From: Crossaster papposus
Lineage: Eukaryota; Echinodermata; Asteroidea; Velatida; Solasteridae
NCBI GenBank assembly: GCA_037893245.1
Contig: JBAIAA010000253.1
Coordinates: forward strand, 248,001 to 312,000
DNA: 64,000 nucleotides
Direction: 5' to 3'
In this document: positions 1 through 64,000 of the stretch, piece by piece
Layout: every line of letters starts with the position of its first letter
Numbering within the stretch: position 1 is the first letter of the stretch
Notes under the pieces: model-generated
Seen by the model: the letters and a program-made list of their open reading frames with translations, nothing else
What the model was told of the DNA's origin: nothing
The model's database searches: none
Program-made: the position numbers and the translations under genes

Positions 1-37
1 CAGAAATGCGACTAACAAAACAAATCGTCTGTTAAAT

Positions 38-457
38 GTGACCTGTTCCAACGAAACCCGGACAAAGTCGACTTTTTAGTTTTTTAGATTTTGCTTTTTT
101 CAAATTCTCTAGGTTCTCAGCTTTAAAATGATGTATCATTTACATATGTACCCCACCCTATCTTCCCTGGGGTCTGGATTTAGTGATAAAACCCTGACAA
201 CCTAATTATGAGATAAACAGCATTAAAGTTCAGAAAAGCGTATTATTTCTATACACAAATGTTTCACAAAATTGACAAAAAACACACTTCTGGTAGACGG
301 ATTTTGTTCAAATTTGAGGAGATTGTAGATTAATAGTGAGTGACTTAGGAAAACCTAAAACCTTAAAATAGTAAAATCCATCCAGAAATGACTTCTGGAG
401 TACATTGTGACAAAACACATTGTGCGACTTTGTCCGGGTTTCGTTGGAACAGGTCAC
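38..457. mobile_element. MITE, GTGACC family (variant 2), 420 bp
   Basis: The element begins GTGACCTGTTCCAACGAAAC and ends with the reverse complement of that sequence, so it has inverted repeats of about 34 bp. It is flanked by the direct duplication AAAT (34-37 and 458-461). No transposase is encoded. It belongs with the copies at 1612, 17399, 18095, 32896, 34842 and 36155, which share the GTGACC...GGTCAC termini and 4-bp A/T-only target duplications. Confidence 0.85.
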
Positions 458-1397
458 AAATTATCAATTGTTTCATCTGGTGCGTAGATAATAATAAGAG
501 TGTAGATGTAGAATAAAAGTGCGTAGTGCAGATATAATAAAATGGTTTGAGATAAAATTCTGTGTTAAATGTACTGAAGTACATGTAAAAACTAAAATCA
601 TCATAGTTAACAAGAAAACAAAACAGACAACAAAAACAGCAAAAAAAACAAAAAACGAATGCACTCGCACTTACCAATTGATTTTTTTAAAAACCATACT
701 CTTTTGCCAAATGACCAACCAGCCGCCAACACACAACCAACCAATCACAAGTCCTCAGGTGTTTCCTTTCCAACCAATCACAGTCCAGAGAACCAACATC
801 GTGAGTGTGGAGGGAGGGCATTGGACCAAACCACAACCATCGACTGCTTTGCGCCGCCGAGAAGAGACTCGTTTTTTTGTTTGTTTACGGCAACTTTTTT
901 TTTTTTATCGACATCCTCACCACCACACTATTTTTCCCCTCATTTTTTTTCCACACCATCGATCGTAGCCAATGGCAACCAACAACCCACACACCAGCCT
1001 AGAGATTATGTAACAAAACACCAGCAAATAAAAAACAGTCAGATTTCAATGATTTCTTCCCAGAAATTAACCCTAACGTCGCACGATACTACAAAATACT
1101 ACGTGTCACAGTATAGTGGAAAGCCGCTATATAACGAACGAAGATCACAGGATCCACAGATTCTGTTTGGTATATCGATCGTTCAGCATAATAGCAATTT
1201 TTAGCCGCTGGTTCATCAGGTGCACGTTTTAAAAATTATGTCACTTTTTTACATAAAGCACCGGCCATTTGACGTTCGCATTCAAAACGCCTTAACACTA
1301 ACCCTCCAAGGTATTTTGGCTAGAAACCCGTTTGATATATCAAGTGGATTTAGAAACCTGTTGACACATTTTCAACAACCATGTTTGGTATTTTTAA

Positions 1398-2059
1398 ACC
1401 AGTTCGTGCCGGGATTATTGTAACATTTACCGAGCCGAGGTGCGAGATTATTTTTAACGAAACTCCATCCGAGGCGGGTTCAGGCCGATGGTACCGGGAA
1501 GCACATTTCCGGCCCTGCTCGCTGATGACAGGCGTTTTCGGCCTTGCTTGTGACGTGTTAATGCGTCATCTGTTTTTAATTTCGGAAAAACTTTGCGTGT
1601 ATAAAAAGTATGTGACCTGTCATCACAAAATGAGCGTAAAGTCGCACGGAGTGATTTCCCAGTACGGCCAGTCAAAGTCAAAATTTGAAGGGGTGGTCGA
1701 TTTTGAGATTATATGTTTTTCCTAAAGACTAAATCCCCAGAAATCAATTCCCAATTTTTCCGGACGATCAGATAAAAACAAAATTAGTTTTTGAGACAAG
1801 TTTTACTATTCCTTTCTATGCCTTTCACACAATTTCTCGCAAGAAATGCCCGTTTTCTCATAATCTCTTTATTAAGACTCTAGACTAAAAAATAAAAATA
1901 AAAAAAAATATTGAGTATCAAACCTCCAAGTGTTATATACCATTGGAAAGCTCTGTTTCCACAGAATTTAGAAATACCCATATCTCAATTTTTTATTTTG
2001 CCGACTTTACGCTCATTTTGTGATGACAGGTCACATATACGTTCTCTGGCGCGAACTGG
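1398..2059 (+). mobile_element. TTAA-type MITE, CCAGTTCGCGC family, interrupted
   Basis: The left end is CCAGTTCGTGCCGGGATTAT and the right end is GCGCGAACTGG followed by TTAA (2060-2063). Compared with the uninterrupted copy at 3510-3748 it contains an insertion of about 430 bp, which is the GTGACC MITE at 1612-2034. The left TTAA is blurred by one extra A. Confidence 0.7.
1612..2034. mobile_element. MITE, GTGACC family (variant 1), nested
   Basis: Inverted termini GTGACCTGTCATCACAAAAT and its complement, 423 bp. The flanks are GTAT (1608-1611) and ATAT (2035-2038), a 4-bp A/T-type target duplication with one substitution. The insertion splits the CCAGTTCGCGC-family MITE at 1398-2059, so it is the younger of the two. 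Confidence 0.82.
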
Positions 2060-2254
2060 TTAACACCAAAATCAGAAGCCAAGGATGGTGTTCGGTATAG
2101 CCGAATGCTCGGTATAGCGGTGCTCGGTATAGCGGTGTTCGGTATAGCGGCATTCCACTGTACTCTTACTACACTGGCCTATGAGAATGGAGTAGTATTT
2201 TGTAGTACTGTGTTCTTTACCCTAAATGAATGCCTGGGACGTTAGGGTTAATAA

Positions 2255-2872
2255 TCAAAACTGTCGGTTATTATTACAAATTTGAAATGATGCCCACTAT
2301 CACAAGATGTTTCGGCGGTCTTTCAAACTTGGGAGATTTGAAAATGTGGGTCCTCCGTCCATAAATAGGGGGTCGAAAAATGTGACTTTTTTTGTAGGTG
2401 TCCCTGTTACACCTGGGGCGTTGTCCAAATCCAAGCTTCGTCTCGGTCTTTGGCTTCGTTCATGCAGTTCGGCAATGGTGATGGAGCCGGAGACTGAGCT
2501 CGGGGTTTGGAAAATGGCCCTGACTTGTTTGATTTCTTATGCATGCACGTGTCATGATTGAAATTGTCTTCAAACGTTTGTATTTGAGGTTTTTCTGGTA
2601 CTTTGCTTGATGTAAACACTCTCGGATAAAGAAATAAAATGTGTTTTGAATAAAGAAATTAAAATCATTTTTTGTTTAATGTCAGATGTAATACGGACAT
2701 GAACAATTTGACCCCTAATTTATGGACAGACCCAAATGTCGAAATAAAAATTGCCCAAAATTTCAATATTAACAATATAATTTTACAACAGACAATTTTA
2801 AAAGGAGGACCAAGATATGTATGTAAATCTTAAAGTGGCATGAGATTCAACTTCTTTTGTTATCATGTAGAC
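2255..2872. other. Non-coding stretch, no recognisable feature
   Basis: AT-rich sequence between two repeat elements. Open frames here are short and show no recognisable domain. Part of 2418-2520 resembles 58840-58900 loosely (both contain cttcgtct...tttggcttcg), which may mean an old shared repeat. I see no gene. Confidence 0.5.
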
Positions 2873-3090
2873 CTGGGGCCAATTTCATAAAACGTCTAAG
2901 CACCAACATTTGCTTAGCAATAGCATGAAAATTCTTCCTTGGAAAAAACAGGGTTACAAACCAAAAGCTGTGTTTTGCTTTGAATGAAAAGCATGTGGAG
3001 TTTTGGCCGATAACCAATTTTTTACTGAGCAAGACTTTTTTTGTGCTAAGCAAATTTGTGTGCTTGCATGTTTTATGAAATTGGCACCTG
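2873..3090. mobile_element. MITE, CAATTTCAT palindromic family
   Basis: Starts ggggccaatttcataaaacg and ends with the complement atgaaattggcacc. The subterminal sequence holds repeated gcttagca / tgctaagc motifs in both orientations. Copies of the same structure lie at 35823-36067 and 53412-53638; a more diverged relative is at 16065-16440 and a left fragment near 18629-18690. About 220-250 bp and non-coding. Confidence 0.75.
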
Positions 3091-3221
3091 TAAATAAACA
3101 TCCATCATAATGCGAATAAAACGTACGAGTGAGTTTGTCAGGGAGTCATATAATATACATGTACTTGTACACGCCGTTAACCGTTAGGGACGGCACGACG
3201 CGTGTATGGCGGGATACCAAC

Positions 3222-4450
3222 CTGCTAAAATAGCGGCGATACCCCGACGTGAAACGCGTGCAGTACCGGGCGATGTGGCCCCGCTCCCGACAGTGGAAAC
3301 AACGGATGTCCGAGTCGCGGAAGGTTGACTGGCTGAAGCCCATCCGGCCGCGGTTGCGCGGCCGGGCGATGTTGACCTGCACCCGAGAGCCGCGAATTGT
3401 CCTGGAAGGGATTCAAATAAAGGCAAATGATCCTCGGATTGCGAGTGTCGTTTTGTTATTTTCCCTGACTACCCAGTATATACCCTGGCTATTCAGTATA
3501 AATAATTAACCAGTTCGCGTCGGGATTATTTTAACATCCCCGAGCCGAGGTGTGGGATTATTTTTAACGAAACTCGATCCGAGGCGGGTTTAGGCCGATG
3601 GTACCGGGAAGCAAACCCGTGCATTTCCGGCCTTGCTCGCTGCCGACAGACATTTCCGGCTTGCTTGTGACGCGTTTATAAATGCATTATCCATTTTGAA
3701 TCTGGGGAAAACTTTGCGGATATATATACGTCCTCCAGCGCGAACTGGTTAACCCTAACCACCCTGAGTCCATCAAAATCCATTTCCTGTTTTGAAGGAT
3801 TTTAGCGGATTCAGGATACCTCCATATTGAACAAACTGGAGGAGTGTGATGGATTGAGGATTTTAAGCCTAGCGTTACTGCAGGAGTTTGATGGATTCAG
3901 GATTCAGAAATTTAGGTGATGGACTGTGATGGACTCTATGGAGAAACGCACTGCAATTTTTTTGTATGCCACCATGGTATCCTGAATCCGCCAGAGTCCA
4001 TCAAATTTTGCTGGTGGATTATTGATGGACTCAGGATATCTCCAGTATGCATACTGGTGGAGTCTGATGGACTCAGGACACCAGCAGTTTTTGCAAACCA
4101 AACTTGGTGGATTGTAGCGGAATCAGGATACTTTCTAGAAAAAACAGCGAGGGGGTTAAATAAAGCACAAGGGTGCCTTCTATTTTTTCCAAGTTCTATT
4201 TTTTTTAGAAGTATACTCACTCTCCATTCATCCCCTTGACGGCTTCCTCTGCATCCTTTCGGTTCTGGAAGACCACAAAGGCAAACAGCGGTGGGTACCG
4301 GGCAAGCCACACCTCAAACAGCGGGCCAAAACTCTTGAAGGCTTTCTCTAGGTCCGACCGGGAGGTCTCGTAGTTGATGTCGCCGATGTAGACGCGGGTA
4401 CGCTCATCTTCGTCGTCACTGTTTTCTTCGTCGCTGCTGTACTTCCCCAT
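3222..4450 (-). CDS. SR-type splicing factor-like protein (RRM + CCHC zinc knuckle), 3' part unresolved
   Basis: Two minus-strand exons are supported. Exon 1 (4450-4221) encodes an acidic N-terminus (MGKYSSDEENSDDED) followed by an RRM whose RNP2 is VYIGDI and RNP1-like strand is FAFVVF; it ends in a GTGAGT donor. Exon 2 starts at 3401 after a CCAG acceptor. Its first codons join in frame and complete the RRM (GSRVQVNIA, like GSRVRVE in SRSF3/SRSF7), then give a CCHC zinc knuckle, CFHCRERGHIARYC. Possible donor at 3221-3220 (CAG/GTTGGT); without it the frame stops at 3146 with no RS-rich tail. A TTGCAG acceptor just upstream of the ATG implies a separate 5' UTR exon. In the SRSF7/9G8 family this domain order serves pre-mRNA splice-site selection in the nucleus. 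No RS domain was found downstream, so the gene may be incomplete here or use a remote exon. It is divergent from the SRSF7-like gene starting near 6570. Confidence 0.7.
3510..3748 (+). mobile_element. TTAA-type MITE, CCAGTTCGCGC family, intact 239 bp
   Basis: TTAA (3506-3509), then CCAGTTCGCGTCGGGATTAT, ending GCGCGAACTGG and TTAA (3749-3752). This is the clean reference copy for the family; others are at 1398-2059 (split), 11482-11711 (opposite orientation), 20498-about 20720 and 62215-about 62410 (both lacking the right end). No coding capacity. TTAA duplication points to piggyBac- or Kolobok-type mobilisation (inferred). Confidence 0.8.
3753..4155. repeat. Degenerate palindromic repeat rich in gatggactcagga motifs
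   Basis: Seven or more copies, in both orientations, of a motif like ggatggactcaggat / atcctgagtccatc lie across this stretch. It starts directly at the TTAA shared with the MITE at 3510-3748 (TTAA|CCCTAACC) and ends near GAGGGGG|TTAA (4156-4159), so it may be another TTAA-bounded element, although the terminal match is only a few bases. Confidence 0.45.
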
Positions 4451-5918
4451 GTTGTCAGCTGATTTCCTGCAACCCCCCCAAAACGTAATTGTTTGAATGA
4501 CGTATAATTAAGAGGGCAGCCGGCAGTGCAAATAAAATTTAGGCCGCAATCGGCATATTTTATTATTAAACATAGGGGCTAGATCTATACAAAATGGCAC
4601 CGCCACTGGCAAAATAGCCATTTTAATGTGGTTATATTATTATTACGGCAGTAATCCAACTTTGCGGCATAAAACAAAAAAAAGCCTGTTTTATATTCTA
4701 ATTGCGCATGCCCAGTAGAGCGCCCTCTGTAGGTAAAGTGGAAACAACATGCTTTACAGATCATTGTCAGGCCAGACAGTTTCCACAAAAAAAATGCCAC
4801 TTTTCCCCCCGACTTTGTGTGCTCATTTGAGTAAGGTCTAGAGCACGGAATTTACTCCAGTGCGTGGGCCATAGAATACGGCTATTGTCAGCAAATACCA
4901 CCTTTTGGAAAATATACCCACAGATGTATTTTCTTTGAAAAACTTTAGTCCATATCGTCGTAAAAATGCCACACCGTCATATATATGACTTGCCTCTCTA
5001 ACGTAAACTCGCCTGTTTCTGTAGCGCCACCACGCGTCGACGGATTATTGCTCTGTCAAACATTAACAGCTTTCGTTCAGTCACAGCAAACTTCGAGTTC
5101 GGATGGGGCTGCTTTTTCATTGACTATTTTTGAATTTTGAACTACAATTGTATTATCATAATATTGATTAATTGTAATATAAAAAGGCAAGGTTCTGTGA
5201 ACCTAAGTTTATACATTGTACATTTTGTGGATTGATTGTGTGTTTGCAATTTGGCCGAATTTATAATAAAAAATTAATATTAAATAAAATTAATAAAATA
5301 ACATGTAAATTGCATGCAGCGTGGGTCTAGTCTAATTACGCCCAAAAGCAGTTATTTTATTATTTCATATTTTATGAGGACCACAATTGAAATAAGCTGT
5401 TTCTATAGCTTAGTTTGTGTTATCCTTGACAACACCTCAGATATACATGTCTATAATTTGGCTTTTTGTTAGTTGTGGTTTTCTTAGTTTGTTTATTCTT
5501 AAAGACATCCGTGGAGACTGTCAAATATAAACAAACCAACGAACAAACAAACACATTTGTGATATCTCAAACAAGACATCAAAGACTACTGGTACAATAA
5601 ATCGCTTAAAAACTTTCATTTCAAGCAAACATTTTAGTTATTCTTAAGTCCTCCCATATTTAAATTATTCAGTTCTAAACTCAGTGGAGGAGTTCCTCAG
5701 TAAATAATTGTGTTGTTACAAAAGCGAGCTGTTGCTGGTCACTGTGCTCATACTGCCATTTTGTTTGCAAATTTAAACCTACATTTAATACGATTTAAAG
5801 ACCTTTAACTAATTAACTATACCCGTTCCTGATAATTACTAAGTTGTATATCCTATACCTTTAAAGTCCTTTTGTCCTGTCTGTCCCTTGTCTTTCCCTA
5901 GGTTAATGTTATCCTTAA
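4451..5918. other. Divergent intergenic region between two SR-type genes
   Basis: About 1.5 kb upstream of the minus-strand SR-type ORF and, with 5919-6570, upstream of the SRSF7-like transcription unit. AT-rich, with no convincing coding exon. A 5' UTR exon of the minus-strand gene is expected here because an acceptor (GGTTGCAG) precedes its ATG, but I could not place it. Confidence 0.5.
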
Positions 5919-6289
5919 AGGTAGGATACACCATTGGTAATTAATAGGGGGTTGTATTTTATATTAAATAGGCCCGCCGAATGTTTTCAGTCATTAATGC
6001 CGAGAAAAGCACGAAAAATAGCGTTTGTTTTCAACCGGCGTCGAGCAGTTATTCTTATGTTATTTGTGTTTTTTCGCGATCGCCGTCCGGCGATCGCAAA
6101 TTTGTCTTCATAAAATTCAATTTTTCAGAATAATTAGAGGATATCTAGCGCAATCATTTTGCTGGATGCCTAGAATCATTATTTACTTTCAGATAAGTAA
6201 TTAAGATATTTCTTAATAATTCGGTAGTACGTACCGGTAGGCCTAGTAATAATATTGTTTTCGATATCTGAAAATGGGGTATCCTACCT
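5919..6289. mobile_element. TTAA-type MITE, AGGTAGGATACACC family
   Basis: TTAA|AGGTAGGATACACCATT at the left, GGGGTATCCTACCT|TTAT at the right. Other copies are at 16864-17191 (perfect TTAA on both sides) and about 20722-21097 (left end lost). Internal gatatctgaaaatg and cttgaatta-type segments are shared among copies. Non-coding. Confidence 0.75.
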
Positions 6290-6439
6290 TTATGTTGTGT
6301 AATGATTATTAGTAATAATACTATTTAACCTGTAATATTGTACTTCAACTTATTGTAAACATATTGGGTATTTCCTGACCAACAAGGATAGCGTTAAATG
6401 TACTAGATGTACTAATTGAAGAATTATCATGCTGGGAAA

Positions 6440-6626
6440 AAATCAAGCTCGCCCGCCCCCGGCGCTACGCCTTAGAGCGCCCTCAACGGTTGATGCAAAC
6501 CGCGTGTTTTTAGCTTCGCTGGTGCCCAGTAACCGGCAAAGGTATAAAGACAATTAAATTTAACTGCAGCGCACAGAATTAACGTCGAAGTCGAACCACC
6601 ATTTTGCGAAAAGAGCTCGGACTAGC
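6440..6626 (+). promoter_or_regulatory. Probable promoter and 5' UTR exon of the SRSF7-like gene
   Basis: A TATA-like TATAAAG (6543-6549) lies in locally GC-richer DNA. About 75 bp downstream a GTGAGT donor (6627) follows ...gagctcggactagc. The coding exon at 11759 is preceded by a CTTGCAG acceptor and 20 nt of leader (11739-11758), so an upstream non-coding exon is required, and this is the best candidate in the window. It would give a first intron of about 5.1 kb holding the MULE-like/LINE nest. Inferred from consensus only. Confidence 0.4.
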
Positions 6627-7499
6627 GTGAGTGTTGACTCTTTGTGGAAGAACAATGTCGCTATTTTTGACAATATTTTATCCTTGTTATGTGGTAAAGC
6701 AGGACTCTATTTCATACACAGTATTTCTGTGAAGTTTTCTTATTTGTCTGTTTGCTTTTCTGGCGTCTTTTGTCCTGCAAATTTTACTGTACTGTTTTCA
6801 GGACACGCGCCCTGGCCTTGCGACCGTATCGGGAGTCGGAACCGAGGCAGTACGATAAAAACCTGTGCGCAAAAAAAAAGAGAGCGTTTTTTATCACTTT
6901 GGGTTTTAGCCATAGACTTCAAAATAAAACCTAGACATGACATGCGTTTTTAAAACTGTTCTGAAAATCGATCCGCGTATTGAAATAAAGTTCATGCATA
7001 TGACGTCACATGCACGTCTAATGCACGTCGCACTTTGACCTCGATAATGGCCGCTTGGCCCGGTTGCTAGTGCAATTAGCGCGTACGCGGAGCGCAGGTG
7101 GCGTCAATGCAACCCCTAATATTAGGAATGTGCGAGTACATGACGTGAAACGCTAATCGCGGGCGTGGCGTGCGTGGGGAGGGTGCACGTTGTCGTTGGC
7201 AATAGGCGTGTTTTGTGGCACGGCCTATTTTCAGAACAATGACTACAATGGTAAAGTATACACATGTCTCTAGCTATAGATCAATATATGTCTAGTATGG
7301 TTCCATCTAGTTGCGATAATCGTAACCCTCCATCGACGGTCGAAGACCGGAGGGTTACGAGACAACTCGTGTAAAAAAACGGGAAGTTGCAATTTCGACC
7401 ATTTTTGCCAGACTAGTCACCAGATTTGCCGGATTTTAACCACTTTTAAAGATCATGACACACATTTCAAGAACACAGATTTGATCTGCAATGTGTAAT

Positions 7500-9925
7500 T
7501 GAAGATTCTATCATAAGAGATTGCACGATTCATGAAAATGTAATGTCCGATCATTATGTTATTTGCTTGCTATTAGATGAAGCAAAGCTGCCCCCGATGC
7601 GCATTACCTCTACATTGCGAAATTACCGCCAAATAGATAATTCTAAACTTGTACTTTCACTAAACCATTTAAGAGACAGTCGACCTGCTGAGACCGACGT
7701 CGATACATATTTTAGCTGGTACAATACTGAAATCACAAACATACTTGATCGTTGTGCTCCATCTACAACAAAAAATCGCACTGTAAAACATAGAATGCCC
7801 TGGTATAATGAACGTATTCATGAAGCACGTCAAAACAGACGACAAGCAGAACGTAAATGGAGGAAGTCACGTTCCTCATATCACCGCCAACTTTACATGG
7901 AGTCAAGGAAAGTTGTTACTGATCTTTCCATTGAATCCAAGAAAGCATTTTTCCTTGACAAACTATCAACTGCTGACACCAAACAAGTGCATTGCATCAT
8001 TAATACCCTACTTAATAATAACACACATCACCTTTCAAATTGTGAATCACATGACCTCCTTAGTAACCAATTTTCTACATTTTTCAAAAGGAAAATTATC
8101 ATTATTCGTCGTGAACTTGACCTTCAGACGGGTTCAAGCGATTTTGCTGATCCAATAGATATTTCTTTTCAATCACTATCGACCTTGCGGCTAACTACAC
8201 AAACTGAAATATCAAAAATTATCTGCAATTCACCATCAAAATCATGTCGCCTGGATCCCTTGCCCACATGGATGCTTAAGGAAAACCTTACTCAAATTGT
8301 GCCAATTATTACTGATATTATCAACTCTTCTTTGTCGTCCGGAATCTTTCCTACTGAAGCCCACCGTGCCATCATTAAGCCATTACTAAAAAAGGCGTCA
8401 CTTGATAGAAATATTCTTAAAAATTATAGACCCGTTTCGAATATCAGTTTCGTTGGTAAGATAATAGAAAAAATTGCTTGTGCACGACTATCTGAACATA
8501 TGAATCAACATAATCTAATGGACCCCTACCAGTCAGCTTATAAACCCAAACATAGTACTGAATCTGCCCTAATAAAAGTAAAAAATGATATCATGTTTTC
8601 CCTTAATTCAAATCAAGTTACCCTCCTAGTATTATTAGATCTTTCAGCTGCATTTGATACAATTGATCATAGTATATTACTTTCGCGTTTGTCATCCAGA
8701 ATTGGCATAAGAGGGGTTGCACTTGACTGGTTCCATTCATATCTTAAGGGTTGGACCAGTCAGGTTGACATTGCTGGTGAATTGTCAGCTCCATCTATTG
8801 CTGATTATGGCTTACCACAGGGCTCTGTCTTTGGTCCACTAGGCTACACTGTTTACACCCTTCCTGTTGGTGATATAGCACGGCACCACCAAATTTCTTA
8901 TCATATATATGCTGATGATACACAATTATATATATCATTCAACCCTAATGTACCTGGTGAGATGAATCGTGCAGTCTCTAAACTTGAAAAATGCATCTCA
9001 GACATTAAAACCTGGATGACAGTTAATAAGCTTAAATTAAACGATGATAAAACAGAATTCTTTGTCGCTGCTTCCTCCCATAATCTTAAACTTATCCCCG
9101 ATATTTCCATTGTTATTGGGAACTCTTCTATTCACCCATCTGAATCTGTTAGGAACCTAGGTGTATTCTTTGACTCGGCTATGTCCATGTCTTCCCATAT
9201 ATCATATATATCACGAACTGTCAATTACTATCTTCGCAATATATCACGTGCCCGCAAGTTCATGGATGAATCTACATGTCACCACGCTGTTCGTTCATTG
9301 GTACTTTCACGGCTTGATTATTGTAATGGTTTGTTATCTTCTGTACCCAATGTACACATACAACGACTGCAGCGGTTACAAAACTGGGCCGCACGTTTAG
9401 TTTTTGCTGTCAACCGCAAGCATGATCCCATACCCTTGATGCATTCGCTACACTGGTTACCAATACAACAAAGAATAATGTTCAAGCATTTATTATTTGT
9501 CTACAAATCCTTTCATAACCTTGCTCCAGTCTATTTATCAGACTGCTTGTTAAAATATGTTCCAAGAAGAAATAATCTGAGATCTGGAGATGATATCCTA
9601 CGACTTGAATATCCTAGAACAAGAGTACAAGCCGGTGATAGAACTTTCACTGTATGTGCCTCCCGTGCATGGAACAATCTCCCGATCTCAGTTAGATCTT
9701 CTACCTCTGTAAATAACTTCAAAAAATCTTTGAAAACGCATCTTTTTGTATAATTTTCCTACCTTTGTATTATTCTGCAATCATTGTTTCAATTGTTAGT
9801 TTTAATGTAACTATTTTATTGTAAGTATATCTAAGTAACATTTTATAATTGTACGCGCTTTGAGCCTTTTGGGAAAAGCGCATTATAAATATTAATGTAA
9901 TGTAATGTAATGTAATGTAATGTAA
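7500..9925 (+). mobile_element. 5'-truncated non-LTR retrotransposon (CR1/L2-like LINE)
   Basis: The element starts inside the endonuclease domain, encodes an intact reverse transcriptase, and ends in six TGTAA units (9896-9925) after a short 3' UTR with the cgcgcttt...aagcgcattataaat type of tail common in CR1/L2-like LINEs. It sits inside the left arm of a MULE-like element at the sequence TGTAATG. The 3' repeat matches that target, as expected if reverse transcription was primed at the site. Confidence 0.88.
7543..9753 (+). CDS. LINE ORF2 fragment: end of endonuclease, reverse transcriptase, C-terminal domain
   Basis: A 736-residue open frame, which remains open back to the truncation point at about 7500, so the listed Met is not a natural start. 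Residues 2-7 (SDHYVI) match the last conserved SDH block of APE-type endonucleases; the preceding endonuclease part is missing. Reverse transcriptase motifs follow in order: NYRPVS near residue 295, LLDLSAAFDTIDH near 365, GLPQGSVFGPL near 428 and the catalytic YADD at 456-459. The C-terminal region includes HSLHWLPI and the RLDYCNGLL-type block common to the CR1/L2/Jockey group. No internal stop, so the insertion is fairly recent, but with most of the endonuclease gone it cannot be autonomous. It lies in the presumed first intron of the SRSF7-like gene, in the sense orientation. Confidence 0.9.
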   Translation: MSDHYVICLLLDEAKLPPMRITSTLRNYRQIDNSKLVLSLNHLRDSRPAETDVDTYFSWYNTEITNILDRCAPSTTKNRTVKHRMPWYNERIHEARQNRRQAERKWRKSRSSYHRQLYMESRKVVTDLSIESKKAFFLDKLSTADTKQVHCIINTLLNNNTHHLSNCESHDLLSNQFSTFFKRKIIIIRRELDLQTGSSDFADPIDISFQSLSTLRLTTQTEISKIICNSPSKSCRLDPLPTWMLKENLTQIVPIITDIINSSLSSGIFPTEAHRAIIKPLLKKASLDRNILKNYRPVSNISFVGKIIEKIACARLSEHMNQHNLMDPYQSAYKPKHSTESALIKVKNDIMFSLNSNQVTLLVLLDLSAAFDTIDHSILLSRLSSRIGIRGVALDWFHSYLKGWTSQVDIAGELSAPSIADYGLPQGSVFGPLGYTVYTLPVGDIARHHQISYHIYADDTQLYISFNPNVPGEMNRAVSKLEKCISDIKTWMTVNKLKLNDDKTEFFVAASSHNLKLIPDISIVIGNSSIHPSESVRNLGVFFDSAMSMSSHISYISRTVNYYLRNISRARKFMDESTCHHAVRSLVLSRLDYCNGLLSSVPNVHIQRLQRLQNWAARLVFAVNRKHDPIPLMHSLHWLPIQQRIMFKHLLFVYKSFHNLAPVYLSDCLLKYVPRRNNLRSGDDILRLEYPRTRVQAGDRTFTVCASRAWNNLPISVRSSTSVNNFKKSLKTHLFV

Positions 9926-11481
9926 TGACTCCGCTCATAACACTCTAAACATCATTGAGAAAATATTTTGGGGATAAAATGACAAACTTACCAGAGACTG
10001 AGCGAAATTCTCACCAAACGATGTTTACATGTTGTTTACATTTCGTTTACAATCTCGACCAATCAGCGTAAACCAAGGAAAGACAGACTGGGTGTACACC
10101 GCTAACCGGCTATTCCCGCTTGCGAACTCACTGCACACGCGTGTTTATCGTGTTCACGAGTCGTATATGGCGTTCTAATCGCCTGGTATTAACTCGTATT
10201 CACTGCACCAGTGGTGAACTCGAGGTGAAATGTTGTATGTTCTCCATGTTCACGACTTTATAAACGAATTAAATACTCGCGCATGCGTGTTGGTTCACGT
10301 ATGAGTTCTTGTGCGATAAACAATGTCCTTACCGAACGGCTAAACTCGACTGTGCGCGTGCGTCGTGGTGTGTAGCGATAAAATTCACGGTGAACACGAT
10401 AAACAAGGCACGATTGGAATGAGCGCCGAGACAATTCCAAGCACATCCTAGACTTGATGACAAGTCGTTAGATAATCGGATTTCATCCGTGTATTTCGGA
10501 CGAAATTCATCGGCACGGCTGGTTCAGACTAGACTAGTAACGTGCCGAGTTAAGTTGCGACAGATCTAACTTCGAACTCTGCAAATTGGGAACGAGGCAA
10601 CCGCAACCTCCCCCGTATATACCGAGTGGACCGCTATTACCGACTTGGCACCAAGTCTAAGCACATCCGTGCAGTGAGTTCGCAAGCGGGAATAGCCGGT
10701 TAGCGGTGTACACCCAGTCTGTCTTTCCTTGGTTTACGCTGATTGGTCGAGATTGTAAACGAAATGTAAACAACATGTAAACATCGTTTGGTGAGAATTT
10801 CGCTCAGTCTCTGGTAAGTTTTTGTCATTTTATCCCCAAAATATTTTCTCAATGATGTTTAGAGTGTTATGAGCGGAGTCATTACACATTGCAGATCAAA
10901 TCTGTGTTCTTGAAATGTGTGTCATGATCTTTAAAAGTGGTTAAAATCCGGCAAATCTGGTGACTAGTCTGGCAAAAATGGTCGAAATTGCAACTTCTCG
11001 TTTTTTTACACGAGTTGTCTCGTAACCCTCCGGTCTTCGACTGTCGATGGAGGGTTACGATTATCGCAACTAGGTTCCATCCTGAAAAAATTATGGGTCG
11101 AGTCAGTACTGATGACATTCTCTTATTCAGGAGCAGTGCAGATAATATCGAGCGTATCTATCTAGCCCGATGCATTTATGCATGTCTGAACATGAAGAAT
11201 TCCATCCTCCAATATCAAATGGCAATTTGCCATTCATCCTCGATACTTTCAAAATCCTCAAACTGCAAAGAGGATTTTGGAAGATTGAGTAGGGTTAAGC
11301 AGCGATTGGCGATATAAATAAATGGGCATTTGACTTTTGGCATTCAGTGTAAAACACTGGGCTCAGCATGACCTTGTCGACCTACATGTATGGCATTTCT
11401 TGTAGTGCTTTGGAGAGCCATGTAAAAAAACGATTCAAGCGCGTTGGAGTACTTGTATAAACAAGAGCCAGGGTTAGTTAA

Positions 11482-11711
11482 CTAGTTCGCGCAAGAGGAT
11501 TTGTATACACGCAAAGTTTTTTTCAAGATTCAAAACGGATGACGCATAAACACGTCACAAAGCAAGGCTGGAAATGTCTGTCAGCAGCAAGCAAGGCCGG
11601 AAATGCATGTGTGCTTCCTGGTACCATCAACCTGAACCCGCCTCCAATCGAGTTTCGTTAAAAAATAATCCCTCGGCTCAGTGATGTTAAAATAATCCCA
11701 GCGCGAACTGG
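11482..11711 (-). mobile_element. TTAA-type MITE, CCAGTTCGCGC family, reverse orientation
   Basis: TTAA (11478-11481) then CTAGTTCGCGC at the left, GCGCGAACTGG and TTAA (11712-11715) at the right. Its interior is the reverse complement of 3510-3748. It ends only 27 bp before the first acceptor-bounded exon of the SRSF7-like gene. Confidence 0.75.
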
Positions 11712-11758
11712 TTAATAAATGGTTTTCTATCCTTGCAGAAGAGAGCTAATTTGTCAAG

Positions 11759-14700
11759 ATGTCGCGCTACTCGGCCAGCAACTGCAAGGTGTACGTGGGC
11801 AACCTCAGCGACTACGGGTCGGTGAAGGATCTGGAGGCAGCCTTCGGCGTCTTCGGCCCTCTGAAGCACGTCTGGGTGGCCAAGCAGCCCCCAGGCTTTG
11901 CTTTCGTGGAGTTTGAGGATTCGCGGGATGCGTCAGATTCCGTCAAGGAGCTGAACGACACGTGAGTAAAATCCTACTTCTAGAAATAAAACTTTACAGA
12001 TATTTGTTGGAGGTATTCGAAACCCATCAAAATCATGCAGTCACCGCTCGGCTTAAAATCCTTAATCTATCGGATTCCACCAGTATTCAATTATAGAGGT
12101 ATCCTGAACGTACATCACGTACCATTGAGCTGTAAAGCAGCTAAACACGGAAGAGCTGCTAAGTGCCCTATTACAAGGGTCTGCACACATGACCCTTGGT
12201 ATGCAAACGTTTCCTATCCTTGACACATAACTTGCACCTTGACAAACTCTATGGAGAATGTGCATAGAGCATGAGCAGTGTGAAAGTACAAGGTAATAAA
12301 TAACCTCAATTCCCCAAAATCCTCATTTGGATAAATACATAAGTAAACCCAATCAGAGGGAATATGCGTGTTTGCATATATTCGACTTTTTTTAACTGGC
12401 GTAAGTTGTTTGCGTCTGTTCTACTTGCTAAGAATGAAGAGTTAGCGCTCTAGTAATTTAATAAAGCTCTATGGTATCACCTCGATTGTTTTTTCTGTAC
12501 AGTACAATTTGTGGACGCCGTGTGGAAGTGGAACTAGCCACTGGGGAGAAACGACGCCGAAGCAGCGGCGACCGCCGCGGGGGCGGTGGCGGTGGCGGTG
12601 GCGGCGGTTACAGCGGTGGTGGTGGGGGTGGTTATGGTGGCGGCGGCGGTGGTGGTGGCGGTTACGGCGGTGGTGGTGGCCGCTACCAACAGCGCCGCTC
12701 CTACAACGACGAAAAATGCTACGAGTGCGGCAAGCCTGGCCACTTTGCCCGCGAGTGTCCCTATAACTCGCGGAGGAAACAGTCCCGGTCCAGGTAATGT
12801 CCGTCCGTGTGTGTGCCATTTTCAAATGAAGATATTAAACAAATCATACCTGGAAACTCGTTAGGTTCACTGTTGACACTTTCTCTTTTGGCTGTCGTTT
12901 GGCACAACAGACAAAATGCAGACATATTTTTGTTTAAATAGGCAGTTTAGAAACCCAAGTTCTTTGACCAAAACTATTGAATTGACCAAGACTTTTGAGG
13001 GTTGACCGAGACTGTTGGGGGTTGACCGAGACTGTTGGGGGTTGACCGAGACTGTTGGGGGTTGACCGAGACTGTTGGGGGTTGACCGAGACTGTTGGGG
13101 GTTGACCGAGACTGTTGGGGGTTGACCGAGACTGTTGGGGGTTGACCGAGACTGTTGGGGGTTGACCGAGACTGTTGGGGGTTGACCGAGACTGTTGGGG
13201 GTTGACCGAGACTGTTGGGGGTTGACCGAGACTGTTGGGGGTTGACCGAGACTGTTGGGGGTTGACCGAGACTGTTGGGGGTTGACCGAGACTGTTGGGG
13301 GTTGACCGAGACTGTTGGGGGTTGACCGAGACTGTTGGGGGTTGACCGAGACTGTTGGGGGTTGACCGAGACTGTTGGGGGTTGACCGAGACTGTTGGGG
13401 GTTGACCGAGACTGTTGGGGGTTGACCGAGACTGTTGGGGGTTGACCGAGACTGTTGGGGGTTGACCGAGACTGTTGGGGGTTGACCGAGACTGTTGGGG
13501 GTTGACCGAGACTGTTGGGGGTTGACCGAGACTGTTGGGGGTTGACCGAGACTATTGGGGGTGGACCGAGACAATTGGGGGTTGACCGAGACAATTGGGG
13601 GTTGACCGAGACTATTGGGGGTTGACCGAGACTATTGGGGGTTGACCGAGACTATTGGGGGTTGACCGAGACTATTGGGGGTTGACCGAGACTATTGGGG
13701 GTTGACCGAGACTATTGGGGGTTGACCGAGACTATTGGGGGTTGACCGAGACTATTGGGGGTTGACCGAGACTATTGGGGGTTGACCGAGACTATTGGGG
13801 GTTGACCGAGACTATTGGGGGTTGACCGAGACTATTGGGGGTTGACCGAGACTATTGGGGGTTGACCGAGACTATTGGGGGTTGACCGAGACTATTGGGG
13901 GTTGACCGAGACTATTGGGGGTTGACCAAGACTATTGGGGGTTGACCAAGACTATTGGGGGTTGACCAAGACTATTGGGGGTTGACCAAGACTATTGGGG
14001 GTTGACCAAGACTATTGGGGGTTGACCAAGACTATTGGGGGTTGACCAAGACTATCGGTAGCCCAGTGGGGTAGTCTTGGTACACTGGCAGATAGAGGGC
14101 AATGTTGGTAGGGAATTCATTCGAGTTGGTTACGTAGAAGAGCAAGGGTTTAAGAACTACATTGTAATAAGTAGGATCTGAATCTGCTACATCCTGGGGC
14201 ACTGCTAACCGAGTATCTTAACCTTGCGTTGGGGGTCTTCCAAATATAGGTAGTCCATTTCTTGCAAACAGTTTGAGTAATCCGGCAAGATTAGTGTAGC
14301 TAAATTTGAGAATGAATTGCTAAAAATGTCAATTTTTTTAAAGAGAAATTCAATATTTAAACAAGTTTTATTTATACTTGTTGATTGCAGGACCTCTAAA
14401 CTCCTAGGCCATACTCGTGTTGCTTGGGCGTTTTGGTCTCTGCGAGCTAACTCATTGCGGCCGAATTACGTGTGTCCACTAGTCCCGAATCATATCCGCA
14501 AGTCGTGAACGACAAGTCCGTCCTTCCGACCTAGTCACAACTGCTAGTCGTTTCGATTGGCCAGCGAAGGCCAACTGGTGTCTGCAAGCGATTTAACCCT
14601 CCCCCTTCTCCACAGGCCTTCAAATACTTCAGCTACACTTCATTCTACCTGCGAGCGTTTTGCCCGCCACTGCAAAATACTCCAAACCTCAAGCCTGCGT

Positions 14701-17700
14701 AAAGCTCTCCTAACCAAAACCTTCGACGCATGCGCTTCATACCCTTCACAACCCTACCACGTCAAGCTTAAGATGCATGACACTACAACTCCACTTCCAA
14801 CAAAGGCTTCGGTTCACCTGCATATGCGTTTGCTCCTGCGGCGAAATCCGTGAAATCTTTACAAGTTACGACATTACCAGTTTTTACCACCCTTCTACAT
14901 GTAACCCTACCTCCTAGATAAGTCGCGCAACAACACCTCAACCACTACTCCATCACCTTCATTATGTCCTGCTAGTATTACACCTCTACACAACAACCTG
15001 ACAGTTCCAACCTACATTATGCCCTGCTACTCCAAATGTCTAGATATGTGCCGGCTAAACATACTTTGAGCGGTCAAAACTAACCATCGTCAAGCTAAAG
15101 AAAAACTACACTTCCAACAATACCTTCATTATGTACCTACAAACACTCTGCTGCTGCTGCTGCTGCTGCTGCTGCGAAATTTGTGAAGCCCGAAGTTAGG
15201 AACTTGCCATTCTTCTTCCCACCTCCGCATGTTGCCCCAGTCCAAAGTCCTACCTGTTTGTATCTAGCCAACAGGCACACCAGGCCAGCAATAAACTTCA
15301 ACTTCACTTCCTTACAATACCTTCAAATTAAACCCGGGAGCATTTGTTAATAGTCTGCAAAACGTTAACCTCCATTTCAACCTCCTTTTGTAAGATTCCT
15401 AGTTCACAACCTAAGCCTACAGATGCTTGAACCAATCGCCACCAAGTTAACTACTTTCAACTCGACTTCCAACCGTAGCTCCGTTTTTAAACCTGCAAAA
15501 GCAATTGCGAAACACTCCATTATACACTTCCTGCAAGTCCCACTCTGATCGTCTAGATATTTTGTGAGCCAATGGGCTTATCGATCTAAGATATCTCTAG
15601 ACTTCAACTACACTTCCCGACAATCACTTTTAGTCAGCCAGGAAATGTTACATAACATAGTTCTACATGTTACGTGTTGATTCCTTCGGTCTCCACTACC
15701 CATTTCTCCCAACTCCATGTACTCTGAACTCCTCGCACGTCACCTTCTCACGGGTGATCGATGCTTCCATTGAAAATCATACTCTTCTTGACTTGGCGTG
15801 ATCTACACGTACATGATCATGCATGGATAATGTGGTATCCTTAACATGTTGGTGGTCATACTAAACTCTCCTTACTAGGTAATATTGTTTTTTCCTAGGA
15901 ACTTACCCGAATCTGACAAAATCCAACTGATAGCAAATATTATGTGGGTTAACTAAATTTGGCAAATTTGGGGCCATTTGTCAAAAAAAGTTAGTTTTTC
16001 CCAAAGGCGGTTGGCCGATTATCGGAAATTGATGCAAACATTTCTTTAAAATGGCAGGACACCCGGGCTGATATTCATAAAAGCCTGCTAAGCCTAGTTG
16101 GCTGCTAAAATGGCCTCTAGTTGACAGCTAAGCCTAGTTGGAAGCTAAGTGATATTCATAAAACTTTGCTAAGCTTATTTGGTTGCTAAGCTAACTGCTA
16201 ACATTAGAGTTGATCTGGGGTGTCTCTAAGTCACTAGCTGGCAACTTGCCTGATGTCCCAGCTGCGTGTTTAAAATATCTAGCTGTCAACCAGCTGGTAA
16301 CATTCTTAGCAAGGTTTTATGAATACAAAATTAGTTGGTAACCACGAAGCAGCAAACTACGGATTTAGCTGGCTGCTAAAGGCATATAGTAGGCTGCTAA
16401 GTTAGCAGTTTTTTTATGAATCTCGGCCCTGGTTGCCATGAAGTTCACAGGTTGCATTTGGTGGTTGTGTTTTCTACTGTTTGCAAATGTTGTGCATTAA
16501 TAACTCAAAATATTGAAACCTCGTGTGGATTTTGAAGAATCTGGGAGGGTTTAGGTAAATAATATTTCCAATGGACATCAGTTTACATTCGAATCTTTGA
16601 TTGGTAAACCGTAATTGTTTTAATACATGTTTTTATTATCAGTTGTACTCGGTTTGTTTTATTAACCAATAATTTTATTTTGCATTTTTTTTTTTTTCAC
16701 ATGGGTCCAGGTCAAACGATCGCTACAACTCCTCTCACAAACGCTATTCGCACAGTCGCAGCCGCAGCCGCAGCCGTAGGTAAGAAAATATCTCTATTGA
16801 TTTTGGACCCTATGGATCAAAGGTCATTATGGTTGAACAATAGAGATGGTCGGAACACCTTAAAGGTAGGATACACCATTGGTAATTGCTTGAATTATCA
16901 TGACTAGGTGGATTTGGGGGGTTGTATTTTATAGTAAATATCGTTTTTAAGAAAAGTAACAAACCGCTTTTTTTTATCAACCAGCGCCAAGCAGTAGTTG
17001 TGTTTTGGTGGGTTTTTTTCACGATCGTTAATTTTTTTTTTAATTCTATTTTGTTTAAACAATTACAGGATGTCTAGCGCAATCATTTTGATAGATGCCT
17101 ACAATCATTATTTACTTGCAAATTAAGTAAACTATTTCTTAATAATTCAGTAGTAAATTTGTTCGATATCTGCAAATGATGTATCCTACCTTTAACTTAA
17201 AAACGACTTGACATACATGTACATGTATCTACGACTTTAGATACATGTACAATCAATTTCAAATTTCAACATTTTGTGTCCTCTACGTCCCGAAGGTTAA
17301 GGTCATTATGGTTAAAACAGGTTGGGGTGCCATAACTTGAGGACTTGACATATCAACTTCAAACTTGGTATGTGGCTTGGCCCCTCTACAGGTCATATGT
17401 GACCTGTCATCACAAAATGAGCGTAAAGTCGGCAAAATCAAAAATTGAGATATGGGTATTTCTAAATTCTGTGGAAACGGAGCTTTCCAATGGTATATAA
17501 CACTTGGAGGTTTGATACTCAATATCGTTTTTATTTTTATTTTTTAGTCTGGAGTCTTTACAGAGATTATGAGAAAACGGGCATTTCTTGCGAGAAATTG
17601 TGTGAAAGGCAATGAAAGGCATAGTCAAAATTGTCTCAAACTAATTTTGTTTTTATCTGATCGTCCTGAAAAATTGGGAATTGATTGTTGGGAATTTAGT

Positions 17701-17920
17701 CTTTAAAAAAACCATATAATCTCAAAATCGACCACCCCTTCAAATGTTGACTTTGACTGGCCGTACTGGGAAATCACCCCGTGCGACTTTACGCTCATTT
17801 TGTGATGACGGGTCACATATGTGCATCAATGCCGTATTCTTGTTTGTTTTTAACACTGTAAATATTTATTTCGTTGTTTGTTTTGCTTGATCCTACTGCA
17901 GCCCCTACAACCGCAACTAA
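11759..17920 (+). CDS. SRSF7/9G8-like serine/arginine-rich splicing factor (four coding exons)
   Basis: Coding exons are 11759-11961, 12503-12793, 16711-16779 and 17902-17920. All have GT/AG borders and join in frame (582 nt, 193 residues). Exon 1 carries an N-terminal RRM with RNP2 VYVGNL and RNP1-like GFAFVEF; exon 2 completes it ([10 protein letters not shown]), then gives a very Gly-rich hinge and a CCHC zinc knuckle [14 protein letters not shown]; exons 3 and 4 encode a short RS tail ending SRSRSPYNRN. RRM, CCHC knuckle and RS tail in that order define SRSF7 (9G8) in animals, a nuclear and shuttling regulator of exon inclusion and mRNA export. The RS tail is short for vertebrate SRSF7, nearer to arthropod RBP1/x16-like proteins. 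The poly-Gly hinge is unusual. Intron 2 is 3.9 kb and holds a 20-bp tandem array; intron 3 holds two MITEs. Start chosen because the RRM begins ten residues later and a leader acceptor (CTTGCAG) lies 20 nt upstream. Confidence 0.88.
12996..14056. repeat. 20-bp tandem array (~53 copies) in intron 2 of the SRSF7-like gene
   Basis: The unit gttgaccgagactgttgggg repeats in almost perfect register for about 1.06 kb. Three blocks follow one another: the actgtt version to about 13550, the actatt version to about 13920, and a ccaag+actatt version to 14056. The plus (sense) strand is G-rich. Because 20 is not a multiple of three, stop-free frames of over 200 codons appear on the minus strand; they are artefacts of the repeat. 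Confidence 0.97.
14057..16064. other. Rest of intron 2, no recognisable gene
   Basis: Unique-looking intronic sequence of the SRSF7-like gene. It contains a (CTG)9 microsatellite at 15148-15174. Frames of 60-100 codons (for example 14557-14853) lack any recognisable domain and are not bounded by good splice sites. Confidence 0.5.
15148..15174. repeat. (CTG)9 microsatellite
   Basis: Nine perfect CTG units in the sense strand of intron 2 of the SRSF7-like gene. Confidence 0.95.
16065..16440. mobile_element. Palindromic MITE with tgatattcataaaa termini
   Basis: The left end (gggctgatattcataaaagc) and right end (tttatgaatctcggccc) are imperfect complements. The body repeats gctgctaagc / gcttagc-like motifs in both orientations. 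It resembles the CAATTTCAT family at 2873, 35823 and 53412 and is probably an older or sister family. Confidence 0.55.
16864..17191. mobile_element. TTAA-type MITE, AGGTAGGATACACC family, in intron 3
   Basis: TTAA (16860-16863)|AGGTAGGATACACCATT ... TGATGTATCCTACCT|TTAA (17192-17195). This is the cleanest copy of the family in the window. Confidence 0.85.
17399..17816. mobile_element. MITE, GTGACC family (variant 1)
   Basis: 418 bp with termini GTGACCTGTCATCACAAAAT and its complement, flanked by ATAT (17395-17398 and 17817-17820). It lies in intron 3 of the SRSF7-like gene; its interior is the reverse complement of the copy at 1612. Confidence 0.88.
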
Positions 17921-18094
17921 CTTGCTGGTGCACAAGACTGCAACACGGCGAGTCTGTTAAAAATAGAGTATGCTAGTGTAGGGCTGCCTGAGGGACCGCA
18001 CAGGGGAAGATAATCCATTTTACTGTTTTTTAATGTGTAGTTTTCTCTGTATTTTTCGAAGACCTCAATTTGTTTGTGGTGTTAACAATAATAT

Positions 18095-18517
18095 GTGACC
18101 TGTCACCACGAAACCCGGACAAAGTTGACGAAATAAATTTCGGGTTTATGATATTTTCAAATTCTCCTGTTCATTAGCTTTTGAATGATATATAACTTAT
18201 GTGGGTAGCCCTTCCCTGTAATCCCCTGCGAGGAGATTAAGACCCAGGATCAATCATAAGCCAAACAGAGAAAATTAGGTTTTTGTGCAGGAAGTGCTTT
18301 TGTAATTATATACAACCACCGTTCGGAAAAAGGATTAAAATACGTCTTTTTTGTGATCAGACTGTATTTGTTTTTTGGGAAATGCTCCGTGAATATTTTA
18401 AGATAACAAAAACATGGAAACTTAAAAATCGATGATCCCATGCAAAAATGACTTCACACGCTGTTTATATGGAATGCATGGTTGCAACTTTGTTCGGGTT
18501 TCGTGGTGACAGGTCAC
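18095..18517. mobile_element. MITE, GTGACC family (variant 2)
   Basis: Termini GTGACCTGTCACCACGAAAC and GTTTCGTGGTGACAGGTCAC, flanked by ATAT (18091-18094 and 18518-18521). It starts 175 bp after the SRSF7-like stop codon and contains an AATAAA near 18130, so it might supply a polyadenylation signal; no other clear signal is closer. Confidence 0.85.
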
Positions 18518-18521
18518 ATAT

Positions 18522-20108
18522 TTGTGTCAATGACGTAAGTGTTTTAAAAAAAAAACTAAGATTACACAAACCTGCATGATGTGAAGTACAAATGTACACG
18601 TATTGTAAACACAATATACACAGGTGGGTTCAATTTCATGGAGATTGTGCTTGGCAAATATTGCTTAACAAACTTGGCTGCTAAGCAAAATCAAACAGTG
18701 ACACCGCCCACAGCAGCAACCATGTATTCGATCTCATTATTGCTGAACGATTTTAGAATTATTGTATGGAATAAATTTAATGATATGCTAGAGATTAAAA
18801 AAATAAGAAATAAGAAATTTCCATCGGAAATAAATGATTTTAAAAGCAAACCTCTTGTTACGCCATACTTTAGTCGCTAGTGATTTTTGTAAAACTAAAA
18901 TTAAATCTTGAACCCACCTACACCATTACATGTACAAATTATGCATTTTGTTTCTGTTGTTAAAACGTTGATATTTCTGTCGAGTCCATTTTACGCCAGG
19001 TGTATTAATCTTTATTTTCATTCAAATAGGCTTCACTTTATTTTACTGCTCTCAAAACTTTGGTGGAAAACTTGTAGTAAATTCATCTCTTTATAATTAA
19101 ATGTATGTGCGTCTCGCAATTTTTGTTGACTTGGTTAAAGTATCCTAAACAAAAAGTACATGTACCCAGATGTTACGTTTGTGACGCGTTTGATTTTGTT
19201 TTTAAAGAAAATAAAATGACTTGATGTTATGTGGACGTGTAAAGCTTTGATTCTTTTCTTTTTTTGGGGAGGGGAGTTTTTGATGTTCTCGAATGCTATT
19301 TACCCAAAATACTGTGCTGTGATTGTCCTTCAACCAAAATTAATCGCCATACTTTGTAATTAAGCCTGCAAGTTTGCGGTTATCAAATTAACCGTGTAAC
19401 TGTTGCTTTATGGTTACTGGTTAACCGTAGCCAACATTAAAAAAAAAAAATGCCTGGGCCTGCATTGCATATCTAATTAGTGCTGCTTCATCAAGAAATT
19501 TAGTGTGTGCGCGTAGTACGTGTTGATAATCGCAGTTCTGCGATTGCTAATTGTCTGCATCAAATTTTATAGGCCGACTGGCTATATGTTAAATAAGAAA
19601 TGTCCATAACAAATTTAATCAATTGAACTATTTGTGACCTGCTCCAACAAAACCCAGACAAAGTTGACAATTGGTGGCGTTTCTTTTATTAAACAAAAAA
19701 AACATTTATAAAAAATATTTTTAAAAAGGAAAATGTAACTAACCATTTGAACGGTCGGTTAACCGGTTAACCGTTTAACCGCTGCATGCTTATTTGTAAG
19801 ACTTTTGTTATGTCCATATAAATGGGAGTCGACTGTACACAAATCTCCAGGTAGAAGGTATTTTTGATATAATACAATATGAAGCGCAACTGGTAGTTGT
19901 TTACAAAGTCCTTCAAATTGCAAAGTACACAATTCTTGACGCGGTTAAATAGTTAACCGACCGTTCAAACGGTTACATGGTTACATTTTTCCAGTTCGGT
20001 TAACAATAATTTTTTTTTTTTAAATCGACCCTTCCATTTTAGGAGCATAGTACACGAAGAAGCTAGACATAAATTAAAACAATACAAAGCTTCGTTTGTC
20101 GGCGTTTT
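18522..20108. other. Intergenic, mostly anonymous sequence with repeat remnants
   Basis: Holds a left fragment of a CAATTTCAT-type MITE (18629-18690) and a left-end remnant of a GTGACC MITE (about 19634-19668). A small inverted repeat built on ggttaaccg motifs (arms about 19737-19790 and 19938-19988) contains gaacggtcggttaac in both orientations. No coding exon recognised. Confidence 0.45.
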
Positions 20109-20321
20109 ATAGACGATGTGCCCTCTGACGTCACGTGTTTACATCTGTATTCGAATGTGCCCGTCAATATGGGCACACATCGTGTTTTGCATAAAATTTG
20201 GTTGAGGAGCGACGCCACAGGTCAGACCACCTTTGAATTATGTGACCTCTGATGTCGCCGCTTAACCAAAATTATGTAAAACTGATGAATATAGATGTAA
20301 ACAGAGGGCACATGGTCTATA
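20109..20321. mobile_element. Short inverted-repeat element (about 213 bp)
   Basis: The left arm tatagacgatgtgccctctg and right arm cagagggcacatggtctata are near-perfect complements, continuing into tttacatct / agatgtaaa. Non-coding, MITE-like; no target duplication was identified. Confidence 0.6.
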
Positions 20322-20497
20322 GGAGTAGGGGATTTTTGTTTACCTGTCTTGATACATGTATATCATTTTTGTTTGCGATTCCCATCTTTTAATCAGCAAT
20401 GTTTGAACAATTTCTGCATTTCAGTGGTAACTATAATACAAGTGTAGAGGCCTGTCCTTGGCTTGATGCTCCCCCCCCCCCCCTTATTTGTTGTTAA

Positions 20498-21097
20498 CCA
20501 GTTCGCGCCGGGATTATTTTAACATCACCGAGCCGAGGAGCGGGATTATTTGTAACGAAACTCGATCCGAGGCGGGTTCAGGCCGATGGTACCAGAAAGC
20601 ACACCCACGCATTTCCAGCCTTGCTCGCTGCTGACAGACATTTCCGGCCTTGCTCGTGATGTGTTTATTATGCGTCATCCGTTTTAAATCTGGGGAAAAC
20701 TTTGCGTGTATATAGTATAGGCCTACACCATTGGTCATTGCTTGAATTATCATGAATGAGTAGATTTGGGGGGTTGTATTTATAGTAAATATCGTTTAAC
20801 TGAGCTGTCCGAAGTTTTAGAATCATGGATGCCGAGAAAAGCACGAAAAACAGCGGGTTTTTTTCAACCGGCATCGAGTAGTAATATTCTTATGTTATCT
20901 TTTTTTTTTTCGCGCTCGCCGTCCGGCGATCGCGAATTTTTCATTATAAAATTCTATTTTTTTGAAGAATTACAGGATATCTAGCGCAATCATTTTGCTG
21001 GATGCCCAGAATCAACATTTACTTTCAGATGAGTAAGAAATTTCTTAATAATTCGGTAGTAAATATTTTCGATATCTGCAAATGGTGTATCCTACCT
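20498..21097. mobile_element. Chimera of two TTAA-type MITEs
   Basis: It starts at TTAA (20494-20497) as the CCAGTTCGCGC family. Near 20720 it changes into the AGGTAGGATACACC family, whose right end TCCTACCT|TTAA lies at 21097/21098-21101. The right end of the first and left end of the second are both missing, which suggests a deletion across two neighbouring insertions or a composite element. Confidence 0.6.
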
Positions 21098-21179
21098 TTA
21101 AGCACGCATTCAGGCAGAAAACCCCTTCATGCCTTGAATGAAACAGTCCAGATAGGCAGAGGGCTAGTTGTGCTGGTCA

Positions 21180-21850
21180 TGACCAGCAGCCCAGAGCATT
21201 TTGATCAAACGAACGAGGTACCAACATCTGAACATAGGAGCATTCATGGTGTAACCTAACATATGCAGATATGGATGTCTGCCGGGGACCCCTGCTGCGT
21301 GTGGCCCCTGGGGACCTCAGAGAGACCCCCCAAAATGCACTCGATCAAACATTGGAGGTACCATCTCAAACCAGTTTAAAATGAACAGGTACATCACACA
21401 GAGTACAGAATGGCCCCTGCCAGACAAATTGTCTGCTGCAATTAAAGGGCCCGCCAGACGCCCCTAAAGCGCCCCAAAATTGCCCCAAAATTTGACCTAG
21501 ATCAAACATTGGAGGTACCACATGAAACCATTTTCAATGGAAGAGGTACATCCCACATAGCACAGAATGGCCCGTGCAAGACAAATTATCTGCTGCATAT
21601 GGCCTGCCAGACGCGCCCAAATGTGCCCGATATGCCCCATTATCTCAGAATTGACATAGAGTAAATAACAAAAGTACCACTTGAAACTAATTTTTAACAA
21701 TCGGGTACATCCTACAGAGTACAGAAATCGCCACACCAGACAAATTTTCTGCTGCTTGAGGCCCACCAGACACCCCCCCCCCCCCCCTCAAAGCTTTGAG
21801 GGGGGGGGGGTGTCTTGTGGGCCTTAAGCCTTATTAAGGGCCCCCAAATT
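21180..21850 (+). repeat. Left terminal inverted repeat with subterminal repeats
   Basis: Matches the complement of about 29129-29789. Copies of the gatcaaac...gaggtacca motif begin near 21207, 21342 and 21501, and a diverged one follows near 21862. Each is followed by segments like cacagagtacagaatggcc and gacaaatt.tctgctgc. Confidence 0.85.
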
Positions 21851-22210
21851 TGGCCGGGATTAAACATTGGAGGTACATTGTACCACAGTTCAAATGAAGA
21901 TGTACATCCCACAGAGCCCAGAATGGCCACTGCAAGACAAATTAATTATCTGCTGCAATTTCTCTTGGATGCGGTTACATGGTGATAAGCAGTATTCACA
22001 CATAATTACCGAACTAATCCGGAGGTACATTGTATGCTACATGTAAGTCCCCTCCATGGGTGACAATCAAAATAGTGGCCATCGCATAACATTACAATGC
22101 GAGTGAAAAAGCTACACATTCTGCCCTATAACTACTTTGGTTAGTACACAAAATATTTTAACTGCAGGGCTATGAGTGACATCCTTATAGGCCTTAAGTT
22201 GCATGGATGT

Positions 22211-25200
22211 TCAGATCTCTGTTTCACTTTCGGAGTCATCACTCCAAGGTAGTTCGGAACTTGAATTATCAACATCGTCGAACTCGGTAGCTACATCTGG
22301 TTGGTTGCTCTGAAGATGCTCCATACTGTCATCCTCTAGTTCCTTTTCCTGGAAAAGATCATCTGGGAGAGCAGGTCCCAAGAACCAGTCTGGGGCATAG
22401 TATCCATTCTTGTCCTTCCACCCATAGTTCAGAGGATCTAAACCATGTCCTGGATGTGGCGAGTCAGCATTTCCCCATAGGATGCTAATGAAGTGGGCCC
22501 GTCGTAATTTGTTGTGCAGAGTCTTTGCACACGGTGGAAGTAGAGCGCAGTCAACCTTCTTTACATTGGTCATCAGGTTTTCCTGAAAAGAAGAAGATAT
22601 TTGTAGATGGGGGTTTAATGTCTATCATTACTTAGCTATAGATATGCACTACAGCATAATTTATATAAAAGATTAATTAGTTTACCATCCCAATGTGCTG
22701 CAATTAACAAATCCCACCCGGAAACACACACACTGAAAAATTTGCTAGATTGTTCTTGATGAACACTTTTGGATAATTGCCTGTGGTATGCTGCAACCAG
22801 GTTTCGTGGTGGCCATTTATTTCAGGTGCACTAACTACATGTACCATATATTGGCCCCTATTGAGTGGCACCTGCAAGAATTGTCATAAGCCATTACTCT
22901 AAACAAGTGTGGTTGATTCAACGCCCAAACAATAGAATTAGCCCCTACCCAAAGGATACCAATTAATACCTGATTCAATTTTCCAGTCATCTGATGCAGT
23001 TTTGTGTATCTCGCCTCATTGACGTCCTTGACATCTCCCTTTATGCCATACAAGGAACATATGAACTCTTCTGCCTTGCTTTGGTCTGGTTCATCTTCAG
23101 AAGACAATCTGCTGAAGAACTGGATGATTGTCCCTGTAGTGTCTTTCTGAAGAACTTCCAGTGGCTTCACTTTACCCTTTTTGTAGAATGCTGTGGTGAA
23201 GTCACCGCCTGTTAATGCATGGAGACCTGGCATTGCTGCAGCTAGTCCCCTCTGCGTTGACTCCATGGCGGTGGCAATGCTACTGACATCAATATGTCGA
23301 CGGTTATTTCCTGAGCCGCATTCCATAATAATGCGACTGTATGACGTTTCCCTGTGACTTTCCATGTGCCTTCCTAGCATTCCAAGAAGTATAACAATGA
23401 CGTCAGTATCGGAGGCTCTGACCACTACATTTCCAGTAGCGTTGGCTGCATGAAATGCAAGGAGAGTGTCGGCTTCCTCGTGGCTACCCTGGAGATGGGC
23501 TGGATGTTCAACCCTCATCTTGAAATCAAGCTCATTGAAGGCAAGACGGGCACAGTTGCCACCATGAGAGACGACTAGTATCTTCTTGGCTAGGATTGGT
23601 CCGTACTGGTCTTCTTGCCATTCTTTGAGAAAAAACATCGCCAATTGATCTTTGAAACTCCCGTTTTGCAACAATTTCTGACAGCTCTGTCTTGGTGCTT
23701 GCTCTGGACCGGTAATGACGAATGGACGATCATCTGCTCCACGAAGTTTCCTCTCACTCTCTTTCAGGGACATGGGTTGATACGTATCAAACAACACGTG
23801 GATCTCATTCCCTTGGCTGGCACAGACATATGCTAGAAGTTTCCTGGCGAGGTGTCCATATGTTGTGATGTTTCCAATGGCAGATAAGAAGGAGTGGATC
23901 AAGAGTCCACCATCGATCAAAGTCGCATCGATCGGTGGTAGTGGTGTTTCTGTGAAACCGTCCTGTAGCTCTTCTAGTCTCCTCAGCAGCTTGCTCTTGT
24001 CTGTCTTGAGGCCTGACCCATCCGAGTGTGTGATAGACAGTGGGTAATCTGTAATTGGGAAGGTCATGACATGTCTGAGGTTGAAGGTACTCTTCTCTGA
24101 AATGATGACAAGTATGCGAATGAAAACATCCCTCAGACTCTCAGCTGCAGATTTTCCCTTGGCAATTGGATGCTTCTTCTTTAAGTTTTCCTGTGCGAAA
24201 TTGCACACTTTTCTTCTTTTGATTGGCTTCAAGAATCTTTTATCATCTGCTGCGCATTCCTCTTGGAACTTCACACGAAGTTCGTGGCCAGCGTCAAGGC
24301 TTCCGGTCAGATACTCTTGTGTTTTCTGGGATGCTGCTTTGCCTGTAGATATGTTCAGGAGGCAAGCAGATGTTGTTGCCATTGAAGAGAAGGGGTCACA
24401 CGATTCTGTGATTCCTTTGATCAAGACGTCCCTTTGGCGACTATCCTTCTCAATTCTGCTGGCCCGTAGCTGTGTTGCAGACTGCTCCTCTGCCTCTAGT
24501 CCTGCCATGCTCCGCAGTTCCGTCACGGACATGCCCCGCTGAGTTGATGTTATGCACCATCGTCTTATTGCATTGCGTGAATTGTGGAACCCTACAATTC
24601 CTCTCATCGGTGATGCCGCATCTCTATTCACGGTCTGCTCTAGGGTCAAGTCAATGGCTGATCTGGCGAAGTTTTTGCTAGTGCGTCTAATAGAGAAGGC
24701 CCCTGACTTTAGAATCATTCGACTATGTGGCACCGCCTTCATGAGCTGGTTGATGAAGAGCACACCCCAACGGGCGTAGTTGGGTCGATTTAACCCAAAG
24801 AAGATGTCAACTACAGCTTGCAGTATGGTGATGTAGTCATCAACGTCATTCGTGCGAAGTGCACGCATGAGGTCTCTGTGAACTCGATTAATCATGAAGA
24901 CATACATGCTCCAGTATTGGGCAGTTGGGCCAAGTTTTCCATTCATCACGTCCTTGAAGAAGCGCTCATATTGGTCCATATGATCTTGGAAAAGTGGATG
25001 TGTATTGAGGAACTGTTCCTGGGCCTTGACATCCTCAGGAACATCCGCAAGCAGCTCCTTGATGGCATCTTGCCTTTCCTGGGTAAGAGTTGACTTGAAG
25101 CTGTCATACATCTTTCTCTCCATGGCAAGGGCAAGGATGTCATGGATCCGGACACACCGATTGTAGTATTTACCACGGATGAAACCCATCAGTGACCCTT

Positions 25201-28001
25201 CAGCCAGTATCCCACATTCCGTCAGCAGGTGTTGTGCACCCCTCATTGATGAATGTGCCAATGGCACCATAGAATGCCAACTCCAAGTGGAAGTTTCCAA
25301 GCATGATGAGGAGCTTGTCAAATAGAGGTGCATATAGTGCTTGGATAGAGTACGCTTTGAGAGCAACAGCTAGGTCATATGTGACAACGCCATACTCTTG
25401 ATGAGTCTCAACAGCCACATTCATTGCCCTTTTCATGGTTTCACGAACAACATCATTTCTGGTTGGCGGCGCTGATATTGGATCCATATACCAGATTCGT
25501 TGTTGCGGCAGATGATCTGTGGTGAATTTGGAGTAGAATCCAGGAAATAGGGGCAATGGTTTTGCAACCTCTGACTGGAGCAACCAGTAAAAATCAATGA
25601 CACGTAGAGTTGGTGCTTTCTCTGCTTGCTGATTTTCATTTACTGCTGATAGATCAAAGCTGGCTTTCTTAAGCTGCTTGTAGTACGGTACAATTTCACG
25701 TTCTTTCCCATCAAACTGTCGTCTGTTCCTCCCACCGCGGACACCAGTAATAGGCTCATCAAGTTCGTTTGTGCTTGTGGCATCTATCATATTCTGGTAG
25801 CAGATCCCAACTGTAGCATGCAGGGTGTCCTTTCCGTCAATAGTATCCATATTGACGTCATAGTTATCCCATGCGAGTCCTGTGCCTAGGTCGGGATTCA
25901 GTTCCACACCATCAGGAGTATCTCGATCATTTTCTTCCACTGAGTATGCAAATTCAGTCTCTAACGCCTTGACCTCATCATAACTCAAGGAGTTTCCCAG
26001 ACGATTCAGCATACGTAAGATCAATTTTGAACCAAAGTCCCAACCCCCAATCCAAGTACGGTGTGTTTCCAAGGCCGCACCGCACCTCTTGATGTGTTGT
26101 AAACAGCATCTGATGACATGACGGTCACTTTTCTGTCCACTGCATCTCTGTTATCATGGCCAGAAGGTTCACGAAGGCCACAGAGGAGTGTTTTGTAAAA
26201 CAACAACAACTCTTCTGGTAGTTCAGGTGAACATGCCTTCAGTGCTGCTACAGATGTTGGAGTCGGCGTTTCCCATTTAGGCATTGCCTGTATCACGGCT
26301 CGAAGATAAAGTGCTGTCGTTCGTATCACATGGAGGTGTTTCTCGGCATCATTATGTAGGCTTGCTCTAGCATCACCTTCGGACATACCAGATCTATGCA
26401 CAAAGTTACCCTTCCGATGGTCATAAGTAGATATTGAGATTTTCTCTCCAAATCTGTCCTTGATCTTTTTCATTAAAGCCTGCACCGTATAACTTTCGAT
26501 ATTTTCTATTGTGCCTCCTACACTCAGAAATTCAGTCCTGTATAATTCAAGAATCGACGTGGAAAGCATTGCCCTACCATTTCCAACGACCTCCCTCTTG
26601 ATTACATCTGATATTGTTTCAAAGGTGGTTGCATGTAGACGTCTATTTGACATGTCTGCAGTCTTTGGTACAGCCTCAACTTCTTTGAAGAATTCACGAC
26701 GGCAAGATTTGTGGTATTGGGCCTCCTTTGCTATAAGGTCAACTCCACTGGTAACTAAAGTCTTTACCCGTTCATTGCTGCTCCTTGGGGCAGCTGCAAT
26801 TATGGCAGCACATCCATCTTTGGTAAGACAATCTGACAATGGCTCCACCTTCCTGTTGATGGTTTTCCGCTGTACAGGACAAAAGATACAGGAGCCCCTC
26901 AATAAACCCTTTGCATCTGTTGGTGGCAATGAACTTCTGCGCCGAGTCTCTGTTTTTTTTGAGGGATGGTCGCTTTGTGAATCTGTTGATGCCCTTTTCA
27001 CAGCGGTAAAATTTCTGTAGCATTGGGAATGGTACATTGCATTGCCCATTTCTTGCTTCAGATTGACTTCTGTAGTTATATCTCTGTGGCGATCCGACTT
27101 TAGTAAAAGTCTAAATTGTGCTGCCCTCTTGAACGTACCCCAAGTTTTGTCCACAAATATTTTCAGCGGGTCACCTTCCCTTGACTTGCAAATGATGCAC
27201 ACCTGATCAGCTGCTTCAGAAGTGTTTTTGGCCTGAAATAATACAAAACTATTATGTAACATGGGTAAGGGGGCACTCTCTAGTTCGAAGGTTCCTTAGT
27301 CTAAATTAATGATGGATACCCGATTTCATGATTATCATTGTAAGAAAGCCAACAGCATCAACTGCATGGGTATTAGTTGCTCCTCTGTGTAGCAAAGTAA
27401 CATATATACATGTTTTCTAAATGAGGATTTAATTGAAATAAATAAAGTCAATTCGAAAAATTATCACTGCATACCTGATTAGATACCTCCGGTTTATCTA
27501 TGTCGCCAGTGGGATTGTCAACATCCACTGCCGGCGGGTCTGTAGCCTGTAATCGAATAGCATTAGTATTGTGTCTTAGTAGTAGGGTTTAGGCATACAA
27601 AACAAATGTTGTTGATGAATTTTAATTAAGATGAAAGACGCCCACTCCTTTAACAATATGGTGGAAACGCGATTAGAGGCATCAGAGTGATTATTATAGT
27701 CACTAATTAGGATGGCGGCATACCTGATTAGCCTCAGGGTTACGAATGTTGTCAGTGGGGTTTTCGCCATCCATTGTGGGTGTGTCTGTAACCTGAAAAT
27801 GAATGTCAGCATTTCTTAGTATTAGGTCTACACCTTAAGTAAAAAGCCCAAAGCGTATTCAGCAGCGGTAGAACATTTTTACAAGTTGGGGGACTGTTAT
27901 TGGTGCCCAGTGGTAGTGGGATTATTTCGAAAATTGGCCCACTTTGACTGGATTTTGTTCCAAAACTGGGCCAAGCCCCCACTTTCGATAGTGGTTATTG
28001 C

Positions 28002-28035
<34 letters not shown>

Positions 28036-28298
28036 CAGTCCTGCCGCCGATAATTGTAAACCAAGTTCGTTTGGTGAAATTTAATTTTTAACAATGCCTT
28101 TATTATTATACCCTGGATACCCAAGTGCATGCATACTGTTACCTGATCTTGAGTATAGCAAGCTACAACTATCTAGCAGTAGTCTTTGTGGTTGAACTTT
28201 AATGAAGGGAATAAACTAAAGCCTATTGCACAATGATCGATGCATACCTGGTGAGATGCTTCAGGATCGGGAATGTCAGGGGGGATGTCAACATCCAT
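22211..28298 (-). CDS. Cys/His-rich protein with C-terminal PIN/FEN-nuclease-like motifs (element-encoded, two frameshifts)
   Basis: Minus-strand exons: A 28298-28248 (ATG), B 27792-27724, C 27546-27475, D 27232-22970, E 22582-22211 (TGA). All have GT/AG borders and are in phase 0. A-C encode short acidic repeats of the type NPT.NIRNPEANQ. D begins with a zinc-binding-type region (CIICKSREGDP ... YHSQCYRNFT, then CIFC and YHKSCRREF). The C-terminal third of D has an acidic motif series typical of the PIN/FEN nuclease fold: DATLIDGG (about 23930), SHEEADT (about 23480), SDTDVIV (about 23410) and HALTGGDF (about 23210). E ends in an acidic tail. Reading frame is lost twice in D, near 26030-26036 and near 25238-25250, where similarity continues in another frame, so this copy is probably inactive unless these are sequence errors. 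I recall similar multi-copy, unnamed proteins in cnidarian and deuterostome genomes, but I cannot name the family. Alternative: a captured host gene. Minus-strand exon 28736-28613 (donor GTAAGT) may be a non-coding leader. Confidence 0.65.
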
Positions 28299-29128
28299 TT
28301 CCGGTCAATCTCTTGTCTGAAATGAATGAAACCACTTAGTTTACCCACATGCAAGCCAACCCCATCGTTTTTGAGGGGAGGATTTCAATCTCATTGAAAT
28401 AACTCAATTTATCAAAAAGGATCTTAAAAGTATTTAAACACTCACTTTCTTTTTTAAATTTGCAAATGATGACCTATGCAGTTTCCCGTAGTTTTTACAA
28501 TATTCATGTCAACATTATGTTGAAATAATTGAAATTGAAATAATTATAACAACAACAACTACGTCCCTACAGTAACCTAGCAATATTGATATGAAATAAA
28601 ATGCAGACTTACCATGAAATAAGTAGTTTTCAAAATCTCTCTTTTCAACAATGGCTTTGTCGGTTGAAACTTGTGGCGAATATAGGATCAATCTGTCTTT
28701 TACTGCGGTGATCCAGTTGGGCCAAATATATTTCATTCATTTCATGCAGGCACATCAAACAGATTCTTCACCTTTCATGACTATGTGAAAAGATTTCCTT
28801 AACCCTAACCCTGCCAGACCATATGCATCAGGTGGAAAAATCTGATGCACTTTCATGCATTTAGTTATCAACACCAGTGCATTACCGGCCAGTGCTGAAA
28901 CAATGAGAGCTTTAATCCAATTGAACAATGCCACAGTTGTATTCTGCTGCATTCAGTGCTGAGTCATTTTAGTCTTGAGAATTGGATCTTGCTACACTGG
29001 GTGGACTGGTCATTAGTGTTGCATGTTGCTAGCTGCATTTGGCAGGTCATTTCAGTCGTTTCTACCCTGAAGTCCATTTAATATCGATAAAACAAATGGC
29101 AATAAGTAATAAGTAATAATAATAGGTA

Positions 29129-29789
29129 CCTCCAATGTTTGATCCCGGCCAAACTCTGGGGTCCTTTTTTTTTGGGGGGGGGGGGGGGTGTTGGGGGGGT
29201 GTCTGGTGGGCCTTAAGCAGCAGAAAATTTGTCTGGTGTGGCGATTTCTGTACTCTGTAGGATGTACCCGATTGTTAAAAATTAGTTTCAAGTGGTACTT
29301 TTGTTATTTACTCTAGGTCAATTCTGAGATAATGGGGCATATCGGGCACATTTGGGCGCGTCTGGCAGGCCATATGCAGCAGATAATTTGTCTTGCACGG
29401 GCCATTCTGTGCTATGTGGGATGTACCTCTTCCATTGAAAATGGTTTCATGTGGTACCTCCAATGTTTGATCTAGGTCAAATTTTGGGGCAATTTTGGGG
29501 CGCTTTAGGGGCGTCTGGCGGGCCCTTTGCAGCAGACAATTTGTCTGGCAGGGGCCATTCTGTACTCTGTGTGATGTACCTGTTCATTTTAAACTGGTTT
29601 GAGATGGTACCTCCAATGTTTGATCGAGTGCATTTTGGGGGGTCTCTCTGAGGTCCCCAGGGGCCACACGCAGCAGGGGGTCCCCGGCAGACATCCATAT
29701 CTGCATATGTTAGGTTACACCATGAATGCTCCTATGTTCAGATGTTGGTACCTCGTTCGTTTGATCAAAATGCTCTGGGCTGCTGGTCA
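29129..29789 (-). repeat. Right terminal inverted repeat with subterminal repeats
   Basis: Complement of the left arm. tggtacctccaatgtttgat motifs lie near 29130, 29452 and 29607, with a terminal variant near 29747. The poly-G run near 29173-29190 corresponds to the poly-C run near 21774-21790. Confidence 0.85.
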
Positions 29790-32031
29790 CTTGGTCACTC
29801 ATGGCAGTGTTCCCACTTAGTGAACAGTACAACCATAGAGAAACTTGAGGAACAGACCAATATTGCTTTCCCTCTGCCATCTTTTCCCAGGTATGTACTA
29901 CTAAATTCCTTGATTTAAATAACTATGTGTATATTAAATCTAGAAGTATAGGCGATCTCTAGCTGTCAAATAAGTTCTAGACATAGACACTGGTTGTTGT
30001 AACCACAAGATGAATTGTTTAGTTTTAAACAAGGAACGTTTTATACATTATGGATTGATATTTAAATGTAATAGTCAAAGGATTTCTTATATCCCATGAT
30101 AATTTAAATCTAGTATAAGGTCAGTGGTAAGCGAAGTACATGTACATGTAATTTAGTTACATTTTAACTTGGAATCGGAACTTTGATTGCATTAGATTCA
30201 GGCAATAGGAAATGTATGAGTATATTTTCTGCTTTTGTCTTACCGATATTTTATTGTAATGTAAGAGATAGTTTTGTTGACCTAGTTTACAAACCCACAA
30301 TATAATATACATGTACACTGTGCATGTGTGCTATGCGACTAGATAGAGCCATGGAGGAATAAGCTCCGCAATCCATTAGCAGGGCCTGGGGGTCTGGCCA
30401 GTGGTCCTTTTATGACCTAGCCTGGGTTAATGTCTTTATTACCAACTGTATAATGTAGACCTTGCATTTTACTTGTATTGTTTAGAGGCTAGTGCCAGGC
30501 ATGTTGCCATAACAACAGCAATACTGGGCCATGGGTATTGTATGTCCTGTTTCAGAAGATGGCCACCGGAATTTAATGTGTAGTTACTAGTGGATTAGAA
30601 GTGCATTGTGCCAAACTAATTGTGCCACATACAAATTTGGAGTATTTAGCTAAGTTTTGCTCCATCGATTGAAGTTACCGTATTCAACATAATTTTAGTT
30701 TCTCCGACACCTATATTTTCAGATCTGATCGATTGAAAAGATTGTTTTGATCCCTAAATTTAATTTAATACAGGTTTTGTCATTCTCTTAATACCATAGC
30801 ATCTGATGAAGCACTACAATTGTAAATCTTCATTTCTTTTCAAAGACATTTTGAATATAACTGAGAAAAAGCAAATTTCCCAAAATTGTAAAAGACCGAT
30901 GCATTACACTACAGAGTTGTGCCATATTATATCAAATGAAAGCTTATTTCCTGCTTTTTCTGAACTGTAAAATTGAAAAAAACACATTTTTAACACATCA
31001 GACTAATTTTTGCAGAGTGGGTCACATTTTTGTACAAACGGGGTACGAGTCTACACAAATCCCCAGGTATTCTTGATCTGATACTAGTATACAAAATGAA
31101 GCGGAACTGCATATACTATAATTGTTTACAAATCTATGCATTTCATTGCAAAGTCCAATTTCAAAGTACAAAATTTATTTCAGTTGAAATGTACATAATT
31201 CTGAACACGTTTAATTTGAATATAATCTTGCATATAATAATCAACCAGGGCGGGCTCAAAGGAATATTTACACATCCAGTAATATTAACTAATACCGACA
31301 ACACAATTATATACCGTATGATTTTTGACCCACGAAATATTGTAAATATACATAAATGGAGTACATACATATGTACATATCTTATCAGCTGTAGTACAAG
31401 TTTATATTATAAAAATATTTCAAAAAAGAAAAATTATCCTTACAATTAATTAGGCCCTCTGCTTCAGTGCCAATAACCCCAATAACCGACAACACAATTA
31501 TATACCGTATGATTTTTGACCCACGGAATATTGTAAAATATACATAAATGGAGTACATGTACATATTTTATCAGCTGTAGTACAAGTTTATATTATAAAA
31601 ATATTTTAATTTTTTTTTATCCTTACAATTAGGCCCTCTGCTTCAGTGCCAATAACCTCATTATGTATGTGTTAATGACGTCACCTCATGTTTACCGCCT
31701 GACATTGCAGTTTTTAGCGAGGTCGCCGCCCGACGATCGTTCTATACGGTAAAATACCGACATACGGTCGGGTTTTTTTAATGAAAAGACGGTGAAATGG
31801 GTTTAAACCCTGGCGGTCGTGGAAGACAACGTTTCGAAAGACTTGAAAAGATTATTACTGGTCAAATGTGTACATTTTCATAATGTATATGGAATTTTTT
31901 CTTATGCGCGGCGGTAAACTAACTTTATCGTAGGGCTGATTAATTGCAAAGAAGAGCACTTAGTTAAAAATCTCGGTTTTAATTACATTTCCCGATTGCA
32001 CCTTTTATTTTGTCAAATTTCTCAATCGCAT
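29790..32031. other. Intergenic region downstream of dioxygenase gene A
   Basis: AT-rich and without a recognisable exon. It contains a direct duplication of about 185 bp (31292-31482 and 31483-31667), both copies starting accgacaacacaattatata. I see no transposase, RNA gene or conserved coding segment. Confidence 0.5.
31292..31667. repeat. Tandem duplication, unit ~185-190 bp, two copies
   Basis: The two copies share long identical runs (for example tataccgtatgatttttgac and ggccctctgcttcagtgcca) and differ by small indels. Confidence 0.85.
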
Positions 32032-35000
32032 TCACAGCCGTTTGTCACCAAAAAGCGTCTCCCGGAGAATGCGCATGCGTGAGTGAGCCTCGTCCCAGTC
32101 CATGTAGGCGCCCTCCAGGTGACGTCCCCCCGCCTTCGTCACGGTGAAACTGCTGCGACCATGGAGCACACGGCCGTTGTTGAAAGTTGCGATCTCGCCT
32201 GATCGAGTGCGCAAAAATGAAAACAAAAAATGGTTGTGAGAGTTTTAAGAAGTTGAATCAGTTATATGTTAAGCACTGACCGCACGGACAATTTGGTTTT
32301 GTTTCTTAGTACTCCCAGAATCGCGTCTTTTCAAAATTTGTGCACTCATTAATCGTCATTGATCGATGATATACGAAAAAAAAAAACAGAGTCAGGTTAC
32401 AACATTCTTTCCTTTACATGAAGTTTTGGCTGGTAAACTGTTATACAAGTGCTTTACATACAAGCCACCCGTGCCGAGCGTCGCCATGAAATCGGCCCTT
32501 TAGCTTCCTTAGAATGGGCGTCAGGGACTCGAATGCAGTCAATTCTTCTCTCTATCTTTCACTCTAATTCGGGCAAGAAACGTACCCGAGTCCAGACGGT
32601 GTTTCACCAGGTTGCCGGGGCGATACATCACCTCCTGAAACAGCTTCATGGCCTTGTACAGCTCCTTGACCTGCTCCACCGGGAGTGATAGGTTGGGCGC
32701 CCTTGTGTGGTCATTGTAGTTAACACACATGAACTTGCCATATTTGTTATACCTATAAGTGGAAAGAGAAGATTTATCTTATTTAATGGTGTATACTACC
32801 TTTAATTAGTTTTGTAATATGCATTCGCTTTCTGTACGAAGTCTGTACTTGGCGTGGCCTATGTGTCAATAAGGTTAATGTTTTAAAAACTAATTGTGAC
32901 CTGTCATCACAAAATAAGCGTAAAGTCGCACGGAGTGATTTTTGAGACAATTTTGACTATGCCTTTCTATGCCTTTCACACAATTTCTCGCAAGAAATGT
33001 CCGTTTTCTCATAATCTCTTTATTAAGACTCCAGACTAAAAAATAAAAATAAAAAAATATTGAGTATCAAACCTCAAAGTGTTATATACCATTGGAAAGC
33101 TCTGTTTCCACAGAATTTAGAAATACCCATATCTCAATTTTTGATTTTGCCAACTTTACGCTCATTTTGTGATGACAGGTCACAATTGGTCTAAGTTATA
33201 ATATGCAAAGTCTACTTGCACTTTAGGTCATGCGTGCATGCAATATTGTAACCTTTATGGTCTTGTCAAAGGTCAAGTACCGAGGTCAAATGTCGTTTGA
33301 GGTCAAATGTCATTTGAGGTCAAACAGTCATTTGAGGTCAAACAGTCATATGTAGGCAAAGGTCATTTGAGGTCAAGTTGTAAGGGCAAGTAGCGAGAAT
33401 CTTGGTTCAAGAATCATCCTTGTTATTTATACGGCCCGATATTTCATAATAAGAAAGCCGGGCAGTGCAGATCGAATGGCTCACTCAATATAAAAGCCAA
33501 TTTATTGGTGCGTGGTACTACAGTATATGCATTGTCTTACTGGATAACGGGCCGCTTCTTTTTCAGGTGGTACACGCGGTAATCGCTGCCCACGTCTCGG
33601 AAGTCAACTTCCAGCGTCCGGAGCGTCTGGTACGTCTCCGGAAACTCCTGGCGTATCTGCTCCGCTACCTGCAGGCCGTCCACGAACTGGTTTTCTCCCC
33701 CCGAGGTGTCGCTGGTCTGCTCGATGCAATGCAGCATTTGAATCTGGTGGGGTTGTTTCGGTAATAAACAACAACAACAACATGCAGTCAATAAGGGAGT
33801 CAGGTTGGCGTAGCGGTTCTTTCCTCACCTGCCACCACTATGACCCGGGTTCGAGCCCCGCCTGGGCCAATATGTGGATTGGGTCTTTAGTCCCTGCCTG
33901 ACTCCGTGGGGTTTTCCCCAGGATATTCTTCTTGGGTTTTCCTGCCACCTCTAAAACTGTACCTTCTTCTCATTGTCTTCTCTCTACTGAGGGCCCCAAA
34001 TGATCAGCTTCTTTTTCATTTCATTTCATTTATTATTTTGCAGGATTACATAAAAATATGAGGACAATTACAAGAATTGAAATAAAATAATAAAAACGGG
34101 ACAAAGCAAGGAAGATTACAAAAGAAAACACCCTTATAACAAGAAAAACAACAATAATGCACACCCCTGCAGGATTGCCAAGTAAGCAAACTAAATTACT
34201 ATCGAGTGGCTCTCCCAAAGCGCGACTTCTAATTCTATAAAACAATATATAATACAAATTTTAAACAACAAATGTACATTATCATAAAAGAATACATATA
34301 TAAAAATAACCCTATTGCACTAAATTACTCAGAACAACATAAAACAAACAAACACACATCCCCAAAAAGGACAAACAGTCTCAAACGAACAAACAAGCAG
34401 ACACAAAAAAAAACTACACGTACACTTCAACAAACAAACAAACAAACACCTCAACACCAAACTCAAACGAACAAACAAGCAGACAAAAAAACAAAAACAA
34501 CTACACGTACACGCTTCTGCTGGATGGGTTACCCTCAATAAAGATGGTTGTAAATAAAATAAATAAATAAATACCAAGAAGTAAATCAAAATCTTGAGAA
34601 CCCTATACTACCGGTACTGTTTGTTACAACTGATACATGCCTAAATGTAGTAACCAACAGATAATTTATCGCTAACCGATAAAATGTCGCATTAATTGAC
34701 CGATATTGTATAAATAACCAATAATGTAACAACAAATTTGACTAATAGTGTAGTTACTTTTACTCTATTCTCGCTCAATTTCTGTTACAATATCGTTAGA
34801 CCGATAATGTAAAAACAATTGACCAATAGTGTAGTACATTTGTGACCATCCACGACGAAAGGGCTGCAAAGTCACCAAAGCTTATTTTGAAAAAAGGACC
34901 ATTAAAATATGTTTAAAAAAATAAAAAAATAAAGAATTTTCATATTCAGTGTTACTTGTTGTAGCTATACCCTAAATACCAACTATGTCTTGTACCGGGT

Positions 35001-37803
35001 AATACATCATTTTAAAGCTTATTTTTTGGGTAGATTTCATTTCTCTAAATATCTCAAAACGTCAAGATGCCTACTTTACTACAGCCCTTTCGTCGTGGAC
35101 GGTCGCATTTTAAAACACTATTTTTTTTTATTACATTTTATATCAGTTTAGTTATACAGTATCAGTCAATGTATTTGAAATTATTGGTTAGTCGTAGGTT
35201 CAAGGGTACAACTATAGAATGCAGGGCCACTCAACCCCTCTCGACTTTATTTACCCTATCACATAAAATGGAGTGGCCCTGTATTGGGGCCGCGGGTATT
35301 GGGGTATACAGGGTTAGGGTTAGGGTTAGGGTCAGTTCATTATATCCTAGGGTAAATAAAGTCGGGAGGGGTTGAGTGGCCCTGCATTCTATAGTTACTC
35401 CGGTTCAAGTCCCAACCGGGTGATTTTCTCCTTAGAATCTCACAGAACAACACCAAGTGTAGTGTTTATAAAAAAATTCGCATAGGTGAAGAGCATAAAC
35501 TGAAATTACCAAATTAAAGATATAATTATACTTACGCCCGGTGTGTAGTTATAAAACGGTAGGTCTATGTGAAGCAACAAAGCCTTTGGCGTGTACGCAA
35601 GATTGCTGGCTTCGTGTTTGCTGAACACTTGAAAGACTTCCCTGAAAAAAGTTGACCCCAAAACAAAACAAATCTGTAAGAAGAGTCATGACAAGTTTAA
35701 TTGTCACGCCAGGTACCAACACATTTTGAGAGGGTGCGGTACAGGGCTGATTTTTACTAAGCCACTCTCGTTTGACAAACTTTTGAAAAAGGTCTAAAAT
35801 CTGATCTAGTACACATATGACCCGGGGCCAATTTCATAGAGCTGCTAAGCACAAAAACTTGCTTAGCACAAAAAAGTCTTGCTCATTAAAAACAGGTTAC
35901 CAGCCAAAATTATACGTGTTTTTCATGCTAAGCAAAAAAACAGTTGATTATCAATCAAAAACACTAAAGATCATGTGAAAATTTGGTCTGTAACCTTGCT
36001 TTTGCCAAGGACAACATTTCATGCTAAGCAAATTTTTGTGCTTAGCAGCTCTATGAAATTGGCCCCTGGCTGTATGAATACAAACTAGCATTTGCATTTA
36101 CTACAAATTGTTAAGCTTTATTTGTATGAATAAATGTTTTTTGGTAAAGTATTTGTGACCTGTCATCACAAAATGAGCGTAAAGTCGCACTGAGTGATTT
36201 CCAATCCCAGTACGGCCTGTCAAAGTCAAAGTTTGAAGGGGTGGTCGATTTTGAGATTATATGGTTTTTTTAAAGACTAAATCCCCAACAATCAATTCCC
36301 AATTTTTCAGGACGATCAGATAAAAAAAAAAGTTTTTGAGACAATTTTGACTATGCCTTTCATTGCGCGTTTACACAATTTCTCGCAAGAAATGCCCGTT
36401 TTCTCATAATCTCTGTATTAAGAGTGCAGACTAAAAAAAAATAAAAAAAAATATTGAGTATCAAACCGCCAAGTGTTATATACTACTGGAAAGCTCTGTT
36501 TCCACAGAATTTAGAAATACCCATATCTCAATTTTTGATTTTGCCGACTTTACGCTCATTTTGTGATGACAGGTCACATTTGCTAAAGACTATGCAACAG
36601 TATTTACTTTTTACTTTCCAATATTTGCTGGAATATTAGTATTTGCTCCATTTGGTATACAAAATAAAAATAAGTAAATCCCTTAGATTTGCAGTATTTT
36701 CGTCATTTCTTTAAGGTTGGGTCGGGGCTACCTTGAGAAGCAAGTACTATGCTAGACCGAAAATAGACGAATAGACCGAAAATCTTCAAATAATTTTTTT
36801 CTTGATGCGTAATCCTCTCCAAAAAGATGGATAAATAATGTGATAATTCGAATAGCCAAGTACAGCATGTAAGCCTATTTTTTTACAAATACCCATAAAT
36901 TGTCGTTTTCGTATAGGCAACTTTCTTAGCTAGTTCCTGGTTGACTCCCTGCCGAGTCGGAGCCCCTTTCACCAAGGCCAGTCCCTTGGTGTTCAAGACA
37001 TCCAGCCAGTTGTACAGCTCCTTGTCTTCTTCCAAGAGTCTCTGGAATTCGAAAGTTGGGATCTGGCCGTTCAGCTCGGCTCCCCACGTGCGCAGCTCCG
37101 GACTGCCCACCTCATCTTTCTCAGACTCCGAGAATCGCTGCCGATTCAACCAGGCGGCCTGGAAGTCGCTGCGGTGCTGATCCGGCCAGACCACCCGCAA
37201 GACGCTTCCCTCGTTCGCGAGTTCCTCGGAGGAAGGCACCACGTCTGGATCCAGGTCGGCAATGCTGGAGGCTCTCTGCCCCGAGGAAGGGTGGTAGCAG
37301 TCGGGACACCGGCAGTTGTCCCTAAGCCAGACGTAGGGATAGACACCAACCGGGCCGCTGCTGAATTCTGCCCGGTAACACCCGGCCGAGTCGTCTCTGC
37401 TCATGCTCACAAACCTCGGACCTTCCTCTGCCTCTGGTGCAGCCTGTGTTGAATATGCCTTTGTCATCATGCCTATGCCAGCAGGCTTAAAACAGCCCGC
37501 TGTCGACTCATCCACTTTGATCCTGCTGCACCTCCCAAGAATCGAAGACAAACTTGCCGCCGTTCTGCCGCGGTGTACATGTTCAATAAATTGTGTACCC
37601 CGAGTAGGCACAAGCTCTCTCTCAAACCATGGAGGTAGGAAACATTTCCTACCTCCATGCTCAAACACAGTTGCCCCGCCCTGCCTCATAATTAGGCCCG
37701 GATGGATATGGCCTGATGAGGCTCTGGCGAGTCGACCGTGTCCAATTGCCAAGGCACGAAGCTTTGCAACAAACGCCATGATAGTCATCAGTCCCTGCCG
37801 CAT
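32032..37803 (-). CDS. Gamma-butyrobetaine dioxygenase-like protein, gene A (five exons, complete)
   Basis: Exons on the minus strand: 37803-36893, 35641-35536, 33743-33541, 32752-32586, 32198-32032. All GT/AG borders join in frame to a TGA stop, about 517 residues. The family uses Fe(II), 2-oxoglutarate and O2 to hydroxylate gamma-butyrobetaine to L-carnitine; the related TMLHE acts earlier in the pathway. Seen here: the N-terminal zinc site NCRCPDC plus WPDQH, as in human BBOX1; the iron H-x-D as LLLHID in exon 2; the distal iron His in VLHGRSSF in the last exon, with HLEGAYMDWD after it. The N-terminus is about 110 residues longer than human BBOX1. Its first stretch (MRQGLMTIMAFVAKLRALAI...) has Arg/Lys and no acidic residues, like a mitochondrial presequence; Met codons at 37788 and 37779 are alternative starts. 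Introns carry at least three MITEs and a SINE. Substrate could differ from gamma-butyrobetaine. Confidence 0.88.
32896..33183. mobile_element. MITE, GTGACC family, internally deleted (288 bp)
   Basis: Termini GTGACCTGTCATCACAAAAT and complement, flanked by AATT (32892-32895 and 33184-33187). Compared with the 420-bp copies it lacks about 130 bp of the interior near the left side. It lies in intron 3 of gene A. Confidence 0.88.
33225..33375 (+). repeat. Cluster of AGGTCA hexamers in intron 3 of gene A
   Basis: Eight AGGTCA on the plus strand start at 33225, 33270, 33283, 33300, 33317, 33335, 33360 and 33370, most inside a degenerate repeat of 17-18 bp (tttgaggtcaaa.gtca). AGGTCA is the nuclear-receptor half-site; the spacing is not a standard DR1-DR5, so a regulatory role is only a possibility. 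Confidence 0.8.
33795..34040 (+). mobile_element. tRNA-derived SINE
   Basis: A Pol III A box (TGGCGTAGCGG, 33806-33816) and B box (GGTTCGAGCCC, 33848-33858) lie 31 bp apart at the 5' end, followed by a non-tRNA body (ggggttttccccaggatatt) and a 3' tail of TTTCA repeats. A second copy is at about 59925-60146 on the other strand. It lies in intron 2 of gene A. Confidence 0.82.
34842..35106. mobile_element. MITE, GTGACC family (variant 3), 265 bp
   Basis: Ends GTGACCATCCACGACGAAAG and CTTTCGTCGTGGACGGTCGC, flanked by ATTT (34838-34841 and 35107-35110). The inverted-repeat sequence differs from the other two variants after GTGACC but keeps the terminus and the target type. Intron 2 of gene A. 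Confidence 0.8.
35211..35395. mobile_element. 185-bp inverted-repeat element with interstitial TTAGGG repeats
   Basis: Arms of about 46 bp begin actatagaatgcagggccac and end with the complement. The loop holds gggttagggttagggttagg (near 35318-35338). Target duplication is not clear. Confidence 0.7.
35823..36067. mobile_element. MITE, CAATTTCAT palindromic family
   Basis: Starts ggggccaatttcatagagct and ends with agctctatgaaattggcccc, with gctaagcac / gtgcttagc motifs subterminally. Intron 1 of gene A. Confidence 0.82.
36155..36577. mobile_element. MITE, GTGACC family (variant 1)
   Basis: 423 bp with variant-1 termini, flanked by ATTT (36151-36154 and 36578-36581). Intron 1 of gene A. Confidence 0.88.
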
Positions 37804-38394
37804 ATAACTTGCACGAACCACATTTGCCTATGAATACCGATCGGAACCGTATCCCAAACTGTGTACATGTACATGTACGTCAAGCATGCATGGCAACTTT
37901 GATCGGCAGCCCAATCTCATGAGTAGGGTCCAACTGGTTGAGACCAGAACCATGCGGCTCAAAGTTCTAATCTATAGTCAAATTTGTGAGTGTTTGTATA
38001 TATTGTGTCGGGTCCAAAATCGGGACAGGTGTCGTGCCAAAAGGTGTCCGGTGCGAAATAGTGTCCGGTCCGCCATGTGATTGGTCGAGCGCCTATGACG
38101 TCACATTGTTTACGGAAGCTTGCCAAATACTGTCCGCGCTAAGTGTGCATCCTATTGCGTGCTTGCTGTTGAGCTGAGAAGACGTGTTACAGATAAGATC
38201 GCGTTTTATCCTGAATTTCCTTTTGCCATATATTTAAAAGCTTTCCTTTTTATCTGTGATTGCTAAGGATTTGTGTATTTGTCTAGGCCTAACTAACTTA
38301 TTAATAGTTCATTTTATAACGTTTTTTTGTCCAAGAACTTGTGTGTGTTTTTCGTGGGACTGTTCTGTTTCAAAACACGTGCACGTACGATTGT
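37804..38394 (-). promoter_or_regulatory. Upstream region of gene A with CRE-like and inverted CCAAT motifs
   Basis: TGACGTCA (38096-38103), a consensus CRE palindrome, lies about 15 bp from ATTGG (an inverted CCAAT box, near 38080), roughly 280-300 bp upstream of the gene A start. No TATA box was placed. Function is inferred from motifs alone. Confidence 0.3.
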
Positions 38395-39662
38395 AGGTCA
38401 ACTCGCCCCCTGACCGACTCGCCCCTTACCTACTCGCCCCTTACCAACTCGCCCCCTGACCGACTCGCCCCCCGACCAACTCGCCCCTTACTAACTCGCC
38501 CCCTGACCGACTCGCCCCCTGGCCGACTCGCCTCCTGACCGACTCGCCCCCTGACCGACTCGCCCCCTCGTTTTTGAACCCCCGTGCATGTTTGGAGAAC
38601 TTTTGGAAACTTAACACAAAATACGAATGTTGACTTTGCCATTTTTTTGGCATTCGCATCCTTCGCAAAACGTTCGCGTGCCCCGCAAAAACCCACCCTA
38701 AAGCATGCATAAAAACGGTTTATGGATGTGTCTTTTAAAAGTTCGTTCTTTTTATGTTCTGAATATTCTCAGGTCTAACACGACATACCAAACGTCTTAT
38801 AAAATGTGAAAATCACATTTGACACCATCGGACATACAAAATACCAAAAACAGTCCCCCCTTCTCCAAAAGTAGCAACTTAACAAATTAGCGACTTTATT
38901 GTATTCACTGTCAGCTCTTTGATCTGGGTTTTTCACCATCTTTCACCACGTTTGGCGGACTGATCAGAGGGAGCCGACAGTTTTGTAGATGAGCGTCGTA
39001 ACACCCAGTTCAATCCATCATTAAGAGCGTTGGTTTTCGAAGAATGGTGGAGTGATTGACATATTCCCTATAGCTTCCTTGAAAAGCCCTATTGGGTTGG
39101 AAAGCAGTAAACAAAATTGCATCAAATTATGCGATCAACTTGTCCCCCCGCGCTCCGAAAAAAACCTCATAAAAACAAGAACCAAACATGATTATTTATT
39201 CCCCCCCCCCCCCCCCCAATTTTCTTTAAATAAATAAATGTATAAATAAATTGTTAACTTTTTTGGCTTCGAGGATTTAGGCCTACTGCTTTGTCTTTAA
39301 TTTCCACCACCGAAACGAACATCAAAAGGTATTTTCTAAAACTTAGATAAAAATAATCGAGATTAGGGCCTATGCAAGAGAATAATCAAGGAAAAAGTTT
39401 ACCCACATCGTCTTTTCAGTTGTTAAGTTCTACGAGGGCAAATGATACAAATTATAGAATTAAAAATACATGTAAATCAAACGAGGGGGCGAGTCGGTCA
39501 GGGGGCGAGTCGGTCAGGAGGCGAGTCGGCCAGGGGGCGAGTCGGTCAGGGGGCGAGTTAGTAAGAGGCGAGTCGGTCAGGGGGCGAGTCGGTCAGGGGG
39601 CAAGTTGGTAAGGGGCGAGTAGGTAAGGGGCGAGTCGGTCAGGGGGCGAGTTGACCTGACAC
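38395..39662. mobile_element. Fold-back element whose arms are facing minisatellites
   Basis: The left arm (about 38395-38573) consists of units such as ctcgccccctgaccga in the order tcaactcgcccc...; the right arm (about 39477-39662) is the same series inverted, with matching variant order (ccttacctactcg, ccttactaactcg, ctggccgactcg, cctcctgac). The spacer of about 900 bp has no recognisable gene. Arms of about 180 bp in this layout suggest a fold-back transposon whose terminal repeats are themselves tandem arrays. No target duplication found. Confidence 0.75.
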
Positions 39663-40414
39663 CGCACGTACGCATACTCGTAATCGTATTAACGTTGGTG
39701 TGGTGACTTTTTTTTAATTTACGATTTATTCACTGCACATTCCCGTTTGATTTTTCACATTTTTAACACCTTTTAGTACTTACTTGTCTTAACATTTGTC
39801 ACTTGTAACATCATTCTAGTTGTTCGATTTCCATTTCGTCCAGCCCACACTGGCACATTATTTCATTTTCAAGCTTAGACTTGGTTTAATCACACTGTTC
39901 ACAACGTTCTGGTAACCCCATTAGGCACTAGTGCTAGTGTAACATACCCCTTCCTTGCTTTAACAAACAGTTTGGTGATTTTTTTTCCTTAAATTCTCGA
40001 TTTATTATTTGCACATTACGTTCTAATTTCACATTTGAAACCCCGTTTAAATCATTTACTTTAAAACTAACATTAAGACTGAGTAAATCTTGTTTATATT
40101 TGGTTTTATATTTGATTATTGCAAAAGTCGTGCTTTTTAGGGTGATCATGGCTGTTGACGATATTGTTGATAAACGTATCAAATATAACCGTTCTTTGGA
40201 AGATGTTTTTCAGTTTCTTTCTATAGCCATTGGTTGCAAGACATGCCATTTACAGAATTGCCTTGATTGCCTTCTATTTCAGTATGTTGCTGTTGTTGCT
40301 TGTAAAATGCTATTTTACAAGAACATAATAAGCCTATTCACCTAAAGATTTACGATTTAGAATTGTTCGCAACCTAAAAATGAACTTTAAACCTCTTCTC
40401 AACATTTATAGTAT
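39663..40414. other. Anonymous AT-rich intergenic DNA
   Basis: No coding exon, repeat family or RNA gene recognised. Confidence 0.45.
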
Positions 40415-41418
40415 TGTTGCGTTCACGCATACAGCGAGCGGTCTTTATTTCTTTCCCAACCAACGCGCAGCGTTCTTGCAGCGATATGTGTGCCCTCACA
40501 CAGCGCGAAGTTATCACGCACCAATACTGGTACGCGTGTACAGCACATGGTACGGTACGCTATTGTATAGCGCGCAATGCATCCAGTATGTACTGTGTGC
40601 TATGACCTCGTTCACAGCGAGTTATGACTTAGTCGTTTTCCCTCATACTTTCCCCGGAGTCGATGTGAATTCCCCTCATATACCTTACCCCTGTATTCGA
40701 CCCAAACTGACCCTTCACATTAGCGAGTGTGGACCGCTAAACCTTCCCGTGTATCTGACCCTATACATAGCGACTGGGAGCCGCTAAACCACACTGTACT
40801 GTCACGGTACACCAGAGGTCAAGTTACCCTCCCCACGCAAGAGTTTACTCCATAGAACTGTGTGTAGGTTCTCATCTAGTCTAGAGACTGAGTCTTGTGC
40901 ATAACCCTATGTACCGAAAAAGTTACCCCTTTCCCTTTCCTCGAGGATTACTCCCCGTAACGCACCCACGAGTAATCCTACATCACCCGCTCACCACAAC
41001 TCTCGGACTTTCCCCTGCAAGAATGTCTAAGTCAGAACGTGTACAAATCCTCCATAGGAACATCCCCATTGACTTTGTACACGTATGCATTATTCATAAC
41101 TACCAGAATCCAATGCTCTCATTGGCTAAGACGCGCACCCAAAAGCCTATATAAAGGGCGTGGAAATGGCGGAGCAGATTATTATCCGAGCTGAGCTCAT
41201 ACACAGAGCTTCGTTCCCAGCATGAGCTGTATGCTCTAGCCACAGAGCTTCACTCTCTCAATACTCAGATAACATGTAAGGCCCAAACTAGATCTTGTAT
41301 ATAGTGCGCCCTCTATTGTGATGTAAATACTTCTGAATAAACCAGTAGTATAGTGTGTGTAAGATGCTGTATCTTGACTCTTATTTTGATAACGGCTCTA
41401 CCCAAGTGAGACGTTACA
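40415..41418 (+). mobile_element. Possible solo or truncated LTR of another retrotransposon
   Basis: It begins TGTTGCG and ends CGTTACA, and has LTR-like order: TATATAAAGG (near 41150), then AATAAA (near 41338), then a short U5-like end. The right end abuts exactly the point where homology of the Ty3/Gypsy 5' LTR to its 3' LTR begins (41419). No matching 5-bp target duplication was found, so the left border is uncertain. Confidence 0.4.
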
Positions 41419-41932
41419 ATATTATAATTGTATAAGCTGTGTGAGGCTTACGCCGTATAGAAAGAGCTTACTGTGAACAGGTTATATTGTATAAGGTTAT
41501 ATTGTATAAATTATAGTTAACGTGGTGCAGTTGACCACGTGAGGCTTACCGAGCCTTGTGAGGCTTACTGAGCTTCGTAAGGATTATTAGGTGGTGCAGT
41601 TGACCACTTTATTTCTGTATAAACTAACTGATTGTTAATTAACACTGATTCATTGACAAGAGAAGAATAATAAGAATCATAACTTTCCTTGGATATTCTT
41701 GTCGCTGTGAGGATTATTTGGATCACTGTGAGGTTTATTATAATTATTTATTTATTTTATTTAACTGCCCCTAGGTTAAGTCCGCCGTTCGTTAATTGTC
41801 CCCCCTTGCGTCTGGATAGCCGCTCATCCTTGCGTGAGGCTAATAAATATATTTGTTGGATAATAAGAGTTGGTTGGAGTCCTTGGATAATAAGACCAGT
41901 CCCCATCCAGGTCCTCCGCCGGTTCCGCCACA
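41419..41932 (+). repeat. 5' LTR remnant of the Ty3/Gypsy element
   Basis: Matches 50796-51366 of the 3' LTR up to the terminal CCACA, apart from a small indel near 41745. The first about 960 bp of the LTR as seen at the 3' end is missing. Confidence 0.8.
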
Positions 41933-42245
41933 AATGGTGTCAGAAGTGGGATGTTTTATGATTGTATAGTGTAATTTGAGAACGTGTAATAAAGAAAATA
42001 AAAATTGCATTTGATTGTTGTTGGTGGTGCACCTCTGTGAGGTACACAGCGAGGTTGAATTGGTAACGAGGTTGGCAGGTAATGCTAATCTGGGTCGTTA
42101 CTTGTTTAGAAATAAAGTTGTTTTGATTGTCGGCAGTGAACCTCGCTGAGGTACACTGCGAGGATTATTAGTGACGAGTTGGTCACTTGCCCAGTGTAGA
42201 GAGTTGGGTTGAGACCAAGTTTCCTAGGCAAGAGGAAACCTCGGT

Positions 42246-43731
42246 ATGAGTTCGAGTAAGGACGGGGGTGTCACCTCGGCTTAGGCTGGCACGGGTTCTG
42301 TCCTGGATGAACTGAGCCGCTCTAGAATGGAGATTCAGTGGTTAAGGTGGGAGAAAGCTCGTCTTTCTTCGGAGTTAGAGGCTGTCAAAAAGGGGGAACA
42401 GCCAAAAATGGTCGATGAGGGTACCCCTGAAAGAAGGGATACACCTCTGGTTAAGGTGGATTCTGATATTAGTTGGAAGTTGCCTGAGTTGGAAGTTGCC
42501 TGAGGATACCACAGGGTATGCCTCATTGAAGGCAAGAGAGCGTTCCAGTGTTGGCACGTCACCTAATTTGGTTTCAGAGGGAGCAAGGCACGCGGAGAGT
42601 ACACCTGTGAGGTATATTCACACGCGTACTCCTTGTGCCAATCCCTTTAAGGACCATGAGGATGACTGTGCTGGCAGGGATCAGCGAGGCGTACACAGTG
42701 AGTTGTTGGGTTTTGCAACTTGTCCCGCTGTGGGGAAATCCAACGAGGTTTGTAGTGAGGTTGACTCGCCTGGAGGTGGCCCATGACCACTTAAGAGGGA
42801 GTCGAGATTAGACGGTAACGAGGTGTGCGGTAAGCCTCACGGTAGTAAGCCTCACAGGCCTACAATTACCCCCGACCGGTACAATGGTAAAGTTCTTTGG
42901 AACGACTATTATCGCCACTTCGAGGCGTGTAAGCAGGTGAATCAGTGGAGTGAGGAGCAAGCAACCGAGTTTTTGGCTGCTAGCCTCCAAGACGAGGCAC
43001 TCCGAATTCTCGGTGATGGGTCAAAAAGGTTCACTTATAGTGAACTTGTAAAGGTGTTGGCGAAGAGGTTCGGTCCTGGTCGGCAGGCCGAAAATTATTT
43101 AGTTGAGTTGAGGCATCGACGTCAGGGTCCTAAGGAAACTCTGCAGGAGTTAGGCCAAGCCATACGTGATTTGACGTTGAAGGCCTACCCTGAAATTCCC
43201 GAAGAGGCGCGAGAGCGCCTAGGGAAGAACCATTTCATTGATGCGGTGGCAAGTCAGGTTGTAAGGGAAGGCGTATATCGCGATCGCCCAAAGACATTGG
43301 ACGAAGCAATACGTGCTGCCCTTGAGACGGACAATTTTGAGAAGGTTCAGTGCGAACGAAGAGCTGAGGGGAAACCTGTGAAGTTTGCGAGAGCAGTTGA
43401 CTCTGACACCGAGAGGCGGCTTCTAAAATTAGAAGAAAGTGCCGGTCAGCAGTCACAGAAAATAGACAAAGTAGTTGAGCTGCTGGAAGGGCTCACCAAG
43501 CAAGGTTTGAGTTCGGTTGACCAGGCGAGGTTTCCTGAGAGGCAGGCGAGGTTTCCTGAGAGACCATCGCCAAAGCCTGCGAGGAAAGCGCCTGGTGGGT
43601 TGACCTGTTTCAAGTGTGGTGAGGTTGGCCATTTCGCTCGGGAATGTGCTAAACCTCGTAGAGAGAGATGGCAGCAGGGAAACGCCAGCCAGCCGACCGG
43701 TGGGCCCGCGGGCAGGCTGGACGTTTCCTAG
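42246..43731 (+). pseudogene. Ty3/Gypsy gag, degraded N-terminal half
   Basis: A possible start ATG is at 42246. The frame is hit by a TAG at 42282, a 16-bp tandem duplication (42472-42503) that shifts frame, and a TGA at 42784. From 42787 the frame is open to 43731 (about 300 residues): a capsid-like Gag region (LWNDYYRHFEAC, AENYLVELRHR) and a nucleocapsid zinc knuckle CFKCGEVGHFAREC (about 43608-43650). The end overlaps pol by 64 nt in the -1 frame, the usual arrangement for translational frameshifting. Gag packages the element RNA in cytoplasmic particles. Confidence 0.8.
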
Positions 43732-46700
43732 GGTCCAAACCAGAGTCAGGGACAGACACAACCGGGAAGAGACGAGACTCAAAAGCCGGGAAGCCAGTAG
43801 GCACTCGGCCAATGAGTGGTCCTCGTCCTAGGTACGGGTTGTTTGTTAATGGTGTGGTAAGAGGAGCGAAATGCAGGTTTTTGGTTGATTCTGGGTCAAC
43901 AGACACTTTAATCAGTAGTAAAGTCTACCACCGAATGGCCAAAGAACAGAGGCCGGTGCTTGAGGCAGAAGAATCCAACATTCAGCAGGTAGACGGAAGT
44001 CCTTTGGCTGTGATGGGAGTTGCCTGGGTGGACGTACAGATGGGTAAGGCAGCTTACCCACTTCGAGTGATTTTTGCTGATGTCAAGTATGACGGTATAT
44101 TAGGCATGGATTTCTTGTTACCTACTGAAGGTAGCTTAGATTTCCGTACCCTCGAGTTGAGGTTAAACGGGGAACGAATGAGGTGTATGAGTGGTGCCGG
44201 TGAGCCGTTTATCGGAAGAGTGATAGTGGCTGAAACCACCGAGATTCCAGCAGGCCATGAGGCTGTTGTGCATGGTACAGTAAGCGGTATCAGTGAGGCA
44301 TTTGGACAGCCGGCAATCATCGAGCCTGTGGAAGGTGGAGGCGAGTTGGCACAGCGAGGCTTACTGCTAGCCCGGTCACTGGTTGAGCCACAAGCTGAGG
44401 ATATCCCGCTGCGGATACTTAATCCGAATGGGGAGAGACGGGTTGTTCGAAAGGGAACAACGGTGGGGACAATTGCGACAGTTGAGGTTGACTCGGTAGT
44501 GGTGCCGGGTGAGAGTCGTGGGTGTGAGGTTTATGGAGGCTTGCCAAGTTACCTGCATGATATATACGACCGTAGTAAGGTCAACCTCGCTGAGGAATAT
44601 CATGAAGAGGTGAAGGCATGCCTGGTAGAATTTCAGGATGTATTTTCGTCTGGTGAGGGTGACATAGGGCGGACTGGTGTGGTGAAGCACCACATCACTA
44701 CGGGCGATGCGAGGCCTGTCAAGCAGAGGCCTCGGCGCCATCCCCTGTGTAATCAGGAAGAAATAATGAGGCAGGTTGGAGATTTGCAAAAGCGAGGGGT
44801 TATCGAGCCATCTGATAGTCCCTGGGCTGCAAATGTTGTGTTAGTTCGAAAGAAAGACGGAACTAAGCGATTTTGTGTCGACTATCGGGGTCTGAATAAG
44901 GTAACCATCAAAGATGCTTATCCTTTCCCTTGTATCGACGAGACACTAGATGCGTTGGAGGGTGCAGAGTGGTTTTCCACTCTCGATTTAGCGTCCGGGT
45001 ATTGGCAGGTCGACCTCGACGAGGACGCCAGCCAGAAGTCAACCTTTGTGGTGCGGAACGGTTTATACAGGTGGCGCTGCATGCCCTTTGGTCTTTGCAA
45101 CGCTCCTGCGACATTTGAAAGGTTGATGGAGAAGGTGATGGCCGGTCTTCAGTGGGACGTCCTGCTGATATACCTGGACGATGTCATTGTGTTTGGCAAG
45201 ACTGTGAAGGAGGAGATTGAACGACTGCGAGTCGTCTTCTCAAGGTTGAGGCGAGCTGGTTTGAAGTTGAAGCCTAGTAAGTGCTTCCTGTTTCAGAGGT
45301 CAGTGGGCTATTTGGGACATATTGTGTCGTCCGAGGGTGTGGCTACCGACCCTGAGAAGGTTCGGGCCGTGGCCGATTGGCCAACCCCTAAGTGTGTCAA
45401 GGAAGTTCGAAGCTTTTTAGGCCTCGCTTCCTATTATCGGAAGTTTGTCCGGGGATTTGCTGAGGTTGCTTCACCGTTGCATGCGCTGACTGAAAAGTCG
45501 CGTGAGTTCAAGTGGACGGATGCCTGCCAACAGGCATTTGTTGAGTTGAAACAGAGGCTGCAAACAGCACCGGTGTTGGCATACCCCGTTCCAGACAGTG
45601 ACTATACATCTTAGATACAGATGCTAGTGGGGATGGAATTGGGGCGGTTTTGTCTCAGATCCATGATGGGGAAGAGAAGGTCCTGGCCTTTGCGAGCCGT
45701 AAACTCAGCAAGGCAGAGAGGAACTACTGTGTTACTCGGAGAGAACTTCTGGCGGGAGTTGTCTACCTCAGAAAGTTTAGACAGTACCTGTATGGTCAAA
45801 AGGTGCTACTCCGAACCGACCATGCTGCTCTCAGGTGGTTGCTTAATTTCAAGGACCCCGAGGGTCAGCTTGCCAGGTGGCTGGAAGTGATCAGCGAGTA
45901 TGATTTGACGATTCAACACAGACCTGGGCGGAAGCATGGCAATGCTGATGGGTTGTCCCGAAAGGCCTGCAAACAGTGTGGTCGTGCTGACGCTGATGAA
46001 GCGCCACAGACCGTTGAGGCATCGAAGGGGGCCCAGGTGGCAACGACTAGTGAGGTTGATAATGGTCGCCATGAGGTTGACTCTGACGTGCAGATCCCAG
46101 AGGCAAGGGTGAGGGGCATCTTTGCTCAACCACACTTGCCTAAGGATGCAGTCAGAGAGGGTAAACTTGGTGACGGAAGTATTGGTTGGATGATTAGGGC
46201 AAAGGAGTCGGGCAGTCGTCCCAGTTGGGAGACTGTGTCAGCCGCCTCCTCGGCACACAAGACCCTCTGGTCCTCTTGGGATCAGATGGAGGTGCAGGAC
46301 GGTGTCCTTCATAGGAATTGGGAGTCCGACGATGGGAAGTCCGTGAGGCTGCGACTAGTACTTCCTGAGGAATTTAGAGAGGTCGTACTTCAGGAGCTGC
46401 ACGGTGGCCGGACGAGTGGCCATTTAGGGGTCAATAAGACTTTGGCCAAGGTCAAGTTGCGATATTATTGGCCGGGAATGACCGCGGATGTGAGGTCATT
46501 CATCCGATGTTGTGAGCTGTGTGGGAGGAGGAAATCTCCTGCGAAGAGGAGAGTTTCCCCGCTCAAACAGTATTTAGTGGGCGAGCCTATGGAGAGAGTG
46601 GCTGTGGACTTGCTGGGGCCACTCCCTCGGAGTGACAATGGCAATGTCTGGATCATGGTAGTTGGTGACTACTGCTCCAAATGGATGGAGGCATACGCTC

Positions 46701-47692
46701 TGCCTGATGCCAAGGCAGAGACGGTGGCGAACAAGTTTGTCAGTGAGTTTGTCTGTCGGTTTGGCATTCCTTTGGAATTGCATTCCGATCAGGGGACAAA
46801 CTTTGAGTCGGCGGTGTTTGGCGAGATGTGTAAAGTCCTGGGAATTTCCAAGACAAGGACCACAGCGTACAATCCAAAGTCTGACGGAATAGTTGAACGT
46901 TTCAACAAGACATGGGTGAATATGGTTGCTGTGATGATTGAGCCGAGGAGGAGACAGCGTGACTGGGATGAGTGCCTGCCGTATGCATGTTTTGCTTATC
47001 GGTGCACCCCCCAAGAGTCAACTGGCGAGTCTCCAAACATAATGATGCTCGGGCGGGAGACGAGACTTCCCGTTGATTTGCTGGTTGAGTGTCCAACAGT
47101 GGAGGACACCCCAGCGACGGATTTCGCTCAGCGGTTGCGGCAGAATCTGCAAGAGGCTCATGGCCGGGCCAGAGAGTGCTTGAGGCAGAGTGCCAGAAAC
47201 CAGAGGCGGAATTATGACCGCAGGGTACATGGCGAAGGCCTGAAGGAAGGCCAGTTCGCCTGGCTGTATAACAAGACGAAGAAGAAGGGGAGATGTCAGA
47301 AGCTAGAACTTCGATGGGTAGGACCGTACTTGGTGGTCAAGCGACTCTCCGATGTGACCTACCGAATTCAGTTAAAGCCTGGAAGGAAGGCTTGTGTAGT
47401 TCACGGCGACCGACTGAAGCCATACACCGGCGAGACGTTGAAGGCGTGGGAGTACCAGCCTAAAATGGTGCAGTAACCCTTGGTCGAAGAACTAGATAAA
47501 GTTCCTGAGACCACACCTAGTAGCCCGATGGCAGAGTTTGGTGTAGAGCCAGGAGTCGATGAAGACCATCCTGAGGCTCAAGTCGTCGGTCCAAGTAGAA
47601 ATGAGACAGTAGAAGTTGTAAATAGTCCTAGGGAAATTAGAAGACGGTATCCCAGGAGGACACATAGGCTTCCCGCCAGGTATAGGGATTAG
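43668..47692 (+). pseudogene. Ty3/Gypsy pol (protease, RT, RNase H, integrase), broken at two places
   Basis: First open part 43668-45614: protease active site LVDSGSTDT (residues 72-80), RT with DYRGLNK, TLDLASGYWQV, MPFGLCNAPATF and the catalytic YLDD (502-505), then LGLASYYRKF. A frameshift near 45610 separates RT from RNase H. Second open part about 45613-47476: RNase H (FASRKLSKAERNY, TDHAALRWLL), integrase H2C2 zinc finger (HLGVNKT ... CELC) and the catalytic DD35E triad (D at 46607, D at 46787, E at 46895). A TAA at 47474-47476 cuts off a conserved-looking basic tail (RRRYPRRTHRLPARYRD) that stays open in frame to 47692. These lesions are described only; the copy is inferred to be inactive. 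Confidence 0.85.
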
Positions 47693-47938
47693 GTTGGTCA
47701 TCGTCGAGGAACATCTATCTGGACATTGAGCTTGTGCGGGACGAAGCAACCCACACCAAGTTCCAGAAGGCCGTCGGTGCGAACCTGTACAACCTCCACA
47801 CCTAAGCCACAGATAGAGGCAGCCGAATCAACGGGCCATCGACTACGTAAATATGATTGCCAATCAAATATTATTGTGTATATTGTGTATATTTTCTAAA
47901 AAGTTATTAAGCTCTATTATCCAAAGTTCATACCCTCC

Positions 47939-49480
47939 TGTAATGTTGTGAGCTTGTCACTAGCACACGGATAGTAGTTGTTGCTTCGATGCTTGCTTGG
48001 TTTATTGTGCTCAATACATCTTTGTACATCACATGGGGTTCTATGCTTATCAAAGGGCTACATTGTTCTAGGGTGCAAGTTGGGGTTCATGCATTCCAAT
48101 GTGGATGAGGTAATGTCTAGGTTTGGGTGTGTGGTTTCATATATCACTAGGTGCCTATAATATACACAGCTTTCATGCAAGGATACTACATCCCTCCTCA
48201 CCTTAGAATGGAACTGGCTAATATACAGGAAGAATGCAATGAATAATATAATGGTGATTTAAATCTAAATCTAATTTTTTTAATACAGTTGATTAGTAGA
48301 GAAATGTTCATTGTTCGATGTTTAGAGTTCATGAACATGATAAGGCAGTGGATAAGGTTAAACTGGTGTGAAGTTTAAACGAAAGTATGATCATTGTACT
48401 GGGTAGACTTAAAGAGATTCATCGCGGTACATGTATATAGTTTAGTTCAGTTCAGTTGTTTCCGATGATCAGTGTACAAAGTTAAAGTTCAGTCGTTTCC
48501 AGTGATTTATTGGTGTTCTAGTTGTGCTGCACTTTCTTTCCATTGTGGTCTGCAGATATTATTGATGACCCACTTGGCCAGGCCAGAGTTGACGTTCGTT
48601 AGTCCATGGCTGCATCATGGTCAGAGTTGACGTTTGTTAGTTTGTTGGTGTTGTGATTTACACACTCGTTTGTTCTTTGGTGTCGTTGCTTAACACGCTC
48701 GTTTGTTCTTTGGTGTCGTTGCTAACACGCTTGTTTGTTCTTTGGTGTTGTTGATAACACGCTTGTTTGTTCTTTGGTGTTGTTGATAACACGCTTGGTG
48801 GTTGGCTGATATTGTTCGATTAGAACACGTAGTCATCTTCGGAGTCGCTATCCGGAGGGCTTGGTGGGTCGTTGCTGACGATGGCGTTGGCCTGATGGAC
48901 ATGTGTGGCGCCCGTCTGCTGTTCCGCCTTCCTACTCCTGCAGAATTTTGCAAAGTGGTTTCGTTTGTGGCAGAATGAGCAAATATGTCTCGCCATATGC
49001 AGGGCACTCGCCGGCATGCGGGTATGTCCCTCCACAGTTATAGGTAGTTGACATATGGGTGCTATTGCTGATGCAGGTCGCATTGTTGAGCGTTGGCGTG
49101 ACTGGTTGACAGCGTAAACGGGCTGCTGATCTGCCATGTCTAGAGGTGGTGGTGCAGGTATGGTGAATTGTGCCATCTTGATATGTTGATATATCCTCCA
49201 AATTTTGTTATCCCGACCTCGTCGCCAATGTAATGTTGTGAGCTTGTCACTAGCACACGGATAGTAGTTGTTGCTTCGATGCTTGCTTGGTTTATTGTGC
49301 TCAATACATCTTTGTACATCACATGGGGTTCTATGCTTATCAAAGGGCTACATTGTTCTAGGGTGCAAGTTGGGGTTCATGCATTCCAATGTGGATGAGG
49401 TAATGTCTAGGTTTGGGTGTGTGGTTTCATATATCACTAGGTGCCTATAATATACACAGCTTTCATGCAAGGATACTACA
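47939..49480 (-). mobile_element. Non-autonomous gag-only LTR element nested in the Ty3/Gypsy element
   Basis: Two 252-bp LTRs (47939-48190 and 49229-49480) appear identical, with TGT...ACA ends, and the insertion is flanked by CCTCC (47934-47938 and 49481-49485). Orientation is minus: next to the right LTR lies a primer-binding-like TTGGCGACGAGGTCGGGA (complement of about 49211-49228), and next to the left LTR a purine tract aaggtgaggaggga (complement of 48191-48204). It has a small gag remnant but no pol, so it needs enzymes from elsewhere. It also contains four to five repeats of about 32 bp (48660-48800). Confidence 0.9.
48820..49176 (-). CDS. Shortened Gag-like ORF of the nested LTR element
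   Basis: 118 residues. It starts MAQFTIPAPPPLDM, a typical Gypsy-type Gag beginning, and soon passes to a CCHC zinc knuckle CSFCHKRNHFAKFC and an acidic C-terminus (PDSDSEDDYVF). The capsid core expected between these parts is absent, so this is a gag with a large internal deletion. Whether it is translated is unknown; the knuckle alone might bind RNA. Confidence 0.7.
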   Translation of the reverse strand: MAQFTIPAPPPLDMADQQPVYAVNQSRQRSTMRPASAIAPICQLPITVEGHTRMPASALHMARHICSFCHKRNHFAKFCRSRKAEQQTGATHVHQANAIVSNDPPSPPDSDSEDDYVF

Positions 49481-49835
49481 CCTCCGTGTGTACATGTTTC
49501 TTATATTGTTGCTACCGTAAAGTTTTATAAAGGTTTTATATAGTTGTATAAGTATCAAGTTTGTTTAGAAAACCAAGGACATCTAGATTGGATAAATAGT
49601 AGTAAGTTTAGTCGAGGCCAATTCGACTACGCGAGAGTGATATAATTGTACTTAAGGAGTAAACCTCACCATTGTGAGGTTAACTATGAGCCTCACACGG
49701 AAATAGTCGTGTGAGTAAGCCTCGCACTATTTATAACTTGTATATTTAAAATTGTATAAACTTAATGTTCGCCCTGTTCCTCAAATTTTATTTAAGCTAT
49801 TTGGTCCGAGACGAACCAAGCTTAGCTGGGGCCTG

Positions 49836-51366
49836 TGTAACGGAACAGGGTATATGCCGACTCGTGTTCGAGTCTATAGTTAATCTAAAATATATTGTTC
49901 ATGCAGGATCACGCGCTCATGCTGCGTGATACTTGGCGCAGTGGCCAATCATCAACGCGCGGCTGCATGATCAGGGTTAGGCAACCAATTACCGGCGCGC
50001 GTAGCTTCTGCCCGGGTAATGCACATATAATTAGCGCGTGGTGACCAATCGCCGTAGCGCATTGTCGCGACTTCTGGGGCCTTTCGCGCGGTTTCCAGTC
50101 AGTTCCATAGAAGGCGTCAATGCTAGAACAAGTACCTGAATTACCCGAAGAATTATAACGGAGTGTTGCCGTTAGCGGATTGCTGGCGAACGGGATCGAC
50201 CGGTGAGTCAGCGTAAAAGTTGGTTGTTAGATTAATACTGGGGACCAGGGTTAAACGTGCGAGGTAGACCGCTTTGTTTGGGGATTTAGCGAAGCTTAGA
50301 GGGATCGGAGGGCTTGCACGCTGGGTGTATGTTTCATGCCTGTTGGCGTGGCGTCGGCTGAGCAGTCCTGGTTGTTGAGCTAGTTATTCCCGTAGAGGTT
50401 TACTGAGTTAGCAGTTTAAGTGTCCCGTGTGGTCTAGTCAGATTTCCTTGAGCGATTCGTTGATCACTGTAGTTATTTAGGTGTACGGTGGAACCTGCGA
50501 GGTTTACCTGTGCTCGCTGCCAGTGAGCTGAACCTGGTCAAGGTGCGTGGTACCTCGTGAGGCTTACTCTGTGAATATTTAATGAGGTTGCCTGTTAAGT
50601 GTTTCATTACCCTGCTTTACCAGGTGCGTGGTACCTCGTGAGGCTTACTCTGTGAATATTTAATGAGGTTGCCTGTTAAGTGTTTCATTACCCTGCTTTA
50701 CCTTGTGTTTCTTTATATTACTATAACACATATAAGGATTATAATTGTATAAGCTGTGTGAGGCTTACACTGTATAAAGATAACTTGTTGTAAAGATATT
50801 ATAATTGTATAAGCTGTGTGAGGCTTACGCCGTATAGAAAGAGCTTACTGTGAACAGGTTATATTGTATAAGGTTATATTGTATAAATTATAGTTAACGT
50901 GGTGCAGTTGACCACGTGAGGCTTACCGAGCCTTGTGAGGCTTACTGAGCTTCGTAAGGATTATTAGGTGGTGCAGTTGACCACTTTATTTCTGTATAAA
51001 CTAACTGATTGTTAATTAACACTGATTCATTGACAAGAGAAGAATAATAAGAATCATAACTTTCCTTGGATATTCTTGTCGCTGTGAGGATTATTTGGAT
51101 CACTGTGAGGTTTATTATAATTATTTAGTGCTCTGCTATTATACCAAGTTAATCATGCAGTCATAAAACGGTGGTATATTTCCACCAAACGAACTGCCCC
51201 TAGGTTAAGTCCGCCGTTCGTTAATTGTCCCCCCCCCCCTTGCGTCTGGATAGCCGCTCATCCTTGCGTGAGGCTAATAAATATATTTGTTGGATAATAA
51301 GAGTTGGTTGGAGTCCTGGGATAATAAGACCAGTCCCCATCCAGGTCCTCCGCCGGTTCCGCCACA
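49836..51366 (+). repeat. 3' LTR of the Ty3/Gypsy element (~1.53 kb)
   Basis: Starts TGTAACGGAACAGGG after a short G-rich tract (gctgggg) and ends CCGCCACA. It contains two tandem duplications: an 83-bp unit (50537-50702) and a unit starting attataattgtataagc (50738 and 50796). The LTR ends 453 bp before the start codon of dioxygenase gene B. Confidence 0.7.
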
Positions 51367-51819
51367 GTATATCACATGCACAGCTGGTACTCGACCGGTG
51401 AAATAGGTTTGAAACAGTTGAAATAGGTTTCTTGTTTGTAGGGACAGTAAACCTTTTGCAGCACTATCCAAAGAGTAATTATGTAACTAATTTATTGAAT
51501 AAGAGTAAAACTGCTGCAAAACTGTTACTAGTTGGAATGACCTGAAATATACAAATCAAATAATATTTTGATCTTAACAAGGTCTTCTTTAGAGGCAAAA
51601 CAGCTGTGCACCTGGAACAAGCATATCAAAGGGGGCATACAATTACATGATGCTCTGTTAGTGTAGCAGAAAATCGTATGCGCGCCGTAAAATTAATTGG
51701 CGTCGTCTGCTAAATAATATGCACGCGTCGATCGTCTGCTAGAAAACTGTGTACGCACTACGCATGCGCAGCATGGTGTAGCATCATTGTCAAAATGCAG
51801 CAAAAAAACAAAAAACAAG

Positions 51820-54800
51820 ATGGATGAAGAGGTTCGCGTCCTTAACTTGACGAGAGACGACCAATCTAAATGGTACGTCGCAGACTTGAGTAACGATTAC
51901 TCAGGGAGGTATCCATACATTTGGCTGAGGGATAACTGCCAGTGCAACCAATGCTACAACAAAGAATGTCAACAGCGGGAGACTTGTACGGCAGACATGG
52001 ACCCTGATGTCGTGCCAGCCAGCGAGTCCGTCGTGGTCGATGGGCGGGCGCTGGAGGTCGTCTGGCCCGACCAGCACCGCAGCAGCTACCGCGCTGACTG
52101 GCTAGACGGCCAGCGTTTCTCGGAGTCCGAGGTTGACCCCATCAGGTAAAAATGTACAGTGTCAACAAATACCGTAAACATTTTACGGTCGAAATTCTTG
52201 TCGTGCAGCAAGATATCACCCTTCCACCGTATTTTGTTACGGTCGGATTTGTATTAACCATGCCATGGTGATGGAGGAAACTGTAGGCCTATTTAATTCT
52301 GGTGAAAAGTCTGTAAATTCTGCCACTTTGAAGTTTGTTACAGACTTTTCAGTAAAAATACTATAACCTACTCTACCGAGTAGAACGCTCAGATCGTCCA
52401 CCCAAGATTTTCTGAGAACGAACAGTGGACCCACTGTGTATAACTCTCTCCCCTGTGTTTAACTTTTGTTTTTAGGTTCTTTTGAAAAAAAAATGGTTCT
52501 TATGATGACGTCATCGTGTAATTTGTTATGATTTTGTTTCATTTTTGGACGTTTAAGCCATATCTCATCAACAGAACATAATAAATTCAAAATTCTTTTT
52601 GTAATATGTTTATTGGGTCATAGACATATGCACACAATTGTGAAAAATGTGTGACATCATCATGACGTCATCAAAATGCTATTCAAAAAATCCAAGATGG
52701 CCGCCATAAAGAACCTAAGTAAGAGCAAATGTAAAAATTGGTTTTCATGTGAAGTATATATCCTAACGTTTCTAAAAATGTATAGTTTAGCAAATCTACA
52801 CCAAAATTGTACGAAAATACATAAGAAACCTGACTGTAAAGCGCATTTGGGTGTTCTCCAAGTTCAGAAATGCGCTATAAACAAAATATTTGTATTATTA
52901 TTATTAAAGCGAACCCCCTTTTTGTCCCTAGAAATATATGTTAATTAACAATACATTATATTGTCAATATACAGAAGTTACTGTTTTTACCAGTACATTA
53001 TATTTATATCTGTTTATTAACTGTTTTTAGCAGATTTACTGTATTCCTAGAAATCTGAAAAGAATTCCTGAGGTTCCGCAGGGATGATCAACACAAAAGA
53101 AGGAGGGGTTTCCTCTACCCTTTTATCTTGCTTCATATTATGTTCTCAGCCATCCAGAGTACCGGGTCTGGGGAGCGGAGATGAACGGCTGCATCCCCGC
53201 CTTCGACTACGCCTCCATTCTGAGCACCGATGAAGTCTTGTACAAGTGGCTGAGGACCATCCAGTCGACGGGGATAGCCTTGGTACGAGGTGCTCCGGTG
53301 AAGAAAGGCATCTCCAGGGAATTGGCAGAGAGGGTAGCGTTCTTCAGGAGGACAGTTTACGGGTAAATCTCCCATTTTTTTAACTATAGGATCGACTCTA
53401 CAGTCTACACTAAGGGCCAATTTCATGGGGCTGCTATAAGCACACACAAATTGCTTAGCTTGAAAATTCTTTCTTGGAAAATACAGGGTTACAAACTAAA
53501 TTTTCAGATGATGGACATGTGTTATGATGTACACTGTACATGTATATGGTTTCGGCTCGTATACCTGTTTTTACTGAGCAAGAATTTGTTGTGCTAAGCA
53601 AGTTTTTGTGCTTAGCAGCTTCATGAAGTTGGCCCCTGGCCATAACACCGTGTCAAACTATTAAAAAGGGCAATTATCAGAACCTATAGACTGCATACAC
53701 TGTAAAAATGTATGGTCCAAAGTTGTGCAGCGAGGTGCCACCCTTTATACACATGTACTGTATTTGTTTACGGTGGGACCGTAAATAGTTGTATTTACTG
53801 ATAAACTGTATTTTTTAAGTGTGTAAATTCTGCCACTTTACAGACTTTTTAGTGTAAAGAATACAGTTTATCAGTGACTACAACTACAGCCCGAACATAA
53901 AAAAAATACAAATGGTGGAAGGGTGGTGAACCTCACTGCATGACTTTCGACTGTCAATTTTACGGGAATTTTTTTACAGTGTTCGTACCATTAAAATTGT
54001 CCCTGCGGATTAGGTTAGTTTTAACATAAGGACCACGTTAATTAGGTAATAAATCAGTGCGAGGACCCGGTTATTACTGCGTGATAATAGGGACTTTTCG
54101 ATTTGCACGTTCACACGTGGACTGCGACGTATGCGGTCCCAAGTAGACTGCGACGTATGCGGGCACGCTGAATGTTGTTATTGCCTTTTCGATTTCACAC
54201 TACTTGAAGTTGTAGAAATGCTTGTACAGCAACTCATAGTCAAATTATTTTTCACAATTATTTTCTTTATTTTGTATGTGAAGGTTCAGGAAGGATGATC
54301 CAATTTCGGTGCATAGGACTGTACTCGATAATTATGCTGCAACAAATTGGCGATGCATAAATAAAATGCGTTCATTTTATGGATTATTCTACAAGAATTT
54401 TTATTTAAGGGAAATTACAGACAAGAAAATGTGTTAATTTTAGCGAACTTACGCTTCCACCACTCTCTGCTTGAAGAATCAAGTCAATCGGGTCCATTTT
54501 GTAACTTCAAATGTGGTGTTTCTTTCCTGATGTGGTGTTTCGTTTCTACAAAATAGTGATATGCACACTATGTCGTCACAGTTTTCCAACGACGGCAAAA
54601 CAAGGTTGAACGCGTTCGAGAATTCTGCTACGAACGACGAGTTCGTCGATGCGCATGCGCACTGCTTCACAAATGACCGCATACGTCGCAGTCTACTAGT
54701 AAACGTGCAAATCGAAAAGTCCCAGTGATATGCACACTATGTCGTCACAGTTTTCCAACGACGGCAAAACAAGGTTGAACGCGTTCGAGAATTCTGCTAC

Positions 54801-57800
54801 GAAGGACGAGTTCGTCGATGCGCATGCGCACTGCTTCACAAATGACCGCATACGTCGCAGTCTACTATAGTAAACGTGCAAATCGAAAAGTCCCTAATGA
54901 CCGGGTTGGGGGATGACCGCTGGTAATGGATCGAGCCGAAGGCTTGCATGATGCTTGATTAATGTTGGTTCAGGGAACATTTATTCGCTTCTTCTTGAAA
55001 GCCGGGTTATTACTACATAATAATCCACTCCACGTGATCGAGTCTCGACCAATCAGAAGCAAGAAACTCTCCTAGGTATTTATTAATCCAATGTAATTAA
55101 CACCATTTTTTTATTATCAGTTATCTTTATTTTACAGAGATGAATGGCAGGTGAAAAGCAAACCTAATGTCAGTAGTTTGGGTTATACCTCTAAGTACCT
55201 TGCCCTCCACACAGACATGCCGTACTACGTCAACCCCCCTGAGGTAAGAACTTGACTACGCCCCTCTCCTCCCCTCCCCCCCAAAAATAATATAATAACA
55301 ACTAATGAATTGGGTTATATAATTATAATAATAATAATGAAACAAATTTAAAAAAATTTAAAAAAAAAAATAAAAAAATTATACAATAAAAAAGTAAAAA
55401 TATTAACCCTAACCCCCTAGGCCTTACTTTGGGCTAAAGAACTGCGTACTACAGAATACTACTTAGTATTTTGTAGCATTGGGTCTCTCCGTGACAGATG
55501 ATTGGGTGTGTACTGACAGAGTACAGATACTGCCAGCTACAAAATACTAATAGTGGCAATACAGGTCAGTAATACTTACCTGGCAAAAAATGCAGTAGTC
55601 CAGCCTTGACCCATTGCTGTGTCCCAAGTGACAATTTTTGCTGTAGAGTTTAGAACACCTTACACAGCATACATTGGCCATGCACACTCAGCAAGCAGAG
55701 GGACCCAATGCTAAAAAGTACTCGAGTGCAATAAGGGGTGAAGTACCAAATACTAAAAATTACTACAGGCATTGCACACAAGTCAGTGAGAGTACTGCAT
55801 ACTACTTTTTACTACTAGTAGTAAAAAGTAGCATTAGGTAGGGTTAGGGTTAATTAAAGCAATGAAATTAAATGAATAAACTCACCCAAAACCATACAAA
55901 AATACTTTGGTAATTTTTTTTACCCAAATGGGTTAAAATTTTACCCAAGAACAAGGTGAAAACTGCAGTACCTATAATTTCTGGTTAACTTTACCCAAAA
56001 CTTGGGTTAATACAAGACTAAATTTAGATATAACAACTAATGAATTGGGTTATATTTACCCCAAAGCTTGTGGTATGAAGCCGTTTCGGGTTATATTTAC
56101 TTAGAACGTAAGGTTAATATAACCCTCAATCTTGGGTTATGAAGCTACACTTGGGTTGTAATTACATGTACTTCTAACTTTGGGTCAATTTAACGCTAAA
56201 TCTTGGGTCCTGAATCTACACTTGGGTTGTAATTACTTCTAACTTTGGGTCAATTTAACTCTAAATCTTGGGTTATGAAGCTATACTTAGGTTGTTATTA
56301 CTTCTAACTTTGGGTCAATTTAACTCTAAATCTTGGGTTATGAAGCTACACTTGGGTTGTAATTACTTCAAACTTTGGGTCAATTTAACTCTAAATCTTG
56401 GGTTATGAAGCTACACTTGGGTTGTAATTACTTCAAACTTTGGGTCAATTTAACTCTAAATCTTGGGTTATGAAGCTACACTTAGGTTGTAATTACTTCA
56501 AACTTTGGGTCAATTTAACTCTAAATCTTGGGTTATGAAGCTACACTTGGGTTGTAATTACTTCAAACTTTGGGTCAATTTAACTCTAAATCTTGGGTTA
56601 TGAAGCTACACTTGGGTTGTAATTACTTCAAACTTTGGGTCAATTTAACGCTAAATCTTGGGTTATGAAGCTACACTTGGGTTGTAATTACTTCAAACTT
56701 TGGGTCAATTTAACGCTAAATCTTGGGTTATGAAGCTACACTTGGGTTGTAATTACTTCAAACTTTGGGTCAATTTAACTCTAAATCTTGGGTTATGAAG
56801 CTACACTTAGGTTGTTATTACTTCAAACTTTGGGTCAATTTAACGCTAAATCTTGGGTTATGAAGCTACACTTGGGTTGTAATTACTTCAAACTTTGGGT
56901 CAATTTAACTCTAAATCTTGGGTTATGAAGCTACACTTGGGTTGTAATTACTTCAAACTTTGGGTCAATTTAACGCTAAATCTTGGGTTATGAAGCTACA
57001 CTTGGGTTGTAATTACTTCAAACTTTGGGTCAATTTAACGCTAAATCTTGGGTTATGAAGCTACACTTGGGTTGTAATTACTTCAAACTTTGGGTCAATT
57101 TAACTCTAAATCTTGGGTTATGAAGCTACACTTAGGTTGTTATTACTTCAAACTTTGGGTCAATTTAACGCTAAATCTTGGGTTATGAAGCTACACTTGG
57201 GTTGTAATTACTTCAAACTTTGGGTCAATTTAACTCTAAATCTTGGGTTATGAAGCTACACTTAGGTTGTTATTACTTCTAACTTTGGGTCAATTTAACG
57301 CTAAATCTTGGGTTATGAAGCTACACTTGGGTTGTAATTACTTCAAACTTTGGGTCAATTTAACTCTAAATCTTGGGTTATGAAGCTACACTTGGGTTGT
57401 AATTACTTCAAACTTTGGGTCAATTTAACTCTAAGCTTAGGTTATACGCTTGGGTAACTTCAGGCCTACTTGGGGTAAATTTTTACTCCAACATAGCTGT
57501 TGAGGAATGACAAAGGGCAAGCTATTTAGGAATGGTGGTTCCAGTGACAATTGAGGAGATTACTCCATGAGAGATAGGACTTGGTTGGATGCAGTTAAAT
57601 AAAGAAGGCTTAAAAAATGTAATATCTTCCTGTATATGTTTGCCTAAAATTAGGCCTATGTCTTTATTGTCTTTTGATGAACTTCCTTGGGAAAACTGTA
57701 GCGAAAGCCTCGTTGGTTTGCAGGGTAAAGGCCAGTTCATACTTCACACGAAAGCGAATGCGATACGAATTTGACGTCACAAAGCATTCGCTGCGAACAT

Positions 57801-60800
57801 TCGCCCAAGTTACCCAAATAGACTAGGAGCACGGACCAAAAAAAAAAGTGGGTGCTCAACTCTCACTACATCTAAGGTTCGATTGCTTTATCTGGTGGAA
57901 TAGACCTAGTAGAACATCTCTAGGTAGTATGTGGACTCAAATTGTGGTATAAATTTAGCGCTGCTATCAAAAAATATTACAAAAAAATCTTGGGAAGTAG
58001 CCTCGTACAAGTTTTCTTTTTTCTTATTTCAAAATTATTTCACATTTTAGTATGTACTTTATAAAAATGAAATGTAAAAAATATTTAAATGATAGTTGTG
58101 ATAATTTATATAAGATATTAAGATATATAAAAAATAAAATGCTTCATTTTTTTTTTTTTTATATGAATATATGACTAGACTGTTTACTAACAATTGGTGC
58201 CAAATTAAGAACAATGCCAACTTTTTACCCTCAAAAACCAAGTTTTTCTCAAAAGTGATACCACAATTTGAAGCCACATACTACCTAGCAGTTTTCAGTA
58301 GGGTATGTTCTTCCATATTGTGAAGTCAAACCTTGAATGTAGTAGGTGTTGAGCAAAATTCTTATTTACAGGGCTTTCACAACTTTGCTCCTAGTCTAAA
58401 ACAAGTTAAAATGTTTTCAACTTCACGCGATTTCGCAGCGCAAAAACTTGCTGTGACGTCACAAATTCGTGTTCGCGTTTGCTTTCGCGCCGAGTATGAA
58501 CCGGCCTTAAGCCTTTAGCAATCCCTCGAAAGGCAAGCCCATGTTAGCTCGTTAGGGAAAGACAACAAATGGAATAGAAACAATAGATCAGGAACACGTT
58601 CAGTAAAAACAAAATTGGATGGGTTGTGCTGGAATATGCTGGAGCACCCCCTATACTTTTAGCAGAAATAAATGCACACGTCCTGTCTCATCTCAGCGGG
58701 AGGAAATGAAAATTGGAAAAAAAATTCAAGTTTATTTTCCGTCTTAGATCAAGGAAATCAACGCAAACCGCGCGCAACAGCGCCGGCCCACTTTGCTGTG
58801 CAGGTATAGTAGGCACCATGCTATTGTGCAGCCCGACAACCATGGGCCTTTTCGAAACCGTTGCTTCGTCTTTGGCTTTGGCTTCGCCTCCGAATTCCGA
58901 AATACTGAGAAGCAAATAGAAATGGAAGAAAATTGAAATAGTCTAACTTTTGGGTTCACATCAATCGAGTGAATGTTTCTGAAGCACAACAGGCGTCAGA
59001 ATGTGGCTGGAGATCTTGCAGTTGGGAGTCAAAAATCGCCTTAAGCCAAAGATAAGAAGCCAGGGATTCGAAAAGGCACAAAGACAAACAAGGCGCGCGG
59101 TGTGCAAAGTGGGCAACTCAACTCACTGTGTTGTGCATTTTTTATTTTATTGTTTTTATTATTTATATTACAAAATATATATATGAAATAAATTCATGAT
59201 ACGAGTTAAATTAACTTCCTGGCTTAATGTTTCGCACCGTGTGGCACTCATCAGGAGAATGACAGAATATCATGATGTAGTATCTTCGTGTACATGTACA
59301 TGTACATCGAATCAGGTTGCGTTGCGCGTTATGTACCGAACCATGATCGCGCTCCGCTTTACGTCATTGAACAATAGTGCGCGCTACGTCACTAAACTTA
59401 GCACACACCTATCTCGGTGCCTACACTTAAAGACGATTTCGTCCCGCTTATTTAGTGTACCTATAGTTCGGGCTTGCATTATGATTATGTATTTCTCTGC
59501 TATACGCAAGTTGAATCTCTTGTTTACATCAGACTATGGTAGCGCTCTTTAAACAACGTCCCATTTGATTTCAAAGTTCTTTTCTTTGTCCTTCATCAGG
59601 GCCCATACGTGTTTGCTCAGTTCGGTCTGTGCTCTCTTGTTTTCGCATCTGATCGACTGCTTGTGGTTCGCTAGCCTCGCCTTGAATGTTGTGGAGGTTA
59701 GCCCATTGTACGATTCTTCTCGTATCCTGAACGTATTTCATATTATTGTAGCTCTATAGAGATGTATCAAGCTCTTTGGATTGTGATAGATGCCGATTTC
59801 AAAAATATACATTTTAACACCTCCCATTGAACACCTCCCACTAAACACGGTGTAGCGTAAATTATTATTATTATATTATTATTAATTGTTGTCTGGTAAT
59901 GAAACCAAGGATCTCTCAAAAGCGCCCTAGGCACTGTAGCTCGTAAGCCTGAAGAAACCTGCAGATAAGACAATGAGAAGACGGTACAGTTTTTGAGGTG
60001 GGAGGAAACCCCACAAGAATATCCTGGGGAAAACCTACCGAATCAGGCAGAAAACCAAATTCATATATTAGTCCAGGCTGGATTTGAACCCGGGTCACAC
60101 CGGTGGAAGGCGAGGAAAGAACCGCTACGCCAACCTGACTCTGCTGACTCTACGCCAACCTGAATCCCGCATCGCCAACCCGACTCCCGCATCGCCAACC
60201 TGAATCCCGCTACGCCAACCCGACTCCCGCAGAGTCAACCCGACTCCCGCTACGCCAACCCGACTCCCGCAGACTGCCAACCCGACTCCCGCATCGCCAA
60301 CCCGACTCCCGCATCGCCAACCCAAATCCAGCCACGACAACCCGAATCCCGCTACAACAACCTGAATCCCGCTACGCCAACCCGACTCCCGCTTCGACAA
60401 CCGACTCCCGCAGAGCCAACCCGACTCCCTTTATGCCAACCCGACTCCCGCAGAGCCAACCCGACTACCGCAGAGCCAACCCGACTCCCGCAGAGCCGAC
60501 CCGACTCCCGCAGAGCCGACCCGACTACCGCAGAGCCAACCCGACTTCCGCAGAGCCAACCCCACTTCCGCAGAGCCAACCCGACTTCCGCAGAGCCAAC
60601 CCGACTTCCGCAGAGCCAACCCGACTCCCACAGAGCCAACCCGACTACCGCATCGCCAACCCGAATCCAGCAGAGCCAACCCGAATCCCGCCACGACAAC
60701 CCGAATCCCGCTACAACAACCCGAATCCCGCTACGCCAACCCGACTCCCGCTTCGACAACCGACTCCCGCAGAGCCAACCCGACTCCCTTTATGCCAACC

Positions 60801-62012
60801 CGACTACCGCAGAGCCAACCCGACTCCCAGAGAGCCAACCCGACTCCCGCAGAGCCGACTCGACTCCCGCAGAGCCGACCCGACTCCCACAGAGCCAACC
60901 CGACTACCGCAGAGCCAACCCAACTCCCAGAGAGCCAACCCAACTCCCAGAGAGCCAACCCGACTCCCGCGGAGCCAACCCGACTCCCGCAGAGCCAACC
61001 CGACTTCCGCAGAGCCAACCCGACTTCCGCAGAGCCAACCCGACTTCCGCAGAGCCAACCCGACTCCCGGGTCTAATCATTGATAGTATTGCACGTGTTT
61101 AAGTGGATATAATTAGTAGCGTGACCTGTCACGTGAGAGGGTTTAACCAATAATAGGAAAAAAGGGTCTGATATTCAAAGGAGTTTGATTTTCATATAAC
61201 ACCGGGCTGAAAAGTTAATTCAAGCTCGTTTGGCGATTTTACCTTTTTAGGTTCAGCTTCTTCATTGCATCGAGCAAACCAAGGGGAAAGGTGGCGAAAA
61301 CCAGTTCGTAGACGGCTTGAAAATTGTCAGACAGTTAAAGGCCGAACACCCAGATACCTACAAACTGCTGAGTAGCGTGCCGGTAGACTACAAGCACGCC
61401 GCCACTGACCCATACCCGTTCCACCTCAAGCTCAGCCTACCAATCATCGAGTGAGTCGGTGCATCTTGCAGTCTTGATTCAAGCCTGTAATCATTTTTTG
61501 TATCATTAAGGTGCCCGATCATCAAGTAAAAACTTATTTTAATTTTATTTTCAAATTACCTTTCCCCCAAATAGGATAAAGGATAATTTAAATGTGTGGA
61601 CATTATTTATTCGCTTATAATTCCCAAGGACCTGTGCTATTTTGGGTTATGTAATTACAGGTTAAACTATTTTGTTAAGATAAGAGTGACATTTATATAT
61701 ACCTATTTTTTTGTCTGTATTGATTATGGACATAGACCGGCACATTTTAATTTAGTGATGGAGTCGCGATTTTGCACACTAGACGAATTGGCAAAGATGA
61801 GCCATTTTCGATTATACCCATAATACGGTGTTTTTTTAACGTTTGCAGCTACGATGCTCAAGGGGAACTTTGCTTGCGCTATAGTGACATCGTTCGCGCT
61901 TCATTTATGCTGATGCCAGTGGGAAAAGTAGCAGAGATGTACAAGGCAATTAAACTGTTCAATCAAGTGATCTACCACCCCAAGAATTTGATTCACCATC
62001 GCTTGACGGAAG
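51820..62012 (+). CDS. Gamma-butyrobetaine dioxygenase-like protein, gene B (last exon beyond the window)
   Basis: Exons: 51820-52145, 53150-53362, 55138-55243, 61251-61450, 61849-62012 (then donor GTACGG). All join in frame, giving 336 residues so far. Zinc-site residues NCQCNQC and WPDQH and the iron H-x-D (LALHTDMPYY) are present; the distal iron His lies in the last exon, which I do not find before 64000. From the H-x-D exon on, exon lengths (106, 200, 164 nt) and phases match gene A (106, 203, 167), but gene B has an extra intron (52146-53149) inside the region that is one exon in gene A. The protein starts close to the dioxygenase N-domain (MDEEVRVLNLT), with no targeting extension, like cytosolic BBOX1. 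Start chosen as the first in-frame ATG; an upstream out-of-frame ATG at 51795 overlaps it. Intron 3 is 6 kb and holds two large tandem arrays, a Harbinger-like MITE and a SINE. Confidence 0.85.
53412..53638. mobile_element. MITE, CAATTTCAT palindromic family
   Basis: Starts agggccaatttcatggggct and ends agcttcatgaagttggcccc; gtgctaagca / gcttagca motifs are subterminal. It lies in intron 2 of gene B. Confidence 0.8.
54090..54894. mobile_element. Inverted-repeat element with TA target and a duplicated right half
   Basis: The left end GGGACTTTTCGATTTGCACG and the right end are complements, flanked by TA (54088-54089 and 54895-54896). The right terminal region is present twice in tandem (about 54557-54722 and 54726-54893, each about 166 bp, nearly identical). 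Intron 2 of gene B. The TA flank fits Tc1/mariner-type targets but is too short to be decisive. Confidence 0.65.
55407..55849. mobile_element. TTAA-type element with CCCTAAC termini
   Basis: TTAA (55403-55406)|CCCTAACCCC ... GGGTTAGGG|TTAA (55850-55853). It shares with 1071-2247 the termini and the subterminal tactacagaatactac / gtagtaaaaagtag motifs. Start of intron 3 of gene B. Confidence 0.6.
56125..57440. repeat. 65-bp tandem array (~20 copies) in intron 3 of gene B
   Basis: The unit runs cttgggttatgaagctacac, ttgggttgtaattacttcaa, actttgggtcaatttaactc, taaat (65 bp). Copies vary at a few fixed places (g/a in cttgggt/cttaggt; act/acg in aact/aacg), and similar variants recur at intervals, hinting at higher-order units. 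Half-unit relatives with ggttaa/gggtta words lie upstream from about 55930. Confidence 0.95.
57729..58507. mobile_element. PIF/Harbinger-like MITE
   Basis: Left end AGGCCAGTTCATACTTCACA, right end GAGTATGAACCGGCCT, flanked by TAA (57726-57728 and 58508-58510). TAA/TTA 3-bp duplications with GGCC-starting termini are characteristic of PIF/Harbinger MITEs. Internal gcgaatgcg / cgcgatttcgc segments form further imperfect complements. Non-coding. Confidence 0.7.
58511..59924. other. Intronic DNA of gene B with weak inverted repeat
   Basis: Imperfect complementary segments (about 58786-58890 and 59030-59125, sharing ccttttcga and cccactttgc) suggest an old fold-back repeat. The rest, including a short tgtacatgtacatgtacat run near 59291, has no recognisable gene. 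Confidence 0.4.
59925..60146 (-). mobile_element. tRNA-derived SINE, minus orientation
   Basis: Reverse complement of the SINE family at 33795: A box TGGCGTAGCGG (near 60123-60133), B box GGTTCAAATCC (near 60084-60094), body with ttttccccaggatattcttg. Its 5' head runs directly into the 20-bp array at 60133. Confidence 0.8.
60133..61075. repeat. 20-bp minisatellite (~47 copies) next to the SINE head, intron 3 of gene B
   Basis: Units of the type cgctacgccaacccgactcc and cgcagagccaacccgactcc. The complement of the first, gttggcgtagcgg, is the SINE A-box region. A secondary repetition of about 300 bp is visible (ccctttatgccaacccgact near 60426 and again near 60785). Stop-free frames of up to about 200 codons here are repeat artefacts. 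Confidence 0.95.
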
Positions 62013-62080
62013 GTACGGATTGGATTCCAAACTACAACCATTTGCTTGGTTTATTTGATACAGTTGTCGTTCTGTGTGTA

Positions 62081-62115
62081 ACCATAGAGAAAGGAACTGT
62101 TCCTTTCTCTATGGT
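62081..62115. repeat. Perfect 17-bp hairpin
   Basis: accatagagaaaggaac, one t, then the exact complement. It lies in intron 5 of gene B, 70 bp after the donor and just before the TA target of the mariner-like element. Confidence 0.95.
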
Positions 62116-62214
62116 GTAACTACAGCGTGTCCCTAATAAAATGGTGCAAGTGGAACGCGTCATTTTTCTCATTAATAATTCAGCATTTGCTATTAATGTT
62201 TGTATGAGCTTTAA

Positions 62215-62410
62215 CCAGTTCGCGCCGGGATTATTTTAACATCACCGAGCTGACGCGCGGGATTAGTTTTAACGAAACTTGATCCGAGGTGGGTTCAGGC
62301 CAATAGTACACCCACGCATTTTCGGCCTTGCTCGCTGCTGACATACATTTCCGGCCTTGCTCGTGGCGTGTTTATGCATCATCCGTTTTGAATTTGGGGA
62401 AAACTTTACC
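62215..62410 (+). mobile_element. TTAA-type MITE, CCAGTTCGCGC family, right end missing
   Basis: TTAA (62211-62214) then CCAGTTCGCGCCGGGATTAT; similarity to 3510-3748 ends after ggggaaaactt near 62408 without the right terminus. Confidence 0.7.
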
Positions 62411-62487
62411 CCGTTTTCTTTTTTCACACAATACATGTAGGCCTACACATAGTACTTTGCAGTTATATTCTGGTTAAAACGGTTAGA

Positions 62488-62900
62488 TCAACTGCAATAA
62501 GCCATTTGCGCGTGACCCCGAGTTAAATTTAAATAATATCTGGTACACTGACTTGTTCACACAGCTTGGCACAGTTTAACTTTAAATTCTCCAGACCAAA
62601 GACACTGTTGCTATATCACGTGATTCGGGCAAGCTTTTGCATAGTTACGTAAGAGACGCTCAGCACCAATACATTGTTTACAATGGGTGAGAATGGCAAA
62701 AATACACCAGACCATTCCAGAGCTTGGGGTTGCTAGCGTATGACGCGTAAGGCTTGCCCCGAATCACGTGATATAACAACAGCGTCTTTGGTCTGGAGAA
62801 TTTAAAGTTAAACTGTGCCAAGCTGTGTGAGCAAGTCAGTCTACCAGATGTTATTCAAATTTAACTCGAGGTCACGCGCAAATGGATTATTGAGCTACAG
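62488..62900. repeat. Long imperfect palindrome, ~145-bp arms
   Basis: The left arm (about 62488-62635: gccatttgcgcgtgacc ... agaccaaagacactgttg) is complementary to the right arm (about 62752-62900: caacagcgtctttggtct ... ggtcacgcgcaaatgg). The spacer is about 115 bp. Probably the body of the mariner-like MITE or a separate fold-back element nested in it. Confidence 0.8.
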
Positions 62901-63161
62901 TGTATTACATAATACGTTTTCACGCCTGTCTGATCTCCTTTGAAGTCCAATCGTACAGGTGCAAGATGTGTTTGCCTGCGAATTAGCCATAATACGTGTA
63001 GCTTAAGTTCACTGGGTATATCTATGGACTGACAAAACCAAATCGGACGAAAACCGTCTTTGCGAGTCGAGTGTGTCGCTTTTTAAAGTTTGTTTAGGGG
63101 TAACTTTATGACTAAAAAATTCCACTTGCACCAATGTTATTAATATTAGGGACACGCTGTA

Positions 63162-64000
63162 TAATTAAACCAGCGCACACTCCAGATAATTAAGAAATAC
63201 CTTCATCATAATTATTAATGTTTATATTAAAAGGACACCAATTATTATATAACAATAACATTTAAAAATGCGAAGTAAAACAAATACAATTATTAATGGG
63301 GCAGGCAGTTTTTAGCGCACGTATCTACCAAGATGATACATAAGGCGCTCTCACACTTGCTTTGATTACTGTATCAAAAATGAGAAGAATTCGGGCGATT
63401 CACAATGCAGTGCGCCACCAAGCGCTTGACTCAAAAGAGCCACTTTTAAACTTTACGGTAGACTTCTTCCGTATATCATACTGTAGTGAAATATCTATTC
63501 TTCATTGTTCACGCGAGGTACAACACAAACATAAATGTATCCGGAAGCGTCGTTGATTAAAACAATGTTATTTGCAGAACAAAATTGGAACTTTAATCGT
63601 GCGCGTCCAAAAAGACGTAAAAACTGATGAGTTCATGCAAAATTAATACCGTTTTTCAAACTGATGCCGACTTTTCCCCATGATGCACTGCAGGTATAGC
63701 AGGATTTGCGCCTCCAACGGCAGCTTCTAGGTATTGTGAATCGCTCGAATTTATAAAGGTCCTTTTGTTTGAGTTTTACTGATACATTGACAAATTACGT
63801 TGACACGCTTTTCTACGGAAGACGGATAGTGCCACTGGATACTGATGAATATGTTTTTTGAAAACGCGCGTGAATATTTTTTTGTACCATTTATCTGGCG
63901 ATACTATTCGAGTATTGTCGCAAGATTTAAAGGTATCGTATACGTTTGGTGATTACTCCAAACATTTATTGCAATAAAAACTTACTTGGTAAGAAGTAGA
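63162..64000. other. Intron 5 of gene B continues; no exon found
   Basis: I looked for the final dioxygenase exon (HGR...HLEGAY-type coding) and did not find it; it should lie beyond the window. No other feature recognised. Confidence 0.5.

Follow-up and report, generated by a model that had tools for sequence, protein, structure and literature searches.

A Crossaster papposus transposon copy with AcademX-type features and a predicted DDE core and FEN-class nuclease in one protein

The window analysed here is a stretch of 64,000 nucleotides of Crossaster papposus (C253:248001-312000), belonging to a genome of 1,023,315,904 bases (1.02 Gb) which was searched as a whole. It carries a large element in which terminal inverted repeats of about 0.6 kb, with arms about 99% alike, flank a single multi-exon gene on the minus strand (Table 1). 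An earlier note on this DNA, made from the sequence alone, had described inverted repeats of about 650 bp around one multi-exon gene; this was confirmed, and the ORF list of the element agrees with its statement that this is the only gene. The element was placed there at 21180..29789. Its presence stands but its exact ends do not, since comparison with other genomic copies makes it one base shorter on each side (21181-29788). The arms form three ungapped blocks, 21180-21292/29677-29789 (100% complementary), 21284-21441/29527-29684 (99%) and 21444-21787/29185-29528 (99%), and their complementarity is well above chance level. A gapped alignment of about 590 bp shows 2 mismatches and 2 short gaps and decays at C-tracts, and tandem subrepeats of about 155 bp occur within both arms of this copy. 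Outside the element, neither the protein set nor the element DNA matched anything else in the window, and an Rfam search of the window gave zero matches.

Table 1. Positions of the transposon copy, its gene, its protein motifs and its flanks in the window
Feature	Position	Strand	Remarks
Whole transposon copy	21181..29788	gene on (-)	ends GACCAGCAGC...GCTGCTGGTC; the family's outermost TA is absent here
Left terminal inverted repeat	21181..21787	(.)	~155-bp tandem subrepeats inside
Right terminal inverted repeat	29185..29788	(.)	from inverted-repeat search and arm alignment
Exon A	28248..28298	(-)	likely start codon MDVDIPPDIPDPEASHQ
Exon B	27724..27792	(-)	GT..AG border
Exon C	27475..27546	(-)	GT..AG border
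Exon D (large, 4.3 kb)	22970..27232	(-)	frame breaks near 26033 and near 25240
Exon E, C-terminal tail (ENLMTNVKK...SESETEI)	22211..22582	(-)	border and last stop
Two N-terminal Cys/His clusters, CIIC/YHSQC and CIFC/YHKSC	26702..27199	(-)	zinc-binding-like; putative zinc binding
First DDE motif, WDNYD	25857..25871	(-)	D88/D91 of model P0012
Second DDE motif, TYDLA	25368..25382	(-)	D244 of model P0012
Third DDE motif, DLTLEQT	24632..24652	(-)	E489 of model P0012
FEN active-site series LIDGG, LFDTY, HEEAD, SDTD, TGGD	23198..23920	(-)	seven of seven acids
Left host flank, TGCTGGTCA plus one base	21171..21180	(+)	18-bp palindrome together with the start of the inverted repeat
Right host flank	29789..29810	(+)	no target duplication with the left flank

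The five exons have GT..AG borders and all lie on the minus strand. Exons A to C resemble one another as diverged copies of a single small exon, and each terminates at CAG/GTATGC. The frame of exon D falls into three open pieces, which correspond to consecutive parts of the homolog P0002 (residues 4-405, 407-671 and 672-1433); because its frame is broken at the two places given in Table 1, the whole protein is not encoded by the window copy. In six listed copies of the ~50% subfamily an in-frame TAG is the only stop, and read-through of this codon was considered. It appears instead to be an ordinary splice donor (AG/GTAGGC, placement read by eye), the DNA reading TTTACAGGTAGGC at that TAG in the five copies examined (L060-L064).

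Both the Cys/His clusters and the acidic series DGG, EEAD, DTD and GGD reported earlier for the product are present in the window copy. The motifs of the clusters were found at 27199 (CIIC), 27034 (YHSQC), 26890 (CIFC) and 26716 (YHKSC), and Foldseek with the N-terminal model gave no match with E under 0.3. For the C-terminal third of exon D, whose comparison with PIN/FEN folds had been suggested as a check, a FEN/EXO1/XRN fold was predicted (model residues 702-1038), complete with seven acids; in a viral structure library, the best matches were likewise FEN/XRN-type proteins. Pfam XPG profiles gave no row in the window ORFs at E up to 10, nor at E up to 1 in the scanned homologs and the three open genomic frames. 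The seven acids are intact in the window copy and in the 3 genomic ORFs audited. They are all kept in 56 of the 74 covering rows, the other 18 missing at least one. The window copy and the related C600 element show 0.785 differences per synonymous site, which means saturation; at non-synonymous sites the value is 0.230 in the part preceding the FEN domain and 0.210 in the FEN domain. Thus, the FEN part is as constrained as the rest. The sister copy C83 differs from the window copy only 9 times over 757 codons; five of these differences (4 non-synonymous, 1 synonymous) fall in the FEN part, which is too few to judge.

In the predicted structure, the central part of this protein resembles a DDE transposase. 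It shows the RNase H order of elements with a helical insertion, and conserved acids in DN.D, TYDLA and LEQT as judged by the alignment, where E489 is present in 85/85 rows. Moderate structural matches were obtained with the P element, ISCth4, Hermes and RAG1, the P element being the best-scoring transposase chain; many additional rows were RT chains of retroviruses, which matched some 100 residues of the RNase H-like part. The view taken at first, that no DDE transposase is recognisable here, is contradicted by this core, its acids and its transposase matches. A Pfam search of the window ORFs gave nothing above noise. In homologs, the DUF6589 (PF20231) region starts near the second D of the triad and extends to its E; its cut-off of 27 bits is passed by 3 of the 10 homologs scanned (P0106, P0110 and P0086), the three genomic ORFs match below 27 bits and the window ORFs show no such row.

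Protein relatives amount to 130 matches in about 5.8 billion proteins searched, the best among the matches listed having 72% identity over the C-terminal part. Their named sources include Priapulus, Palaemon, Petrolisthes, Holothuria, Temnothorax and Patella, and no relative was found in the viral and bacterial/archaeal collections searched. Of the 120 homologs listed, the alignments took in 85 and 39; the tree took in 84 of the 85 rows. In this tree, 15 of the 18 rows missing FEN acids form one clade with support 100 and a long branch (P0085, P0088, P0089, P0093, P0095, P0096, P0097, P0100, P0101, P0102, P0104, P0105, P0108, P0113 and P0116). The counterpart of D179 is gone in 14 of these 15 and that of D233 in 12, both being gone in 11 (residue numbers which we take to be those of FEN1). 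The DDE glutamate (E489) is kept in 15/15, the second D in the 3 rows of 3 that read through and DN.D in the 2 rows of 2 that cover it; at the second D, P0096 shows unrelated letters which are probably outside its coding frame. The members of this clade may be either domesticated genes or transposons that do without FEN catalysis, and as far as their sequences tell, they argue against a universal need for FEN catalysis.

A search of the genome for other copies with the same ends, also proposed in the earlier note, found many, some with open frames, and empty sites were located. With the last 300 bases of the element as query at least 79 matches were obtained, and the protein query gave 36 genome matches, several with uninterrupted frames over 1,400 residues. 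Most family ends read ...GGTC/TA (20 of 25, tallied by hand). Both ends of the window copy and probable allelic duplicates are counted in this tally; not counted are the ends of C215, the left ends of C691 and of C83 (truncated in C83), and a second, weak match in C245. Copy termini start TAGACCAGCAGC, TAGACCGGCAGC, TAGTCCAGGAGC and TAGTCTAAGAG. In the five copies with two readable ends, which range from close (99% DNA identity) to distant (31-35% protein identity), the termini start TAG and a 3-bp target duplication was read by eye in 5/5: TAG in C451, TAA in C83, TAT in C600, AAA in C443 and ATA in C88. Since the duplications of the first three also start with TA, these alone would leave room for doubt; C443 and C88 favour a length of 3 bp. 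In C215 and C691, which also have two ends, decay is too advanced for a duplication to be read. Open frames of 1,528-1,579 residues are carried by three of the five. The arms are 99.8% alike over 578 bp in C600, 99.2% alike over about 1,000 bp in C443 and 91% alike in C88; the high identity in C600 and C443 suggests recent movement of related families. C83, the sister of the window copy, is 99% identical to it and internally deleted, and at one of its ends the nine bases after TA are lost. Elsewhere, a pair of family-like ends lies about 10 kb apart in facing orientation (C539, 491474 and 501308), and beyond both, a shared CCC.GAAATTATTTGAATCTA.GAC takes the place of TA.

The window copy itself has neither the terminal TA nor a target duplication. 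A dispersed repeat with many genomic copies surrounds the transposon (window 20980-21108 and 29790-29989), and since both flanks belong to it, related empty sites exist. Eight of these, from 39 other listed places, were examined (L052-L059) and read ...TGCTGGTCACTTGGTCACTC with small variations. TGCTGGTCA is found without any transposon in 7 of the 8, L052 having one base changed, and in L058 the base that follows TGCTGGTCA differs. Off-centre hairpin opening was considered as the source of the left-end palindrome of 18 bp (TGCTGGTCA/TGACCAGCA). This idea was dropped because the empty sites already carry TGCTGGTCA, and also because palindromes of at least 18 bp are not rare in the window, where five occur. 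The empty sites imply that the target already contained TGCTGGTC, eight bases identical to the transposon end, and joining at this sequence, common to the target and the transposon end, could account for the right junction.

Academ (AcademX) transposons are known but little studied, and the AcademX nuclease is called XPG-like. To our knowledge AcademX is named in databases and its reaction is untested. Academ is counted among the DDE superfamilies in PMC9004415 and PMC10294476. As described in PMC10045372, AcademX makes duplications of 3 or 4 bp and AcademH of 9 or 10 bp, a difference which seems tied to an encoded nuclease or helicase, respectively; a title cited in the same paper presents AcademH as the sister lineage of AcademX, in animals and fungi. 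The elements examined here share with AcademX a DDE/D transposase (predicted, with RNase H element order and conserved acids), an element-encoded nuclease (predicted FEN/EXO1/XRN fold with seven acids) and, in 5/5 readable two-ended copies, a duplication within the 3 or 4 bp range; among the features tested, the sole difference is that the window copy has no duplication. AcademH differs in encoding a helicase and in its 9 or 10 bp duplications, according to PMC10045372, against 3 bp here. No helicase profile row was found in the four window ORFs or in the three open frames of related elements. The P element resembles the present one in its DDE core with a domain inserted between the second D and the E, as modelled. 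It makes an 8-bp target duplication against 3 bp here, where a FEN domain is added, and no THAP profile row was found in the ORFs and homologs scanned. FEN1, EXO1, XPG and XRN nucleases are alike in predicted fold and in the order and spacing of the seven acids; here this fold is fused to a transposase within a mobile element and has no Pfam XPG match.

Because DDE transposase, nuclease and 3-bp duplication are the printed combination of AcademX, we file the locus as AcademX-type by its features, with Academ compared by description only, and regard it as a recently inserted, now protein-defective transposon copy. Taken jointly with the mechanism proposed below, we give this reading a probability of about 0.8. 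An unnamed superfamily that came to resemble AcademX by convergence is improbable: it would suit the P element as the best-scoring transposase chain and a comparison with Academ by description alone, but leaves that printed combination to coincidence.

In the mechanism proposed, the N-terminal zinc clusters and a winged helix would bind DNA. The DDE/RNase H-like core with its helical insertion would cut the transposon 3' ends and join them three bases apart in the target, giving the 3-bp duplication, and the C-terminal FEN/XPG-class domain would act as an accessory structure-specific nuclease on 5' strands. We infer all of these catalytic steps; the presence of both modules in a single protein, the termini, the 3-bp duplication, the multiple copies and the constraint on the FEN part come from sequence or prediction. 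The earlier proposal that a FEN/PIN-like enzyme is the recombinase itself, or that a separate transposase is supplied in trans, fits a FEN fold with seven acids sitting in the only gene. It is now hardly credible, since the product of that gene also contains a DDE-like core, whose acids are conserved and whose predicted fold resembles that of transposases, and since a regular 3-bp duplication in 5/5 readable copies is expected of DDE joining.

Because FEN-class enzymes cut 5' strands beside junctions, two roles for the FEN domain are natural. It may, tentatively, cut the non-transferred strand at the transposon ends in a TnsA-like manner. Alternatively, the DDE core would cut both strands and the FEN domain would act after joining only, in 5' flap removal or as a help in 3-bp gap repair. 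FEN-family enzymes do remove 5' flaps, and the FEN part is as constrained between families as the DDE part. Among the factors of retroviral integration gap repair, a cellular flap endonuclease is listed by PMC11054761. A private FEN would nevertheless be redundant for such a role because hosts already have FEN1, and we find it somewhat doubtful, with a slight preference for TnsA-like end cutting. A mainly structural or DNA-binding FEN module with dispensable catalysis would agree with the 15-member clade that lost FEN acids and kept DDE residues; it seems unlikely given the seven acids whole in most covering rows, in the window copy and in the audited genomic ORFs. The decayed FEN site of that clade implies that its members may use another route, for example nick-and-copy.

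The logic of TnsA-like end cutting, a DDE enzyme with a second nuclease of unrelated fold, is that of Tn7, in which TnsA cuts the non-transferred strand beside TnsB as described in PMC10761935, which also describes natural TnsA-TnsB fusions. TnsA is restriction-endonuclease-like, and the 5'-strand role described for it is proposed only for the present protein. With a P-element-like DDE core, the FEN-class nuclease could conceivably be a dedicated 5'-strand cutter, forming a eukaryotic single-polypeptide counterpart of TnsA-TnsB with an unrelated nuclease fold, a reading we hold with some doubt. Taken together, the locus and its relatives indicate two catalytic centres in one protein. Open frames, defined termini and a 3-bp duplication are available from the relatives, the FEN-decayed clade provides a natural comparison, and why a DDE transposon carries a flap endonuclease becomes a directly testable question.

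Several other features were observed in the window. Judged by eye, an open frame of 764 residues at 7459-9753 (+) resembles a LINE-type reverse transcriptase, and one at 36883-37827 (-) resembles an exon of a gamma-butyrobetaine-dioxygenase-type host gene. An apparent Ty3/Gypsy-type LTR element, also recognised by eye, spans 41479-50886, with a gag-like frame carrying a zinc knuckle and two overlapping pol-like frames; the same 15-bp tandem unit lies near both its edges. Tandem repeats include a 20-bp minisatellite at 12982-14053 (53.6 copies, 99% matches), long open in more than one register because 20 is not a multiple of three, and a 65-bp array at 56112-57445 (20.4 copies, 95% matches). 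A 16-bp tandem array occupies 38401-38568, and about 1 kb away 39484-39651 reads as its reverse-complement copy.
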